Of a DNA stretch of 64,000 bases, positions 1-64,000 are shown in pieces (the first letter of the stretch is position 1; the number at the start of each line of letters is the position of its first letter). Made by a program: the position numbers and the translations under genes. A model generated the notes under the pieces. The model made no database searches. It was not told the origin of the DNA and saw only the letters and a list, made by a program, of their open reading frames with translations. This DNA comes from Clostridiales bacterium COT073_COT-073 (GTDB lineage: Bacteria > Bacillota > Clostridia > Lachnospirales > Vallitaleaceae): NCBI GenBank assembly GCA_003858485.1, contig RQYD01000008.1, positions 1 to 64,000 of the forward strand, written 5' to 3'.

Positions 1-148
1 CTCGGAGAGCCTTCAGCGATCTATATTTACAGTTTTTTAAGGGGCATTTGTCTCTTTTTTTATTGGCAAACTTTTTCATAAATCACTTGACACTACCACA
101 AAAGTAGCGAACAATCATCTTGTCCGCCACTTGTTTTCTTAAAATTTA
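1..148. other. Gene-free window edge downstream of the sugar-binding protein
   Basis: No supported coding frame is seen. This is the 3' flank of the leftward solute-binding gene. Permease genes that usually follow such a gene are not visible here. A short stretch near 13-43 (AGCGATCT, then ACAGTTTTTTAAGG) resembles part of the structured repeat near 42977-43002, but the match is too short to name. Confidence 0.4.
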
Positions 149-1486
149 TTACTTTGAAGCTGCAGATAACATGTTCGAAACAAATTCATCAGCAGAAATA
201 GAACCTGCATATAATTTCATCAAATTTGTTTTTAAGGCAGGAGTGATATCCGGATTATTTTCCAAGCCACCGGAGACAGCCAAAATACTCGTGCATTCAT
301 CCATATACTTCTTAGCTTCTGCTAATTGCTTTGGCCAAGTAGTGTTATTTTTATCAGCCGGAAAGGATATACTCTCAGTTGCAAGTTTATTATCCCATTC
401 TCCACGTGTTAGTTTTTTAATTAATTCAAAGGCAACATCTTGGTTTTGACATTTACTGGTAATTGCAAAACTTTGGCTTCCAATTACCATTGCTTCCAGC
501 CCATTAACACCACCTTCTACTTCAGGATAATTAAAAAATCCCCATTGAAATTGATCTCCTGTTATAGCTTTTGTTTCATTAACTACCCAAGTACCTACAC
601 AATACATCGCAACTTTACCTGTTGCAAATTCAGTGTTTTGTCCTGTTGGCCAAGTATTAGAACCAATTTGTCCTGAAAAATATCCTTTGGCAGCTAATTC
701 TTCAAAAGCTTTTGCTGTTTTTAACACTTCCGGTTTATCCCATAAACCCTCATTAACTACTTTTTTTACTTCATCCGAGCCAATCAATCTCGCTAAATGG
801 ATACCAAAAGCTTGTACTGCATAGGCATCATCAGTTGTCAAAGGAATCGCACCGCTATCCTTAACTTTTTGACAAACATCTAAAAATTCATTCCAATTTT
901 TAGGAGCTTTTGTCACTCCTGCCTTAGTTAAAAGTTCTTTATTATATAAGTAGCCATTAGACTTCATTTGATAAGGAATTTCTCTAATTTTACCATCCGC
1001 ATAATAACTCCGACATAGTCTTATTAATACCGGATTGGTATCTTTTTCATAGTCATTTTTTAACACCAATTCTTCTAAATCTATAATACGATCTCCATAA
1101 TTTCCTTTGTTGCCAGCTCCATCAAACAAATCTACTCTTTGATTAGCATCTAAAGCTGGTATTAATCCTTCTTTTATACCTTTTCTACCTTTAAATTGAA
1201 GGTCAACTTCAGCACCGGTTTCTTTTTCAAAATCTTTTACTGCTTCAGTAATAACTACCCCTTGAGGTTCGGTTGCTTCCCAATTGGACCAATATACAAG
1301 CTTTATTCCTGAAAATTTCTTATCTTCTTTTTTATCTTCCTTTTTATCTTCTTTCTTCTCATTTTCTGTATTGATATTTGCATTATCCTTCTTATTATCC
1401 GCAGTACTACCACATCCAACCAATAACCCAATAACCAGAATCAAACATAACACAAAACTACCACCCACTTTAAACGCCTTCTTCAT
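149..1486 (-). CDS. ABC transporter extracellular sugar-binding lipoprotein
   Basis: 445 residues, family 1 extracellular solute-binding protein. It should capture a sugar or oligosaccharide outside the membrane and deliver it to an ABC permease. Seen: a lipoprotein signal peptide with lipobox L-V-G-C (cysteine near residue 25), a charged linker built of repeated EKKED units, then a typical binding-protein body beginning LVYWSNWEATEP. The start has a ribosome site (GGAGG) just upstream. It follows the LacI-type regulator by 18 bp and is probably co-transcribed and controlled by it. No permease is visible before the window ends. The block is clearly more AT-rich than the genes to its right, which hints at separate origin. 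The substrate cannot be read from the sequence. Confidence 0.9.
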   Translation of the reverse strand: MKKAFKVGGSFVLCLILVIGLLVGCGSTADNKKDNANINTENEKKEDKKEDKKEDKKFSGIKLVYWSNWEATEPQGVVITEAVKDFEKETGAEVDLQFKGRKGIKEGLIPALDANQRVDLFDGAGNKGNYGDRIIDLEELVLKNDYEKDTNPVLIRLCRSYYADGKIREIPYQMKSNGYLYNKELLTKAGVTKAPKNWNEFLDVCQKVKDSGAIPLTTDDAYAVQAFGIHLARLIGSDEVKKVVNEGLWDKPEVLKTAKAFEELAAKGYFSGQIGSNTWPTGQNTEFATGKVAMYCVGTWVVNETKAITGDQFQWGFFNYPEVEGGVNGLEAMVIGSQSFAITSKCQNQDVAFELIKKLTRGEWDNKLATESISFPADKNNTTWPKQLAEAKKYMDECTSILAVSGGLENNPDITPALKTNLMKLYAGSISADEFVSNMLSAASK

Positions 1487-1504
1487 AGTTATAAAACCTC
1501 CTTT

Positions 1505-2596
1505 TTAATATTGATTAAGTTTTTTATATGCACATAAATTATTTTGCAAAACAATATCAATAGGGCAATCAAACTCTTGAGAAAATTTAATGCGTTTTAT
1601 ATTGGCATCGACTAATATACCAACACTGGTATATCCTTTCAAAAATGAAGCTTGATTAATAATCGCTTTTAAATAACCGGCTTTTAAAAATTCAGCTGTT
1701 GAATCATTAAAATCCGTACCAATAATTGCAATTTTTTCAATTAATCCTAAATCTTTTACCGCCTTAACAATCAACTTATTATCTTGAGCAGTTAATGCAT
1801 AAAATACTACTGTATCTTTATTTTCAATCAATGCATTTTTAATTTTCTCATAAACTGGTTGATCTGTTTCCGGTTTATTTGAATAACCTTCCACTATTTT
1901 GACCTTTAAGAAAGGTTTTTGCTCTGACAAATATTCTCTAAAACTGTTTACCTTATTAAAATGGATTTTAGAACCGGGGCGACCTCCCGTTACTAAGACA
2001 GTACCCATATCCGGGCTAATTAATCCTGTTAATTCAGCTGCCACCCTTCCAATTGCTTTTTCATTTGAAGGTAAACAGTACATTCCTTCAATTGCATCAA
2101 TTTTATCATCAATTAACACTGTAGTAACTTTTGAAGAAACGATTCTTTGTAGTTGTAGCAATACATTCGGATCACGAGTATAAGAAAAAGTAATCATGCC
2201 TTGGTACTCTGTTTCCTTATCTCTAGCAACTTCTTTTAATAACTCATACTGATGCCTTTCATCATGGCAAACAACTTCTTCTAACTCAATATTTAATCCA
2301 CTAACTTCTTTAATTCGAGAACGAATTCCCTGCCACATATAATCAAAATATAATCCTTTATCTTCCGGTAAAATTGCAATAATCTTCATGGCTTTGCGTT
2401 TAATTGAAGCCGCTGCATAATTGACTTGATATCCCATTTCTTTTGAAGCTTGAATTATTTTTTTTCTTAATTTATCACTTACACCTTCTTTTCCTGCCAA
2501 TGCTCTATGTACAGAAGCCGATGATATATTTAATTTTTTTGATATATCATTAATAGTTACAGGGGCTTTATTTTTGATTATATTATTTTTGCGCAT
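1505..2596 (-). CDS. LacI-family transcriptional regulator
   Basis: 363 residues. An N-terminal LacI helix-turn-helix (about residues 14-60; VTINDISKKLNISSASVHRA) is followed by a hinge and a periplasmic-binding-protein-like sensor domain of the Peripla_BP_4 type. Family role: a sugar-responsive repressor that binds a CG-centred palindrome. The start is supported by AAGGAG a few bases upstream. Its promoter is a perfect TTGACA/TATAAT pair and a LacI-like operator lies between that promoter and the gene, so autorepression is likely. The only visible target gene is the sugar-binding lipoprotein immediately downstream. The effector is unknown. Confidence 0.92.
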   Translation of the reverse strand: MRKNNIIKNKAPVTINDISKKLNISSASVHRALAGKEGVSDKLRKKIIQASKEMGYQVNYAAASIKRKAMKIIAILPEDKGLYFDYMWQGIRSRIKEVSGLNIELEEVVCHDERHQYELLKEVARDKETEYQGMITFSYTRDPNVLLQLQRIVSSKVTTVLIDDKIDAIEGMYCLPSNEKAIGRVAAELTGLISPDMGTVLVTGGRPGSKIHFNKVNSFREYLSEQKPFLKVKIVEGYSNKPETDQPVYEKIKNALIENKDTVVFYALTAQDNKLIVKAVKDLGLIEKIAIIGTDFNDSTAEFLKAGYLKAIINQASFLKGYTSVGILVDANIKRIKFSQEFDCPIDIVLQNNLCAYKKLNQY

Positions 2597-2619
2597 TTTA
2601 TCTCCTTATAAATTAAATT

Positions 2620-2641
2620 ACGTAGACGTTTACGTATACGT
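2620..2641. promoter_or_regulatory. LacI-type operator
   Basis: ACGTAGACGTTTACGT (2620-2635) is a near-perfect palindrome centred on CG, as expected for LacI-family sites. It overlaps a second perfect 10-bp palindrome, ACGTATACGT (2632-2641). The two also form a 12-bp direct repeat, ACGTAKACGTTT. The site lies just downstream of the predicted transcription start of the regulator gene, where a bound repressor would block transcription. Confidence 0.75.
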
Positions 2642-2653
2642 TTTCTTAATTTA

Positions 2654-2682
2654 ATTATAGCTTTGGTTATTTAATTTGTCAA
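2654..2682 (-). promoter_or_regulatory. Consensus sigma-A promoter of the LacI/binding-protein operon
   Basis: On the minus strand, TTGACA (2677-2682) and TATAAT (2654-2659) are separated by exactly 17 bp. Predicted transcription starts near 2647, directly ahead of the operator and about 50 bases before the regulator ATG. Confidence 0.88.
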
Positions 2683-2771
2683 CTAAATTTCTTTTTACTT
2701 CCTATGTTAGATATTAAAATATCCCTGAAATAGACTTTTAAAATTTTCAACTTATTTATCCACTAATATAG

Positions 2772-2803
2772 CAAAGCGGGATAGCTTACGCTATCCCGCT
2801 TTG
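2772..2803 (-). terminator. Strong perfect hairpin after the flotillin gene
   Basis: A 14-bp perfect stem (CAAAGCGGGATAGC and its complement) closes a 4-base loop. It lies about 80 bp beyond the flotillin stop and upstream of the LacI promoter. The T-tract leftward is weak, so it may be an mRNA-end stabiliser rather than a full intrinsic terminator. Confidence 0.6.
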
Positions 2804-2885
2804 AAACTCGATTTTATTCTTTATCAACATTATTTGACAAAGAACCTAAATTTCCATTTGTTCCTAAGCCGCTTATACTGATCCC

Positions 2886-4334
2886 TTATTCCTGTTCCGG
2901 TTTCTCAGCCACTACTGTAGAAGCCTTACCACCTAAAAATCCGGAGATCAATGCTTTAATATCAATACCCATGCCTGAGGCAATGCCGTCTGTCACCTGG
3001 GTGGTGCCTTCGACAATATCCTTCAGCAGTTTGGTATTATTGCCATCTCCATACATGGTGATTTTATCAACTTTACTAAGCGGCGTAGCCACATTATGAG
3101 CAATTTCCGGCAAAGCTTTAACTACCATTTCAATGACAGCCGCTTCACCATATTGCTTCATGGCCTCAGCTTTTTCGGCAATACCTTTAGCCTCCGCTAA
3201 TAATTTAGCCTCAATCGCTTCCGCTTCCGCCAGCCCGACGGCTTTAACACCGGCCGCTTCCTGCTCTCTTTGGAAACGGAAGGCCTCGGCTTTGGCTTTT
3301 TCTGCCTCAGCCCGTTTTTGTTCATCATATAATCTGGCTTCCGCATCTTTTTTCCGTTTATACAGCAAAGCCTCAGCCTGTTGTTCTTCACGGTAACGCT
3401 CCGCATCTGCATGGGCTCTGATTTGGGCATCCAGCTCCTGTTTCTTGACCTGAACTTCCTGCTTTCTCAGCTCTGATTCCCGCTCAGCTCTGGCAATTTG
3501 AGCATCCACAGTAACCGTTTCAATAATCTTTTTTTGTTCCTGTTCCTGTACTTTATAAGCAGCATCCGCTTCTGCCTTTTTAACATCCGCTAAAATTTTC
3601 AGCTCAGATTTTTTTATTTCCAGCTCATTGTTGCGTTTGGCAATTTCTGCTTCCGCTGTAACATTGGCTTCATTAGATTTGCTATTGGCTTCGGCCTGAG
3701 CGATCTGCACATCACGCTCCGCCTGTGCCTTGGCAATGGCTGCATTTCGCTTGATCAGCGCTGTATTATCAGCACCTAAGTCCTTAATCAGCCCATTCTC
3801 ATCCGTTACATTTTGAATATTGCAGGATAAAATTTCAATTCCCAATTTCTCCATATCCTTTGAGGCTTTGAGCATCACCTGATCGGAAAAACTATCCCGG
3901 TCAGTATTAATCCCTTTTAGTGACAAGGTACCGATAATCTCTCTCATATTGCCCTGCAAGCTATCTTGAAGATCTCCGGCAATATCTTTAGGATCCTTGT
4001 TTAAAAAGTTTTTTGCTGCTAATTGCAGGCCTTCGGGATTATTATATATTCTGACCTTAGCTACCGCATCAACATTGACATTGATAAAGTCATTGGTCGG
4101 TACACTTTGCTCTGTTTTAATATCAACGGTAATCTGACCCAGATACAAGCGGTCCAGTCTTTCAAAAAACGGTACCCGAATGCCAGCCCGACCAATCAAA
4201 ATTCTACCCTTTTTGCCTAAGCCAGAAATAATATAAGCTCTATCCGGCGGCGCTTTAACATAGCCTAAAATCAAAATAATGACTCCCAATGTTACCAAGA
4301 CAATAATCGGAAGTGCCTTTAAAATTGCATCCAT
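2886..4334 (-). CDS. floT: Flotillin-family (SPFH) membrane scaffold protein
   Basis: 482 residues, usual flotillin length. One N-terminal membrane segment (about residues 7-25, IIVLVTLGVIILILGYV) is followed by an SPFH/Band 7 domain (about 30-190). A very long Ala/Glu/Lys-rich coiled coil (about 195-400) contains many EA repeats, and the end is Gly-rich. Family role: oligomeric scaffolds of functional membrane microdomains that help assemble signalling and secretion complexes. AAGGAG precedes the start. It follows the membrane Ser/Thr kinase gene by 250 bp on the same strand. Flotillins are known partners of membrane kinases, but an interaction here is only inference. The 250-bp upstream gap (4335-4584) holds no convincing gene. 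Confidence 0.92.
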   Translation of the reverse strand: MDAILKALPIIVLVTLGVIILILGYVKAPPDRAYIISGLGKKGRILIGRAGIRVPFFERLDRLYLGQITVDIKTEQSVPTNDFINVNVDAVAKVRIYNNPEGLQLAAKNFLNKDPKDIAGDLQDSLQGNMREIIGTLSLKGINTDRDSFSDQVMLKASKDMEKLGIEILSCNIQNVTDENGLIKDLGADNTALIKRNAAIAKAQAERDVQIAQAEANSKSNEANVTAEAEIAKRNNELEIKKSELKILADVKKAEADAAYKVQEQEQKKIIETVTVDAQIARAERESELRKQEVQVKKQELDAQIRAHADAERYREEQQAEALLYKRKKDAEARLYDEQKRAEAEKAKAEAFRFQREQEAAGVKAVGLAEAEAIEAKLLAEAKGIAEKAEAMKQYGEAAVIEMVVKALPEIAHNVATPLSKVDKITMYGDGNNTKLLKDIVEGTTQVTDGIASGMGIDIKALISGFLGGKASTVVAEKPEQE

Positions 4335-4584
4335 ATCCTGCTCCTTTCCCTTTCCGGTATTTCTTTGCCAAGTTAATGGTGTGAAAAGCTGAGCCGAACA
4401 TTAATGTATTATTATACGCATTGTTAGCTGTCTGACATACCTGTTTCAATGCCGGCTATCAACAAATACGGCTTATGCTTTTCAAGAACAGTATATCACC
4501 ATTTGCCTGGAAATACTATGCTTTTTCCCCAATCTTCATCTATTTATAATGTATTTTTAATCATCCATGGTCCGCAAATGGTTT

Positions 4585-6885
4585 TTATTCTTCAACCACC
4601 CGAATATAGGAGGAATTAGGCTGACAAATATAAACCTTGCCATCAACATAACTAATTCCGGTTTTGGTCGAATGTTGATAACTAACTTCATATGCAGAGC
4701 CAGTCAGTATCACTTCATCATCTTCTTGGTCGGCCTGCCCCGACAAACTGACGGTGTCGGTTATTTTCCCATCTTCCAGAATGATCTTACGCAACATATG
4801 ATAATCCCAAACATATAAATCATTGCCATTAGTCGTTAAAGCCATTGGCATATACAGTTTTGGCAGCGGACCGTCAACAAAGTCTTTTTCATACTTGGCA
4901 CCGGCAAAATATTCTAAATTGCCCTGAGCAAAGCGATAAATCACACTGTTTTTAGCCTGGGCTAAGTAAATTTGGCCATCTTGCGTTTGCGTAATTCCTT
5001 TGATCTCATCTTCCTGCTCAAGCAAAACCGTAATTTCATCAGCCTGATTATCATAAAAACAAAGATCGGTTTTTTCTTCAACATAATCGGTCAGCAAGAA
5101 ATAAATTCCTTTATCCGTTAAAATAAAATCACTGATCTCCTTTAAAGCAATCGGTAGGGTAAACACTTCCTCCAGTTCTTCTTTGGCCGGATTAAGGCGG
5201 AAAATACCAAGCAACATTGCTTCTCCTTCCTGCCAAGGCCTAACCGAAAGATACAGTCCATTTTTATCGGCCTTGATCACCTCCGGTTTCAGAAACTCTA
5301 AATCAATGGTGCTGACCTGGTCATTCTTAATTTCCCGCAAATCGCCGTCAACCACATAGCAGGCATCTTCCCATTCCGCTATGCTCCGCGGCTCAAAAAA
5401 GGCCGCTGCTTTCAGTTTCCCATCCTGACTATCTCTTTCGCCGGTACCGGCATAAATTTCAGTTTTGGCAGTTTTGCTGTATTTGAGAGAAATGTCAACT
5501 CCCAGAACCCCGCTTTCAACCGTGATCGGAATTTCTAAGGTTTTATTATAGTAACTCCCCACTAAAACTGTACTTCCGGCATTTTTAGCCAAAATGATTC
5601 CATTTTCCAAAACAGCGATTTCCGAATTTTCCGACTGCCATTTGATCCATTTATCCGGTAAAATTCGCTCTTCCCCATCCGCATATCGCTGCCGGATGCT
5701 GATCGGCATTTCTTTTTGCTCGGATAAAATAAATTCAGTTTGTGGTAAAATCAATTCCGAATTTTGTTCACGATATTGTAAATAGCCATAATAACCTAAG
5801 CTGCTGACACCCACCAGCACCAGCGGAATTGCCAGGCGCCGGAGCAGGCGATTGCGTTTGCGCCGATGCAGGGCATCTATTTTTTGCTTTTGTAATTGCA
5901 GCAAAGCATCCCGTAAAATTTTAACATCGCTAAAACGGGCTGCTTTGTTTTCCGCCATACAACGGTTTAAAATGGCTGCAAACTCTTTACTGATGGTATT
6001 TTCTTTAAAAATATAAGCAATTGTGGCACCCAGACTGTAAATATCGGTGCGCTCATCAATATCACTGCTAAAGGCCTTTTGCTCCGGTGAAGCAAAACTT
6101 GGAGTATAACCTCTGATCTCATAAGTTTTGGCCTTTTCTCCATCTTTTAAAGAGGCAATTCCAAAGTCAATTAAAATGGCTTTATAATCCTCGGTGATAA
6201 TAATATTCTGCGGCTTAATATCCATGTGAATAATCGACTGTTTATGAATATACTGCAGCGCTTCCGATAGCTGAATCATAAAACTGATCGCCAAATCTTC
6301 ATTTAGCTCCGATTTCCGGGCCTCAGCAAATTTATGTAAGGGAAAACCTTCCACAAAGCTCTCAACAATATAACGATCATCCCCATCGGTAAAGACATCG
6401 GCAATCTTGGGCAGAGAAATATGATTCAGCTTAACCAGGATATCCTTTTCATTCAATCCTCCCTGGAAATGTTTCATTGCCCACATATTCCCCAACTCAA
6501 TATTGGTACAAACATAAACACTGCCCTGGGCACCTTCTCCCAATACCCGCTCTACCCGGTATCTTTCATTTACCACTGCTCCGGCCTGTAAGGCCTGATA
6601 GGCCTTTCGACCCGAAGCTGTCTTGCTACCGCCGAGTTCTGATTGAGCCTGTGTCTGAACAATGGTTTGGGTCTGATCGGGGTCAATCGCCACTGTTTCT
6701 GCCACCGGGACAGTTGGCTCCATATAAATGGTTTGCGTTTCCTGCAAACTGGGCGTCGGTCTGGATGGCAATTTTTCCGTTTCCAGTGGTTTCGTTTTTT
6801 TGCGACCGGAAAAAATTCCAATCAGTCCTAAAATAATTGCAATTCCCACAAAACTAATGCCAATAATTAAATACTCCTGATACAT
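4585..6885 (-). CDS. Transmembrane Ser/Thr protein kinase with extracellular Ig-like and NHL-type propeller domains
   Basis: 766 residues. TM helix at about 5-25, then a Thr/Pro/Gln-rich linker and a Hanks-type kinase domain (about 108-335). Visible kinase motifs: glycine loop LGEGAQG (115-121), lysine K138 in AMK, catalytic loop HMDIKPQN (D222, N227), DFG (240-242) and SPE. The usual HRD arginine is Met, so this is a non-RD kinase. A second TM (351-369) leads to a bacterial Ig-like domain (about 377-460). The C-terminal repeats have the NHL look (YAGTGERDSQDG, then P-R-S-I), so the tail is probably an extracellular sensor propeller. It probably works with the PP2C and FHA genes at 11.7-14.5 kb, which lie on the same strand. 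PASTA repeats, usual in Firmicute PrkC, are absent. Confidence 0.9.
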   Translation of the reverse strand: MYQEYLIIGISFVGIAIILGLIGIFSGRKKTKPLETEKLPSRPTPSLQETQTIYMEPTVPVAETVAIDPDQTQTIVQTQAQSELGGSKTASGRKAYQALQAGAVVNERYRVERVLGEGAQGSVYVCTNIELGNMWAMKHFQGGLNEKDILVKLNHISLPKIADVFTDGDDRYIVESFVEGFPLHKFAEARKSELNEDLAISFMIQLSEALQYIHKQSIIHMDIKPQNIIITEDYKAILIDFGIASLKDGEKAKTYEIRGYTPSFASPEQKAFSSDIDERTDIYSLGATIAYIFKENTISKEFAAILNRCMAENKAARFSDVKILRDALLQLQKQKIDALHRRKRNRLLRRLAIPLVLVGVSSLGYYGYLQYREQNSELILPQTEFILSEQKEMPISIRQRYADGEERILPDKWIKWQSENSEIAVLENGIILAKNAGSTVLVGSYYNKTLEIPITVESGVLGVDISLKYSKTAKTEIYAGTGERDSQDGKLKAAAFFEPRSIAEWEDACYVVDGDLREIKNDQVSTIDLEFLKPEVIKADKNGLYLSVRPWQEGEAMLLGIFRLNPAKEELEEVFTLPIALKEISDFILTDKGIYFLLTDYVEEKTDLCFYDNQADEITVLLEQEDEIKGITQTQDGQIYLAQAKNSVIYRFAQGNLEYFAGAKYEKDFVDGPLPKLYMPMALTTNGNDLYVWDYHMLRKIILEDGKITDTVSLSGQADQEDDEVILTGSAYEVSYQHSTKTGISYVDGKVYICQPNSSYIRVVEE

Positions 6886-6965
6886 CTCTTTCTCTCCTTC
6901 CCTCTGTAAAATACGATTAAACAGCTGATCCGCACTGGTCTGATTTAATCTCTTTGCTTTCTTTA

Positions 6966-7068
6966 AAGGAGCTGTTGCATTTTAAGATTTTGACACGAGA
7001 TATAAGATAGAATCCTTATAATATACTACAATTTCTTGTGTAAAATCTGTATTTTGCAACAGCCCTTT
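6966..7068. repeat. Imperfect inverted repeat with GCTGTTGCA ends
   Basis: The left end GGAGCTGTTGCA pairs with the right end TGCAACAGCC, with further pairing inward (AGATTTT and ACAC against GTGTAAAATCT). The total is about 100 bp in the gap between the RCC1/SLH gene and the kinase gene. Similar ends occur at 40809-40848 and 50731-50826. It could act as a terminator for the RCC1 gene or be a MITE-like remnant. Confidence 0.6.
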
Positions 7069-7095
7069 CATTTACTAGGCAAAAACTATTCCTCT

Positions 7096-10000
7096 TTATA
7101 ATTTCTCATACAGCCGGTACAGCATTTCCGCTGCCTGCTGTCTGGTCATCATTTGGGTGCCATCATAAAAACCGCTGGCCGCTTTAAGCAGGAAGCCTTC
7201 CCGTTCGCCCATGGCAATATAGGCCACTGCCCAGGCCGGAATATTACTGTTTTGGGCTAGTTTTGCCAGGTATTTCTGCACTTCTTTGGGAAAACGATAA
7301 CCCTTTTTATATACCAGCATCATTGCATTCATCTTCGCCATTTCAGCTGCGCCAACCACATTATTGGGTTTAAAGGAATTATCCGGATATCCGTTGACCA
7401 CTCCGATTTCGGCACCGGAAGAAATATAAGGATAATACCAGGCATTTTTAGCAACATCATAAAAATTGCTAACTGCACTGTTATCATAAGCATATGATAA
7501 ACGTACTAAAACTGTCAAAATTTCGCTTCTGGTAATGGTTTGATTAGGCATAAACTGACCAATGCTATTGCCCTGCAAAATACCTTTGGAGGCCAATATT
7601 TTGATCATTTCTTTTTGTTTGGTGGGTAAGCCTTCGATATCGGTGAAATTCTTTTCATTTTTACGCACATAGTATTCACCGTCATCACCGATCTTGGCAC
7701 TCATCTTTTTGGTTTTTTTATCATATTTACCGCCGATGATTTCTTCTCCATTTGCCCCTTTGCGGCAAATGACATTATAAGGGTCATCATCCGTTTTCAT
7801 GGATAAGCCAACTTTAGAAGTTTTCTTACCCTTTTTCATTTTAACCTTATATGTTTTGGATTTCTTGGCATTGCCGCCCAAAGCCTCACCTGCCATCAAA
7901 TTGATGCGGGCACCGGCTTTGACTTCCTCAATTTCAATTTCCAGATCTCCGGCGGCCTGTAGCTGCTCGGAATTCATTTCCAGGCTGACTTCCGGATTAA
8001 CTTCAATGATCAGCCTATCCACCTCCGGCAATTGGCTGACTCCCTTGTCAATTCGAATTTTGGTCAGTGGCTGAGCAGATGCGGCCAGTGAAAATTTAAC
8101 GATCGTTTCCAGTTCCTTATTTAATTCTTTGCCTTCAAAGGTCGCTTTCGCATACAGCTGATCTTTGACCGCTTCGGCTTTTTGTGCTCCATTCTTAGCA
8201 TTGGCCTTATTAATAACAAACAGCCCATTACTGCTGCCCAATTGCTGGCGACCGGCATTTTCAATAATTTCCTCAGCCGCCCGGGTCAGGGTATCGCCTG
8301 TTTGATTTGTATTCCACAGTCTGACCTGATTGTCACTTATGCTTATATTCATAATTCGGAACTTCACACCGGAAAGCTTTCTTTTTAATAATGCCAACTG
8401 ATCGTCCGGGAGTTTACTGTTTTTTAGAATGACCACCCGCAAATTCGGCAGCAACGCCAAAGTCATAATATCGTCAATTTGAGCAAAGCTTAAATCCAGC
8501 TCTTGCAAATTCCGGGCTTTTTCCAAACCGCCAAGATCTTGCAAATAAGCACTTGTCAGATCCAGTCTGGTCAGTTTCGACCAATCAGTATCCGTTAAAT
8601 CACCGGATAATTTACCGATCTGTTGACGGACAATGGCTTCCAAAGCAGTTGATAAGGGTTTTGGTGTTACTACCAAGGGCTCGTTGGAGATCATGGTGTC
8701 ACCGGGTATAGCCACTTTTTCTATCACCTTATGAGGGGTCAACTGTTGAGAATCTAATTTGCCGATGCCTAATTGGCCACTGCCATTATTGCCCCAGCTC
8801 CATAAACTATTGTCATTGAGCAGGGCAAAGACTGAATCACTGGAGAAAAATACATTTTTCACTTCATCTGTTACTTTTTGGGGACTGCCCTGGTCGAACG
8901 TTGTACCGATCCCAAGCTGGCCATAATATCGATTTTGTCCCCAAGCCCACAAGCTATCATCATTTTTTATCACATATACATTTGCATCCGATACCACATA
9001 ACGCCAAACATCATCCATCACTTTTGCCGGTACAGCCCGCGACATAAAGCTGCCATCTCCAAGTTGACCATCATCATTCCTGCCCCAACTCCAAAGACTG
9101 CCATCTGTTTTTTTGGCATAGGCTGATTGACCCTTAGAAACCATAATTTCTTCAACATCAGGCAACAATTGATTTTCTCCTGACATCATCGTACTTGCAG
9201 GAAATAGACTTTGCGGATGATTCCAGGTCCATAGATTGCCATCATCTTTGATCGCATAGACACCGCCACTATCAGCGGCAAACTGGCTGACATTGTCCAT
9301 TACTTTTTGCGGCGTTGGATAATTCATCATCACAGCGCCTGCCACCACCTCATTGCCCCAGGCCCATAAACTGCCATCTCCTTTGAGAGCATATGCACTG
9401 TTGTAATTTGCCTGAACACTTTGCACATTATCTAATATTTTTTGGGGGTTGGGATTAACATAGTTGGAGCTCCCGATCCCCAATTGATGGTTGGAATTTT
9501 CTCCCCAGACCCATAAATCATCATAGGCATCGATCGCATAAACACTTTTATCCCTGGTGATCACTTGCCGGATATCATCCATCACCTTGGCAGGATAGCT
9601 GCGATCGACAGTTGTACCATCTCCCAGCTGACCAGCATCATTCCAGCCCCAGCTCCATAAGCTGCCATCTTCTTTGAGGGCATATGTACTGCTCTCGCCA
9701 ATTACAATTTCTCTGACATCCTCCAAAACCTTTTGTGGTGTCCTGGCATCGGTTGTCGTACCAATCCCCAATTGACCTGCGCTATTATAGCCCCAGGCCC
9801 ATAAACTGCTATCCGCTTTTAAGGCAAATGCAACTCCCTCTCCCAATGCTGCTGTCACCACTTGTTCCATGATTTTTACGGGGTAAGCTCTGTTATCTGT
9901 AGAACCATCGCCTAGTTGACCACTGCCATTACCTCCCCAGGTCCAAAGACTTCCATCCTCCTGAATAACAAAGGTGGTGCCAAAAAGGCTGACTACCGTT

Positions 10001-10125
10001 TCGCCAAATTCATCTGTTGTCGCTCTTACCTCTGCTTGCCAGAGACTTACTATTAAAATAAAACTCAAGACTAAGGCAATTCCTCTGCGCACCTGATACT
10101 TTTTTCCTGTTTTTATTACTTTCAT
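7096..10125 (-). CDS. Secreted RCC1-repeat / leucine-rich / SLH-domain surface protein
   Basis: 1009 residues. A signal sequence (about 16-36) is followed by roughly eight RCC1-like repeats (about 40-450), each with the pattern GSLW-x-WG-x-N-x-x-GQLG. A short leucine-rich segment follows (about 500-590; LTRLDLTSAYLQDLGGLEKA), then an unassigned region and SLH repeats from about 830 to the end (FTDIEGLPTKQ; FYDVAKNAWYYPYISSGAEI). SLH domains bind cell-wall polymers, so the RCC1 propeller is displayed outside. AAAAGGAG precedes the start. It sits between the prepilin peptidase and the kinase on the same strand and may be an accessory surface protein of the pilus locus. Its ligand is unknown. 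Confidence 0.9.
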   Translation of the reverse strand: MKVIKTGKKYQVRRGIALVLSFILIVSLWQAEVRATTDEFGETVVSLFGTTFVIQEDGSLWTWGGNGSGQLGDGSTDNRAYPVKIMEQVVTAALGEGVAFALKADSSLWAWGYNSAGQLGIGTTTDARTPQKVLEDVREIVIGESSTYALKEDGSLWSWGWNDAGQLGDGTTVDRSYPAKVMDDIRQVITRDKSVYAIDAYDDLWVWGENSNHQLGIGSSNYVNPNPQKILDNVQSVQANYNSAYALKGDGSLWAWGNEVVAGAVMMNYPTPQKVMDNVSQFAADSGGVYAIKDDGNLWTWNHPQSLFPASTMMSGENQLLPDVEEIMVSKGQSAYAKKTDGSLWSWGRNDDGQLGDGSFMSRAVPAKVMDDVWRYVVSDANVYVIKNDDSLWAWGQNRYYGQLGIGTTFDQGSPQKVTDEVKNVFFSSDSVFALLNDNSLWSWGNNGSGQLGIGKLDSQQLTPHKVIEKVAIPGDTMISNEPLVVTPKPLSTALEAIVRQQIGKLSGDLTDTDWSKLTRLDLTSAYLQDLGGLEKARNLQELDLSFAQIDDIMTLALLPNLRVVILKNSKLPDDQLALLKRKLSGVKFRIMNISISDNQVRLWNTNQTGDTLTRAAEEIIENAGRQQLGSSNGLFVINKANAKNGAQKAEAVKDQLYAKATFEGKELNKELETIVKFSLAASAQPLTKIRIDKGVSQLPEVDRLIIEVNPEVSLEMNSEQLQAAGDLEIEIEEVKAGARINLMAGEALGGNAKKSKTYKVKMKKGKKTSKVGLSMKTDDDPYNVICRKGANGEEIIGGKYDKKTKKMSAKIGDDGEYYVRKNEKNFTDIEGLPTKQKEMIKILASKGILQGNSIGQFMPNQTITRSEILTVLVRLSYAYDNSAVSNFYDVAKNAWYYPYISSGAEIGVVNGYPDNSFKPNNVVGAAEMAKMNAMMLVYKKGYRFPKEVQKYLAKLAQNSNIPAWAVAYIAMGEREGFLLKAASGFYDGTQMMTRQQAAEMLYRLYEKL

Positions 10126-10307
10126 AGTACTCTCCTTTTGTGATTCATTCTTCGTTCTCTTTATGAAATATCCACTCTGAAAAACAAATAAAATCAGCTG
10201 ATCTCAAGTCTTTCCCGTAAAACATTTCACTTTGCCAAAGCAATCAGCCTGTTTAAAAACAAATCGTTAAATCCTAATTTTCATGCAAAAAATAATAACT
10301 TTATCCT

Positions 10308-10844
10308 TTACTTCCAGAAAATATAAAACCCCTGATACTGTACTATTAAATTAATCACACTACCAATCGCAATAGCCACTGAAAACGGAAAATGAATTGA
10401 TTTATCATAGTTTCCGGTTTCTTCATACGGCGCTAAGCGAAAGCTCCGAAAAAACATTAAAAAATAATTTCCTAAATTCCGAAAACGCTCTTTGGCATTG
10501 CCATAAATCATCATTTTAATCAGGGCTGCGATCAAACCAATGGCAAAGATATAAAAAATTGCATTGCCCACAAAACGATAACCCATGATTGCCCCAATCG
10601 CCATCATCGCCTTGATATCACCGGCCCGAAACATACGCAGGTAAAAAAAGGGGAAAAATACCACAAAGGGCAATATTATTCCTAAAATACTGCCTGTCCA
10701 GCCGATTTCTCCTGTCAATAAATTGGTAATTAGGCCGATCATGGCCAGCGGAAGACTGTATTTATTTTTAATTTTTTGCTCACGCAAGTCGGTATACAAA
10801 CATAGCCCAAGCAAAACTATCAGCTCAATGACTTGTATCATCAT
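10308..10844 (-). CDS. Prepilin peptidase, A24 family (second of two)
   Basis: 178 residues, polytopic. It carries the two A24 aspartate motifs: TDLREQKIKN near residue 19 and RAGDIKAM near residue 92. Family role: a membrane aspartyl protease that cleaves class III signal peptides of pilins. It is the small TadV/CpaA-like form without an N-methylase domain. Its ATG overlaps the stop of the preceding gene (ATGA), so the two are translationally coupled. The cluster holds another, different A24 peptidase at 14537-15121. This one may be specialised for some of the minor pilins, which is inference. Confidence 0.88.
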   Translation of the reverse strand: MMIQVIELIVLLGLCLYTDLREQKIKNKYSLPLAMIGLITNLLTGEIGWTGSILGIILPFVVFFPFFYLRMFRAGDIKAMMAIGAIMGYRFVGNAIFYIFAIGLIAALIKMMIYGNAKERFRNLGNYFLMFFRSFRLAPYEETGNYDKSIHFPFSVAIAIGSVINLIVQYQGFYIFWK

Positions 10845-11698
10845 TTTTCAACTCCTTGATTCCACTTCTCCAGCTCTTTTAAAAATGATTCAAGCATAGC
10901 TGCATCGACCTCAACTTTTTCTTTGGTCTGATAATACTCCAAACTTGGCTCTGCTCCCTTTTGCGGCCATGCATTTAGTACCAATTCAGCAGTAAAATTG
11001 CCCTGCAAACTAAGGGCAATATTTAACTGCATAATTTTTAGATCAGGAGTAACAAAACAATCGATTGCCATTGCCAAATTGTCTTTAATCATATTTTGCA
11101 GTTCCTGTTTGCGCTCGGCCGTCAAATCTTTCTCCGACAAACCGACCAGCCAGTCGATAAACTTAGCCGGCAGCGGATTGGCAGTGCTGACCAAATGCAA
11201 ACATGATACATTTCCACCAAATTCTCTTTCCAGTGACTGATAGCCTGCTTTTTCAAATTGCAGCTCCCTGACCCAGCGAATTATGGTTTCTCTGGTGATT
11301 TCACTGGAATTGCTGGCAATATGCCATATTTGTCCTTCCATTGCCCTGGGGATCTCAAACATCCAGCCAGTCGAATCTCTGGCCAAATTAAAGAGATCAC
11401 CGCTGCCTAAAAAATCACTTTCCAGTCGCCAACGGCTGTTAAATTTACCGCTCTTCATGCCATAATCAGCTTCACCTGCAAAATCAAGAATGATCGGACT
11501 TTCCAATTGCTCAAACAGCAGCGAAAAGTTACCATCAATTTTCCATTTTTGATTTTCCGGCAAGGTGGACAAGGCCAATAATACATTTTTCTCAGCACTG
11601 ATGGTCCAGCCAAATCCATAAATAGCCGCTAAGGTAATTAAACTTAAGACAACGGCAATACCTATTTGAATGATATTTTTTTGCTGTATTTTTTTCAT
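10841..11698 (-). CDS. Membrane-anchored extracytoplasmic protein of unknown function
   Basis: 285 residues. One N-terminal membrane anchor (about 11-33, IIQIGIAVVLSLITLAAIYG) precedes a soluble outward-facing domain rich in beta-type alternation. No catalytic motif was recognised. There is a weak general likeness to lipid-carrier-like outer domains (NFSLLFEQLESP, DFLGSGD), not enough to name it. It lies between the PP2C phosphatase (8 bp away) and the second prepilin peptidase (ATGA overlap), so it belongs to the pilus/signalling operon. Confidence 0.8.
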   Translation of the reverse strand: MKKIQQKNIIQIGIAVVLSLITLAAIYGFGWTISAEKNVLLALSTLPENQKWKIDGNFSLLFEQLESPIILDFAGEADYGMKSGKFNSRWRLESDFLGSGDLFNLARDSTGWMFEIPRAMEGQIWHIASNSSEITRETIIRWVRELQFEKAGYQSLEREFGGNVSCLHLVSTANPLPAKFIDWLVGLSEKDLTAERKQELQNMIKDNLAMAIDCFVTPDLKIMQLNIALSLQGNFTAELVLNAWPQKGAEPSLEYYQTKEKVEVDAAMLESFLKELEKWNQGVEK

Positions 11699-11706
11699 GC
11701 CTGCCT

Positions 11707-12471
11707 CTATTCCATTTTCTTAATATAAATATAGCTCCAATTATCACCGGCACCATTGTGATAGATTTCGGTTTTGATTTTTTTCCGGTATTGATTCTCA
11801 CTGTCCAGGGTCATCGCCTGCAAAAAATCAGCCAGATGCTCCGGTGCAATATACTGATAAACACCATCACTGCATAGTAAAATATCATGATGCAGCCATA
11901 GCATTTGACTATCGGCAGTGATATTTCTGGTTCCCCCCAAACATTTGGTCAAAATATTCTGAGCGATCCCCTGCTCTTGCAGATCCTGCTCAGAATAACC
12001 TACATCCCGGAATTGCTGCTGATAACTGTCATCTCTGGTAAATTGTGATAATTCATGCTCCCGCACAAAATAGCCGCGGGAATCGCCAATATTTTTAATC
12101 AGCACTTGCTTATCCAGCAAAAAAGCAAGGGTCAAAGTGGTGCCCATGGCTGCACCTTTCTGCTCACTATAATCGCAAATTTGCTCATTGATTTGCCAGA
12201 TACAGTGATCAATACTGTCCGAGATAGCTTTCCATGGCATATTTTCGCTGATGCAGTCCGGCATCTGCTGATACCACCATTGCTCAAAACCAGCTATCAC
12301 CATTTGACTGGCCATTTCTCCATCTGCCAGTCCACCCATACCATCTGCCACCACGGCCAGTCCTAGTTGCCGGTCGGATTCCTGACCGGATAAAAACAAG
12401 ATCGAGTCTTGATTATTTTTTCTTTTTGCACCAATATCGCTGTCTGCAAAAAACCAAAAGCTAATTCCCAT
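11707..12471 (-). CDS. PP2C-family protein serine/threonine phosphatase
   Basis: 254 residues, the length of a single PP2C domain. Metal-binding aspartate motifs are intact: NNQDS near 20, VADGMGGLADGE near 41, IGDSRGY near 128, CSDGVY near 196, and a closing GAGDNWSYI. It is cytoplasmic, without signal or TM. Known role: dephosphorylates Thr/Ser residues placed by Hanks kinases. Here the likely opponent is the kinase at 4585-6885 and the likely reader is the FHA protein just upstream. The start has GGCAGGAGT ahead of it. Confidence 0.93.
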   Translation of the reverse strand: MGISFWFFADSDIGAKRKNNQDSILFLSGQESDRQLGLAVVADGMGGLADGEMASQMVIAGFEQWWYQQMPDCISENMPWKAISDSIDHCIWQINEQICDYSEQKGAAMGTTLTLAFLLDKQVLIKNIGDSRGYFVREHELSQFTRDDSYQQQFRDVGYSEQDLQEQGIAQNILTKCLGGTRNITADSQMLWLHHDILLCSDGVYQYIAPEHLADFLQAMTLDSENQYRKKIKTEIYHNGAGDNWSYIYIKKME

Positions 12472-12497
12472 ACTCCTGCCCTCTAATTTTTCCTGTC

Positions 12498-12583
12498 AAC
12501 CATCTACCCTATTTTCAATTATATTTTTCAACTTAACTTTTCCCATCTTTTTGGGTTTCGTCCAGCTCCGGAGAGCGGCTACA
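12498..12583 (-). repeat. Dispersed hairpin/A-rich repeat, family B, copy 1
   Basis: Read on the minus strand: GCTCTCCGGAGC hairpin, GGACGAAACCCAAAAAGATG, then GGAAAAGTTAAGTT and an AT-rich end. The same order recurs at 12619-12663, 37330-37376, 47953-48013 and 51413-51476. It lies in the 276-bp gap between the FHA and PP2C genes. Confidence 0.65.
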
Positions 12584-12618
12584 CTTATTCCCAGGAATAC
12601 TGCCAAGCTGAATGATTC

Positions 12619-12663
12619 TTTCCCATCTTTTTTAGTTTCGTCCAGCTCCGCGGAGCGGACCAT
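12619..12663 (-). repeat. Dispersed hairpin/A-rich repeat, family B, copy 2
   Basis: Starts exactly 80 bp from the matching base of copy 1. It contains the perfect palindrome GCTCCGCGGAGC flanked by GTCC and GGAC, then the A-rich run and GATGGGAAAG. Confidence 0.65.
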
Positions 12664-12747
12664 TTATGCCCTGATTCTTTGGTATTTCCTGACAAATGAC
12701 AAGCCAACTGCAATGTTTTTGCATTGCAGCCGAGTCAGATAAAAGCT

Positions 12748-14523
12748 TTAAAATATTTCAAAGATCAGATCGGTATTGCCGATCCGAATTTCATCTCCAT
12801 GATTTAACGGATAATACTGATTAACTTCCAGGCGCTTACCATTTAAGATCGTTCCATTTTTAGAGCCGATATCGACTAAATAATAACTGCCATTTTGACA
12901 TTCTACCTGACAGTGCATACCGGAAACAGCGGCATCAGATATTTTCCAGTCAGCATTCCGGCCCAGGCGATAAGGGTTGACCAGGACCTTACGTTTATCA
13001 CCGCCATTTTTCAAGCTTAAAAAGACTCCGCTTTCCTGCTGGAATAAAACAGTTGCTCCCGATGGCTGCATTTGATTGGGATTGCCCATGATCATGGTAC
13101 CTTCCGCTTCCGGCATCATGGCTGCTTCTTCATACATCGGCGGCATCATTGGCTGCATTGGTGTTTGGACTGGTGGCTGAACCGGCTGAACCGGTGGTAT
13201 CGGCGGTTGAGCACGATTTACTGGCTGGACTGGTGGCTGCATTGATGCAGCAGGCATGCCCGGAGCATTACTACGACTTGGCATACCTGGTGCTGACATG
13301 CCCGGTGCTGACGACATACCTGGTGCTGATATGCCCGGTGCACCCGCTCCGGCAATTCCCGGCGTCTTTCCGCCCGCCGCTTTCTTTTCTTTTTTCGGCT
13401 TGGCCGGAACAGCTTGACCGGCGGCCATTGGCTGCTGATTAACACCGATCTTCAGCCAAACTAAGGCTAAGCCGCCAATCACAATCAGCGCCACTAAAAT
13501 CACATTAAAAATGTCTAAATCACCTTCCGCATTTTTCAATACCCCAGCCAAGATCATTATAGCGACAATGGCCAGGATGGCCACATGGCCAATAATCAGT
13601 CGGGGCATATTCCATTTACCGGAAGCAGCCGGTTTAGCCGCCTTCGGCGCTGCCGGACCACCCGGATAGGGCGGATAAGAGGACTGATTTGGTGTTTGCA
13701 TCATTTGAATATTGGCTCGGGAATGATTCCCTGTCACATTTCGATTTGCCCCTTTATTGGCCGGGGCTGGAGCACCCGACTGCATTCCCGGTACCGGGGG
13801 CATACTCATTGGCTGCGCTGGCATGCTCATCGGCTCCGGCGGCATATTCATCGGCTGAGCAGACATATTTGCCGGTTGGGATGACATATTCATCGACTGA
13901 GCAGGCATATTTGCTGGTTGGGATGGCATATTCATCGACTGCCAATTATTAGTGGAGCCGGCCATGCCCGGCGATTCCATTTGCATTTGTTTTTGCAGCT
14001 CCAATACCGAAAAGACGGACTGACTCTCTGCAAAACGCAGCTGCTTAGTTAAAAACAATAAACTGCTGTCACTTTCCGCATGACTTAATAATTCCTGAAT
14101 TAACTTTTTCCAGGCTGTTGCCAGGTTTTGGTAATCCTCCATCAATGGCAGATAAATTGCATATATCTCACCTCTGGCATCCACCCAGATCTGTTCCAGA
14201 TCAATCACCAAATTGGCAGATGTCAGCAAAGGATATTTTTCAATTTCCTGAATCAGTTTTAAGATTTTTTGTAGCACCCGGATCAGTTCATCCTTTTCTT
14301 CTGCTCTCTTATGATAAATAGCGATATACTGGTTTAAGGGCTGCATTCCGCCAACCGCATAAACCAGCTCAGTCGCACCGTCAATCATCTTTTTTTCCAT
14401 CTGAGCCAGTCCCTGAATTTGCAGCTGACGGACAGCGGCTAATTGCTCGCTGTCAAATTGGCTGACATCTTCTAAGGGATAACATAATTGTTTACTGCCG
14501 TCAACTTTTACATAAAATGCCAT
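12748..14523 (-). CDS. FHA-domain membrane protein of the pilus cluster (DUF6382-like N-terminus)
   Basis: 591 residues. The N-terminal about 170 residues look like the DUF6382 domain found in Clostridia FHA proteins. A Met/Pro/Gln low-complexity stretch (about 195-240; units like NMPAQSM) leads to two adjacent TM helices (about 310-360), a second Pro/Met/Gly-rich stretch, and a C-terminal FHA domain (about 500-591) with LGRN, SGMHCQV and SKNGTILNG. FHA domains bind phosphothreonine, so this protein can report kinase activity to the membrane. It lies 14 bp from the prepilin peptidase and upstream of PP2C, completing a kinase/phosphatase/reader set. Confidence 0.9.
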   Translation of the reverse strand: MAFYVKVDGSKQLCYPLEDVSQFDSEQLAAVRQLQIQGLAQMEKKMIDGATELVYAVGGMQPLNQYIAIYHKRAEEKDELIRVLQKILKLIQEIEKYPLLTSANLVIDLEQIWVDARGEIYAIYLPLMEDYQNLATAWKKLIQELLSHAESDSSLLFLTKQLRFAESQSVFSVLELQKQMQMESPGMAGSTNNWQSMNMPSQPANMPAQSMNMSSQPANMSAQPMNMPPEPMSMPAQPMSMPPVPGMQSGAPAPANKGANRNVTGNHSRANIQMMQTPNQSSYPPYPGGPAAPKAAKPAASGKWNMPRLIIGHVAILAIVAIMILAGVLKNAEGDLDIFNVILVALIVIGGLALVWLKIGVNQQPMAAGQAVPAKPKKEKKAAGGKTPGIAGAGAPGISAPGMSSAPGMSAPGMPSRSNAPGMPAASMQPPVQPVNRAQPPIPPVQPVQPPVQTPMQPMMPPMYEEAAMMPEAEGTMIMGNPNQMQPSGATVLFQQESGVFLSLKNGGDKRKVLVNPYRLGRNADWKISDAAVSGMHCQVECQNGSYYLVDIGSKNGTILNGKRLEVNQYYPLNHGDEIRIGNTDLIFEIF

Positions 14524-14536
14524 AATTACCCTCCTG

Positions 14537-15121
14537 TTAAAACCATAAATATATCAAATACGCCATTGTCAAAAACGGAATAAATGGTACCTCCGTTTTT
14601 CGGTTTGCTTTTTTTATAACTAATAAAATCAAGCCCAAAATTCCCACCAGTATCAAAGCCATCAACACAATTACTCCGCCTGTTTGATAGCCTCCCAGTA
14701 AACACAGGGTCGGAATCGCCACTGCATCGCCATAGCCAATTGCCTGCTTGCTGTAGCGGGCCAGCAGATAAAAAATTCCATATAAGCCAAGTGCCACCAA
14801 AGGATTGATCCAGTCAGCCTGAGCTAAATGCAAAATTACCACTGGTACTAAGAAAACCAAATAAAATTCAATTGGAATTTCTTTTTTTCGGATATCTTCA
14901 GCAGTACTGACCAAAAACAAAGTCAACATCCATAAATTGCGTACCCAAAAGGCGTTAAAACCAAAACGAAGAAACAGGTATGCTGCCGCTCCAACATAAA
15001 TTACTCCCGGCATCAAACGCCAGATCAGATGTGGCTTTTCTTCCGTATATAGCCACCGGTCTACGCTAACTGCAAGTAATGCCGTCAGTCCCACGATCGC
15101 TGCTATCATTAATCCATTCAT
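14537..15121 (-). CDS. Prepilin peptidase, A24 family (first of two)
   Basis: About 194 residues, all membrane. The first aspartate motif is AEDIRKKEIP and the second is GYGDA. I chose the ATG at 15121 (MNGLMIAAIVG): it is one base from the stop of the preceding pseudopilin gene, while an upstream in-frame ATG at 15208 would overlap that gene and add a charged non-membrane leader. Likely function: removes the short leader from the Flp and TadE-like pilins in the same operon. Confidence 0.87.
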   Translation of the reverse strand: MNGLMIAAIVGLTALLAVSVDRWLYTEEKPHLIWRLMPGVIYVGAAAYLFLRFGFNAFWVRNLWMLTLFLVSTAEDIRKKEIPIEFYLVFLVPVVILHLAQADWINPLVALGLYGIFYLLARYSKQAIGYGDAVAIPTLCLLGGYQTGGVIVLMALILVGILGLILLVIKKANRKTEVPFIPFLTMAYLIYLWF

Positions 15122-15122
15122 A

Positions 15123-15914
15123 TTATCTTTCTCCAACCCAAGGTCTGATGGTTTTCCGAATTGTTCTTTCCAACTCAACTTCCGGTGCAATAAAAAGCGG
15201 AATGCCAACCTTATATTTAATATTAACTGTCAGCAAACGGTCCAATCCAGTTTTGCTGTCGGTGTATAAAATGCCCTCATCGCCCATATCGATCTCAAAC
15301 GAGCGAATTCGAAATTTATATGCTTCTTCGCCCATACGTGCCCGAATATCACATAAAATCTCATAAGTCAGCATATACTCTAAGCCAAACATCACAGTTT
15401 CACTGGCAATCCCCAGTCCTAGTCCTTTGGCATCTTTGGCACTGCCAAAGACGTCCATCAGAGTCTTACTGCCCTTACTCAATTGTTTAAACTTTCCGGA
15501 AAACTGATCTTTCAGTTCTCCTTTAAAGGGCAAAAGTGCTTTTAAAATAGTAAGAACTCCACCATCGCGCCAGGCATCAATCAATTGCTGGCCGGCATCA
15601 CCAATGGTAAAATCAGTTGCATTTTCCTCAGCTTGACCATCACCTGGTTCAGCCCCACCTTTTTCAATTTTAGCTTCTAACTTGCCGCCCTTGTTTTTGG
15701 TTCGCTCAGCGATCATATCACCGGCTTCAAAAACTCCCATTTGATCCAAATAAAAGAATTTCCCGGCAATGTCCTGCATCACTCCAGCCGCTGCTGCATC
15801 AATTGTATTTTCAATGTAATATGACTGTATCATATAGGATAAGGTCAGCATGGCGAAGATATAGATTGGCAGGGCAATTGCCGCTTCCAACGTCAAAGCT
15901 CCTTTCTTTTTCAT
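15123..15914 (-). CDS. TadE/TadF-like pseudopilin (cluster 1, distal)
   Basis: 263 residues. It starts MKKKGALTLEAA, a short basic leader, then glycine, then glutamate at +5 of the mature protein and a hydrophobic helix (about 8-30). That is a class III prepilin signal. The rest is predicted extracytoplasmic and ends in a conserved beta-rich part (NIKYKVGIPLFIAPEVELER). Minor pilins of this kind are needed for Tad pilus biogenesis. A diverged paralogue lies at 26017-26826 and matches over the full length. Confidence 0.85.
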   Translation of the reverse strand: MKKKGALTLEAAIALPIYIFAMLTLSYMIQSYYIENTIDAAAAGVMQDIAGKFFYLDQMGVFEAGDMIAERTKNKGGKLEAKIEKGGAEPGDGQAEENATDFTIGDAGQQLIDAWRDGGVLTILKALLPFKGELKDQFSGKFKQLSKGSKTLMDVFGSAKDAKGLGLGIASETVMFGLEYMLTYEILCDIRARMGEEAYKFRIRSFEIDMGDEGILYTDSKTGLDRLLTVNIKYKVGIPLFIAPEVELERTIRKTIRPWVGER

Positions 15915-15932
15915 ATCCTGTCCTTTCCTTGC

Positions 15933-18900
15933 CTAATAGCCCGCAACTGAGCGCAGCCTAAAATCAACCCACTCATAATCCGATTCTCTTAAATCAATAG
16001 CATCGGATTGCTTTTTGGCAATTTGAATCATCCGCGGTAAAAAGAGATACTTAATCTTAAAGCCCAAATCCATTTCCACGCCTGCCATATATTTGCTGAT
16101 CTGCTTTTTCTCTCTAAGCTGGATCAGATCTAAAACACGCATCAGTTTTGCATCCTCTGGAGTAAACAGTAGATCGATCCGCAGATAATCTTCATAACCC
16201 AGCTTAAAGAAGGAAGTTGACTGCTCAGTTTTGCTGATCTCCGGTGTGTCACTGAAAACATCCTTAATACTATCCCCAATAAATTCCTGCAATTGTTCTG
16301 CTCCCAGATCAACCTGCGAGTTCAGATAATTTTGCAGTTCCGATTTGATCCGGTCTTTTTGCTCAGCGAATTCATTCTCCAATGGGCCAAAAACTACCTC
16401 TTCCAGTTTTTGTTCCAATTTCTCACGCAGGGCATCTTTTCCTTTGTCAATGCCCACCCGAATGCTGGGATCACTTTTAAGCTTATTCAGAATATCCTGT
16501 GAACCACTGATATTAGGATTTAATTCTTGTTTCAGCTTTTGATTAATTAGCGGAATGACTTGATCAGCATTTTCTTCCACCGCCTTCATCAATGATTTAC
16601 TGATCTGGCTGCCGGACTCCTCAATTAATTCCTGAATATCCGTTTCACCGGTTAAAATGCCCTTAGCCTTGTCTTTTTCTACCTTGACAATATATTTTCC
16701 AACCACTGTTTCGACATAGATATCAATTGATTTCTCATAATCATTAACTGCCTGCTCTACCATTTGGTACTTTTCGTTAACAAATTCATAGATCATACTG
16801 CTTTCAACTTCATCTGCTCCCAGTTTATTAGCCAGCTTATCCGCCTGCCGCTTGATATAGTCCTTGGCACGCTGGGATAACTCAGTAACATAGCGATCCA
16901 TTTGTTCCAGCCCCTCACTGATCCCGGATTTAGCTGCCTCGGCTACATGATTAACTGCTGCCTTGGCTAATACCTTGGCCAATTCAGGAAAACCGGATGG
17001 ACTGAGCATAAACTCACTTGGTGTTTTCATAAAAGCAACTCTTTGACCTGACCGCAAAACAAAGACATCGACCACCGATTCGGCAATTGCCCATAACACC
17101 ACTATCACTAAGTAGACCAATGGATAAATAGGTGGAAAAATTGCACTGATCGCTGATGCCAGGGCACTGGCCAAAGCATTGGTTTCTGAATTCATCAAAA
17201 CAAAAAGCAAATTAGGTATCACCCGGAGCATAATAATATCATTAGACATCGATTTATTATTCGACGGATCCGAGCGATCGCCATTAATTACATATTCAAT
17301 TTCTGCCTCCAGTGGCAGATCCTTTTTTTCGGGATACTTGGTCTTATCCTGGAATTTTAAATTTATTTGGCTCTCGTATTCGCCCACTCCGGTTACACTG
17401 GAATGAAAGGCGGTCATAATATACTCATTGACATAAATGGTGCCCAGGGGATCTTTGGCTAAATTCTTAAAACTTTTAACCATATTCTTGATTGCACCAA
17501 ACCAGGACTGAGAGGACTTACCGGTATCCTTGGTATTATCGGTACCACCGGTATCGGCCTCAAACACCCCCTCATCATAGCCGGGATCTTCCCCACCATA
17601 AAAGTAAATATAAGAGGGTAGCTTTTTAAATTCTTCTTCACTGATCTCTTTGCCGCTACCAAAGGAAAAGAGAGTGTCAAAAACTTTACCGGCCGCTTTC
17701 ATAAAGTCTTTTAAAGAGCCGGAGCCTTTTTCAGCTATGGTTTCCGGTTTTTCCCCAGACCCAGAGTCCAGAGTCTGTACAAACAGTTGCTCTTTATTAA
17801 AGTCAATATGCATATTACGGCAATTTTCATCATATTGCGCCTTTAGTTTTAGAAAACCTTCTTTATCAAACTTCGGTTTCTCCAAAGGAGCATCAGGATC
17901 ATACCAATCAAAGCTTGCGCCGGTCACCTCAGCCAAAGCAATGGAACGAGCCTGAATTTCAGCAAATGACTTTTCCGGCATCATCTCATCCTGGCTTAAT
18001 TCACGGGTAAGCTTTAATGCATTCTCCTGTTGCAGCGGAATTGACCGTCTTTCCTGATCAGAAAAATGAGCGACCGGTAACTCATAATATCGCAATGATT
18101 TCAAATCAAAGTTATCCCAAAACTCCTCATACGGAGCTACAATCGGAACAATCAGTTTCTTAATCATTTGATCCAGTAAATCAATATTTTCATCAAATTT
18201 GTTTTCCGACTGTACTTTTTGCAGACGTTCCTCCATCAGCTGAATCATCTCCAGCTTATCTTCCAACTTTGGCTGAACAGATGCTACATAATTCGGATCT
18301 TTAGCATCCGATCCGGCAACTTGCGTCATTTCTTTCCTGACCTGCTGCTTATATGCCTCTAAATTTTCAGCCACCTTCTTTAACTTTTCTTTAGCCTTTT
18401 TATTGGCAGCTTTTAAACCAGTCAAAATCCGGAAGTTTTTTTCGGTCAAATCCATAATGGAATTATAATAATATGCATCCATATTCAAGGCTAAATTAAA
18501 TGCCCCTAAATCCTTCATTCCATCAGTATCAATAACCACAAAATCCCATTCCAATTCTTCTTCGCGCCGATTGAAGTAATAGTCCATATACCGTGTCATG
18601 TAATAGCCCATATTGGTATACAACCTAAATATATCCAGATCCTCATAATCCTGAACTGTTTTCTTATCCATTTCCTCATATTCAAACCGATCATAGCGAA
18701 GTTCATCCAGCAGCTCAATTTGTTTTTCCAAGCCTTCTTCGCCATTTTCTTTTCTATCAATCAGCTCTTTCCAGAGCATTGTCATAATCTGATCATGTTC
18801 ATATGCCTCATCAGAGCCTAAATAGCCGATATGAAGAGTTAAATTGGCAATCGCATCCGGGGTGCCATTATGATCGATAGCATAAGAATATCTTTCAATA

Positions 18901-19670
18901 TCAAAGTCATCCCAAGCATTCCGAAACAGGTTGGTATCGCCCATATTCATATATGGGGCATAGGGATTGTCATTTACAAAATCAGTAAAGGAACGAATAA
19001 AATAGCTATTGGTTCTGTTTAAATTCGGAAAGGCAATGTCATATGATTTAAAAAGACCATTGGGTTGCTCTGAATAAACCGTTTTCTTTTCAAGACGCAT
19101 GGCTTCACTGCTATCATCCCGAATATATTTATATTCCGGCCTTTCCTCATGAAAAGTCCAGCCCTGTACAAAATAACGATAGTTATTTAAAGCTTCCAAA
19201 AAATCGGCATTGCTGATCTCTGTTTCCATCCGTTCATCAAAATTGTCACTATTGGAAAGAATGCTTTCCATCGAACTAAACATTGAATACAGTTTACTAA
19301 CTGCAACCAATGGTCCCCTAAATTTCATATATTCCAGGATTTGCTCTTTGACTTCAGCCGGTCCCATAGCAATCGGTTTGATCTTACTTCTGGAGTAGTC
19401 CGCTTTGCCATTTTGAAAATTCTCCTCCAGCATGAATTGGACTTTTTCCTTTAATTTGCCATTTGGCGACATAAAAAATCCATAGTTTTCCTGAAACGCC
19501 TTATCATATGGAGTAATCAATGAATTCGATGTCAGTTCCATCGCCCTCTGTGCCTGTGCCTTATACACTTCCATCCGGGCAAAATCAAGGACTGACAATG
19601 CGATTAGTAAAACCGACATAAAAACTACTCCAAAATATAGAGTAAATGCTCCCTTCCTCTTCCTTTTCAT
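15933..19670 (-). CDS. DUF5702-like giant Tad-associated surface protein (TadG-like), intact copy
   Basis: About 1245 residues. The start at 19670 (MKRKRKGAFTLYFG) has GAGGTG seven bases upstream and matches the paralogue's start, so I prefer it to the ATG at 19685. It has a prepilin-like N-terminus, G then AFTLY, with Tyr instead of Glu at +5, and a single helix. Long coiled-coil regions follow, with further hydrophobic helices about two thirds of the way along (AIFPPIYPLVYLVIVVLWAI). The family belongs to Clostridia tad loci and its exact role is not established. By position and N-terminus it is probably an envelope or tip component. The paralogue at 26843-30427 is broken. Confidence 0.85.
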   Translation of the reverse strand: MKRKRKGAFTLYFGVVFMSVLLIALSVLDFARMEVYKAQAQRAMELTSNSLITPYDKAFQENYGFFMSPNGKLKEKVQFMLEENFQNGKADYSRSKIKPIAMGPAEVKEQILEYMKFRGPLVAVSKLYSMFSSMESILSNSDNFDERMETEISNADFLEALNNYRYFVQGWTFHEERPEYKYIRDDSSEAMRLEKKTVYSEQPNGLFKSYDIAFPNLNRTNSYFIRSFTDFVNDNPYAPYMNMGDTNLFRNAWDDFDIERYSYAIDHNGTPDAIANLTLHIGYLGSDEAYEHDQIMTMLWKELIDRKENGEEGLEKQIELLDELRYDRFEYEEMDKKTVQDYEDLDIFRLYTNMGYYMTRYMDYYFNRREEELEWDFVVIDTDGMKDLGAFNLALNMDAYYYNSIMDLTEKNFRILTGLKAANKKAKEKLKKVAENLEAYKQQVRKEMTQVAGSDAKDPNYVASVQPKLEDKLEMIQLMEERLQKVQSENKFDENIDLLDQMIKKLIVPIVAPYEEFWDNFDLKSLRYYELPVAHFSDQERRSIPLQQENALKLTRELSQDEMMPEKSFAEIQARSIALAEVTGASFDWYDPDAPLEKPKFDKEGFLKLKAQYDENCRNMHIDFNKEQLFVQTLDSGSGEKPETIAEKGSGSLKDFMKAAGKVFDTLFSFGSGKEISEEEFKKLPSYIYFYGGEDPGYDEGVFEADTGGTDNTKDTGKSSQSWFGAIKNMVKSFKNLAKDPLGTIYVNEYIMTAFHSSVTGVGEYESQINLKFQDKTKYPEKKDLPLEAEIEYVINGDRSDPSNNKSMSNDIIMLRVIPNLLFVLMNSETNALASALASAISAIFPPIYPLVYLVIVVLWAIAESVVDVFVLRSGQRVAFMKTPSEFMLSPSGFPELAKVLAKAAVNHVAEAAKSGISEGLEQMDRYVTELSQRAKDYIKRQADKLANKLGADEVESSMIYEFVNEKYQMVEQAVNDYEKSIDIYVETVVGKYIVKVEKDKAKGILTGETDIQELIEESGSQISKSLMKAVEENADQVIPLINQKLKQELNPNISGSQDILNKLKSDPSIRVGIDKGKDALREKLEQKLEEVVFGPLENEFAEQKDRIKSELQNYLNSQVDLGAEQLQEFIGDSIKDVFSDTPEISKTEQSTSFFKLGYEDYLRIDLLFTPEDAKLMRVLDLIQLREKKQISKYMAGVEMDLGFKIKYLFLPRMIQIAKKQSDAIDLRESDYEWVDFRLRSVAGY

Positions 19671-19755
19671 GGCTTTACACCTCATCTCTTTTCTAATTTA
19701 TTTCCTCAGCCAGCGGCTGTTTTTGACAATTTCTAATAACACTCTCCACATATCT

Positions 19756-20391
19756 TTACTGCAATAATTCCTGAAGCGATGCCTTTAACGATGTCTTAAT
19801 TTCGCGCAAGGCTTCACCGCCGCCAAATAAACGCACCGAATCCTGAAGTAAGTTAATATTCCGAATCCACTCCGGTTGATCAACCACCGCCACCTTGGCT
19901 CTGGTTTTAATCAATACTCCCTCACTATTAATTCCCAATACTCTCAAAATCGGAATTATTCGCTTAATTCGTCTTTCTCCAGTTACAATAATATAAGATG
20001 ATAGTAATTTCGTTTCTTTCTCCACCCGAAGTTTTGTATCGGTTTTAAAAACCATTCTTCTGGCCAGTTTTTTAGCCAAGTTACTCTCATTGGGAAGATA
20101 ATCTGCAAACTGCCGCCAATAAATGGGATAACGAAAGGAATGCTCACTCATATCGACATCCCAGGCAATTTTATTGCGATAAAAATATTTCTCCGTTTGA
20201 TTCACTTCTGATGTGGTTGTAAATTTAGCATTGGCATACTTGGCAATCCCCTCTGCATAATTATGACAAAAGGTTGACAAAATTGTTTTTTCATAATAAA
20301 TCAGTACAAAATAAATCATCACAATACTAATAGCCAATACAATCGGCATTATAATTGCCGCTTCTAAAGTAATACTGCCCCTCTTTCTCAC
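19756..20391 (-). CDS. tadE: TadE-like minor pilin (cluster 1)
   Basis: About 211 residues from a GTG start at 20391 (VRKRGSITLEAA). The GTG is preceded by GGAGAGAG, and the paralogue at 30608-31243 starts at the same place (MNKRGSITLEAA). The longer frame from 20475 would add 28 charged residues not seen in the paralogue. G-SITLE gives a class III signal with Glu at +5, followed by a strong helix. The remainder is extracytoplasmic. It lies between flp and the DUF5702-like gene. Confidence 0.85.
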   Translation of the reverse strand: MRKRGSITLEAAIIMPIVLAISIVMIYFVLIYYEKTILSTFCHNYAEGIAKYANAKFTTTSEVNQTEKYFYRNKIAWDVDMSEHSFRYPIYWRQFADYLPNESNLAKKLARRMVFKTDTKLRVEKETKLLSSYIIVTGERRIKRIIPILRVLGINSEGVLIKTRAKVAVVDQPEWIRNINLLQDSVRLFGGGEALREIKTSLKASLQELLQ

Positions 20392-20544
20392 TGCTCTCTC
20401 TCCTCTCTGTCCTTTCTGTCCGGAGATGGCCTTATCTGGCGCAGTAGTATAGACTATAAAAGTCCTTGCTTTCATAGCCTATACTCTCCACACCCTCATC
20501 TACCATGGTATCATTGCTGTTTCAGGCAGATTGCTCGAAACTGT

Positions 20545-20748
20545 CTATTTCGTTTTCGTTCCCTCCGGAGTCGGTACTTCCGCTGCTTTATTTCCCTGAT
20601 CGGTCAAACCTCTGATCAAATTATTGAATAAGTTGATGATTACATTTCGGAATGCAATTGCCATTGCTAACAATACAACAATGATGATGATGATTTCAAT
20701 CGTACCCAAACCTTCTTCTTCATACCAAAATCTCTTTAAGCTCTCCAT
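20545..20748 (-). CDS. flp: Flp1-type major pilin subunit
   Basis: 67 residues from ATG 20748 (MESLKRFWYEEEG). The start is set by AAGGAGG just upstream and by an internal promoter at 20771-20799 that excludes the ATG at 20793. Prepilin cleavage is expected after Gly13, leaving LGTIE with Glu at +5 and then a very hydrophobic helix (IIIIIVVLLAMAIAF). The short polar tail is Pro/Thr/Lys-rich. This is the fibre-forming subunit of the Tad pilus. There is no equivalent gene in the second copy of the cluster. Confidence 0.9.
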   Translation of the reverse strand: MESLKRFWYEEEGLGTIEIIIIIVVLLAMAIAFRNVIINLFNNLIRGLTDQGNKAAEVPTPEGTKTK

Positions 20749-20770
20749 TCTCGCCACCTCCTTCCTCTTT

Positions 20771-20799
20771 ATTATAGTTTCTTTGTTCCCCATTTTCAG
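20771..20799 (-). promoter_or_regulatory. Internal promoter for flp
   Basis: Minus-strand CTGAAA (20794-20799), 17 bp, TATAAT (20771-20776). Transcription would start roughly 15-20 bases before the flp ribosome site. It could give the major pilin more mRNA than the rest of the operon. Confidence 0.6.
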
Positions 20800-20878
20800 C
20801 CTTATCCTTTAGCTAAAACAGGTATATATAAAGGTCAGTTTATACTTACCATTTATATCTTTCATATCTTACTTCACT

Positions 20879-22444
20879 TTAAAGTGTCATTTGGAAAATA
20901 GCTGGTGCCATAATCATTACCACAATCGCAATCAGCATGATCGCCAATGGTAATAACATCTTGGTCGATGCCTGTGCTCCTTTTTCTTTGGCCAGCTGCT
21001 TTTTCTTCTCCCAAGCTTCTCTGACCAAACCACTTAAGGAATTACTGATTTCCTTATCGCCTTTCCGAATCGCCTGACCGATCAAGGAAGAAAACTTCAT
21101 AATATTAGGGATCCGAATCCGTCGTCCAAAGTTTTCAAAGGCATCAACATCTGAAATTCCCTGCTGAATTTCCTGCCGCAAAATAATCAATTCCTGATAA
21201 AGCGGATGACTTTCTTTTTCGGGATTCCCGGCCAGAGCCGACTGAATCGCCTGATTTAATGCTCCAAATACGGAATTACCACAATTTAAAAGCAGAACAA
21301 ATTTATCAATGAAAATCGGAAATTCCATTTCAATATCAGCTCGTCTTTCTTTGATCTGCCGGTGTAATTCCTGATCATAGCCAAAATAAGCCACCACCGA
21401 AATCACCAGGAACAAAATAAAATACTGCAAGGCCTTATTGTCACTGCCGCCGCCGGCATTTTCCACATATTCATACCACTGCATCTGCACGCCTTTATCA
21501 CTGTCTTGATCCGGCAGGGAAATTTTTGATTGTTCCACATAACGTTCCTGTTGATTAATATCAGTGCTGGCCTCCTGCACCGCCTTGGCTCTAAGCTCAG
21601 CATCAGTATACTGCATGGGCAGGATGGTCATTTCTTTTTCCAGTTCTCCCAGCATTTCCTCTTTGTAGTAAAAAGCAACCTTAACCTGTTCTGTCTTGCC
21701 TTCTTCCGGTCGCTCCGGCCGCCGCATCTGGCCATCAATATAAAAGAGACTACCCTCTTCTATTTCCCATTCCAGTTTCAGTCCGCTCTGACTGTCGTAT
21801 TCATAAAAATCCATTGATGTTAAAATCTTATCCCAGGCCGGATTCTTACCTAAGGCTTTGGTTTCAACATTTTGCTTAGCCAACTCCAGCGCCTGTTCCA
21901 GTTCTTCTTCGGTTGGATCCTGGCGTGGTACCACAATCTTGACCCGGACATCCGAATGTTTATCTTCAGCATCTTGCGGATTATTATTCTCAGCCGTTAC
22001 CTGATAGGTCAATTCCTTATCACCCTCTAAAAAGCCCGGTCGTTCAATTTCCGTTATCTGACTGGGCTCAGGTACTTTTGTAGCTGTCAGGCCCTGAATA
22101 GCTGTCATGACACCGATCAGCGACGCTGCCCCGATCAGCAACGCCAGCATGGTTAATTTATGAATATAAAAAAGCCGAACTTTATTTTCCACTTCCCGTG
22201 GTCCGCTCATTTGCCCATAAACCTGTCTGGCTTTTTCCACCTGTCTTGGTGCCAGCTCCAAATGTTTTTCCTTGAGGATATCATAACCCCAATAGGCCCC
22301 AATATACATCATATCGCGCAGCGGAAATTCTTTTTTATTTAACACTCGATAGCCTGTACCATAGCGTTTTTTACCCTGCAGCATTAAAATCAAGACAAAT
22401 ATCAAACATGGCAAGGCAATTATAATTGTAATTAAATCCATCAT
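20879..22444 (-). CDS. tadC: TadC-like inner-membrane platform protein with large extracytoplasmic insert
   Basis: 521 residues, much longer than the roughly 300 usual for TadC. The T2SS F domain is at the C-terminal third (FPIFIDKFVLLLNCGNSV, ending MLIAIVVMIMAPAIFQMTL). A TM near 95-115 and another near 330 bracket about 210 hydrophilic residues (about 118-325) that should face outside. Role: with TadB, forms the membrane base through which the ATPase extrudes pilin. It starts 4 bp after the tadB stop. The paralogue at 31286-32827 has the same insert, so the insert is a real feature of this family. Confidence 0.9.
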   Translation of the reverse strand: MMDLITIIIALPCLIFVLILMLQGKKRYGTGYRVLNKKEFPLRDMMYIGAYWGYDILKEKHLELAPRQVEKARQVYGQMSGPREVENKVRLFYIHKLTMLALLIGAASLIGVMTAIQGLTATKVPEPSQITEIERPGFLEGDKELTYQVTAENNNPQDAEDKHSDVRVKIVVPRQDPTEEELEQALELAKQNVETKALGKNPAWDKILTSMDFYEYDSQSGLKLEWEIEEGSLFYIDGQMRRPERPEEGKTEQVKVAFYYKEEMLGELEKEMTILPMQYTDAELRAKAVQEASTDINQQERYVEQSKISLPDQDSDKGVQMQWYEYVENAGGGSDNKALQYFILFLVISVVAYFGYDQELHRQIKERRADIEMEFPIFIDKFVLLLNCGNSVFGALNQAIQSALAGNPEKESHPLYQELIILRQEIQQGISDVDAFENFGRRIRIPNIMKFSSLIGQAIRKGDKEISNSLSGLVREAWEKKKQLAKEKGAQASTKMLLPLAIMLIAIVVMIMAPAIFQMTL

Positions 22445-22447
22445 AGC

Positions 22448-23290
22448 CTACACCTCGATTCTCATGATTTTCTGCGAAACCGCATAAGCTACTCCCAATA
22501 AAATCAGGACAATCGTAATCACTGCCCGGCCCAGTAAGCCGGTAAACAATGGCTCCATATAATCGCCTGCTGTCAGGGAAAGCCCTGCCATAATTAAAAA
22601 TGGCATAAAGTTCATGACCTTGGCTTCAAATTTCTTTTCTGCTACCATCATCTCAATTTCCCGTTTGATTTCAATTTTTTCAACAATTGTATTAATCGTG
22701 CTTTTAATGATTTCTGCCTGTTTGCCGCCAGTATTCATACTCATCACAAAAACGTCTGTGAAGTTAGCGACATCTTCCAGTCCACTCCGTTCAGAAAAAT
22801 CGCGCAGCACATCTTCCACTTTTTCATTAAAACCAATCTTTTGTTTCATCCGGTCAAATTCCTTAATAATATCCTGTTGGCCTTCAAAATACAAACGCTC
22901 TAATTCTTCCTTGGCACCGATAATAGCATTGGTGGGCGAAGTACCGGCTGAAATCGAAGTGTAAATAACTGCTAAAGCATCTTTAAATTCCAATTGCAGC
23001 TTACTCTTTCTTTTTTCAATCAATTGTTTCCGTTTAATTGTCGGATAGGCCAAACCAAGCAGCGATAAGATCAAAGATAAAATAATACTGCGGTAAAAAA
23101 GATAGCCAACCAAAAACAGAAACAAGCCTGCCATTAACGAGTAGCGAATCCTTTCAATTACACTCAAATGATACACATTATAGTCAATATCCACTTCATT
23201 TGCTCTTTTTTGGGCCTTTTGTTTATTATCAATCAATCCCAGAAAGAGCAGTGCGACCACTACAACTCCTATAACAATAATGACTCCCAT
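22448..23290 (-). CDS. tadB: TadB-like platform protein (T2SS F domain)
   Basis: 280 residues. N-terminal TM, a pair of helices near 55-90, a cytoplasmic F domain (ALAVIYTSISAGTSPTNAI, VMSMNTGGKQAEII) and C-terminal helices. GGAGG precedes the start. It partners with TadC as the inner-membrane base of the Tad machine. It sits 10 bp after tadA and 4 bp before tadC. No second copy exists in the duplicated cluster. Confidence 0.92.
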   Translation of the reverse strand: MGVIIVIGVVVVALLFLGLIDNKQKAQKRANEVDIDYNVYHLSVIERIRYSLMAGLFLFLVGYLFYRSIILSLILSLLGLAYPTIKRKQLIEKRKSKLQLEFKDALAVIYTSISAGTSPTNAIIGAKEELERLYFEGQQDIIKEFDRMKQKIGFNEKVEDVLRDFSERSGLEDVANFTDVFVMSMNTGGKQAEIIKSTINTIVEKIEIKREIEMMVAEKKFEAKVMNFMPFLIMAGLSLTAGDYMEPLFTGLLGRAVITIVLILLGVAYAVSQKIMRIEV

Positions 23291-23299
23291 AACACCCTC

Positions 23300-24655
23300 C
23301 TATAAGTCCAGCTCATATCCTGCCATTTGCAGTTTCAGCCGGCTTTGCAGTTTGTTGCCGGTTCGTTGTAACCTGCCCTTTACTTTCTTTTTATCTTCCG
23401 ACGGCTCCTCCTCAAAGCGGAACAGCGGATTTAACTCAATTTGCTTGGTTTGCACATTATAACCAAGGACCTCACAGATTTCCAAAGTTTTCCGGCTCTT
23501 ATCCCTTAATCTGCCTAAATGAATAACAATATCAAGGGCCGAGGCAATTTGCTGACGAATGGCCTCCAGCGGCAATTCAACTGCCATTAAAACCATGGTT
23601 TCCAAACGACTCATCATATCATGAACGGAGTTAGCATGGCCGGTCGATAATGAGCCATCATGGCCGGTATTCATGGCCTGCAGCATATCGAGTGCTTCTT
23701 CGCCCCGGACTTCACCAACTACTACCCGGTCCGGACGCATCCGCAGGGAGGCTTTGATCAATTCCCGAATCGGAATATCCAAACCAGCTTGTTTATTAGC
23801 ACTTTTCCTGGCTTCCAGCCGAACCAAGTTGGTGATCCCGTTAATTCGGAGCTCAGCCGCATCCTCAATCGTAATGATTCTCTCATCTTTAGGAATAAAA
23901 TTGGACAGCATATTTAAGAATGTGGTTTTTCCTGAGCCGGTACCACCGGATACAAAAATATTGTATTTGGCAGCCACTAAAATCTCCAAAATCTCAGCCA
24001 CTTCCTCCGTAATTGAGCCCCAACGGATCAAATCTTCAACCATCAGCGGCTTATCAGGGAATTTCCGGATCGTTAAAATCGGTCCATTTAAAGCAATCGG
24101 AGGAAAAACAGCATTGACCCGCGAACCATCAGCCAGTCTGGCATCAACAATCGGTGATGACTGGTTAATTTCCCGGTTAACACTTTCCACGATCTTACGG
24201 ATGATCCGCTCTAATTCTTTGCTGTTATCAAAGCGAATATCCAGCTCGGTGATCCGGCCGGCCCGCTCCACTAAAATCGGAGCTGTACCGTTGACCATAA
24301 CTTCAGTGATGGTTTTGTCTTCCAGAATCGGCTGTAGGATTCCCAGCCCCCGGGTGATATTGATCAATTCTTCAATCAGGATCTTTTTTTGCTGCAGACT
24401 ATAATCAATTCCTCTGTACTGTAAATAATTATAGGTGATCTCCTGGACCTGCCGCCGGTACTTTTCATCTTTTTTCTTCTCAATATATTCCGGATTATTT
24501 AACCAATGTTCCGGCAATCCCTTTTCCCTGTCAACGGCAATTTCGGCGGAAACATCAATTTCTACTCCGGCTAAAGTTTCAACAATTTGGCGTTTCAGAT
24601 TCTCACGTAATTCACTATATTCTTTTTCCGCTTGCTTTTCCGCTTGATTGTCCAT
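23300..24655 (-). CDS. tadA: TadA/CpaF-type pilus assembly ATPase
   Basis: 451 residues, standard length. Secretion ATPase motifs are complete: Walker A GGTGSGKTT near 225, the Asp-box region ITIEDAAELRI, Walker B VVVGEVRGEEALDML and the His box MNTGHDGSLSTGHANS. It powers pilin polymerisation and possibly retraction at the cytoplasmic face. It follows tadZ by 6 bp. A 243-codon open frame on the opposite strand (23673-24404) is only a shadow of this gene. Confidence 0.95.
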   Translation of the reverse strand: MDNQAEKQAEKEYSELRENLKRQIVETLAGVEIDVSAEIAVDREKGLPEHWLNNPEYIEKKKDEKYRRQVQEITYNYLQYRGIDYSLQQKKILIEELINITRGLGILQPILEDKTITEVMVNGTAPILVERAGRITELDIRFDNSKELERIIRKIVESVNREINQSSPIVDARLADGSRVNAVFPPIALNGPILTIRKFPDKPLMVEDLIRWGSITEEVAEILEILVAAKYNIFVSGGTGSGKTTFLNMLSNFIPKDERIITIEDAAELRINGITNLVRLEARKSANKQAGLDIPIRELIKASLRMRPDRVVVGEVRGEEALDMLQAMNTGHDGSLSTGHANSVHDMMSRLETMVLMAVELPLEAIRQQIASALDIVIHLGRLRDKSRKTLEICEVLGYNVQTKQIELNPLFRFEEEPSEDKKKVKGRLQRTGNKLQSRLKLQMAGYELDL

Positions 24656-24661
24656 TTTTTC

Positions 24662-25747
24662 CTACCTTTCCATCACCGAATAGATAAAGTTCCTGAGGCG
24701 ACCGGCAATCCCCGAATCCATCGGAAAAACTACTTCCTCTCCGGCAACCGCCTTAATTTGCGGGTCATAACCCAGTTCACAAAATGCCACAAACTCATTT
24801 GGATCAATAACCGACCGCGAAGCACTATGTTTCGCTGAATTGATAATACCGTAAAGCTCTCTTTGCTCAGGATAACGCCGGCGGAAATAATTCATGCCTT
24901 TGGTAAACATCAGACCTTCCACATAGCCCTTAGCACCAATACAAAAGATATAATCACTCTGCTCAATCCAGTGCCGGGTCGAAAATACATCATTAACTGA
25001 CAAGTCAAAAACCAAATATTCATAATCGGTTTCTTTTTGCAGCAATTCCAAAAATTTCTTCCAGTCATCAAGGTCAACGGCCATCTTATCTTCCGGTGAT
25101 TCTAAACCAACTAAATAATTTAAGCCGGTCTGTGGATTTTTGGCCACCAACCGGTTCAGCTCATAGCGAATGGCCGCCGTCATATCCGCTCCGGTAAAAA
25201 GCTGCTCTAAAGAGCCGGATGTTTGAGCTGCTCCATATAGCAAACGCCGATCATTAAAGTCTTCCATCGGCAGATACAAAACCCGTTTCCCCATTTCCGC
25301 CAAAAGATTTGCCACCAGCAAAGAAATGCTGGTTTTTCCACAGCCACCGATCGGTGAAAAAAAGCTGATCACTTTTGTTTTTTTCTGATCTCTGGAAACT
25401 GAAATTAAATTTTGCGTTTTGGCATAAAGGTTCATGACCTCCCGGTAAATTTCTTCCAGAGCCACTAATTTACTTACTTTATAAAAATCTTGATATTCAG
25501 CAGGGATAACGCCGGCATATAAAAGCACAACCACATGGTTAACCAGAATTTCCTTTAATAAGGCATAACTCTGCGGAGTGGTCAAGACCATCTTATACTC
25601 GGCTAATTGCTGTTTAGACATAGACTGACAACTTGCGGCATTCGTAATCACATCAACATTCAACAAAGCATCCTGAGCCTGAAAATATTGCTGTAAATTT
25701 TGGGCAAACCTCAAGTTTTCTTCTATTAATAATATGCTTTTATTCAT
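24662..25747 (-). CDS. tadZ: TadZ/CpaE-type localisation ATPase
   Basis: 361 residues. An N-terminal receiver-like domain (about 1-110, starting MNKSILLIEENLRFAQ) is followed by a MinD/ParA-type domain with P-loop SPIGGCGKTS (131-140). TadZ proteins place the Tad machine in the cell. First gene of the complete tad operon, with its own extended -10 promoter at 25885-25913. The GGGAG ribosome site is slightly far from the ATG. Confidence 0.88.
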   Translation of the reverse strand: MNKSILLIEENLRFAQNLQQYFQAQDALLNVDVITNAASCQSMSKQQLAEYKMVLTTPQSYALLKEILVNHVVVLLYAGVIPAEYQDFYKVSKLVALEEIYREVMNLYAKTQNLISVSRDQKKTKVISFFSPIGGCGKTSISLLVANLLAEMGKRVLYLPMEDFNDRRLLYGAAQTSGSLEQLFTGADMTAAIRYELNRLVAKNPQTGLNYLVGLESPEDKMAVDLDDWKKFLELLQKETDYEYLVFDLSVNDVFSTRHWIEQSDYIFCIGAKGYVEGLMFTKGMNYFRRRYPEQRELYGIINSAKHSASRSVIDPNEFVAFCELGYDPQIKAVAGEEVVFPMDSGIAGRLRNFIYSVMER

Positions 25748-25884
25748 AATACTAACTCCCTTTCCTCCATAATTTTATTGTTTTAGACATGACTTCTAAT
25801 TTATGACTTGACTGATATCTTTTTTTCTATCTATAAGATCATTAATTTCCGGTTTTTCTTTCTCTTTATCTACCCGTTTTGCAA

Positions 25885-25913
25885 ATTTTACCATTTTTTC
25901 AGACTAAAGTCAA
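25885..25913 (-). promoter_or_regulatory. Extended -10 promoter of the complete tad operon
   Basis: Minus-strand TTGACT (25908-25913), 17 bp, TAAAAT (25885-25890), with TGG directly ahead of the -10 box. The start site would lie near 25878, giving a leader of about 130 bases before tadZ. It separates expression of the complete tad operon from the partial copy upstream. Confidence 0.82.
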
Positions 25914-26016
25914 TAAAATTAATGCAATTGTAATAATTAGGTAGATTGTCTCCCACCTCCGAGCAAAGAAAACTCTGTGTCCTGCCATTTCTTAGATCTT
26001 TGTTTGACTGTACCAT

Positions 26017-26826
26017 TTACTCCCCAACCCAGGCCCGGACCGTCTTATTGACCGTTCTTTCCAGTTCAATATCCGGTGCCAGAAATAACGGAATGCCGAT
26101 TTTGTATTTTATATTTACGGTCAGCAAGCGATCAATTTTTGCATCCTTATTACTATATAAAATCCCATTTTCGCCCATGGTGATCTCCATCTTACGTATC
26201 CGGTAGTGATGCGCATTTTCTCCCAGCCCACGACGGACCGCTGATAAAATATATCTGCTTAAAAGATATTGCATGCCCTTTGAGACGCCGGTACTGATCA
26301 GGGATAAACCAATTCCCTTGGGATCAGCCAACAGCTCTTTTCCGCTGGCATAGATATCGGTCACATCTTTATAAGTGTTTTTCATCTGATCATAGGTTCC
26401 GCCAAAATTGCCGATCAATTCTTTTCGAAAACGAGGAAGTTCTTTTAAAATTCCCAAAAGATTGCCGCCTTTCCAATGACTGAGCAAATTTTTTCCGGAT
26501 TCGCCCAGTTCAAAGGACGCAATGCTGTCTTTCACCTCCTTCGTATTTGCGTAGGCCGCTTTGCCTTTTTCAATAACTGCTTCAATTTTTTGATCCGTAC
26601 CCTTGGTTCGCTCAGCGATCCTGTCACCGGCCTCGATCAGCCCCAATTGATCCAGATAAAAAGTTTTTCCGGCAATATCCTGCAGCACCTGTGCAGCCAC
26701 GGCATCGATCGTGTTATGAATATAATAGACCTGAATCATATATGCCAAAGTCAGCATGGTAAAAATATACACCGGCAAAGTTACCGCGGCTTCCAGTGTC
26801 AACGCCCCTTTCTTTTTTTTCTCCAT
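26017..26826 (-). CDS. TadE/TadF-like pseudopilin (cluster 2 copy)
   Basis: 269 residues, collinear with the pseudopilin at 15123-15914: start MEKKKKGALTLEAAV, the shared segment FYLDQLGLIEAGDRIAERT and the end VNIKYKIGIPLFLAPDIELE. It keeps the class III signal with Glu at +5. GAGGAAGGAATG precedes the ATG. The frame is fully open although its upstream neighbour carries a stop codon. It is the last gene of the partial duplicate, and tadZ of the complete operon follows 270 bp further on. Confidence 0.85.
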   Translation of the reverse strand: MEKKKKGALTLEAAVTLPVYIFTMLTLAYMIQVYYIHNTIDAVAAQVLQDIAGKTFYLDQLGLIEAGDRIAERTKGTDQKIEAVIEKGKAAYANTKEVKDSIASFELGESGKNLLSHWKGGNLLGILKELPRFRKELIGNFGGTYDQMKNTYKDVTDIYASGKELLADPKGIGLSLISTGVSKGMQYLLSRYILSAVRRGLGENAHHYRIRKMEITMGENGILYSNKDAKIDRLLTVNIKYKIGIPLFLAPDIELERTVNKTVRAWVGE

Positions 26827-26842
26827 ATCATTCCTTCCTCAT

Positions 26843-29800
26843 TTAATATCCGGCAACCGAACGCAAATTAAAATCAACCTCTTTATACCGATCCTCATTT
26901 ACGGTGATGGCATTGGACTGTTTCTTGGCAATTTGAATCAGTCTGGGTAAAAACAAATATTTTACTTTAAAACCGGCATTTAATTCCACCCCTGACATAT
27001 AGCTGCTGATCTGCTTCTGTTCGCGCAGTTGTATCAGATCCAAAATCCGGAAAATTTTATCATTTTCATTGGTGAAGATCAGATAAAAACGCAGATAATC
27101 CTCATAGCCAAGGCTAAAGGCCGATGCACTTTTATCCTCTGTACTTAAATGCCCCGCCTGACCGGAAAAAGCATTTTTGATCTTATTGTCATAAAAGGAC
27201 TGCATTTTTTCAGCTCCCAGATCAATCTGGTCATTTAAGTATTCTTGCAGATCCGCTTTGATCTCATCTTTTTTGGCAGTAAAATCCTTTTCCAATGGTG
27301 CAAAAACTACTTCTTCCAGCTTTTGTTCCGCTTGTGTACGCAAATTGGAAACCTGTGCGTTAATGGCTGACTGGATGCCGCCATCCTGCTTGATTTGTTC
27401 AATAATTTCCACCGCACTGCCGACATGGCCCGACAATTTGTTTTTCAATTTGTCATTGACCAGGCTGATTACATTTTTCATATTGGCATTGGCCGCTATG
27501 CTGATCGCCCGCTTGGTTTCAGTGTTAAACAGCAAATCAACATCAATGACTCCCATTTTTTCACCCCTGGCTCTGTATTTTTCAGCCTCCACAAAATAAC
27601 GGCCAACTGCGGTTTCAATATAATTATCAACGGATTTTTCAAAATCGCTGACCGCAGTTTCCACAGTTTGATATTTGGCGGTAACATAATCCTGCAGCCG
27701 GGCAATCTGCTCCTGCGATTTTTCTTCCAGCTTATTTGCCAATTCATTGGTCTTGTTCTTAATATACTTTTTTGCATCTTGGCCCATCTTGGTAACCATA
27801 CCATCTAAAGTATCAACGGCATTATCGACAGCATTTTTCGCTGCCTCCTTGCCTTTACTGATAACAATCTTGCCAAAGATATCAGCAAACGCTTTAAAGC
27901 CAGCGGGAGAAAGCATAAAGTCACTGCTGCCTTTTAAAAACGGAATTTTGATGCCCTGGCGCAGCACAAACACATCCACCAAAGACTCCAGAATCGCCCA
28001 TATCATAATGATCACCACATAGACCAAATAATATAAAGGCGGGAAAAACCAAGTGAGCGCTGAAGCAATCGAGATCGCCAATGAATTGGTCTCACTATGG
28101 GTAAAAATATATAAAGCATTAGGGATGATCCTAAGCATCAATATTTTGATAGCAATATTTTTATTATTCTCCCGATCGGATTTCTGGCCACCGATAATAT
28201 ACTCAATTTCCGATTCCAGCTTTAGCCCTTCACTTTTTATGGCCTTGGCCTTATCCTGAAATTTTAAATTCATTTGCTTTTCATATTCACCAATGCCGGT
28301 CACTGTTGAATAAAAGGCCGACATAATGTATTCATTGACATAGATCACCCCAATCGGATCTTCCACTAAATTTTTAAACCCACCAACTAAATTCTTGACC
28401 CCATCGATCCAGGAAGTGATGGTATTGGCCAATTTTTTGATCGCTCCCAGTGAGCGGGTATTTCCCTTAAACACACCTCCATCCGGGTTTTTCTGATCAT
28501 CCTGTGACCGCACTGCAATTGATGGCAAGGCTTTATATTCTTCCTGACTGAGCGCTTTGTCGCTGCCAAAAACAGAAATTGAGGAAAACATTTTGCCGGC
28601 CACTCCCAAAATCTTGCCGATCGAAGCAGAAGATTCTTCGGCTTTTTGCTGGGCAGCTGCCTTTTCTTCCGGTTTTTTATGAAACAGCTGTTCCTTGGTA
28701 AAATCAATATGCAAGCTTTGGCAATTTTCTATATATTGCTGCTGCAATGCCAAAAAACCAGCTTTGTCAAAGGTGCTCTGCCGTTTGATCCCCAATTCTT
28801 TGGCCAATTTACTGCCTTCATCCAAAATCACGCCAAATTTGATTGGCCTGATCATTTCGAATGTACCGGTTCGCAGATATTCCAATATAAAGTCACTGGT
28901 CGAAACACTTTCCGGAATCGTATAATATTCAAAATCCCTGAATTTTTCCAGTTCTTCTCCGACAATACACAGCTTTTGGATCATTTGGTTAAGCAGGGCA
29001 ATATTTTCATCAAATTTATTTTCCCGATTGACCCGTTCGACCTGCTGCCGGATAAGACCGATCATTTCCAGCTGATCCTCTAATTTGGGCAAAGTCGCCG
29101 CCGCGTAATTGGCATCTTTGACCTCTGTTTCACTCTTCAAACTATCTATTTCCGCCAGCACTTTTTTTTCATAGCTCTGAAGATTTCCGGAAATATTTGC
29201 CAAACTCTTTTTGGCCTTCTCATTAGCTCTTTTTAAAGCATCCAGGATCGCATACTTTTCTCTTGTCAGCCGGTAATTTTCTTTCAACCAGCGGACATCA
29301 CTGAGCATTGCCTCATTTAGTTCAACCACACTGCTCATCCATTCGGTCGCCAGCTCATTTTGCTCCTCTTCATTTTCGGGCTGCGGCTTTTCTGTCCCTT
29401 TTTTAGAATTATAGTAATCAGCATAATGCTTAAAAAAGACAGTGATTTTCTTTAAATGATCGGGCTTGGAGATATTATTGTATTTCTCCCGTTCTACGGT
29501 ATCAGGTGCCAAGGAGTGATAAAAGTGATAGACATTCAGCTGTTCCATGGCTTCGATCTGTTTCTCCAAACTCTCCCATTCCGGGCTTTGCGCCACGACT
29601 GTCAGCAATTGCCCCCGTTTCTCAGCTAATAATGCTTTTTGCTGCTGATCATGGTCAAATGCCCGCTGATCAGTAAAAGTTGCAAGTACAAAATCATAGC
29701 CCAATTTGGCATACTGAGTTCCCTCAAAATAGCCGGCATAACCCTCCACATCAAAATGACTGCGAGCATTTTGAAATAAGGTCGGGTCTGCCATATCAAT

Positions 29801-30427
29801 ATAAGGGCGATATGGATTTTCTGAAACATAATCAATCAAGGCCCGGACAAAATATCCGCCGGTTTTTGCTCCCAGGTCTTTGGCAATATATTTGTATCCC
29901 GGCTGATCTTCCTGAAATTTCCAGCCATGAAGAAAATAACGATACTGATTTAATGCATCCAAAAAGCTGCCATTACTCTTTTCCGTTTCCAGGCGTTGTT
30001 TTACTTTTTCGCCACTCTTGATCACATCCTGAATTGATTTCAGACGGGAATAAAGATTGGTGGCGATCAGGGCCGGGCCACGAAATTTCATGTATTCCAA
30101 AATTTGCTCTTTGGTTTCTGATGGATTCATTGGAATTGCTTTAATCTCTTGACTTTCCAAAGAACCTTCCTGAAAATTTTCTTTCAGCAAAAAGTTGGCT
30201 TTTTCCTTTATTCCCTCATTTTAAGCCATAAATAAGCCATATTTATCCTGAAAACCTTTATCGTATTTGGTGATCAATGAATTCGCTGCCAGCTCCATTG
30301 CCCGCTGAGCCTGGACCTTGAAGGCAGTCATCCGGGCAAAATCCAGCACTGACAAGCCGACCAACAGGATCGACATAAAAATCACTCCAAAATACAGAGT
30401 AAATGCTCCCTTTTTTCTTCTGCTCAT
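26843..30427 (-). pseudogene. DUF5702-like Tad surface protein, second copy, broken by one in-frame TAA
   Basis: Paralogue of the gene at 15933-19670. Codons 1-68 read MSRRKKGAFTLYFGVIF and onward to YGLFMA. Then comes TAA at 30221-30223, after which the same frame stays open for more than 1,100 codons (NEGIKEKANFLLKENFQ and on). In the intact copy the corresponding position is Pro in FMSPNGKLKEK, so a single codon separates this from a full-length gene of about 1,194 codons. No start codon with a ribosome site is obvious just after the stop. Alternatives to decay are recoding, reinitiation, phase variation or a sequencing error. Confidence 0.8.
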
Positions 30428-30607
30428 GACAATTCATCCTTTTTATTATTTGTTTCTATGGTGTCAGATCAGCCAAAATTGCTCATCTTCTTCCGGTTTC
30501 CAGACCTTCTTTTTTTGAAATATGCTGCAAAAGTCATCTGACCAATTAACTTTCCCTTATTCCTGAAATATTTTTTAAGATAAAGACCAAAATTACAAAA
30601 AGTAAAT

Positions 30608-31243
30608 TTACTTTAATAGTTTATCCAATGATTTTTTTAAATTGGCTTTGATTTCCTCCATTACTTTTCCGGCCTTGGTCAATTTTACGGCATCTTGTAA
30701 CAAGCTGATATTCCGGATCAATTCCGGCTGGTCAAACATGGCCACCTTAGCCTGGGTTGTAATAAAAACTCCATCTCCTTTAATGCCCAACACTTGCAAA
30801 AGCGGAACAATTTCCCGAATTCGTTTTTCACCGGTGACAACAATATAGGAAGATAAAAATTCGGTCTTTTTTTCAACCCGCAATTTCGAGTTGTTTTTAA
30901 AGATCATTCTGGCTTCCAGTTTTTTAGCTATATCTGATTCTTTAGGAATATAATTACTAAAAAACCGCCAATATACCGGGTAACGATAAGACCGCTGGCT
31001 CAAATCCACTTTCCATGATAATTTATCCTGATAAAAATATTTGTCTATTTGGTTAGCCTCTGACTCAGTGATATATTTGGCATTGGAGTATTTGGCAATA
31101 GCTTCGGCATAATTATGGCAAAACGCCGATAAGGCTGCTTTCTCGTAATAAATCAACACAAAATAAATCATCAGCACACTAACCGCCAATACAATCGGCA
31201 TCACAACTGCCGCCTCCAAAGTAATGCTGCCCCGTTTATTCAC
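30608..31243 (-). CDS. TadE-like minor pilin (cluster 2 copy)
   Basis: 211 residues, same length as the cluster 1 tadE. It starts MNKRGSITLEAAVVMPIVL with a class III signal and Glu at +5. Many segments are shared with the paralogue (CHNYAEAIAKYSNAKY; MIFKNNSKLRVEKKTEFLSS). It follows the second tadC by 42 bp with no flp gene between them, unlike cluster 1. Confidence 0.87.
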   Translation of the reverse strand: MNKRGSITLEAAVVMPIVLAVSVLMIYFVLIYYEKAALSAFCHNYAEAIAKYSNAKYITESEANQIDKYFYQDKLSWKVDLSQRSYRYPVYWRFFSNYIPKESDIAKKLEARMIFKNNSKLRVEKKTEFLSSYIVVTGEKRIREIVPLLQVLGIKGDGVFITTQAKVAMFDQPELIRNISLLQDAVKLTKAGKVMEEIKANLKKSLDKLLK

Positions 31244-31285
31244 AAACTCACTCTCCTCTTAAAGATCATCTTATGTTTTCCCCTT

Positions 31286-32827
31286 TTAAAATCCCATCTG
31301 AAAAATGGCCGGTGCCATGACCATAATAATAATGGCAATTAACATGATCACCAAGGGAATCATCATTTTAGTCGAAGCCTTGGCCCCCTTTTCCTTAGCC
31401 AGCTGCTTTTTCTTTTCCCAAGCTTCGCGCACCAAGCCAGTCAACGAATTGGTGATCTCTCTGTCACCCTTGCGAATGGCCTGACCAATCAAAGATGAAA
31501 ATTTCATAATATTGGGGATACGAATCCGTCTGCCGAAATTTTCAAAAGCATCGACATCAGAAATCCCCTGCTGGATCTCCTGGTACATGATTTTAAGCTC
31601 CTGATAAAGGGGATGATTGGCTTTTTCCGGATTGCCGGCCAGAGCCGACTGAATCGACTGATTAAGTGCTGCACCTACAGAATTGCCACAATTAAGGAGG
31701 AGTACAAATTTATCCACAAAAATCGGAAACTCCATTTCAATCCTGGTCTGGCGCTCTTTGATCTGTCTTTTCAGCTCTTGGTCATAGCCCATATAAGCTA
31801 CAATCGCCAAACCGAAAAACAAGGCAAAATACTGAAGGGCCTTGCTTTCACTGTCTTGACCGGTATTTTCAATATATTCAAACCATTGCATCTGCACATC
31901 TTTTTCTGCATCTTCACCGGGCAGAGAAACTTTTGCCTGCCCGACATACTGCTCCTGCTGATTGATATCGGCACCAGCCTCTTCAATCGCCTTACTTCTT
32001 AATTCAGCATCCGTATACTGCATTGGCAAAATGGTGACTTCTTTTTCCAGTTCATCCATTTTTTGATCCTGATAATAAATACTAATCTTGATTTTTTCTT
32101 TTTTCCCGTCTTTGGGGCGTTCGTGGCTGCGCATTGTGCCATCACTATAAAATAAACTCGCCTCCTCTGTTTCCCATTTCAGGCTAAGTCCGGATCGTTT
32201 ATCATATTTATACAAATCAAGCGAAGTGATGACCTGATCCCAGGCCCGGTTTTTTCCCAAAGCCAGTGTTTCTATATTTTCTCTGGCTATTTTCAATGCT
32301 TCCTTTAATTCTTCCTGAGTCGGCTCCCGGCGCGGCACGACAATGCTGATCTGCATATCGGTTTGGGTATCGTTGGCATTTTGCGGATTTTTATTTTCAG
32401 CCACCACCTGATATGTGATCTCCTTATCGCCCTCTAAGAAATTCGGTCTGGCAATTTCCGTGATTTGCCTGGGCTGATCCGGGCTGCCTGTGGTCAGGCT
32501 TTGAATGGCTGTTAATAGTCCGATCAGGGAAGCTGCTCCGATCAGCAGTGCTAATATCGTTAATTTATGGATATAAAAAAGCCGGACTTTATTTTCCACT
32601 TCCCGTGGCCCGGTCATTTGGCCATAGAGCTGTCTGGTTTTTTCGACCTGCCCCGGCGCCAGATCCAAATGCTTTTCTTTGAGAATATTATATCCCCAAT
32701 ATGCTCCCATAGACATTAAGTCCTTCAGCGGAAATTCTTTTTTATCCAAACCGGCATAGCCATCCCCATATGTTCTTCTGCCCTGGATCAGCAAAAACAA
32801 GGCAAAAAGCAAACAGGGCAATGCCAC
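31286..32827 (-). CDS. TadC-like platform protein, second copy, with degraded start
   Basis: 513 codons from the first in-frame start-like codon, a GTG at 32827. It is closely similar to the cluster 1 tadC throughout, including the outward-facing insert and the end GLVREAWEKKKQLAKEKGA. The paralogue's ATG-ATG start aligns with TGG-TTT here (32846-32851), and an in-frame TGA sits just ahead (32855-32857), so the normal start is gone. The GTG used here lacks a ribosome site. The gene may be silent or poorly translated despite an open frame and an upstream promoter. Confidence 0.75.
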   Translation of the reverse strand: MALPCLLFALFLLIQGRRTYGDGYAGLDKKEFPLKDLMSMGAYWGYNILKEKHLDLAPGQVEKTRQLYGQMTGPREVENKVRLFYIHKLTILALLIGAASLIGLLTAIQSLTTGSPDQPRQITEIARPNFLEGDKEITYQVVAENKNPQNANDTQTDMQISIVVPRREPTQEELKEALKIARENIETLALGKNRAWDQVITSLDLYKYDKRSGLSLKWETEEASLFYSDGTMRSHERPKDGKKEKIKISIYYQDQKMDELEKEVTILPMQYTDAELRSKAIEEAGADINQQEQYVGQAKVSLPGEDAEKDVQMQWFEYIENTGQDSESKALQYFALFFGLAIVAYMGYDQELKRQIKERQTRIEMEFPIFVDKFVLLLNCGNSVGAALNQSIQSALAGNPEKANHPLYQELKIMYQEIQQGISDVDAFENFGRRIRIPNIMKFSSLIGQAIRKGDREITNSLTGLVREAWEKKKQLAKEKGAKASTKMMIPLVIMLIAIIIMVMAPAIFQMGF

Positions 32828-33197
32828 TATGATGGTAATTAAATCAAACCAAAATCACACCTCACTTCTTATTATTCAGAAAACACCACGCAATACTCCA
32901 TAGACTACAGCAGCTGCCATCTTTTTAAACTATATCTGCACTGTCAGCAGTTCCCGGATGATTAGCTGTTATATTATTTATAACTATTCATTTTTTATCT
33001 ATAATATTTAAATTATAGCGTTCGTCTTATTGAAATTCAAGTATTATTTTTAAAAAAATTATATATTTTTTTAATGTTAATATACTCAGTTTTCTACTAT
33101 TTTTAGGAGGGCTTTATCTCATTTGGAGGAAAGTTTGGGGAAAATTGAGTAATAGAACAAAATGACCTTTTTGTTAATTTCTAAAAGTAAATTGCCA
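32828..33197. other. Leader and promoter region of the second tad cluster
   Basis: AT-rich, with no supported gene. It holds the promoter at 33012-33040 and a leader of about 180 bases. The bases around 32855-32870 still resemble the tadB/tadC junction of cluster 1 (GAGGTGT is conserved), marking the edge of the duplicated block. Confidence 0.6.
33012..33040 (-). promoter_or_regulatory. Promoter upstream of the partial tad cluster
   Basis: Minus-strand TTGAAT (33035-33040), 17 bp, TATAAT (33012-33017). It faces the second tadC. A near-consensus promoter suggests that the duplicate block is still transcribed. Confidence 0.8.
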
Positions 33198-33241
33198 TAA
33201 AAAAAGCCTCCGGAGGATTTTCATCTCCAAAGGCTTATTTT
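33198..33241 (-). terminator. Intrinsic terminator after the Rpn locus
   Basis: Minus-strand hairpin: AAGCCTTTGGAGA pairs with TCCTCCGGAGGCTT and is followed by a run of T (AAAAAAA on the plus strand, 33199-33205). It is nearly identical to the terminator at 34666-34708. Confidence 0.85.
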
Positions 33242-33280
33242 ACATCTACATCCTGTCCACTTTTTCCTGTGATACCTTCT

Positions 33281-33412
33281 TTATATTTGTACCGCCTGTG
33301 CTTTCTTCTCCTTTCCTAAGGTGTATCTGATTTGGGATTGTTCATGGTCTTTCTTGTTCCGGCACAGTACTAATCTTTTATCCGGCTTGATTGACTTTTC
33401 ATCTATCCCTTC
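33281..33412 (-). pseudogene. Possible coding remnant (about 43 codons, no start)
   Basis: Between two in-frame stops the minus strand reads EGIDEKSIKPDKRLVLCRNK, then KDHEQSQIRYTLGKEKKAQA, then VQI and a stop. The composition is protein-like, but there is no ATG, GTG or TTG start and no ribosome site. It lies between the Rpn gene and its terminator. It may be the tail of a deleted gene. The family was not recognised. Confidence 0.3.
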
Positions 33413-33476
33413 TTATTCATTCTGTCCAGTTTATGGGGTACAGTATATTCCAAGTAGATTTTATTGTATATTAATG

Positions 33477-34397
33477 TTATAACATCAAACCCGTAATTTT
33501 ATATATTTCATCCAACGAATAGCCCATTTGTTTCATTCTTTCAGCAATACTAAGTTTTCCTTTTTCCATACCTTCTTCGCGGCCTTCTTCCCGACCTTTT
33601 TCCATGCCTTTTTCCATGCCTTCTTCCCGGCCTTTATTATATTCTTCTGTTAATACCATTTCCATTGCTTGTTCCTGCGTAAATACCTGCATCATTATTT
33701 CCTGCACCTCTCTTTCCTTTTGCATTAAGAATTCTTTCAAAATATTTTGCTCGATACAGTAGACTATGGTTTGCTTAAGCGCATATAAGCGCTTTTCTCT
33801 GGTATCAGCACTTTGGCTGTATTTATCATATATCTGACAAAAGGACATATACTCTGCTAAAATACTATGTTCGACATCTGCTTTGGTGATGATATGAACC
33901 AATAATTCCAGCGGGATCTCCTGAGATTTCTTGTCGGGTACTTGCTCCATATAACAATCCGATAGTCTTAGTATTTTTTCACCAAAATTTCTTTCTCCCG
34001 TATAGACCAGGAAAAACTCCGGCCATGGAAACTTAGCCCGAACTGTCCCAAAAATATTAACTCCATGGTCTAAAATATAATTATAATAGGTATGGGCGAT
34101 ATAAATCAGATACCTCATCGACATATTTGGATTATAGGTGCTTTGGGCTTCTACCAGTATAATTAATTTATCTTTTACCATAATTCCAAGATCATTATAG
34201 ACATTATTGACCATGATATTTTCCAGGGTAAGGATCTGAAAATCTTCATCGGTATAATCTTTCTCTTCCGGGTAAAGACCGGCATATAACTGTTTTACAT
34301 ATTTAATGTCATGGAATAAAAAAGTAAACAGACTGTCTTTGACATTATGCTTCACCCTTTTATTTGATGGTACCTGGTTTGGCTGCATGACAATCAC
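33477..34397 (-). CDS. Rpn-family recombination-promoting nuclease / PD-(D/E)XK transposase-like protein
   Basis: 306 residues. The N-terminal domain (KDSLFTFLFHDIKYVKQLY; NDLGIMVKDKLIILVEAQST) shows the D and E-x-Q arrangement of the Rpn PD-(D/E)XK nuclease fold. The C-terminus has the usual repeated GREEGMEKG units, followed by a short helix (IAERMKQMGYSLDEIYKITG). Known relatives are DNA endonucleases that promote RecA-independent recombination, often present in many variable copies. It stands alone between two near-identical terminators. The repeated tail is prone to length change. Confidence 0.88.
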   Translation of the reverse strand: MIVMQPNQVPSNKRVKHNVKDSLFTFLFHDIKYVKQLYAGLYPEEKDYTDEDFQILTLENIMVNNVYNDLGIMVKDKLIILVEAQSTYNPNMSMRYLIYIAHTYYNYILDHGVNIFGTVRAKFPWPEFFLVYTGERNFGEKILRLSDCYMEQVPDKKSQEIPLELLVHIITKADVEHSILAEYMSFCQIYDKYSQSADTREKRLYALKQTIVYCIEQNILKEFLMQKEREVQEIMMQVFTQEQAMEMVLTEEYNKGREEGMEKGMEKGREEGREEGMEKGKLSIAERMKQMGYSLDEIYKITGLML

Positions 34398-34502
34398 CTC
34401 CTGCTAAATCAATTATACTCCATGTTTGTCGGTTTGACCAGCCAAAAATCACAGGACTATTAATTCAATTTATGAAATTTGATTCTTTTCTCTGTTTTTG
34501 CA

Positions 34503-34655
34503 AAATTAAGATTTGTCAAAGGGGGGGGGCGTTCCACCGTCAGAACAATTGCTTCGCATTTGCCGCGCTTTCAGCGCTCCTTTTCTGACGGTGACGCGCC
34601 GCAAAATGTAAATGTCCGCTGCGCGGCCGCTTCCATTTTGCTTGCGCGCGTCACT
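34503..34655. repeat. Double-hairpin dispersed repeat, family A, copy 1
   Basis: Two large stems stand side by side. CCGTCAGAA (34537-34545) pairs with TTCTGACGG (34583-34591). GTGACGCGC (34591-34599) plus CAAAATG pairs with CATTTTG plus GCGCGTCAC (34646-34654). Smaller arms lie inside (GCGCTTTCAGCGC). A G9 run follows the conserved lead AAATTAAGATTTGTCAAAGG. The short frame 34479-34667 that crosses it is not a gene. Confidence 0.85.
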
Positions 34656-34665
34656 TTAAAAGTAT

Positions 34666-34708
34666 AAAAAAAGCCTCCGGAGGATTTTTACCTCCAAAGG
34701 CTCTTTTT
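34666..34708 (-). terminator. Intrinsic terminator of thiI
   Basis: Minus-strand stem AGCCTTTGGAGG / CCTCCGGAGGCT with a short A/T-rich loop and a seven-base T run. It lies 36 bp beyond the thiI stop. Confidence 0.9.
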
Positions 34709-34743
34709 AAGCTATTTTATAAAATCAAGTTATGTAGCAGTAT

Positions 34744-35940
34744 TTACTTTTCGGCTTCGCTTTTGGGGTAAATGGAAATTACTTCAGCCTCGGCAATTGC
34801 TTTGGCGATTTTTTCCTCCATCCCGTCCAGATTCTTTTCGGATTGCTCGATTTTTTCCAAAATTGGTTTGGTCACCGGATGTTTGGCCACAAAAATGGTA
34901 CAACAATCTTCATAAGGTAAAATCGAAGTTTCAAAGGTTCCGATTTTCTCAGCAATTTTAATGATATCACTTTTATCAAAAGCAACCAGCGGCCGGAATA
35001 CCGGTAACTTAACTGCCGCATTAGTGGCATTTAAGCTCTGAATGGTTTGACTGGCCACCTGACCAATGCTTTCACCGGTAACAATGGCAATACTGCCGGT
35101 TTGTTCAGCAATTTTTTCAGTAATGATCATCATGATCCGACGCATGATGATGGTCAATTCCTCATGCGGGCACTTTTCATAAATGTCCAGCTGAATATCG
35201 GTAAAAGGCACCACATAAAGTTTTAAGCGGCCGGTATAATCGGAAAAGATACGGGCCAGCTCAACCACTTTATCCTTGGCTCTTTCACTGGTATAAGGCG
35301 GCGAATGAAAATATACGGCATTCAGCTCCACCCCGCGCTTGGCAATCATATAAGCCGCCACCGGACTGTCGATTCCACCCGACAACATCAAGGTGGCTTT
35401 GCCGCTACAACCGATCGGCAAACCACCAAGACCTTCGCTCATTTTCGAATAAATATAAGTATTAGCTCTCAGCTCAACATAAATCTTTTCCTGCGGCTGA
35501 TGAACATCGACTTTCAACTCCGGAAACTCTGCCAATAATTCGGCTCCTAATTTGGAAGCAATTTCCATTGAATTATAAGGAAAGGATTTATCAGCCCGTT
35601 TGACCTCAATTTTAAAAGTAAAATCTTTACGCTCAAAATTATGTCTGACATATTCCTTAATATGCCCCGCCAGCTCGGCATAATCTCCCTTATCATAGAC
35701 TTTAACTTCACCCACATATAAAATGCCAAAGACCTTTTGGATCGCCCCGATAATTTGTTCTGAATCAATGTTTTCTGACTGACATTCCACAAATAACCGG
35801 CCCTGATCCTTAGATACGGTAAAATCACCAATCTTATTGAGCTTCCACTGAATCCGGTCGCGCAGCTGATTAATGAACATATTCCGATTTTTTCCTTTAA
35901 TGGCAATTTCGCCATATTTTACCAAAAATGCTGTCCGCAT
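34744..35940 (-). CDS. thiI: tRNA 4-thiouridine sulfurtransferase ThiI
   Basis: 398 residues. A ferredoxin-like N-terminal part and THUMP domain (about 60-165) precede a PP-loop adenylating domain with SGGIDS at 187-192. The Firmicute form ends without the C-terminal rhodanese domain, as here. The conserved EDCCTIFVAKHP near residue 345 carries the candidate sulfur-relay cysteines. It transfers sulfur to U8 of tRNA and can serve thiazole synthesis. The cysteine desulfurase gene immediately upstream is the expected sulfur donor. A strong terminator follows. Confidence 0.96.
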   Translation of the reverse strand: MRTAFLVKYGEIAIKGKNRNMFINQLRDRIQWKLNKIGDFTVSKDQGRLFVECQSENIDSEQIIGAIQKVFGILYVGEVKVYDKGDYAELAGHIKEYVRHNFERKDFTFKIEVKRADKSFPYNSMEIASKLGAELLAEFPELKVDVHQPQEKIYVELRANTYIYSKMSEGLGGLPIGCSGKATLMLSGGIDSPVAAYMIAKRGVELNAVYFHSPPYTSERAKDKVVELARIFSDYTGRLKLYVVPFTDIQLDIYEKCPHEELTIIMRRIMMIITEKIAEQTGSIAIVTGESIGQVASQTIQSLNATNAAVKLPVFRPLVAFDKSDIIKIAEKIGTFETSILPYEDCCTIFVAKHPVTKPILEKIEQSEKNLDGMEEKIAKAIAEAEVISIYPKSEAEK

Positions 35941-35998
35941 AATATCTCCTAACTTTATTTATCTTTCTTACTCAACTTTCCTATTCGCTTACGCACGT

Positions 35999-36145
35999 CA
36001 AATTAAGGTTTGTTGGACTGTTTCCACCAGCAGACCCTGCCACTTCGTGTCAGCCGCGCTTGCAGCGCTTTTTACCTGACGGTGAAGCGCCGGAAAATGT
36101 AAATGCCCGCTGCGCGGTCGCTTCCATTTTCCTTGCGCGCTTCAC
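35999..36145. repeat. Double-hairpin dispersed repeat, family A, copy 2
   Basis: It has the same order of parts as copy 1: AATTAAGGTTTG, TTTCCACC, the GCGCTTGCAGCGC inner arm, CTGACGGTGAAGCGCC, AAAATGTAAATG, CCGCTGCGCGG, CCATTTTCCTTGCGCGCTT. The left arm is more diverged. Its right end includes the stop codon of the cysteine desulfurase gene (36142-36144). Confidence 0.8.
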
Positions 36146-37290
36146 TTTCTGACAAAGCGGCGTAATTGTTTGATTTTTTCCGCCATCAGCACAGCTGTCT
36201 GGCGAACTTCTGCTTCGCTTGTTTGATAACCCAAACTTAAACGAATGCTGCCTTCCGGATACTCTGCCCGAATTGCCTCAATCACATGGGAAATGCGATT
36301 TTTCTTTGACTGACAGGCAGAACCGGTGCTGATATAAATACCTTCGGTTTCTAATGCATGAAGCAAGACCTCAGCCCGAATATCAGGCAAGCCGATATTA
36401 ATAATAAAGGGGCTGGATAACTCCAATGGTGCATTCAGCCTATAGTCAACTCCCTGTACCGACAGCTCATTTAAAAACAGCTGCCGAATCTGCTCAGCCT
36501 TGATAAAATGCTGCTGCTGTCCGGCAATTGCCAGCTCGGCTGCCAGCTCAAAGGCCCGAACCGCCGGATAATTTTCTGTTCCCGGCCGCAGCCCGGATTG
36601 GTGTTTACCGCCAAATAAAAGGGCTTCTATCTTTATTCCTTTTTTTAAATAAAATAAGCCAATTCCTTTGGGCCCGCCAATTTTATGAGCACCCAAAGAA
36701 ATGCTGTCGACATTTTTTAACATCGGCATCCTGACTTTACCAAAAGCCTGAACACAATCGGAATGAAAAATGATATCACACCTGACTGCTTTAACTCGCT
36801 GGGCGATCGCTTCAATATCCTGCATAACACCGGTTTCATTATTAACTGCCATTACACTGACCAGGATCGTTTCCGGTCTGATTTTGCTCAGCAATTCTTC
36901 GATATCGACCCGGCCGGCCGGATCAACCGGCAAAATTTCAATGACAAAACCCTCTTTTTCCAGGTGCCGAACCGCTTCCAAAACCGACGGATGCTCAATT
37001 GCCGTAGTCAGCAAATGATTGCCCTTCTGCCGGTTGGCTCGGGCAATGCCTAAAATCGCCAGATTATTTGATTCAGTCCCACCTGAGGTAAAAAAAATCT
37101 CAGAGGCGGACACCCCCAAGATTTTTGCCAAATGCTCCCGGCTTTTGGTCATTTTCTTTTCAACTTCATAGCCTTTGCTATGCAGGGATGAGGGATTGGC
37201 ATAATCTGCCTGATAGGTTTCAGTTATTTCCGCCAATACTTCCTTTAAGATCGGCATGGTCGCCGCATTATCCAAATATATTTCCTGCAT
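36142..37290 (-). CDS. Cysteine desulfurase (NifS/IscS family) paired with ThiI
   Basis: 382 residues. PLP lysine K203 in GAHKIGGPKG; substrate-binding TSGGTESNN near 69; active-site cysteine C326 in STGSACQSK. It removes sulfur from cysteine as an enzyme persulfide. Linkage to thiI (about 200 bp away, same strand) indicates the NifZ-like partner for 4-thiouridine rather than a general Fe-S donor. The last codon pair runs directly into repeat A, which supplies the TGA stop, so the C-terminus may have been trimmed or reshaped by the repeat. Confidence 0.93.
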   Translation of the reverse strand: MQEIYLDNAATMPILKEVLAEITETYQADYANPSSLHSKGYEVEKKMTKSREHLAKILGVSASEIFFTSGGTESNNLAILGIARANRQKGNHLLTTAIEHPSVLEAVRHLEKEGFVIEILPVDPAGRVDIEELLSKIRPETILVSVMAVNNETGVMQDIEAIAQRVKAVRCDIIFHSDCVQAFGKVRMPMLKNVDSISLGAHKIGGPKGIGLFYLKKGIKIEALLFGGKHQSGLRPGTENYPAVRAFELAAELAIAGQQQHFIKAEQIRQLFLNELSVQGVDYRLNAPLELSSPFIINIGLPDIRAEVLLHALETEGIYISTGSACQSKKNRISHVIEAIRAEYPEGSIRLSLGYQTSEAEVRQTAVLMAEKIKQLRRFVRK

Positions 37291-37329
37291 TTTTCCAACT
37301 CATTTCTGATCTTCGCCTTACCGGCGCTT

Positions 37330-37376
37330 CCTTATTTTATATCTCAGCTTTCTGACCGTCTTTTTCGGTTCTATCC
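37330..37376 (-). repeat. Dispersed repeat, family B, copy 4 (partial)
   Basis: Minus strand: GGGACGGGATAGAACCGAAA, AAGACGGTCAGAAAG, then CTGAGATATAAAATAAGG. This matches the family order, but the 5' hairpin is incomplete. It lies in the gap between cheY and the desulfurase gene. Confidence 0.5.
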
Positions 37377-37453
37377 CGTCCCTTTCACAATTACTCTGCA
37401 AGATCACTTACAGGGCACATCTCAGGAAAGCACGGGAATTGATTGATATCTAA

Positions 37454-37816
37454 TTATTTTAGTGCATTTTCAATTGCTTCAATTACTCTGGGTTTTTGGA
37501 AAGGTTTGACCACAAAGTCCTTGGCACCGGCCTTAATCGCATCAACCACCATGGCCTGCTGGCCCATGGCTGAGCACATGATTACTTTGGCATTGGGACT
37601 GACTTCCAGTATCTTAGGCAAAGCCTGAACACCATCCATAACCGGCATGGTAATATCCAGGGTCACTACTTCCGGCTGCAATTCCTTGGCTTTTTGAATT
37701 GCCTCCTCCCCGTTACCGGCTTCCCCCACGATCTCCATACCTTCTTCTTCCAGCATTTTCTTTAGCACTGTTCTCATAAACACAGCATCATCTACAACCA
37801 ATACTTTTGTTGCCAT
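37454..37816 (-). CDS. cheY: CheY-like single-domain response regulator
   Basis: 120 residues, one receiver domain only. Acidic pocket D9/D10, phospho-acceptor D54 in LDITMPVMDG, S82, and K104 in VVKPF are all present, and the sequence strongly resembles chemotaxis CheY. It starts one base after the rsmE stop, so it is read with prmA-rsmE. No chemotaxis or flagellar gene is near. It could act with a distant chemotaxis array or with the Tad pilus. GAGGATGC precedes the ATG. Confidence 0.9.
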   Translation of the reverse strand: MATKVLVVDDAVFMRTVLKKMLEEEGMEIVGEAGNGEEAIQKAKELQPEVVTLDITMPVMDGVQALPKILEVSPNAKVIMCSAMGQQAMVVDAIKAGAKDFVVKPFQKPRVIEAIENALK

Positions 37817-38563
37817 TTAAGCATCCTCCTCAATCATAATTGTTACCATTGACAAAAACGCCGCTGCCGCCGTTTCCGTCCTTAAAATCCGCTTTCCTAA
37901 GGTAATCATCCGGGCATTGGTCAAGGTCTTTAAGTCAGCTGTTTCTTCCGCCGAATATCCCCCTTCCGGACCAATCATACAGGCAATTTTTGAAGATTTT
38001 TCAATACTGGCCAAAGCCTGCCTGGTCGCACTGATTCCGGTCGCATCCTCATGCGGTGCAAAAAACATTTGATATTGTCCAGCCATGGCCATGACCTGTT
38101 TAAAAGAAACCGGCATTTGCACCACCGGCACTTTGCCCCGGCCTGACTGCTTAGCTGCACTTTCAGCAATTTTATTCCAGCGCTCCACTTTTTTGGCAGC
38201 TGTTTTTTCATCCAGTTTCTGGACACTTCGTTTCATCGCCACCGGATAAATCTGGCTCACTCCCAACTCAACGCTTTTTTGAATGATCCACTCCATTTTT
38301 TCCTGTTTGGGCAAGCCCTGAAATAAAGTAATTTCAGCTGGCAGTTCCGTGTAACTGCGATGGATATCGCTGATTTGACAAATAATTTCGGTTTCTCTGC
38401 CTTCTTTTATTATACAATAATAATCCGTGCCTTGTCCATCATTTAAAATAATTTCCTGACCGGGTTTTAAACGCAGGACCCGCAAAATATGATTACAATC
38501 AGCACCAACTACCCGGATCTGACTATCTTCGATCTGTTCCCGGGCCACAAAAAACTTATGCAT
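37817..38563 (-). CDS. rsmE: 16S rRNA m3U1498 methyltransferase RsmE
   Basis: About 248 residues from MHKFFVAREQIED. The start at 38563 overlaps the prmA end by 8 bp. The longer frame from 38599 would reach further into prmA and add a leader that the family lacks. PUA-like N-terminus (NHILRVLRLKPGQEI), then a knotted SPOUT domain with MIGPEGGYSAEE and the C-terminal LGKRILRTETA. It methylates U1498 of 16S rRNA. The order prmA-rsmE is common in Firmicutes. Confidence 0.95.
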   Translation of the reverse strand: MHKFFVAREQIEDSQIRVVGADCNHILRVLRLKPGQEIILNDGQGTDYYCIIKEGRETEIICQISDIHRSYTELPAEITLFQGLPKQEKMEWIIQKSVELGVSQIYPVAMKRSVQKLDEKTAAKKVERWNKIAESAAKQSGRGKVPVVQMPVSFKQVMAMAGQYQMFFAPHEDATGISATRQALASIEKSSKIACMIGPEGGYSAEETADLKTLTNARMITLGKRILRTETAAAAFLSMVTIMIEEDA

Positions 38564-39464
38564 GAGCGGCCACCATTCGCCATTCGCCTTTCTCAGCAAT
38601 TTCGATTACTTTCAACCCTTCATCAGTCAACGCTTTCTCAACAGCACCTACTTTATCGGCAATAATTCCGGAAGTAATAAAAATTCCGCCCGACTTTAAG
38701 AATTTTTTAATATCTTTAGCTAAAAGGCAGATCACTTCGGCTAAAATATTGGCTACCACCACTTCATATTGAGCGGTCACACCCTCAGCCAAATTTCCGG
38801 TTCTGACCGTAATCCGAGTCTGCTCGCCATTAAACTCTACATTTTCTTTAGCCACTTTAACAGCATTTTCATCCAAATCAATGGCCAGGACCTGGCCGGC
38901 TCCTAATTTAGCAGCAGCAATGGCCAGAATTCCGGAACCGGTACCAACATCCAGAACCTGATCTCCCGGCTGCATATATTTTTCCAGAGCACGCAGGCAA
39001 AGCTCCGTCGTTTCATGAGTGCCTGAGCCAAAGGCCATCCCCGGGTCAAGGCCAATTGTAATCGGATAATTATGATCCGCTTCCTCCCAAATCGGATAAA
39101 TAAAAATTTTTTCGCCGACGGCAAAGCTGTGATAATATTTTTTCCAGCTGTTGGCCCAGTCTTCCTCGGCCGTGGAATAAGTGGTAAAAACGATTTCCTG
39201 ACACAAAAAGGGACGGAGAAAGGTTTTGATTTCCTCCGCCTTTTCCGTCATATCTTCTGATAAATAAAAGCTGATTGGAATGCTCTCCTGCTTTTGATTT
39301 AATTCCTCCGGCAAAATATCGACAAATAATGCCCGACAATCCTCCTCTGTCAATGAGTAATCTTCAATTTCAATCCCCTGTAAATAGGGTACATCGGTTA
39401 AGACGGCAGTGACAATATCGAGTTTTTCTGCCGGTACACGAAAACTATATTTGATCCAGTTCAT
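38556..39464 (-). CDS. prmA: Ribosomal protein L11 methyltransferase PrmA
   Basis: 302 residues. An N-terminal substrate-recognition domain is followed by a Rossmann methyltransferase domain with LDVGTGSGILAIAAAKLGA near 165-183 and the target-side segment VVANILAEVI. The central LDPGMAFGSGTHETTELCL is diagnostic. It trimethylates L11. It is 130 bp downstream of dnaJ and overlaps rsmE. Confidence 0.96.
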   Translation of the reverse strand: MNWIKYSFRVPAEKLDIVTAVLTDVPYLQGIEIEDYSLTEEDCRALFVDILPEELNQKQESIPISFYLSEDMTEKAEEIKTFLRPFLCQEIVFTTYSTAEEDWANSWKKYYHSFAVGEKIFIYPIWEEADHNYPITIGLDPGMAFGSGTHETTELCLRALEKYMQPGDQVLDVGTGSGILAIAAAKLGAGQVLAIDLDENAVKVAKENVEFNGEQTRITVRTGNLAEGVTAQYEVVVANILAEVICLLAKDIKKFLKSGGIFITSGIIADKVGAVEKALTDEGLKVIEIAEKGEWRMVAAHA

Positions 39465-39594
39465 GACTTCTCCGTTTCCTGACCACTTATTTGCCTTTGG
39501 CCTTGCGATCGGCCTTACCCTAACCGGCCGTCAGCCATATTTTAACTAAGGGGCCTATTTTGTCCGGTATCAGCAAATGGTCAATTTCAATCTC

Positions 39595-40779
39595 CTATTT
39601 ATTATCGTCTTCGGCAAACATATTGTCAAGTCCATCTTTCATTTTATCGAAAAAGCCTTTTTTCTTGGAATTCCCTTTTTGGGGACTACTTTTCTTGCCA
39701 CCTAAACTTTCTTCCAATTTGCGCAAAAGCTCCTTTTGCTCTTCATTTAAATTTTTCGGTGTTTCTACCACCACCGTAATATATTGATCACCACGAATCC
39801 GGGAATTATTTAAATACGGTACGCCTTTGCCACGCAGCCGGAACCTGGTACCGGTCTGTGTACCTGCATTCATTGGATAGGACACTTCCCCTTCCAGGGT
39901 CGGCACTACCAGTTCAGCTCCCAAAGCTGCCTGAGTAAAGGTGATCGGCATGGTGTAATAAATATCATTGCCCACTCTTTCAAAATCTTTAGAGGACTTA
40001 ACATAAAGAGTCAGTAAAATATCACCCCTTGGCCCGCCATTAATGCCCGGCTCACCCTTGCCCCGCAAACGAATGGTTTGCCCATCCTCAATGCCGGCCG
40101 GAATGGTGACACTGATCCGCTTCTTGGTCTTGACATAACCGCCGCCGCTACAAGTGGTACATTTTTCTTTAATCGTTTTACCAGTTCCATTACAGGTTGA
40201 GCATGGCCGTACACTGGAAACTGCTCCAAACATAGTCTGCTGATTATAACGAACCTGGCCTGAACCATTACAAGTGGTACAGGTTTCCGGTTTAGTTCCA
40301 GGCTTGGCGCCGGAACCGGAACAGGTGCTGCACTCCTCAGAAATCGTAATATTTAAATCTTTTTCCACGCCAAAAACAGCCTCTTTAAATTCCAATTCCA
40401 AACTGGCTCGTAAAGAAGCTCCCTGTCTTGGCGCATTCGGATTGGCCCGGCGGCCGCCGCCGAATATATCCCCGAAAAAGTCACCGAAAATATCGCCCAT
40501 ATCCATGCCGCTAAAACCGCCAAATCCACCATAGCCACCGCCTGCTCCCTGAGAAAAGGCAGCATGCCCGAACTGATCATATTGCTGCCGCTTTTGCGGG
40601 TCATTTAAAACTTCATAGGCTTCGGTCGCTTCTCTGAATTTAGCTTCGGCTACTTTATCATCCGGATTGGTATCTGGATGATATTGCTTGGCCAGCTTGC
40701 GATATGCTCTTTTTAATTCCTTTTCATCTGCTGTCTTACTGACACCCAGCACTTCATAATAATCTCTTTTTTCTGCCAT
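39595..40779 (-). CDS. dnaJ: Chaperone protein DnaJ
   Basis: 394 residues. J domain with YHPDTNPDD near 33, Gly/Phe linker, four CxxCxGxG zinc repeats ([32 protein letters not shown]) and the C-terminal substrate domain. It is the co-chaperone that loads clients on DnaK. It follows dnaK by 175 bp, a gap holding a hairpin that may lower readthrough. Confidence 0.97.
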
Positions 40780-40808
40780 GGTTATCCCCTATTTCTAAAA
40801 ACATGAAT

Positions 40809-40848
40809 GGGAGCTGCTGCATCATTGTTTAACTAGGCAACAGCTCCT
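40809..40848. repeat. Inverted repeat between dnaK and dnaJ (GAGCTGYTGC type)
   Basis: GGGAGCTGCTGC pairs with GCAACAGCTCC around a 16-base loop. It may be a partial terminator or processing site. The GC-rich stretch that follows (40848-40940) has further short self-complementary parts (CCGG/CCGG, GGGGCG/CGCCCC). Confidence 0.6.
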
Positions 40849-40954
40849 GGGCGGGGCGGCGATGGGATTGTCTGCCTGATTCTCCGGTTTGCTTCCGGAA
40901 AATCGCCTCCGGCAAAAACCCTGACTCCGCGCCCCTCCATTATTCCTGCTTTAT

Positions 40955-42841
<1,887 letters not shown>

Positions 42842-42947
42842 CTAATAATAAAATCATTTTTCATCTATCAATTAATCTGGTCATATTCCGATGAATATGT
42901 CCGGATGTTTTTATAACTCTGCTGCTCCAGGCACTATTACCATCTGC

Positions 42948-43121
42948 AAAAACTAAATGTGCGCCAGACCACTTTTAGCGATCTTTCACACAGTTTTTAG
43001 GAAACTTGCAGCTCTCAGGTTCGCTGACATGGCTCGCTTTCGCGACATGCTGCGCAAGTCGCTATCGCTTCCGCCATTCTGCGTTTCTCTAAAAACTAAA
43101 CGTGTGCCAGACCACTTTTAG
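42948..43121. repeat. Structured 143-bp repeat element beside grpE (family C)
   Basis: Two 31-bp direct repeats (42948-42978 and 43091-43121; two mismatches) begin AAAAACTAAA and end CCAGACCACTTTTAG. Inside, AGTTTTTAGGAAAC (42992-43005) pairs with GTTTCTCTAAAAACT (43083-43097), and ACTTGCAG pairs with CTGCGCAAGT further in. The right repeat overlaps the grpE stop codon (43118-43120). Confidence 0.75.
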
Positions 43122-43690
43122 TTAGCTACTTTAACGACACTGTGGCGAATCACTTTGTCTTTATATAAATATCCCTTTTGATAAACCTCCGAAATTATAT
43201 TTTCACCAAATTCCGGATTTTCCTCATGACTGATGGCACTGTGCAGGTCATGGTCAAATTCCTTACCTAAAGCCTCAATTTCTTTAACTCCTAAACTCTC
43301 CAGGGTAGTCAGCAATTTTTTATAAACCATTTCCATGCCGGCAATGATCCCATCTCTTTCTTCCGGGACATGAGCAAAAGCCCGGTCAAAGTCATCCAAA
43401 ACCGGCAGCAGTTCTTCAATAATATCGGCTGCGCCTTTATCCTGCATCATTTCCTTTTCCTTCACCGAGCGTTTGCGATAATTATCAAACTCTGCCAACA
43501 TTCGGCGATAGGCATCATCCTTTTCAGCATTTTCCTTCATCAGCCTGGCAATTTCTGCCTTAGTCACTTCTTCTTCGGTCGCTTCAGCCACCGGCTCAAC
43601 CGATTCCGTTCCTGCTGCTTCCGCCTGTTCTGCCGCCGTTTCCAGCGGCTGCTCCTGCCCTAATTCCTGTTTAAACTCCTGATTTTCCAT
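43118..43690 (-). CDS. grpE: Nucleotide exchange factor GrpE
   Basis: 190 residues. A Glu/Ala-rich disordered N-terminus (about 1-50) leads to the long coiled coil (AEFDNYRKRSVKEKEMM) and the beta domain ending GYLYKDKVIRHSVVKVAN. It releases ADP from DnaK. It lies between hrcA (78 bp) and dnaK. The TAA stop falls inside the end of structured repeat C, so the repeat begins exactly at the end of the gene. Confidence 0.96.
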   Translation of the reverse strand: MENQEFKQELGQEQPLETAAEQAEAAGTESVEPVAEATEEEVTKAEIARLMKENAEKDDAYRRMLAEFDNYRKRSVKEKEMMQDKGAADIIEELLPVLDDFDRAFAHVPEERDGIIAGMEMVYKKLLTTLESLGVKEIEALGKEFDHDLHSAISHEENPEFGENIISEVYQKGYLYKDKVIRHSVVKVAN

Positions 43691-43768
43691 TTTACCCGCT
43701 CTTTCCTTTCCTTATATTAACTGGCGCTTCGCCTTCTCCGGTTTAATGTTCTCAGCATTGCCGCTGTT

Positions 43769-44809
43769 TCATCGCCGGGAAAGCTGCGTTAACAGCTCAT
43801 CCACATCTTTAATCAACATCCGCAAATTGGATATGGTATTGACATAATCCATCCGCTTTGGTCCGATAATGGCAATGGCACCGGCTTTTTCCCCATTAAT
43901 ATGATAGCTGGTGGTGATCAAACTTAAATCTCTCAGATCCTGAATATTATTTTCTTCCCCAATTACAATCTTAACATTGCCATCATCACTTTCAAAAGTG
44001 GTATTGATAATATCCTCCAGGATCTCTTCCTGCTCTAAGGCCTTCATGATCGAAGACGCTTTGCCGACATCCTGAAACTCCGGTAATTTCATCATATTGG
44101 CTGCTCCATAAGTAAAGATATCGGCTTCATCAATCTGACGAATCGCCTTAAAAATAACGTCCAGTACCTCCGACATAATTCTTTGTTCCTGAGCATTATT
44201 GCCTTTGATCCGATGAATGCAGTCCAAATTAATTTCTTCCAGGGTCATACCCTTTAGTTCCTGATTAATGCAAACCGAAAGCCTGGTCAAAAGCTCCTGA
44301 TGGATCGGCTGCTCCAAATGGATCAAACTGTCTTTGACCTGATTGCGCTCAGCCACTACAATGACCAGTAGATCCTGACTGCTGACCTCAACCAGTTGAA
44401 TATTTTTGATCTTGGTTTTTTTATATTGCGGGGTACTGATCAAAGTTGCATAATTGGTTTCCTCCGCCAACCGTTTGGCAATAATTTTCAATAAATCCTC
44501 AATCCGTCCGGCACTGGCTTTGAGTTCTTCCAAATATACCAATTTTCGGTATTCCGCTTTTTGCAACTGCATGACCATATCGACATACAGCCGATAACCC
44601 TTGTCAGAGGGAATTCGGCCGGCTGAAGCATGAGGCTGGATAATAAATCCCAGTTCTTCTAAATCACTCATTTCATTGCGGATGGTGGCTGGAGAAACTC
44701 CTAAATTATACTGCTTGGAAATGGTTCTCGAGCCAACCGGCAAAGCCGTTTCAAAGTAGTTATTAATAATTGCTTTTAGTATTTCCTGTTTGCGTTCATC
44801 CAGTTGCAC
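43769..44809 (-). CDS. hrcA: Heat-inducible transcription repressor HrcA
   Basis: 346 residues. N-terminal winged helix (LDERKQEILKAIINNYFETA; SPATIRNEMSDLEELGFI) and the C-terminal HrcA domain (IVIGEENNIQDLRDLSLITT). It represses its own operon by binding CIRCE, with GroEL as co-factor. First gene of hrcA-grpE-dnaK-dnaJ. A perfect CIRCE lies 28 bp upstream. Confidence 0.97.
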   Translation of the reverse strand: MQLDERKQEILKAIINNYFETALPVGSRTISKQYNLGVSPATIRNEMSDLEELGFIIQPHASAGRIPSDKGYRLYVDMVMQLQKAEYRKLVYLEELKASAGRIEDLLKIIAKRLAEETNYATLISTPQYKKTKIKNIQLVEVSSQDLLVIVVAERNQVKDSLIHLEQPIHQELLTRLSVCINQELKGMTLEEINLDCIHRIKGNNAQEQRIMSEVLDVIFKAIRQIDEADIFTYGAANMMKLPEFQDVGKASSIMKALEQEEILEDIINTTFESDDGNVKIVIGEENNIQDLRDLSLITTSYHINGEKAGAIAIIGPKRMDYVNTISNLRMLIKDVDELLTQLSRR

Positions 44810-44836
44810 GTGATTTCCCCCTTTCCATTTTTATTG

Positions 44837-44863
44837 TTAGCACTCAATCATTTGGAGTGCTAA
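44837..44863. promoter_or_regulatory. CIRCE operator
   Basis: TTAGCACTC, 9-base spacer, GAGTGCTAA: a perfect match to the CIRCE consensus. It lies between the hrcA promoter and the hrcA start and is the HrcA binding site. Confidence 0.98.
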
Positions 44864-44872
44864 CATAGCCAT

Positions 44873-44901
44873 ATCATATATAAAAAAAGGAGCTTTGTCA
44901 A
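44873..44901 (-). promoter_or_regulatory. Sigma-A promoter of the hrcA operon
   Basis: Minus-strand TTGACA (44896-44901), 17 bp, TATGAT (44873-44878). Transcription would start near 44866, at the edge of CIRCE. The -35 box lies in the loop and stem of the preceding terminator. Confidence 0.88.
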
Positions 44902-44913
44902 GCCCCTTTTTTT
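44882..44913 (-). terminator. Terminator of the SLH/CAP gene, overlapping the hrcA promoter
   Basis: AAAAAAAGG-A-GCTT pairs with AAGC-C-CCTTTTTTT around loop TGTC with one mismatch. Six bases beyond the SLH/CAP stop. It shares bases with the hrcA -35 element. Confidence 0.8.
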
Positions 44914-44918
44914 ATATT

Positions 44919-46049
44919 TTATTGATTCTTAATACTTTCCGATTTCGGCTCAATAAAAAACTGAACCCAATAATGTTTATATTCGGTGTCGGCATTGACA
45001 TAACCAATCCCAATTTCAGTAAATTTATCGGACAGAATATTGGCCCGATGACCTTCTGATTTCATCCAGGCATTAACCACCGCCTGCGGAGTACTATGGC
45101 CGGCCGCAATATTCTCGCCCAGATAGCGGTAATCAATTCCCGCTTCTTTTATAATCGTAAAAGTATCCTGACCATTGGGACGGGTATGCGAGAACAGCTG
45201 TGTAATTTCATTCGCTCTGACCTGAGCCAATGATTCAACCTGTTGATGAATGGTCAATGGCTCTAATTTAGCCTGGCTTCGCTCCTCATTAATTAGTCGT
45301 AAAACTTCTGTCTTAAATTCCTCACGTTTTTTATCAGCCGGGCTTTGAACCGGACCAGCCGGAATGAACTCACTGGTAATTTCCGACTCAAAGTCCATAG
45401 TTTGATTAAGAAAATCCGCTAATTTGCGATAAATCATCAAAGTTTGGGCTCTGGTAATATGCATTTGACCGGCGAAAGTACCGGCTTCATCAACTCCTGT
45501 TAAGATCCCCAAATGAAAAACAGTGGCCACATTTTGCCGGTTATGCCAACCGCTGATTTTTTGATAATCGCCAATCTTTAAGGACTGGCCGGTGGCTGCC
45601 AATTCTTGTTCATCTGGTAGCGGCACTGCCATTTGTCTTAGCATATTGCAGATGATGGCTGCCATTTCATAGCGGTTTAACATCCGGTGCAAGTGGTTAA
45701 CCCCACCAGCCAGATACATTAAATTATACTTTTGGGCAATTATTTCGGCTGGCTGATACCAGGTCACCGCCTGACTCTCATATTGCTGCATTTCTTCCGG
45801 ATAAAAGGCCCGACCGATAATCGTTAAAAACTCGGCACCGGTTACTTCAGCGGCCGGTGAAAAATATTTTAGACCACTGCTACCATCGGCATAAGTTCCA
45901 TAAATAATCCCATCCCGGTAAGCCTGCTCAATGGCAGCATGTGCCCAATGTGCTGCCGGCACATCCAAAAAGACTACTGTTTGAGCATTGGTCCGGACTG
46001 TACCAAAACTTAAAATAAACACAAAAACTAAAATAAATATACTCTTCAT
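44919..46049 (-). CDS. SLH-anchored CAP-superfamily (SCP/PR1-like) secreted protein
   Basis: About 376 residues from MKSIFILVFVFIL; AAGGGG lies just ahead, which favours this over the ATG at 46076. Signal peptide (about 1-24), three SLH repeats (about 25-220; FLDVPAAHWAHAAIEQAYRD) and a C-terminal CAP domain (about 255-370). The CAP domain has FSHTRPNG, YLGENIAAG and SEGHRANIL, holding the usual His/Glu residues. Such proteins are common on Clostridia surfaces. The biochemical role is not settled (protease-like, lipid-binding and sporulation roles are all proposed in the family). Confidence 0.92.
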   Translation of the reverse strand: MKSIFILVFVFILSFGTVRTNAQTVVFLDVPAAHWAHAAIEQAYRDGIIYGTYADGSSGLKYFSPAAEVTGAEFLTIIGRAFYPEEMQQYESQAVTWYQPAEIIAQKYNLMYLAGGVNHLHRMLNRYEMAAIICNMLRQMAVPLPDEQELAATGQSLKIGDYQKISGWHNRQNVATVFHLGILTGVDEAGTFAGQMHITRAQTLMIYRKLADFLNQTMDFESEITSEFIPAGPVQSPADKKREEFKTEVLRLINEERSQAKLEPLTIHQQVESLAQVRANEITQLFSHTRPNGQDTFTIIKEAGIDYRYLGENIAAGHSTPQAVVNAWMKSEGHRANILSDKFTEIGIGYVNADTEYKHYWVQFFIEPKSESIKNQ

Positions 46050-46251
46050 GATGTCTGCCCCTTGTTGACTGGTCATCTCGAATTGTCTGGTGTTACATTT
46101 TTTACTTAGCCAAAGCCATCATTCCATCTTTTAGTGCTTCTGACTACTCAGTCGGCCCGGCATCTCATTTAAAATAAGATCGCTAAACCTTAACTTGCGC
46201 ATAATCAGGTATAATTCCTAAAAAGTTTTGATTTACTTGACCTGTAAAAAA

Positions 46252-46285
46252 CTACGCTTTACATTCTACAATTGTAAAACGCAGT
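46252..46285 (-). other. Hairpin at the 5' end of the SLH/CAP mRNA
   Basis: Minus-strand CTGCGTTTTAC pairs with GTAAAGCGTAG (wobbles allowed), loop AATTGTAGAAT. It would form within the first bases of the transcript from the promoter at 46295-46323, consistent with an mRNA-stabilising or regulatory structure. Confidence 0.5.
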
Positions 46286-46294
46286 TGCAAACGC

Positions 46295-46323
46295 ATACTA
46301 ACACAAGTATCGACAAACATCAA
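46295..46323 (-). promoter_or_regulatory. Extended -10 promoter of the SLH/CAP gene
   Basis: Minus-strand TTGATG (46318-46323), 17 bp, TAGTAT (46295-46300), with TGT just before the -10. The leader would be about 240 bases long. Confidence 0.6.
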
Positions 46324-46459
46324 TGATTTTTTTATAAAAATTATAATCCGGAGTTTTTATGCTTTTTTAACAATGAACTTAGTCCTAAATTTTCACATTC
46401 TACAAGTGTTATTTTACCTAAGTCTACCTGTCAATCTCATTCCTGAAGCGGTTTTAAAA

Positions 46460-47590
46460 TCAGCGCAAAAACTCCGCAAAGACCATATTGCTAAAATCAA
46501 TGCCTTTTTGGGTCAGCCGCAAATATCCGTCAACGATCTCCAAAAGGCCTTGTTTCTGCATTTTTTCAATTTCCAGTGCATAAATTTTTTGTAATGGCTG
46601 ATCAAAGCTTTGGTTTAATTTATCAATCAAAATACCCTCTCTTTTGCGCAGTCCCAAAAATAAATAGTCTTCCAAATGCCGCTGTTCGTCCTTTTCCTGA
46701 GTAATTTCCCGAATGGCTGAGGGCAGCGGAGATTTGATATATTGTTTGATATCAGAAGTATTTTTCCAGCGAACTCCATTCCAGTAAGAAGCAGCCCCGA
46801 TCCCCAGCCCGATATAATCTTCATCCGACCAGTATAAGAGATTATGCTGACATTCCCGGCCTTTCAGCGCATAATTGGAAATTTCATAGGGATAATAGCC
46901 ATTTTTAATTAAATAAGCATCCGCTGCCCAGTACATTTCCCGTTCATTTTCTTCGGTCGGTAAATTAAGGCTGTCTCTGATCTCGTAAAATTTGGTCCCC
47001 TCTTCCAGGATCAAACTATAAACCGAAATATGCTCCGGACGTAAATTGATCAGGCGCTGCAGGCCACTTAACATTTGAGCCTGACTTTGATTGGGAATGG
47101 CCAGCAATAAGTCAATGCTGATATTGCGGAAGCCCTCGACCCGCAAAAGCTGATAATTCTTTTCAAATTCTTCATAAGTATGAATCCGGCCCAGCATCTG
47201 AAGCTCATCATTTTGGGTCGATTGCAGACCCATACTTAAACGATTGATACCAATTCTATGGTAGGTATTGAGTTTGGCCTTTTCAATCGTTCCCGGATTG
47301 ACTTCCATGGAAATTTCAGCATTTGGTAAAATTGAAAAACAACTGTACAGGCTCTCAGCGATCCTCTCCATTTGCGAAACGGTCAGCAGCGATGGTGTAC
47401 CTCCGCCAAAATAAAGGCTTTTAACCTTGCCTTTGGTCTTTTCGGCAGTTAAACTAATTTCTGTAATCAATGCCTTGACATAATCTTCTTGCAAACGCTC
47501 AGATGTCGGCATTGATAAAAAATCACAGTAGCTGCATTTACGCACACAAAACGGAATATGTATATACAGGCCAAATTCTTTTGTTTTCAT
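46460..47590 (-). CDS. hemW: HemW-like radical SAM heme chaperone
   Basis: 376 residues. Radical SAM cluster motif C15-x3-C19-x2-C22 (HIPFCVRKCSYCDF), SAM motif YFGGGTPSLL, and a C-terminal HemN_C domain (REGILIDKLNQSF). Older annotation is oxygen-independent coproporphyrinogen III oxidase. HemW lacks the extra cysteine of true HemN and is thought to deliver heme to membrane proteins. Ribosome site is weak. It stands alone, with repeats A3/A4 beginning about 60 bp upstream. Confidence 0.92.
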   Translation of the reverse strand: MKTKEFGLYIHIPFCVRKCSYCDFLSMPTSERLQEDYVKALITEISLTAEKTKGKVKSLYFGGGTPSLLTVSQMERIAESLYSCFSILPNAEISMEVNPGTIEKAKLNTYHRIGINRLSMGLQSTQNDELQMLGRIHTYEEFEKNYQLLRVEGFRNISIDLLLAIPNQSQAQMLSGLQRLINLRPEHISVYSLILEEGTKFYEIRDSLNLPTEENEREMYWAADAYLIKNGYYPYEISNYALKGRECQHNLLYWSDEDYIGLGIGAASYWNGVRWKNTSDIKQYIKSPLPSAIREITQEKDEQRHLEDYLFLGLRKREGILIDKLNQSFDQPLQKIYALEIEKMQKQGLLEIVDGYLRLTQKGIDFSNMVFAEFLR

Positions 47591-47651
47591 AGGATCACCA
47601 AGCCTTTCTTTCTAGTAGTTTTATGTTTGTTAACTTTTTTCTGTTATCGGT

Positions 47652-47793
47652 AAATTATGATTTGTCAAAGGGGTTCCTCCGTCAGAACAAATGCTTCGCA
47701 TTTGCCGCACTTCGTGCTCTCCTTCTGACGGTGAAGCGCCGCAAAATGTAAATGCCCGCTTCGCGGTCGCTTCCATTTATGCTTGCGCGCTTC
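47652..47793. repeat. Double-hairpin dispersed repeat, family A, copy 3
   Basis: Complete 142-bp unit from AAATTATGATTTGTCAAAGG to GCGCGCTTC. CCGTCAGAA pairs with TTCTGACGG; GTGAAGCGC plus CAAAATG pairs with the GCGCGCTTC end. It is followed head to tail by copy 4. Confidence 0.88.
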
Positions 47794-47896
47794 AAATTAT
47801 GATTTGGCAAAGGGGTTCCACCGTCAGAACAATTGCTTCGCATTTGCCGCACTTTCAGTGCTCCCTTTCTGACGGTGACGCGCCGCAAAATGTAAG
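47794..47896. repeat. Double-hairpin dispersed repeat, family A, copy 4 (3'-truncated)
   Basis: Begins AAATTATGATTTGGCAAAGG exactly 142 bp after copy 3 starts. It has the complete first stem and the left arm of the second (GTGACGCGCCGCAAAATGTA), then stops and unrelated sequence follows. Confidence 0.85.
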
Positions 47897-47952
47897 CTGC
47901 CCACCCGGACAGAAAAATGAAGTTTTTCAACAGGCTGTGTTAAATGGGTGGT

Positions 47953-48013
47953 ATGCGCTGCTGCCTGGAGCAGGATAAAACCAAAAAAGACTGTGGAAAA
48001 GTTAAGTTAATAT
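47953..48013 (+). repeat. Dispersed repeat, family B, copy 5 (plus orientation)
   Basis: CTGGAGCAGGATAAAACC, AAAAAAGACTGTGG, AAAAGTTAAGTTAATATT in the same order as the minus-strand copies. It is the only copy found in plus orientation. Confidence 0.6.
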
Positions 48014-48027
48014 TATATCTGATATGA

Positions 48028-48059
48028 CATGAGCTGCCCGAAAAATCAGACAGCTCATG
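48028..48059 (-). terminator. Hairpin after the uronate dehydrogenase-like gene
   Basis: CATGAGCTG (48028-48036) pairs perfectly with CAGCTCATG (48051-48059), 14-base loop. There is no clear T-run on the leftward side, so termination is uncertain. Confidence 0.45.
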
Positions 48060-48081
48060 GATAGTTTCATTATGCAATTTT

Positions 48082-48882
48082 TTACGGTTGCTTACCGATA
48101 TAAGCCAGGATACCGCCATCAACATATAAAATATGGCCATTGACAAAGTCCGAAGCATTGGAAGCCAAAAAGACTGCCGGTCCCATTAAATCTTCCGGTT
48201 CACCCCAGCGTCCAGCCGGAGTTTTAGCTAAAATAAAGCTGTCAAACGGATGCCTGGAACCATCTGCTTGTTTTTCTCTAAGCGGAGCAGTTTGTGGAGT
48301 CGCAATATAACCTGGTCCAATGCCGTTGCATTGAATATTATGAGCACCATATTCTGAACAAATATTGCGGGTCAGCATCTTCAAACCACCCTTAGCTGCC
48401 GCATAGGCAGAAACGGTTTCCCGTCCCAATTCACTCATCATCGAGCAAATATTGATGATCTTTCCGCTACCCTTTTGAATCATGGATGGAATCACCGCTT
48501 TGGCCATAATGAATGGTCCGGTCAAATCAACATCAATTACCAGGCGCCAATCGGCCGCTGTCATTTCTGTCATCGGCACTCTTTTAATGATGCCGGCATT
48601 GTTAACCAAAATGTCAACCACACCAACTTCTTTTTCAATGGTTGCAATTAATTGATTGACTGACTCTTCATCGGTAACATTGCACACATAACCATGTGCC
48701 TTGATGCCTTTTTCTTCATAAGCTTTTAAGCCCTTATCAACCAGGTCCTGATTGATGTCATTAAATACAATAGTTGCACCGGCATTGGCATATGCTTCAG
48801 CAATCGAAAAACCAATGCCATAAGATGCGCCGGTAATCAAGGCAATTTTGCCCTCCAACGAAAAACTTTTTAATACATCCAT
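48082..48882 (-). CDS. SDR-family dehydrogenase (gluconate 5-dehydrogenase / DhuD-like)
   Basis: 266 residues, short-chain dehydrogenase. TGASYGIGFS (NAD(P) binding, near 18), NNAGI (near 93), active-site S-x12-Y-x3-K in SMMSELGRETVSAYAAAKGG, and a C-terminal VNGHILYVDGG. Databases usually label this family gluconate 5-dehydrogenase or KduD. Paired with the RpiB-like isomerase 27 bp upstream, it matches the streptococcal DhuI-DhuD pair that turns the unsaturated uronate product into 2-keto-3-deoxygluconate. AGGAGG precedes the ATG. Confidence 0.88.
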   Translation of the reverse strand: MDVLKSFSLEGKIALITGASYGIGFSIAEAYANAGATIVFNDINQDLVDKGLKAYEEKGIKAHGYVCNVTDEESVNQLIATIEKEVGVVDILVNNAGIIKRVPMTEMTAADWRLVIDVDLTGPFIMAKAVIPSMIQKGSGKIINICSMMSELGRETVSAYAAAKGGLKMLTRNICSEYGAHNIQCNGIGPGYIATPQTAPLREKQADGSRHPFDSFILAKTPAGRWGEPEDLMGPAVFLASNASDFVNGHILYVDGGILAYIGKQP

Positions 48883-48909
48883 AATATCCTCCTATTTGGG
48901 TTATTTATG

Positions 48910-49545
48910 CTAATTTAACACTGATTTTAAGAAATCAACAATCTCCTGATCCGGGCAATTGGCAAAGAAGAAATCGGTAAATGCTTTACGATTAACTGCT
49001 CCAACCAAAAGTTCACGGTCAATGCCCTTTAACACTTCAATCAGCGGACGATGACTGACTTTTTTCACTTCATTTAAAATCCGGGCATTGCGTTGCTCAG
49101 GAATGGCTCTTTCTCTTGGATAACCGCCGCCAAATGGCTCGGAAAATAATTTTTCAAAAGTATAACGCAGATTCAATTCCGCTCCCCAACCAAATCCTTG
49201 AGCAAATGGCATGGCAATTGCATTGCCGCCATTTACCTGGCTGAATAAATAACCGTCCAGGGCATCAGTCACATGACCGCAAACGACACCCGGCATAGCA
49301 TTACATGCCAGCATTGCACCTTCACCGGTACCACAGCCGGTAACTACAAAATCAACGGTTTTTGTATCTAAAAGCAAACTTGCTAAAATTCCGTTTTGAA
49401 CATAGGTCAGCTCTTTATCTTCAGCATTAAACATACCAAAATTAATAACTTCATGTCCCATAGGCTCAACAACAGTTCTTAATTCTCTTTCAATAATTTC
49501 ATTCTTAGCTGCTTGTGAATTTTCATTAATCAATCCGATTTTCAT
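48910..49545 (-). CDS. RpiB/LacA/LacB-family sugar isomerase (DhuI-like)
   Basis: 211 residues, longer than RpiB (about 150). The LacAB/RpiB core has VVTGCGTGEGAMLACN near 68, with the catalytic-type cysteine, and GGNAIAMPFAQGFGWG. A C-terminal extension is typical of the clostridial/streptococcal uronate group. In streptococci such a protein (DhuI) isomerises 4-deoxy-5-keto-uronate made from glycosaminoglycans. That assignment here is inference from family and the neighbouring dehydrogenase. GAGGAGG precedes the start. The promoter is consensus and overlaps a LacI/CcpA-like site. Confidence 0.85.
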   Translation of the reverse strand: MKIGLINENSQAAKNEIIERELRTVVEPMGHEVINFGMFNAEDKELTYVQNGILASLLLDTKTVDFVVTGCGTGEGAMLACNAMPGVVCGHVTDALDGYLFSQVNGGNAIAMPFAQGFGWGAELNLRYTFEKLFSEPFGGGYPRERAIPEQRNARILNEVKKVSHRPLIEVLKGIDRELLVGAVNRKAFTDFFFANCPDQEIVDFLKSVLN

Positions 49546-49626
49546 AACAACCTCCTCTGTTTTAATTCCACAATTTCATACCCATGCCATCGGCTGTCCC
49601 ATGTCCAAAAGCATGAATATATTCCC

Positions 49627-49655
49627 ATTATAGAAAAAGAATCTGGTTTTGTCAA
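49627..49655 (-). promoter_or_regulatory. Consensus promoter of the isomerase/dehydrogenase operon
   Basis: Minus-strand TTGACA (49650-49655), 17 bp, TATAAT (49627-49632). Confidence 0.9.
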
Positions 49656-49665
49656 ACGCTTTCGG
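49653..49665. promoter_or_regulatory. LacI/CcpA-like half-palindrome over the -35 box
   Basis: CCGAAAGCGTTTG (minus strand) has the CG-centred core of LacI-family sites and overlaps the -35 element. It is not a full cre match. Confidence 0.4.
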
Positions 49666-49667
49666 GA

Positions 49668-49690
49668 AAATCAATTTGGTAAATCAATTT
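49668..49690. repeat. 10-bp direct repeat in the divergent promoter region
   Basis: AAATCAATTT occurs twice with three bases between (49668-49677, 49681-49690), just upstream of the cation-efflux promoter. Confidence 0.7.
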
Positions 49691-49698
49691 TTATCTGC

Positions 49699-49728
49699 TT
49701 GATTTAAACTAAAAGACTGTGGTAGAAT
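49699..49728 (+). promoter_or_regulatory. Extended -10 promoter of the cation-efflux gene
   Basis: TTGATT (49699-49704), 18 bp, TAGAAT (49723-49728), with TGG immediately before the -10. Confidence 0.75.
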
Positions 49729-49739
49729 TAAGTCACATT

Positions 49740-49755
49740 GAAAACAATTGTTTTC
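49740..49755. promoter_or_regulatory. Perfect 16-bp palindrome, candidate operator of the cation-efflux gene
   Basis: GAAAACAATTGTTTTC lies a few bases after the predicted transcription start and before the ribosome site, where a bound repressor would act. The cognate regulator is not in the window. Confidence 0.65.
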
Positions 49756-49794
49756 GGTAAGTTTTATAAGTAAGCAGGTCTTTAAGGAGTAAAT

Positions 49795-50682
49795 ATGGAA
49801 AGAACAGCCGCCATCAAGCGCATTTCTATTTTCGGTTTTTTGGGTAATGTATTTTTACTGGTTATAAAATTGCTGATCGGGATCTCAACCGGCAGTCAGG
49901 CTATGATTGCTGATGGCCTGAACAGCTCCGGTGATGTTTTTTCTTCGGTCATGACCTATATTGGCAATGCCATTTCTTCCAAACCAGATGACTTGGATCA
50001 TCCCTATGGTCATGGCAAAGCCGAGTATATCTTTTCTTTTATTATCAGTTTTTCTTTTTTATTTGTAGCTTATATTGTTTTGAAAAACGGAATTACCAGC
50101 TTAATTGAAATTCAGCCAATTAAATATTCGATCTGGCTGATAGTTGTGGCCATCATCACCTTGGCTGTAAAAGTTTGCCTTTTTATTTATGCTCATAGTG
50201 TTGGCAAAAAATATAATAGTTTATTGGCTCTGGCTAACGCCGAGGATCACCGCAATGATTTATTCATTACCAGCCTGACCCTGATCAGCATTATCTGTTC
50301 CTATTTCGGTCTGTTTTACATTGATGCTCTGGTTGGCATTTTAATTTCGCTGTGGATCGGCTTTACCGGCTTTAAAGTATTGATTGCCTCATACCATGTG
50401 CTGATGGATAAAACTATAGAAGAAGACGTGATGCAGGCAATTAAAGATAAAATATCCCAAACCAGCGGTGTTGATCATATTGATGCAGTTGTTGCCCGTC
50501 CGATCGGAGCAAAGTTTCTCATGCTGGTAAAAATCTCCGTTGATGGCAATTTAACCATTTATGCCGGTCATGATATCTCTGATGCAGTTAAATCAGTGGT
50601 TATGGAATTTGATGAAGTTTCTGATGTGATCATCCATTTAAATCCTGCGCAAACGCATCCCCAGCGGAATTACTTAAAATAA
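49795..50682 (+). CDS. Cation diffusion facilitator (CDF) metal efflux transporter
   Basis: 295 residues, six-TM CDF layout. The metal site motifs are visible: ADGLNSSGDVFSS (near 41), HPYGHGKAEY (near 68) and AEDHRNDL (near 146). The cytoplasmic C-terminal dimer domain ends HLNPAQTHPQRN. It exports divalent cations (Zn, Mn, Fe or Co) against protons; the metal cannot be chosen from sequence alone. AAGGAG precedes the ATG. Single-gene unit with its own promoter, palindrome and bidirectional terminator. Confidence 0.93.
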   Translation: MERTAAIKRISIFGFLGNVFLLVIKLLIGISTGSQAMIADGLNSSGDVFSSVMTYIGNAISSKPDDLDHPYGHGKAEYIFSFIISFSFLFVAYIVLKNGITSLIEIQPIKYSIWLIVVAIITLAVKVCLFIYAHSVGKKYNSLLALANAEDHRNDLFITSLTLISIICSYFGLFYIDALVGILISLWIGFTGFKVLIASYHVLMDKTIEEDVMQAIKDKISQTSGVDHIDAVVARPIGAKFLMLVKISVDGNLTIYAGHDISDAVKSVVMEFDEVSDVIIHLNPAQTHPQRNYLK

Positions 50683-50730
50683 CCAGGCTGAAGGCTTTAT
50701 TTGTCAAAATCATATTTTTTAATACAGCAA

Positions 50731-50826
50731 AGGGGCTGTTGCCTTTAATATTTTCACCCAGGACAGGAGGAATTCCACCCCTCTGACCATATCCTGATAA
50801 AAATATTATGCAACAACCCCTTTTTT
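50731..50826. terminator. Bidirectional terminator between convergent genes
   Basis: GGGGCTGTTGC (50732-50742) pairs with GCAACAACCCC (50810-50820). Inner arms ATATTTT/AATATT and AGGA/TCCT extend it, with A-rich and T-rich flanks. It lies between the cation-efflux gene and the flavin reductase. Its ends resemble those at 6966-7068 and 40809-40848. Confidence 0.75.
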
Positions 50827-50853
50827 CCTCCGACTTTATTGATCATCGGTTTT

Positions 50854-51378
50854 TTATTTTAAATAATCATCTTCCAAGACATAAGAATCTATAATTTCCG
50901 CATAATATACCATATGATAATTACCATGCGGATAGTACATCTCCCGAATATTTTGATTGAGCATCTCCTCACTTAATGCTTGTTTGGTAATGACCCGGCA
51001 TTCATAAAAGAGCTGGCAGTTTTCAATAATCGGAATGTCCAAAGTCTGACCCTGCCCTTTAATAATGCTTTTTTCTTCAAATTTATTTTTCTCCCGGCCA
51101 CTGTAACTGCCGCAAAAATTAATATTATCTTTTTGGCTTTGATTAAAGGGAATGCTCAAAGTAAATTCCCCTGTTTTTTCGATCATTTCAAAGCTGTACC
51201 GGGACGGGCGAACCGTTACAATTGCCATCGGCCGCCCCCACATTGAGCCAAATGCCCCCCAGCCAACTGCCATAACATTTTCCTTATCACCATCTCTGGT
51301 GCATAAAAAAGCCCCCTTGGGCAGCTGCTCAACTGCATCTTTTAAATAGCGATTAAATTCCACTTTTTTTAAACTCAT
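50854..51378 (-). CDS. Flavin reductase-like domain protein
   Basis: 174 residues. FMN-binding split barrel of the flavin reductase family: LPKGAFLCTRDGDKENVMAV, SMWGRPMAIVTVRPSRYS, GEFTLSIPF. In anaerobes such proteins act as flavoredoxin-type electron carriers or flavin reductases; the partner is unknown. Short ribosome site AAAGGAG. Repeat B3 lies directly upstream. Confidence 0.88.
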   Translation of the reverse strand: MSLKKVEFNRYLKDAVEQLPKGAFLCTRDGDKENVMAVGWGAFGSMWGRPMAIVTVRPSRYSFEMIEKTGEFTLSIPFNQSQKDNINFCGSYSGREKNKFEEKSIIKGQGQTLDIPIIENCQLFYECRVITKQALSEEMLNQNIREMYYPHGNYHMVYYAEIIDSYVLEDDYLK

Positions 51379-51412
51379 ACATAATCTCCTTTGTCTATTT
51401 GTTTACTGTTTA

Positions 51413-51476
51413 TTATATTCATAACTCAATTTTCCCACCGTCTTTTTTGGTTCTATCCCGCTCCAGAAAGCGGACA
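51413..51476 (-). repeat. Dispersed repeat, family B, copy 3
   Basis: Minus strand: GTCCGCTTTCTGGAGCGGGA, TAGAACCAAAAAAGACGG, TGGGAAAATTGAGTTATG, AATATAAT. It lies in the leader of the flavin reductase gene, about 35 bp from its start. Confidence 0.65.
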
Positions 51477-51572
51477 CATAAGAAAATTGAATTCATCAGT
51501 CATTGACTTAGCTTTTCCGCAAGTTTAATTTTTCGATCACTTTCAAGGATTTCTATTCGCTGCCTGTCTTAA

Positions 51573-53039
51573 TTATTTCTGCAAAAATTGCAGAACCGCC
51601 TGCTTCATTTCCGTCTTTTTTATAACCTTAGCAAAGCGCAGCGGTTTGGCTGATAACTCAGCAATTCCTTGCGGAAGCTGCGTTTTGGTTTTTTGCTGCA
51701 GCTTTAACGGCAGTTCAAAATTTTCCGTTTCTGCCTTTTCACCCAGTGCTTCCAGGACAGCTCCTGAAAATTTATAAGGGCTGGCAGTGGATACGATCAG
51801 TGTTTTATTTTTCAGGCAATTGGCCTTTCTGGCCACTGCTGCTGCCACTGCCGTGTGCGTATCCATTAAATAATTTTCCTGCTCATAAAAATCCCGGATC
51901 ACTTGATGGCATTCACTTTGACCAGCCGATAATCCATAAAAATCATGAATTTTCTGCTTTTGCTGATCTGCCAGCTGATATTTGCCCTGACTGTGTAAAG
52001 CCTGCATATATTGATTAACGGCCTGACTGTCTGCCGCCTCATACAACAGCCTTTCCAAATTAGAGGAAACCAAAATGTCCATTGATGGCGACTGGGTCAA
52101 ATACATTTCCCGGTTTTTATCATAAATACCCGTTTCAAAGAAGTCGGCAATTACTTTATTTTCATTGGAAGCAGCCAGCAGTACTCCTAAAGGCAAGCCC
52201 ATTTTTCTGGCATAATAGGCAGCCAGAATATTTCCGAAATTACCGGTTGGCACTACCACATCCAGCTTTTCACCGGATTTTAACTCACCTTTTTTAAGGA
52301 GCTGGACATAGGCATAAATATAATATACTACCTGCGGCACCAACCGTCCGATATTAATGGAATTCGCCGAACTGGCCAAATAACCCTGATCTGCCAATTG
52401 CTGTGTAAAATCCGCATCCTGAAATAAGGTTTTAACACCGGTTTGGGCATCATCAAAATTACCCTCTATGCCGATCACTTCAACATTCCGGCCGGCCTGG
52501 CTGCGCATTTGCTGTTCCTGAATAAAGGACACTCCATTTTTCGGATAAAAGACCACAATTTTTGTACCACTGACATCAGCAAAACCTTCCATCGCTGCCT
52601 TACCAGTGTCACCGGAGGTAGCGGTTAAAATCAAAATTTCTTTATCAATTCCTTGTTTTTTGGCTGCCACTTTCATTAATTCCGGCAGAATTTGCAAGGC
52701 CATGTCCTTAAAGGCATAAGTTGGGCCATGAAACAGCTCTAAAAAATAATATGATCCGGCTTTAACCACCGGTACAATTTCCGGAGTATCAAACTGTTGG
52801 CCATATGCTTTTTCTACACAGCCGTTGATTTCCTCTGCCGTAAAATCAGTTAAATAAAGAGCCAGGATTTCCCGGGCCAATTCCGGATAGCTATACTGAC
52901 AATATTCCTCCGGTAACTTAGGCAGTTTGGGAAAATGCGTGGGTACATACAAACCACTATCACCGGCGATTCCCTTAATAATTGCCTGTGTGGCACTAAC
53001 AGCCTTTTCTTTTCCTCTGGTGCTTTGATACATCAGCAT
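51573..53039 (-). CDS. thrC: Threonine synthase
   Basis: About 488 residues from MLMYQSTRGKEK. The ATG at 53039 has GGAGG six bases upstream, so I prefer it to the frame start at 53057. PLP lysine near residue 111 in GPTYAFKDMALQ; LTATSGDTGKAAMEGF for phosphate binding; VPTGNFGNILAAYYARKMG. It converts O-phosphohomoserine to threonine. It is the longer ThrC class with an N-terminal domain, as in Clostridia and E. coli. Monocistronic here. No T-box leader was seen. Confidence 0.95.
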   Translation of the reverse strand: MLMYQSTRGKEKAVSATQAIIKGIAGDSGLYVPTHFPKLPKLPEEYCQYSYPELAREILALYLTDFTAEEINGCVEKAYGQQFDTPEIVPVVKAGSYYFLELFHGPTYAFKDMALQILPELMKVAAKKQGIDKEILILTATSGDTGKAAMEGFADVSGTKIVVFYPKNGVSFIQEQQMRSQAGRNVEVIGIEGNFDDAQTGVKTLFQDADFTQQLADQGYLASSANSINIGRLVPQVVYYIYAYVQLLKKGELKSGEKLDVVVPTGNFGNILAAYYARKMGLPLGVLLAASNENKVIADFFETGIYDKNREMYLTQSPSMDILVSSNLERLLYEAADSQAVNQYMQALHSQGKYQLADQQKQKIHDFYGLSAGQSECHQVIRDFYEQENYLMDTHTAVAAAVARKANCLKNKTLIVSTASPYKFSGAVLEALGEKAETENFELPLKLQQKTKTQLPQGIAELSAKPLRFAKVIKKTEMKQAVLQFLQK

Positions 53040-53106
53040 AATTTTCCTCCATTGCAATCTATGATAAATGGTATCCTCATTTATTTTGTCAACTTACCCG
53101 GCACGA

Positions 53107-53337
53107 TTATTTTTTAGTGAAATAAATAACAAACGCTTGCCCGTTTAATTCTTGTTTTGTTGCCGCAACTTTGACTACCTGATCAAAAGCCTGTTTTATC
53201 AGATATCTCTCATTACAAAGCTGACGGATTATTTCAAGTATAGCACAACCGGATATAAGGCGCAATAAAATCTTACCTTAAGTTTGAACTCCTCTGGCAA
53301 TGGTCCGGATTAACAATAAAGCATAGGTGTCCAGCAT
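53107..53337 (-). pseudogene. Possible small or broken gene upstream of thrC
   Basis: One minus-strand frame reads from ATG 53337 (MLDTYALLLIRTIARGVQT) to TAA at 53278-53280. It then continues open in the same frame to 53107 with protein-like composition (GKILLRLISGCAILEIIRQL; VAATKQELNGQAFVIYFTKK). A TTG at 53265 could start a 52-residue protein with a weak AAGGT ribosome site. Either a small gene or the remains of a larger one. The family was not recognised. Confidence 0.25.
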
Positions 53338-53415
53338 GATTATTCAAATAATTAGTTGAAAAATATTATTTTTTCATAAAATATAGCTTGGCAATCAGAA
53401 ACTTCAAATAATTTA

Positions 53416-53444
53416 TTGACATTCCCAATCCAGCTATTTATAAT
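53416..53444 (+). promoter_or_regulatory. Consensus promoter of the paired membrane-protein operon
   Basis: TTGACA (53416-53421), 17 bp, TATAAT (53439-53444). The start site would be near 53451, giving a leader of about 95 bases. Confidence 0.9.
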
Positions 53445-53468
53445 AAATTCAACTTTAAAGCATTCCTT

Positions 53469-53514
53469 GGAACAGTCTTTTGGGGGCATGCCATGAAAAC
53501 ATCTTTTGTGTTCC
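53469..53514 (+). other. Leader hairpin of the paired membrane-protein operon
   Basis: GGAACA (53469-53474) pairs with TGTTCC (53509-53514), and the self-complementary GGCATGCC lies in between. It is inside the predicted leader, upstream of the GAGGAGG ribosome site. Confidence 0.45.
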
Positions 53515-53544
53515 ACTCTTAAAACCTGGGTTGAGGAGGTATTT

Positions 53545-55662
53545 ATGACATTTTTTTTAATTATAACTGCTCTTGCTTTTGGTATGTTAATCAGTCTGCC
53601 GGAAACTCCTATGTTTTTTCTGAGCATTTGTCTATCCCTTTCCTTTTTAGCTGTTTCAGCCTACAACACCTATCACTCAAAAAAAATCAGCAATCAAATC
53701 ATATGGGCAGCTTATCTGCTGGCGATCATCCTGTTCTACCAAACTTTAAAACAAATTTGGCCGGCTTTTTACTATGGCTTAAGTCGCCTGTCCCTAGGCC
53801 TTTCCGGTTTGACCGGCTGGCTGATTGATAAGCCAATTGCGATGAATATCACCTATAGCGGAATTGATTTGGTCTTTTTATTTGTGGTCGCTTTTTTACT
53901 GCTGTGTTTGCTTTTTCAGGAAAAGCGAATTTCTGTCCTTATTTCCTATTTGCTCCTGTCTTTATTCTTGTGGTTGGTTTATCCGGCAGTTTGGACTGTT
54001 CTGGCCGAAAACAGCCTGAGTTTGCGTCTGCATTTGTTAGAGCCGCTGACTGGTCCGCTGGATTACCGGCTGCTTTTATTTGCTTTGCTGCTGCTGTTGT
54101 ATCATTATTTTACCCGGAAAATTTTACGAATTCACAGTCAACCGGACCTGGCTTTAAAAATTAAATATTTTTCGGCAGCAGCTCTGTCCGTCAGTTTGCT
54201 TTTTTCTTTTTTCAGCACATCAGTCGCTCAAAATCCGGAATCAGACAAAAGCCAGGTGGTCTTTTGGGATACCGGCATTGATTTTAGTTTGCCCACATAT
54301 GAGCGCTATGGCCTGGACCAAGTTGGAATGTTTGGTGCCTTACCTCACTATCTAAAAAGGCAGGGTTATGAGTCTTTCCGGGCAAAAAAACTGACTACTG
54401 AAACTCTGCAAAGTGCCAAAGTACTGGTGATCTTAAATCCCGGTCGCACTCCTGAGCCGGCAGAATTAACAGCCATTTGGCAATTTACCGAAAATGGCGG
54501 TTCCGTTTTACTGGCCGGCGATCACACCTGCCAGGAACAAATTCGCTGGCCGATTAATGAAATTTTAAAACCGGTGGGAATTGAGTTGAATTTTGACAGT
54601 GCTGTTCCTTTTAAAGAATTGTGGGGCGGACAATATCAGCAGGCATCGGCGCCGGTATTAAAAGGCATTCAGCATGAGCAACTTCAAATTGTGGTCGGCG
54701 CTTCACTGACTGCCGGACCAAGGGTCAAACCATTAATTATCGGCCGGGAAGGGTTTTCTGATGCTGGTGATTTAACCAATCCGGAAAACGGCTATTTAGG
54801 CAATATGCATTTTAATCGCGGGGAAACGATCGGTGATATGCTGCTGGCAGCTGAAGCTACTTATGGTAGAGGAACCTTTATGGCCTTTGCTGATACCAGT
54901 CCATTTCAAAATACCGTTTTAGCATATAGTTACCCTTTGATTGATAATATTTTTGCTTATTTAAGCCAAAGTCAAGCAACTGCTGCCATTGATAATTCGA
55001 TTTCACAGCTATTGCCGGCAGCCGAAAGCAATGCTTTTCCGGCTTCAGCCATTATTGATTTGGCTTATTTACCGTCGATTGCCCGGGATAAATCGCTTAA
55101 TTCGGTTGATGGTTTTGTAGCGGCAACAATGCGCGCCGGAATGATGCCTTATTTTAATTACTCTGATACTTTAGCCAATGCCCTTGCCCGCCAGCCGGAC
55201 AACAAGCTCCTGCTTTTAATTGAGCCGGCTCTGGAGCTTTCTGCAAAAGATCTGGCAGCAATTGATCAATTTTTAATGTCCGGCGGCAATCTCATCCTCT
55301 GCGTCGGTTATGAAAGTCCGGCCGCCGCTCAAAAGCTGGCAAAACATTTTGGCTTTGGTTTTAGCCAAATTCCCCTTGGCCGGATTGCTCCTGACAAAAA
55401 TCCAACCATGGCTTCCTGGAATGCCTGCCCGCTTTTATATCAGGGACAGCCAATCGGCCACAGCGGAGAGGTTGTCAGTTTACTGGAACTTTGGGATTAT
55501 AGTATTATTGCCCGTCAAAATATCGGACAGGGGCAGTTGTATCTGCTGGCTGATCCGGATTTTCTGAAAAATAAAAATTTAGAGCATGTTGACAGCTATC
55601 GGGAAGGCAATGTTGTATTTGTCAATACTATTTTGGCAGAAATCGGAAAGGGGGAAAAATAG
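53545..55662 (+). CDS. Polytopic membrane protein with GATase1/DUF4350-like outer domains (first of pair)
   Basis: About 705 residues from MTFFLIITALAF, chosen for GAGGAGG just upstream (the frame opens at 53506). About seven to eight TM helices occupy residues 1-230. Two alpha/beta domains of glutamine-amidotransferase-like look follow: one (about 240-470) with VVFWDTGIDF, VLVILNPGRTP, GGSVLLAGDHTCQEQ and FMAFADTSPF; one (about 500-705) with LLLLIEPALEL, GGNLILCVGYESP and LYLLADPDFL. No catalytic Cys-His-Glu triad is evident. It is paralogous to the next gene, 4 bp away. Function not known; sensing or binding at the outer face is possible. Confidence 0.75.
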   Translation: MTFFLIITALAFGMLISLPETPMFFLSICLSLSFLAVSAYNTYHSKKISNQIIWAAYLLAIILFYQTLKQIWPAFYYGLSRLSLGLSGLTGWLIDKPIAMNITYSGIDLVFLFVVAFLLLCLLFQEKRISVLISYLLLSLFLWLVYPAVWTVLAENSLSLRLHLLEPLTGPLDYRLLLFALLLLLYHYFTRKILRIHSQPDLALKIKYFSAAALSVSLLFSFFSTSVAQNPESDKSQVVFWDTGIDFSLPTYERYGLDQVGMFGALPHYLKRQGYESFRAKKLTTETLQSAKVLVILNPGRTPEPAELTAIWQFTENGGSVLLAGDHTCQEQIRWPINEILKPVGIELNFDSAVPFKELWGGQYQQASAPVLKGIQHEQLQIVVGASLTAGPRVKPLIIGREGFSDAGDLTNPENGYLGNMHFNRGETIGDMLLAAEATYGRGTFMAFADTSPFQNTVLAYSYPLIDNIFAYLSQSQATAAIDNSISQLLPAAESNAFPASAIIDLAYLPSIARDKSLNSVDGFVAATMRAGMMPYFNYSDTLANALARQPDNKLLLLIEPALELSAKDLAAIDQFLMSGGNLILCVGYESPAAAQKLAKHFGFGFSQIPLGRIAPDKNPTMASWNACPLLYQGQPIGHSGEVVSLLELWDYSIIARQNIGQGQLYLLADPDFLKNKNLEHVDSYREGNVVFVNTILAEIGKGEK

Positions 55663-55665
55663 GAA

Positions 55666-57993
55666 ATGGATTTTTTATGGCTTTCTTTGTTTTGGTTTGC
55701 CTGTGCCTGGATTAATCTCCTGCATTTTTACGAAGCGCCCAGTGCTTTAACTATTTTAGCTTTTGGATTTGGCTTTTTATCAGCTGTTTCGGCATTTTTG
55801 CCAAAACACGGTAAAAAAGAGAAAGCACTCATTATCCGCAGCGGCCTTTCCTTTTGCTTGCCGCTGCTCATTTTACAGGCTGCCTTTTTGCCTTTTTACC
55901 GGCTTTGGGCTGCCCGCTTTCATGCCGAATCCTTTTTTATCTCCATACTCAGTCCGATTTTAAATTGGTTTGGCCTGAAAAATGCAGTTGAAAATTCAAT
56001 TCTTTATTTAGAGGCACCATTAAAAAGCATCAAATTTTTAAGTACCTGGGAAAAAGTTGGCTGGCCATATCTCCTTTTATTTGGCTTGGGCAGCCTTTGG
56101 ATCTTCTATTTAAAAAGAGCCAAAATCCAGACCGTGATTGGCAGCCTGATCCTGATTCCAGTTTATGCTTTGCTTCGCTATGCCTTTTTAATTATGATCT
56201 ATGCCAGCTATCCAATACACAGCATTTTTTGGCAACGGACTTTTACTTTCTTAACTTTTTTACCCCTGGTTTTTTTACTGTCGCTTCTGACCCGAAAACT
56301 GCCGATCCTGCAAATCAACTGGAGATTCTCCGGTTTGTTTGTGTCTGAAAATCTGATCCCGGCGATTTTGCTGGTTGGCCTGACTTTTTCTGGCACCGCT
56401 TTTTTGGGCTTACGCGATCCTGGAATTGCCAAAGCCGGACGTTTGCTGATTGATGAATATCACAGTGACTGGGAGTGGACAACCGAAGCCTATGATGAAA
56501 ACTGGTTTGGCGAGCGTTCTGGTTACAATTACTATTGTTTTTTTAATTATCTGGCCCGATATTTCACCACCAGCCGAAATTTACAGGCAATTGATGCAGC
56601 CGCTTTGCAAGATCAGGATATTTTAATTTTAAAAACACCAACCAAGCCTTTTACCTCTGATGAAATCAAGGCGATTGTCGATTTTGTTGAGCAAGGTGGT
56701 GGTCTTTACTTAATTGGTGATCATACCAATGTGTTCGGTACCGGCACCAATTTAAATCAATTATCTAAACATTTTGGCATTACTTTTAAGTATGATTGTA
56801 CTTATGAACTGGTAAACGGTAATTTATCTGAGTTTCAAAGGCCTTGGCTGTTGTCGCATCCCAGCATTAAGGATCTGCCGCCATTTTTATTTGCCAGCTC
56901 CAATACTTTACAGGCACCCTGGCAGGCTGAAGAAGCTATGATTGGCTATGGACTGAAAACCTTACCAGCCGATTACTCGCAAAAAAACTTTTTTCCGGCC
57001 GATTCTAATAATGCCGAATTAAGTTTTGGCTTATTTTTGCAGGCTGTGGCTGTCCAGCATGGCCATGGCCGGGTACTGGCCTTTACTGATAGTACTGTTT
57101 TTTCCAATTTCTGGATGTTTATGCCCGGTAAGCCCGAACTTTTATTGGGTAGCGTTAACTGGTTGAATTACCGTAATCGCTTTCCGGCCTTTCCACCCCG
57201 AAAAATTGCCGGACTGCTGTGTCTTCTTTTTCTGGTGCTGCTGCTTAGCTGGCGCTTTGGACACAAAAAGCCAATTCCACTCGGACTTATTTTCAGTACC
57301 GGCCTGCTTAGCTTTCTTGTGTTTGCTGTTAGCTTTCAATTGATCAATCAGGCGGTCTACCCCCTGCCCCAGCCAATTGCCCCTATCACCTCTGTTGCCT
57401 TTGAAAAAGAATATTCCCGTTTTCAATTGCCCAGTGATTTACAGGGCTTTACCAGTGATGCCGATCAACAGCTGAATACTTTTTATGTCTGGACCCAGCG
57501 GCTGGATTATTTTCCCAAAGTTGAACCTGATTTAAAAACTGCTCTGAGTACTTCTCATTTGACTGTAATGGCTAAACCCGGCCGGACGATCAGGCATCCC
57601 GGAAAAATTATTGAACAGATTAACGCTGGTGCTAATTTACTGATTTTAGACAATCTGAATGCCGGCGGCTATGCCAACTCCCTGCTGTCATTAGCCGGAA
57701 TGAAACTGGAAAAAGCAGCCATGGCTGCTGCTGCCGACTATGAAGAAATCACCAATATTCCGCTGACTGCCAATGCTTCAGCCATTCGCGGCGGTCAGCC
57801 CTTGATTTTAGATAAAAATGGCAATTGCCTTTGTGCCAGCATCCAAATCGGCCAAGGTAAATTAACGGTTTTCTCTGACCCGGATTTATTCTATAACCAT
57901 TTTCTGGGTGATGTCAGCGCCAATTTAACAGAGCAAACGGAAATTTTAAGTAAATTGGAATTTAAACTGTTAAAATCTTTGGTTCAGGAATAA
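55666..57993 (+). CDS. Polytopic membrane protein with GATase1/DUF4350-like outer domains (second of pair)
   Basis: 775 residues. Seven or so N-terminal TM helices (to about 255), an alpha/beta domain (about 260-500) with LLIDEYHSDWEW, ILILKTPTKPF, GGGLYLIGDHTNVFGTG and VLAFTDSTVF, two further TM helices (about 508-560), and a second alpha/beta domain (about 570-775) ending GQGKLTVFSDPDLFYNHFLG. The motif GDHT after a Gly-rich strand is shared with the first gene. The part LILIPVYALLRYAFLIMIYA followed by a His recalls the exosortase core, but the catalytic Cys is missing, so this is only a hint. Function unknown. Confidence 0.75.
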   Translation: MDFLWLSLFWFACAWINLLHFYEAPSALTILAFGFGFLSAVSAFLPKHGKKEKALIIRSGLSFCLPLLILQAAFLPFYRLWAARFHAESFFISILSPILNWFGLKNAVENSILYLEAPLKSIKFLSTWEKVGWPYLLLFGLGSLWIFYLKRAKIQTVIGSLILIPVYALLRYAFLIMIYASYPIHSIFWQRTFTFLTFLPLVFLLSLLTRKLPILQINWRFSGLFVSENLIPAILLVGLTFSGTAFLGLRDPGIAKAGRLLIDEYHSDWEWTTEAYDENWFGERSGYNYYCFFNYLARYFTTSRNLQAIDAAALQDQDILILKTPTKPFTSDEIKAIVDFVEQGGGLYLIGDHTNVFGTGTNLNQLSKHFGITFKYDCTYELVNGNLSEFQRPWLLSHPSIKDLPPFLFASSNTLQAPWQAEEAMIGYGLKTLPADYSQKNFFPADSNNAELSFGLFLQAVAVQHGHGRVLAFTDSTVFSNFWMFMPGKPELLLGSVNWLNYRNRFPAFPPRKIAGLLCLLFLVLLLSWRFGHKKPIPLGLIFSTGLLSFLVFAVSFQLINQAVYPLPQPIAPITSVAFEKEYSRFQLPSDLQGFTSDADQQLNTFYVWTQRLDYFPKVEPDLKTALSTSHLTVMAKPGRTIRHPGKIIEQINAGANLLILDNLNAGGYANSLLSLAGMKLEKAAMAAAADYEEITNIPLTANASAIRGGQPLILDKNGNCLCASIQIGQGKLTVFSDPDLFYNHFLGDVSANLTEQTEILSKLEFKLLKSLVQE

Positions 57994-58112
57994 TGAATGG
58001 TTCCCATTTGTTGATTGGTCTTTAGTCATAGCTATCAGCTGACAGCCCCGGAGCATAGTGCTGCCATTGACAGGTCGCTCCATGGCTGTCATAATTGATT
58101 CTTTTTCTATGC
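57994..58112. other. Gap with hairpin between the membrane-protein pair and nrdD
   Basis: No gene. TGACAGCC (58040-58047) pairs with GGCTGTCA (58084-58091), with an inner GGAGC/GCTCC pair and a following T-rich CTTTTTCT. This is a probable terminator for the upstream operon. Confidence 0.65.
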
Positions 58113-58141
58113 TTGACACAATATCTTGTGGATGATATAAT
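58113..58141 (+). promoter_or_regulatory. Perfect consensus promoter of nrdDG
   Basis: TTGACA (58113-58118), 17 bp, TATAAT (58136-58141). It is covered by NrdR boxes on both sides. Confidence 0.95.
58116..58131. promoter_or_regulatory. NrdR box 1
   Basis: ACACAATATCTTGTGG fits the NrdR consensus acaCwATATaTwGtgt and covers the end of the -35 box and the spacer. Confidence 0.88.
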
Positions 58142-58147
58142 TAAATT

Positions 58148-58163
58148 TACCAATATATTGTGT
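58148..58163. promoter_or_regulatory. NrdR box 2
   Basis: TACCAATATATTGTGT is a near-perfect NrdR box at the transcription start. It is centred 32 bp (three helical turns) from box 1, the usual tandem spacing. Confidence 0.93.
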
Positions 58164-58374
58164 TTTAATTGTCAATCTTACCTGTTTTTGGGGATTTATC
58201 TGCTGATTAAATGCCTGGAAAAACATCTGTTTTCCGCATCAAAGAAAGCACACTAAATAACTGCTTCGATTAAATTTCGGCAGATGTTTAGCTGATTTAG
58301 ATATTTTCGTCAAAACCATGGAATGTTTTACATCAATCAGAAAGGAGAAGGGCAGTCCTGCTGCTGGTACGCTT

Positions 58375-60489
58375 ATGATCACTAGAGTCAGAAAAAGAAA
58401 TGGAGAAATCAAAGAATTTAATAAAATCAAAATTGCCCGGGCAATTTTTAAGGCAGCCAAAGCCTGTGGCGGCAGTGATTTTGATAAAGCCCTGGAATTA
58501 ACCGATCAGGTTGTTTTGCATTTGCAGGAACATTTTACCGACCCGGTCAATATTGAAGATATCCAAGACAGTGTGGAAAAGATTTTAATCGAAAACGGTC
58601 ATGCCCGAACCGCCAAAAAATTCATTCTTTATCGGCATCAGCGGGCTGAAGCCCGGCAAAAAAACTCACTGGTCGGAGCAACCATCCATTTGATGAATAA
58701 TTATTTGGATGAGCTGGACTGGCAGGTCAAGGAAAATGCCAACAGTGCCGACCGTTCGGTCATGGCTTTATATAATTATACCCGTGAAGAATTTATCAAG
58801 CTCTACTGGTTAAATGAAATTTATCCGGTGGAAGTTTCCAATGCCCACGAAAGCGGCGATATGCATATTCATGATCTGGGCTTTTTATCGCCTTACTGCT
58901 CGGGTTGGGATTTATATCAATTGATTCGTGATGGTTTTCGGGGAGAGCGGCAATCCAGTACGCCGGCCAATCATTTTTCCACTATTTTAGGACAACTGGC
59001 CAATTCGATCTTTGCCACTCAGCTGGAAAACGCCGGTGCTCAGGCCTTTTCTTCTTTTGATACCTATTTAGCCCCTTTTATCCGACATGACAAATTAAAT
59101 TATACTGATGTTAAACGGTACTTGCGTTCTTTTATTTTTGAAATCAATATGCCGATGCGGGTCGGCGGACAAGCTCCATTTTCCAATCTGACTTTTGATT
59201 TAGTTTGTCCTTCCAATTTAAAGGATACAGCAGTTATTATCGGCGGAAAAATGCAGGACAGCTGTTATGGCGACTACCAGGCCGAAATGGATATGATCAA
59301 TCTGGCCTTTGTCGAATGTATGACCGAGGGGGATGCTGATGGACGGCTTTTGACCTTCCCCATCCCCACCCTGAATATTGACCAGGAGTTCCCCTGGGAC
59401 AGCAAGGTGGTAAAAGCCTGGATGGATCTGACTATCAAATTTGGGATTCCTTATTTTGCTAATTTTGTTAATTCCGATTTATCAAAAGAAGATGCTCGCA
59501 GCATGTGCTGCCGGCTGCGACTTGACCAGCGCGAGCTGCGAAAGCGGGGTGGCGGCTTGTTTGGCTCCAATCCTTTAACCGGCAGCATTGGTGTAGTAAC
59601 TTTAAATTTACCGCGCATTGGTTATCGCTCGCGCACCAAAGAACAATTTATGGCCCGACTTGGCAATATGGTTGATATTGCTGTTGAATCTTTGGAAATA
59701 AAGCGTCAGTTTTTAGAAAAATGGACGCTCGACGGCCTCTATCCCTATTGCCGGATTTATCTGGAACCAATTTACCAAAAAACCGGTCAGTACTGGTCCA
59801 ATCATTTTTCCACCATCGGTTTGGTCGGTATGAATGAAGCCCTGGAAAACTTTATTGGTAAAGACCTTGGCTCTGAAAAAGGGATTGCCTTCGCTCATGA
59901 AATTATGGATTTTTTGCGGAATAAATTAAGTGATGTGCAGCAGACCACCGGTAATATGTATAATCTGGAAGCCACTCCGGCTGAATCAACGGCCTACCGG
60001 CTGGCTCTGAAAGACCGGCGTTTATATCCGGATATCATTTGTCAGGGTACAGATGAAACTCCTTATTATACGAACTCTTCCCAACTGCCGCCTGATTATT
60101 CAGATGATATGATGGAAGTCATTGACTTGCAGGATAGTCTGCAAGCCAAATATACCGGCGGAACGGTACTACATTTATATACCGCCGATAAAGTTGATAA
60201 TTCAGAAGTGGTTGAGCGTTTAATCAAGAAAATATTTGAGCGTTACCAAATGCCTTATATTTCCTATACTCCAACTTTTAGTCATTGTCCAGAACATGGC
60301 TATATCAAGGGCGAATACTTTGAATGTCCAAAATGTCACCAGGAAACCTTGGTATATTCCAGGGTTACCGGCTACTACCGGCCAATTCAGCGCTTCAATA
60401 ATGGCAAAGCCCAGGAATTTAAAGACCGGCTAAAATTTGATTTGACTCCGGAAAGTATTAAAGATTATGAAGATAGTTGCTTACAATAA
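58375..60489 (+). CDS. nrdD: Anaerobic (class III) ribonucleoside-triphosphate reductase
   Basis: About 704 residues from MITRVRKRNGEIKEF. ATP-cone (about 1-95), catalytic barrel, zinc site near the C-terminus (CPEH and CPKC) and glycyl-radical motif SRVTGYYRP. It makes deoxynucleotides without oxygen. The start is uncertain: AAAGGAG lies about 25 bases before this ATG with no start codon in between, while the earlier ATG at 58318 has no ribosome site. Family alignment favours 58375. It is repressed by NrdR through the two boxes at its promoter and overlaps nrdG by 23 bp. Confidence 0.96.
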   Translation: MITRVRKRNGEIKEFNKIKIARAIFKAAKACGGSDFDKALELTDQVVLHLQEHFTDPVNIEDIQDSVEKILIENGHARTAKKFILYRHQRAEARQKNSLVGATIHLMNNYLDELDWQVKENANSADRSVMALYNYTREEFIKLYWLNEIYPVEVSNAHESGDMHIHDLGFLSPYCSGWDLYQLIRDGFRGERQSSTPANHFSTILGQLANSIFATQLENAGAQAFSSFDTYLAPFIRHDKLNYTDVKRYLRSFIFEINMPMRVGGQAPFSNLTFDLVCPSNLKDTAVIIGGKMQDSCYGDYQAEMDMINLAFVECMTEGDADGRLLTFPIPTLNIDQEFPWDSKVVKAWMDLTIKFGIPYFANFVNSDLSKEDARSMCCRLRLDQRELRKRGGGLFGSNPLTGSIGVVTLNLPRIGYRSRTKEQFMARLGNMVDIAVESLEIKRQFLEKWTLDGLYPYCRIYLEPIYQKTGQYWSNHFSTIGLVGMNEALENFIGKDLGSEKGIAFAHEIMDFLRNKLSDVQQTTGNMYNLEATPAESTAYRLALKDRRLYPDIICQGTDETPYYTNSSQLPPDYSDDMMEVIDLQDSLQAKYTGGTVLHLYTADKVDNSEVVERLIKKIFERYQMPYISYTPTFSHCPEHGYIKGEYFECPKCHQETLVYSRVTGYYRPIQRFNNGKAQEFKDRLKFDLTPESIKDYEDSCLQ

Positions 60490-61270
60490 ATGCTCCTTGC
60501 TTGATTATCACCCTTATATTGCAGCCGTGGTGTTTACACCCGGCTGCAATATGATTTGTGCCTATTGTCATAATCAGGCATTGCTGCACAGTCATGATTA
60601 TATAGAAGAAGATGTAATTTTCCGGCATTTGCAACATTCAAAAATGTTGGAAGCAATCGTCATCACCGGTGGCGAACCGACCTTGCAGGGGCAGGCATTA
60701 ATTGAATTCCTGCGCCGGGTCCGCTCCTGTTTTCCGGTGGTATCTATGCCGATATCAGAAAGCCGCAATATCTCCGACAAAGATCAGGATATGACCCGGC
60801 CAGCTCCAGCTTCTGCCAGTTCCTGGCCCGGCCATCAGCCAGATATGCCTGCACTGCAAACCAGCGGATTAAAAATCAAACTGGATACCAACGGCACTAA
60901 TCCAAAACTATTGGCTCAAATTCTGGAGGCCGGTTTGGTTGATTATGTGGCCATGGATATTAAGGCGACTCCGGAAAAATATGTGCAAATTTGTGGTCTG
61001 CCCTTTGACCGGGTAAAGGATTCTCTTTGTCTGCTCCGGGCCTTTGGAGCATATGAATTGCGAACCACTGTCTATCCGGAAATTACACTTTCCGAACTGG
61101 AAAACCTCTGTCAAACCTATCAGGCCGATCCTTACTTCCTTCAACAATACCGGCGGATAGAGGCCAATGGCTTAATTCCATATGATGATGATGTTTTGCA
61201 GAGAGTAGCTGCCAAATACCAAATCCCCCTACGTGGGATCTCAGCTGCTACATCCCGCCTTCGGTCTTAG
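60467..61270 (+). CDS. nrdG: Anaerobic ribonucleotide reductase activating protein (radical SAM, NrdG2 type)
   Basis: 267 residues. Fe-S motif C27-x3-C31-x2-C34 (TPGCNMICAYCHN), GGEPTLQ near 69, LDTNGTNP near 139, VDYVAMDIKA. It generates the glycyl radical on NrdD using SAM. The ATG overlaps the end of nrdD (23 bp), so translation is coupled. Residues about 87-133 (SMPISESRNISDKDQ, then RPAPASASSWPGHQPDMP) form a Ser/Pro-rich insert between the barrel strand and KIKLDTNG that I do not recall from other family members. Confidence 0.93.
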   Translation: MKIVAYNKCSLLDYHPYIAAVVFTPGCNMICAYCHNQALLHSHDYIEEDVIFRHLQHSKMLEAIVITGGEPTLQGQALIEFLRRVRSCFPVVSMPISESRNISDKDQDMTRPAPASASSWPGHQPDMPALQTSGLKIKLDTNGTNPKLLAQILEAGLVDYVAMDIKATPEKYVQICGLPFDRVKDSLCLLRAFGAYELRTTVYPEITLSELENLCQTYQADPYFLQQYRRIEANGLIPYDDDVLQRVAAKYQIPLRGISAATSRLRS

Positions 61271-62726
61271 CATCCCATGGATAATAACGGTAAAAATCCG
61301 TTCCCTCACTGCCAGCCAGACAAAGCTGCCCTAAACCGGTTACATCTTCTTTTAAGCCATCTTTTTGGGGATCGGCATGAAGTTCATACCATTTCTCCAG
61401 CTTTTGTCTTAGTTCGATTATTTTCTCCTGATATTCAGCCTGACCATATAAATTATTTTCCTCGTCAGGATCAACTGCTAAATGATATAGCTCATGTCCG
61501 CCATATGGATAACGGTGAATATATTTCCAGTCTTTTTGCCGAATCATCCGCACCGGTCCGTATTCATCAAAAATAACCACTTCTTCCCGGCCTGCTTCCG
61601 TCTCACCTTTCAGCAACGGCAGGAAGCTTCTGCCCGGCAAATTTTCCGGCAAATCATTTGACAGCCCTAAGAGATCGAGCAAAGTCGGGAAAAAGTCATA
61701 AGCACTGAGCATTTCCTGACAAATGCTGCCTGCTTGAATCAGCGGCGGATAACTAATTAAAAATGGTACTTTAACTGAAGTATCAAACATATTCAGCGGA
61801 AAAGTGCCATTGCCTTTGCCCCAAATGCCATGATGCCCCATATTCATGCCATTATCGGCCGCAAACACCAAAATAGTATGATCGATTTCGCCCTTTTCCT
61901 TAAGCCAGTTTAAAATTCGTCCAATTTGCTCATCCATAGCACTGACCGCTGCAAAATAACCCCTTAAATTTTGATGCCGTTTAGCCCGGCCATTTTCCTT
62001 GCCCACTGCCATATCAGGATGATCCGGCAAGTCAGGGATACTGGCAAAATCACAGTTATCATAATAATCGATCCATTTTTGGGGATGGTGCTCTGCTCCC
62101 CAAGGGGAATGTGGTGCCGTATAATGAACGCTTAAATAAAAAGGTGTATCCCGGTCGGCTCTTAATTCATCCAGCATCTTCAAAGCATTATCGGTAATTA
62201 ATTCGGTAACATATTGCCCATCTTTAATATGAATTTCTCCATTTTCAACAATATCCGGTTTATAATAGTGACAACCTCCCTTGCCAATGGTATACCATTC
62301 CTGAAAGCCATGCTGAGGGGTGATGCTGTCGCCCAAATGCCATTTCCCGGATAAGACGCAGTGATAACCATTTTTCGCTAAAACATCTGTATAGGTAACC
62401 TGCCCTGCCAAATACTGAATTGGTTTTTTTTCATCAACATAGCCGCCATATGGATTGGCATTTCCCTGCTGCTTAAAAATATCGGCATCAACGTTGCCAG
62501 AGCGGATCCAGTCATGGACCCCATGCACAGATGGGATATTGCCGGTCAGCAGAGATGCTCTGGCCGGAGAACAAACCGGCGAAGCACAAAAGAAATTATT
62601 CATCTGCATACCCCGCTTGGCAATCTCATCCAAATTGGGAGTATATAACTCCGGCGTGCCGCCCCGACCAAAGGCCCATGCCCCCTGGTCATCCGATAAA
62701 ATAAAAATAATATTGGGTTTTTTCAT
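61248..62726 (-). CDS. Cysteine-type sulfatase (alkaline phosphatase superfamily)
   Basis: 492 residues. Metal site SDDQGAWAFG (D12, D13). Sulfatase signature CSPARASLLTG with Cys52, which must be turned into formylglycine by an anaerobic maturase (not in the window). GKWHLGD and VFAADNGMNMGHHG complete the site. No signal peptide was seen, so it is probably cytoplasmic and acts on imported sulfated sugars. Next to an LplA-type binding protein and not far from the DhuI/DhuD-like pair, it fits glycosaminoglycan use. GGAGG precedes the ATG. Its tail overlaps nrdG by 23 bp on the opposite strand. Confidence 0.93.
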   Translation of the reverse strand: MKKPNIIFILSDDQGAWAFGRGGTPELYTPNLDEIAKRGMQMNNFFCASPVCSPARASLLTGNIPSVHGVHDWIRSGNVDADIFKQQGNANPYGGYVDEKKPIQYLAGQVTYTDVLAKNGYHCVLSGKWHLGDSITPQHGFQEWYTIGKGGCHYYKPDIVENGEIHIKDGQYVTELITDNALKMLDELRADRDTPFYLSVHYTAPHSPWGAEHHPQKWIDYYDNCDFASIPDLPDHPDMAVGKENGRAKRHQNLRGYFAAVSAMDEQIGRILNWLKEKGEIDHTILVFAADNGMNMGHHGIWGKGNGTFPLNMFDTSVKVPFLISYPPLIQAGSICQEMLSAYDFFPTLLDLLGLSNDLPENLPGRSFLPLLKGETEAGREEVVIFDEYGPVRMIRQKDWKYIHRYPYGGHELYHLAVDPDEENNLYGQAEYQEKIIELRQKLEKWYELHADPQKDGLKEDVTGLGQLCLAGSEGTDFYRYYPWDAKTEGGM

Positions 62727-63029
62727 ATCATTTCCTCCATTTGTTAAGTCCCTTGCCCAGCCTATTCCGGGAATTATTTCTTCTTATCTCATATTTTCAA
62801 AACAAAAGGCTTATCGCCAAATTCTTTAGCATAAGCCTTTTTATTTTACCATAAACTCAATACACAAACAATAGTCCGGCTCCCATGGTTATTCCCTGGA
62901 TATTGTTTAATTTTCGGTTAATATCAACCGACTTCCATTGATTTACCAGTGGTGTTAATTATTCAGATATCCTCTGATTTTCCTATGCGTATGCTTTAAT
63001 TATCAGAATATCCGTCCGTTTTTCATTTG
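62727..63029. other. Gap between sulfatase and LplA-type binding protein
   Basis: No gene was seen. It contains the terminator at 62804-62845 and AT-rich sequence with a small hairpin (TCGGTT/AACCGA near 62914-62931). No clear sulfatase promoter could be assigned. Confidence 0.6.
62804..62845 (-). terminator. Terminator after the LplA-type binding protein
   Basis: AAAAGGCTTAT (62804-62814) pairs with ATAAGCCTTTT (62831-62841); the leftward side continues TTTTGTTTTG. It separates the binding-protein transcript from the sulfatase gene. Confidence 0.75.
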
Positions 63030-64000
63030 TTATTTCTTTTTTTGATATTCGGCATTCAGCTCTTTCAGCATTTCTTCGCCGCCTTGTTTTCTCCATTCTT
63101 CCGATAATTTTTTAACCCCGGCTTCAATTTCAATTTTGCCCTGAAGCATATCAGAGAAATATTGCACCACCATATCACCGAGCATACCGCCATTTTTTAC
63201 TTCCAGCGGAGTTCTGACCGGTACCAGATTCTTGACCTGGCAGGCGGTGGCCAGATCGACTGACTCAATCGCTCTGTCTCTGGCCGGTTCAGAATCCGGT
63301 AAGTAGCTGCTCTCTAAAGGCCAGAAGAAGATCCCCCAAGCCATGGCATGAGCCCAGCCATTGGGTGAAAATGCGTCCTTCGCTCTTTCTTCTTCATTAA
63401 TTACGATCTTATCGCCATCTTTCTTATAATGAACACCTTCAATTCCCAAACGGACTAAATTCTTGCCTTCTTCGGAAAGTAAGAAGTCAATTAAAGCAAC
63501 TGCTTTTTCCGGAGCTTTACAAGCCTTGGTTACGCAGGTATACATACCGCTCTTACCTTGCTTGCTGAGCCCAAATTTTCCTTCTGGTCCCTTCGGTGCC
63601 ATACCATAGGCAATGGCTGCCTCCGGGAAGAGTTGTTTCAGATTGCCTTCAATTCGGTTAACATGACGGAAAAGCGCTGCCAGCATTGAGCCGGCCTTAC
63701 CCTGATAAAATTTTTCTTCTTTTTTCGGATTGGTATTAAGCATGATTTCCGGATCAACCACTCCGGCATCCCATAATTCTTTAATATATTTCATTGCCGG
63801 AATATAGGCCGGATCTTCAAACCACGGAATGACATTGCCGTCTTTATCCAGTGAATAGTCTGCATAAGGAATGCCATAGGCAAAAAATACCCATTCAAAT
63901 GGATTGCCGCCGCTGCTTGGCTTGACTGCGGTATAGCCATATGTGTTATCTTTGCCATCACCATCCGGATCATTTTTGGTAAAGGCAATTAATGTTTCCT
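63030..64000 (-). CDS. LplA-type extracellular solute-binding protein (5' end beyond window)
   Basis: Partial: about 323 C-terminal residues are present and the frame stays open to the window edge. The reading begins ETLIAFTKNDPDGDGKDNTY; this DPDGDGKDN calcium-loop-like stretch is typical of LplA-like binding lipoproteins. Further: VVDPEIMLNTNPKKEEKFYQ and a C-terminal SEEWRKQGGEEMLKELN. It is the sugar-capture part of an ABC importer, often for oligosaccharides. The ATG at 63794 is internal, not the start. A separate minus-strand frame at 63791-63988 is a shadow. Confidence 0.9.
   Translation of the reverse strand, partial: ETLIAFTKNDPDGDGKDNTYGYTAVKPSSGGNPFEWVFFAYGIPYADYSLDKDGNVIPWFEDPAYIPAMKYIKELWDAGVVDPEIMLNTNPKKEEKFYQGKAGSMLAALFRHVNRIEGNLKQLFPEAAIAYGMAPKGPEGKFGLSKQGKSGMYTCVTKACKAPEKAVALIDFLLSEEGKNLVRLGIEGVHYKKDGDKIVINEEERAKDAFSPNGWAHAMAWGIFFWPLESSYLPDSEPARDRAIESVDLATACQVKNLVPVRTPLEVKNGGMLGDMVVQYFSDMLQGKIEIEAGVKKLSEEWRKQGGEEMLKELNAEYQKKK

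Follow-up and report, generated by a model that had tools for sequence, protein, structure and literature searches.

What does the two-gene membrane operon found in a stretch of 64,000 nucleotides from Clostridiales bacterium COT073_COT-073 (the window) do, and with which other protein does it work? The operon consists of two intact open reading frames on the plus strand, separated by 3 bp. The first, P1 (53545–55662, 705 aa), starts with the ATG at 53545, preceded by a good ribosome-binding site (gaggaggt, 53533–53540), and the second, P2 (55666–57993, 775 aa), starts with the ATG at 55666. The operon promoter, recognised by sequence match on the same strand at 53416–53444, is a perfect sigma-70 consensus, TTGACA-N17-TATAAT, as originally reported. 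Judging from the translations, the upstream neighbour is a threonine-synthase-like gene on the opposite strand and the downstream neighbour is an anaerobic ribonucleotide-reductase-like gene at 58318, and the operon stands alone inside the 64-kb window.

The surroundings of the operon contain several further features. The gap ahead of the ribonucleotide-reductase-like gene holds a second perfect sigma-70 consensus with a TG before the −10 element (58113–58141), and a near-perfect one is located at 58067–58095. A radical-SAM activase-like gene (60467–61270, plus strand) and a sulfatase-like gene (61248–62726, minus strand) are convergent and share 23 bp at their 3' ends. On the minus strand, two alike and consecutive gene sets of the Tad/Flp pilus type (14537–25747 and 26017–32827, from translations) are apparently the product of a cluster duplication.

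Both proteins are built from an N-terminal membrane bundle and two outer domains of the GIFT/DUF4350 type. The bundle of P1 covers residues 1–227 (53545–54225; hydropathy) and is followed by a first GIFT/DUF4350 domain at about residues 237–475 (54253–54969; Pfam and alignment), which carries the motifs WDTGIDF...GMFGxLPxYL and GG-S-V-L-x-x-GDHT, and by a second one at about residues 500–700 (55042–55644; Pfam and hhalign). In P2 the bundle covers residues 1–250 (55666–56415; hydropathy and alignment), and its alignment with homologues keeps R171-Y172 and F188-W189 invariant, and H185 not. The first GIFT-like domain of P2 (residues 251–507; 56416–57186; alignment and structure comparison) contains a near-invariant DEYHSxWExT...W.GExSGYNYY segment together with GGGLxLxGDHTNVFG. 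A pair of membrane helices (residues 514–555; 57205–57330; hydropathy) then leads to the second GIFT-like domain (residues 571–775; 57376–57990), delimited by the model, Foldseek, structure comparison and hhalign. Such a helix pair is present in the P2 proteins and in the distant P1 of L109 and is absent from the P1 of the window; the ancestral plan was probably bundle, GIFT, two membrane helices, GIFT. The two proteins are paralogous across both outer domains (hhalign probability 99.6, E 1e-24) and share a motif of the type GG-x-L/(x)L-x-x-GDHT, in which G-G...D-H-T is invariant in both alignments. The original prediction that two paralogous genes form a real membrane system, with a helix bundle, two amidotransferase-like domains and a shared GDHT motif in each protein, is thus borne out by the intact frames, the hydrophobic N-terminal bundles, the alignments and the hhalign result.

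The outer domains belong to the known DUF4350/GIFT family. P1 and P2 exceed the Pfam cutoff of DUF4350 (PF14258, 30.4 bits) with 65 and 44.1 bits, in two stretches each, and that of IFT52_GIFT (27.2 bits) with 35.2 and 32.9 bits; the proteins of the congener and of the distant homologues also score above the DUF4350 cutoff. In the whole genome, P1 and P2 are the only frames matched by the DUF4350 profile. P1 additionally exceeds the cutoff of ABC_transp_aux, the GldG-type family of Pfam, so that the suggested comparison with DUF4350 and GldG-like families gave matches on both sides. The NCBIfam matches of the two proteins are confined to sub-threshold GldG, where the equivalog TIGR03521 reaches 13.1 bits, far below its cutoff of 389.85, and places neither protein among the GldG equivalogs. 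Class I glutamine amidotransferases are likewise not the proper assignment: their nucleophilic Cys is absent from the invariant columns of the P1 and P2 alignments, which agrees with the earlier remark that a catalytic triad is missing. The AlphaFold model of P2, made from 5 sequences and usable for the outer domains only, has a mean pLDDT of 54.5, with the cores of both outer domains at about 77–92. Its second outer domain matches IFT52 in the PDB (Z 16.7 over 177 residues, rmsd 2.7), followed by site-one protease (Z 14.6), Wbp1 (13.9), OST48 (13.8) and GH42 enzymes, and its first outer domain matches ThuA (Z 13.4) and IFT52 (13.3).

The idea of an undescribed system was to fall if both proteins strongly matched a characterised family whose role is known. 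The strong match exists, but to our knowledge no role has been settled for the DUF4350/GIFT family in bacteria. One of the weak phylum matches in frames of 700–750 aa (G532; L111:5662–7872) was rejected as a further copy of the system: it is a PHP-phosphoesterase-like protein with one C-terminal DUF4350-like domain, encoded between sugar ABC transporter genes.

The answer to the question of function is suggested by the relatives of the operon. Within the genus, they are found in G020. Three public MAG contigs, with the labels Bacillota, Clostridiales and Oscillospiraceae, carry further ones, as do all three sampled members of another family in the same class, among them the L004 genome; the more distant homologues come from two genomes of a second class. 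A secreted protein with Cys repeats, referred to as the TC-repeat protein or the client, is encoded next to the pair in 7/7 other genomes with a readable flank, across two classes (L002 is left out of this count, as its contig starts inside P1). The gene lies directly upstream of P1 in G020, L003, L004 (= G105), G044 and G078. In G630 and G606, which belong to the other class, it directly follows P2, and the two genes overlap at their ends. The gene-neighbourhood survey proposed with the original prediction therefore changes the picture of a stand-alone operon with no known neighbours: the description holds inside the window, but the relatives carry a conserved third gene beside the pair.

The same association is visible in the distribution of the genes. 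Orthologues of P2 occur in 4 of the 391 genomes of the class (G000, which is the genome of the window, G044, G078 and G105), and a pattern of Cys hexads gives 9–16 matches in exactly these four; the 1–2 stray matches in 8 other genomes of the class are unrelated when read in frame. Such a coincidence corresponds to one arrangement in C(391,4), about 1e-9, a value to be read with the shared ancestry that reduces the carriers to effectively two families. Among 398 phylum genomes, P1 orthologues occur in three, and TCxxTCxxTCxxTC gives 5, 20 and 17 matches in exactly these three, with 1–2 stray matches, unrelated in frame, in five others. The carriers represent few lineages (one genus, one small family with a few related MAGs, and one further class), so the counts cannot be taken as independent.

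In the window's own genome, the pair and the client are not adjacent, which is the counter-point to a three-component reading. An intact client is nevertheless encoded on another contig (G000:C1:38999–40402), 70–71% identical to that of G020; it was found by protein search, the stricter Cys pattern having missed the G000 copy. The absence of known neighbours thus no longer holds at the level of the system. In the genus of the window, the client gene is preceded by a minus-strand gene whose product, about 1270 aa long, fuses a GT2 glycosyltransferase with a Ser/Thr kinase and a DUF5050 region (L067:13762–17589; L144:3196–7005; profile search). The order in the window's genome is this fusion, a second DUF5050 protein of the kinase-like/propeller kind, one further SLH gene and then the client; in G020, the fusion and the second DUF5050 protein lead into client, P1 and P2. 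This common order implies that pair and client were separated in the window's lineage or joined in that of G020, and both halves were kept, so that all three genes are retained. A third member of the genus, G021 (89% complete), has neither the pair nor the TC-repeat protein.

The client has a recurrent design. It begins with a hydrophobic, signal peptide-like N-terminus, directly followed by a conserved tag of the SPLF type, which reads SPLFEASLKNTLREF in the window's class and SPMFATS or SPLFAQS in the other. The repeats have a Cys spacing of 4 (CGxT) and, in the window's class, also of 6 (CxGx[ST]T). Each protein contains 22 to 82 Cys, mostly preceded by Thr (Thr ahead of 17–78 Cys), with 15–41 consecutive spacings of 4 or 6 versus at most 6 in shuffled sequences. 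The C-terminus carries SLH domains in the window's class (62.5, 49.8, 79.2 and 58 bits versus a cutoff of 20.8), which together with the signal peptide-like N-terminus identify an SLH surface protein; in the other class, a WD40-like beta-propeller is present instead.

The structural model of the client is weak: the pLDDT is 52–67 over most hexads and 24–30 in the part that precedes the tetrads and extends into them. The PDB structures that it matches are SLH domains. The hexad part resembles left-handed beta-helix transferases and the Tenebrio antifreeze protein in the PDB, which for a low-complexity query is suggestive and not proof. The client hexads fit [LIV]-[GAED]-x2-[STAV]-x, as in the transferases, and share the Cys spacing of 6 with TC of the antifreeze protein; this is a low-complexity similarity only, and nothing points to a shared origin, to ice binding or to an acyltransferase activity. 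TC-repeat surface proteins with up to 82 Cys are apparently an undescribed class. Open-access phrase searches, which are weak evidence of absence, surfaced no publication on the family.

The partnership of P1 and P2 with the TC-repeat protein is highly probable, given their adjacency and co-occurrence. A three-component cell-envelope system, with the pair as the part that matures the client or installs it at the outer face, is the reading we consider moderately well supported, and the step from partnership to maturation or installation, drawn from the sequences, is somewhat favoured in its own right. In this proposed mechanism, P1 and P2 would form a probable heterodimer held by the N-terminal helices, with the two GIFT/DUF4350 domains of each protein exposed outside. 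The client, one TC-repeat protein per genome, would be exported via its own signal peptide, and the pair may recognise it through the tag behind that peptide (SPLFxASL..). It would then be matured or installed at the outer face and bind to the wall by its SLH domains (the propeller being seen in the other class). The most likely act would be a modification-coupled assembly of the Thr-Cys repeats, in which the GIFT domains may serve as non-catalytic binders of glycan or client, as OST48/Wbp1 is thought to do. The outer domains would hold the client and perhaps also a wall glycan or the donor of a sugar; in the genomes that encode glycosyltransferases nearby, these enzymes would take part.

Glycosylation specifically as the act of the pair is possible, if rather doubtful. 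In its favour are the fold match to OST48/Wbp1; the genes that lie 2–6 kb upstream of the TC-repeat gene in L003, namely a protein-O-mannosyltransferase-like gene (L003:562–3654; above cutoff for PMT and PMT_4TMC) and one for a GT2 glycosyltransferase (L003:3687–4655); and the GT2-kinase fusion of the window's genus. It is weakened by the lack of such genes beside the system in other lineages, as no glycosyltransferase gene was seen beside the client in G044, G078 and L004. GIFT domains are also found in transporters and in intraflagellar transport, so by themselves they do not imply glycosylation. OST48/Wbp1, the accessory subunit of the eukaryotic oligosaccharyltransferase, would resemble the pair in having a non-catalytic GIFT domain outside the membrane (predicted fold match with Z 13–14), but it has a single C-terminal TM helix and acts beside the catalytic STT3, whereas no STT3-like gene was seen beside P1 and P2 in the clusters read. 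The name of the GIFT domain derives from GldG and IFT52; the domain is present in Wbp1, and sugar binding has been proposed for it (PMC7226087).

The main rival of maturation or installation is that the pair is a dedicated exporter or a GldG-like secretion scaffold which carries the TC-repeat protein across the envelope unmodified. The ABC_transp_aux match of P1, the GIFT fold and the weak GldG matches recall GldG, the substrate-binding type of component of the gliding motility ABC transporter, and an archaeal DUF4350 family (arCOG01314), associated with S-layer-like proteins, is predicted to be a member of a secretion complex on the basis of these gene neighbourhoods (PMC5898192). The archaeal proteins share with the pair the outer-domain family, the membrane anchoring and the genomic link to surface proteins. 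They differ in having a signal peptide, one C-terminal TM helix and neighbours of the vWA and AAA+ ATPase types (PMC5898192). P1 and P2, in contrast, are paralogues that each cross the membrane several times and carry two outer domains, and their client is a TC-repeat protein. An exporter would sit poorly with the composition of the conserved cluster, which contains no ABC ATPase or permease gene and no GldF/GldA-type partner; an oligopeptide-type ABC gene set lies upstream in L039 and in none of the other clusters. The client, moreover, can go through Sec, as its signal peptide is an ordinary one, and the pair falls far under the GldG equivalog cutoff. Export without modification is accordingly considered unlikely.

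A second possibility is that the pair builds nothing and acts as a sensor of the condition of the envelope or the TC-repeat layer, signalling to kinases encoded beside the client. The Ser/Thr-kinase fusion and the kinase-like/DUF5050 propeller protein ahead of the client gene in the window's genus would suit such a role, but no cytoplasmic signalling domain is recognisable in P1 or P2 and no kinase gene was seen in the clusters of lineages outside this genus, which makes sensing quite improbable. Hardly credible is a degenerate exosortase-type system, in which the membrane part would be an exosortase core without its Cys: this first impression, to which T-Y-S-G-x-D-L in a P1 membrane helix and the conserved R171 of P2 add a loose recall of ACSG and the exosortase Arg, found no profile match (Pfam to E 1, NCBIfam to E 10, membrane parts alone included), the membrane part has no conserved Cys, H185 of P2 and the S-G of the P1 TYSG are lost in distant homologues, which leaves R171 from an incomplete Cys/Arg/His set, and the client ends in SLH domains or a propeller with no C-terminal sorting tail. 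The likeness to exosortase/PEP-CTERM is thus one of analogy, a single machine with a dedicated surface-protein client, and the original suggestion of an exosortase core does not hold. A role in anti-phage defence was also rejected, as a PADLOC search gave no match; no relative turned up when viral contigs were scanned with the P2 profile.

The maturation or installation of the TC-repeat protein by P1 and P2 remains the preferred reading, and the three components apparently form a real, conserved and undescribed system. Membership in DUF4350/GIFT is ordinary in itself, and the constant Thr-Cys-repeat partner is the surprise. More tentatively, it may be a new kind of envelope system, in which a membrane machine of paired GIFT-domain proteins would build a Cys/Thr-modified repeat surface protein, S-/O-glycosylated or crosslinked, with no counterpart among the sortase, exosortase, OST and PMT systems. 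With the TC-repeat protein, of which each genome has one, the DUF4350/GIFT proteins gain a specific candidate client, and their function can be tested directly. If the pair does act in glycosylation, the bacterial GIFT proteins would be tied to the role of the eukaryotic OST48/Wbp1.
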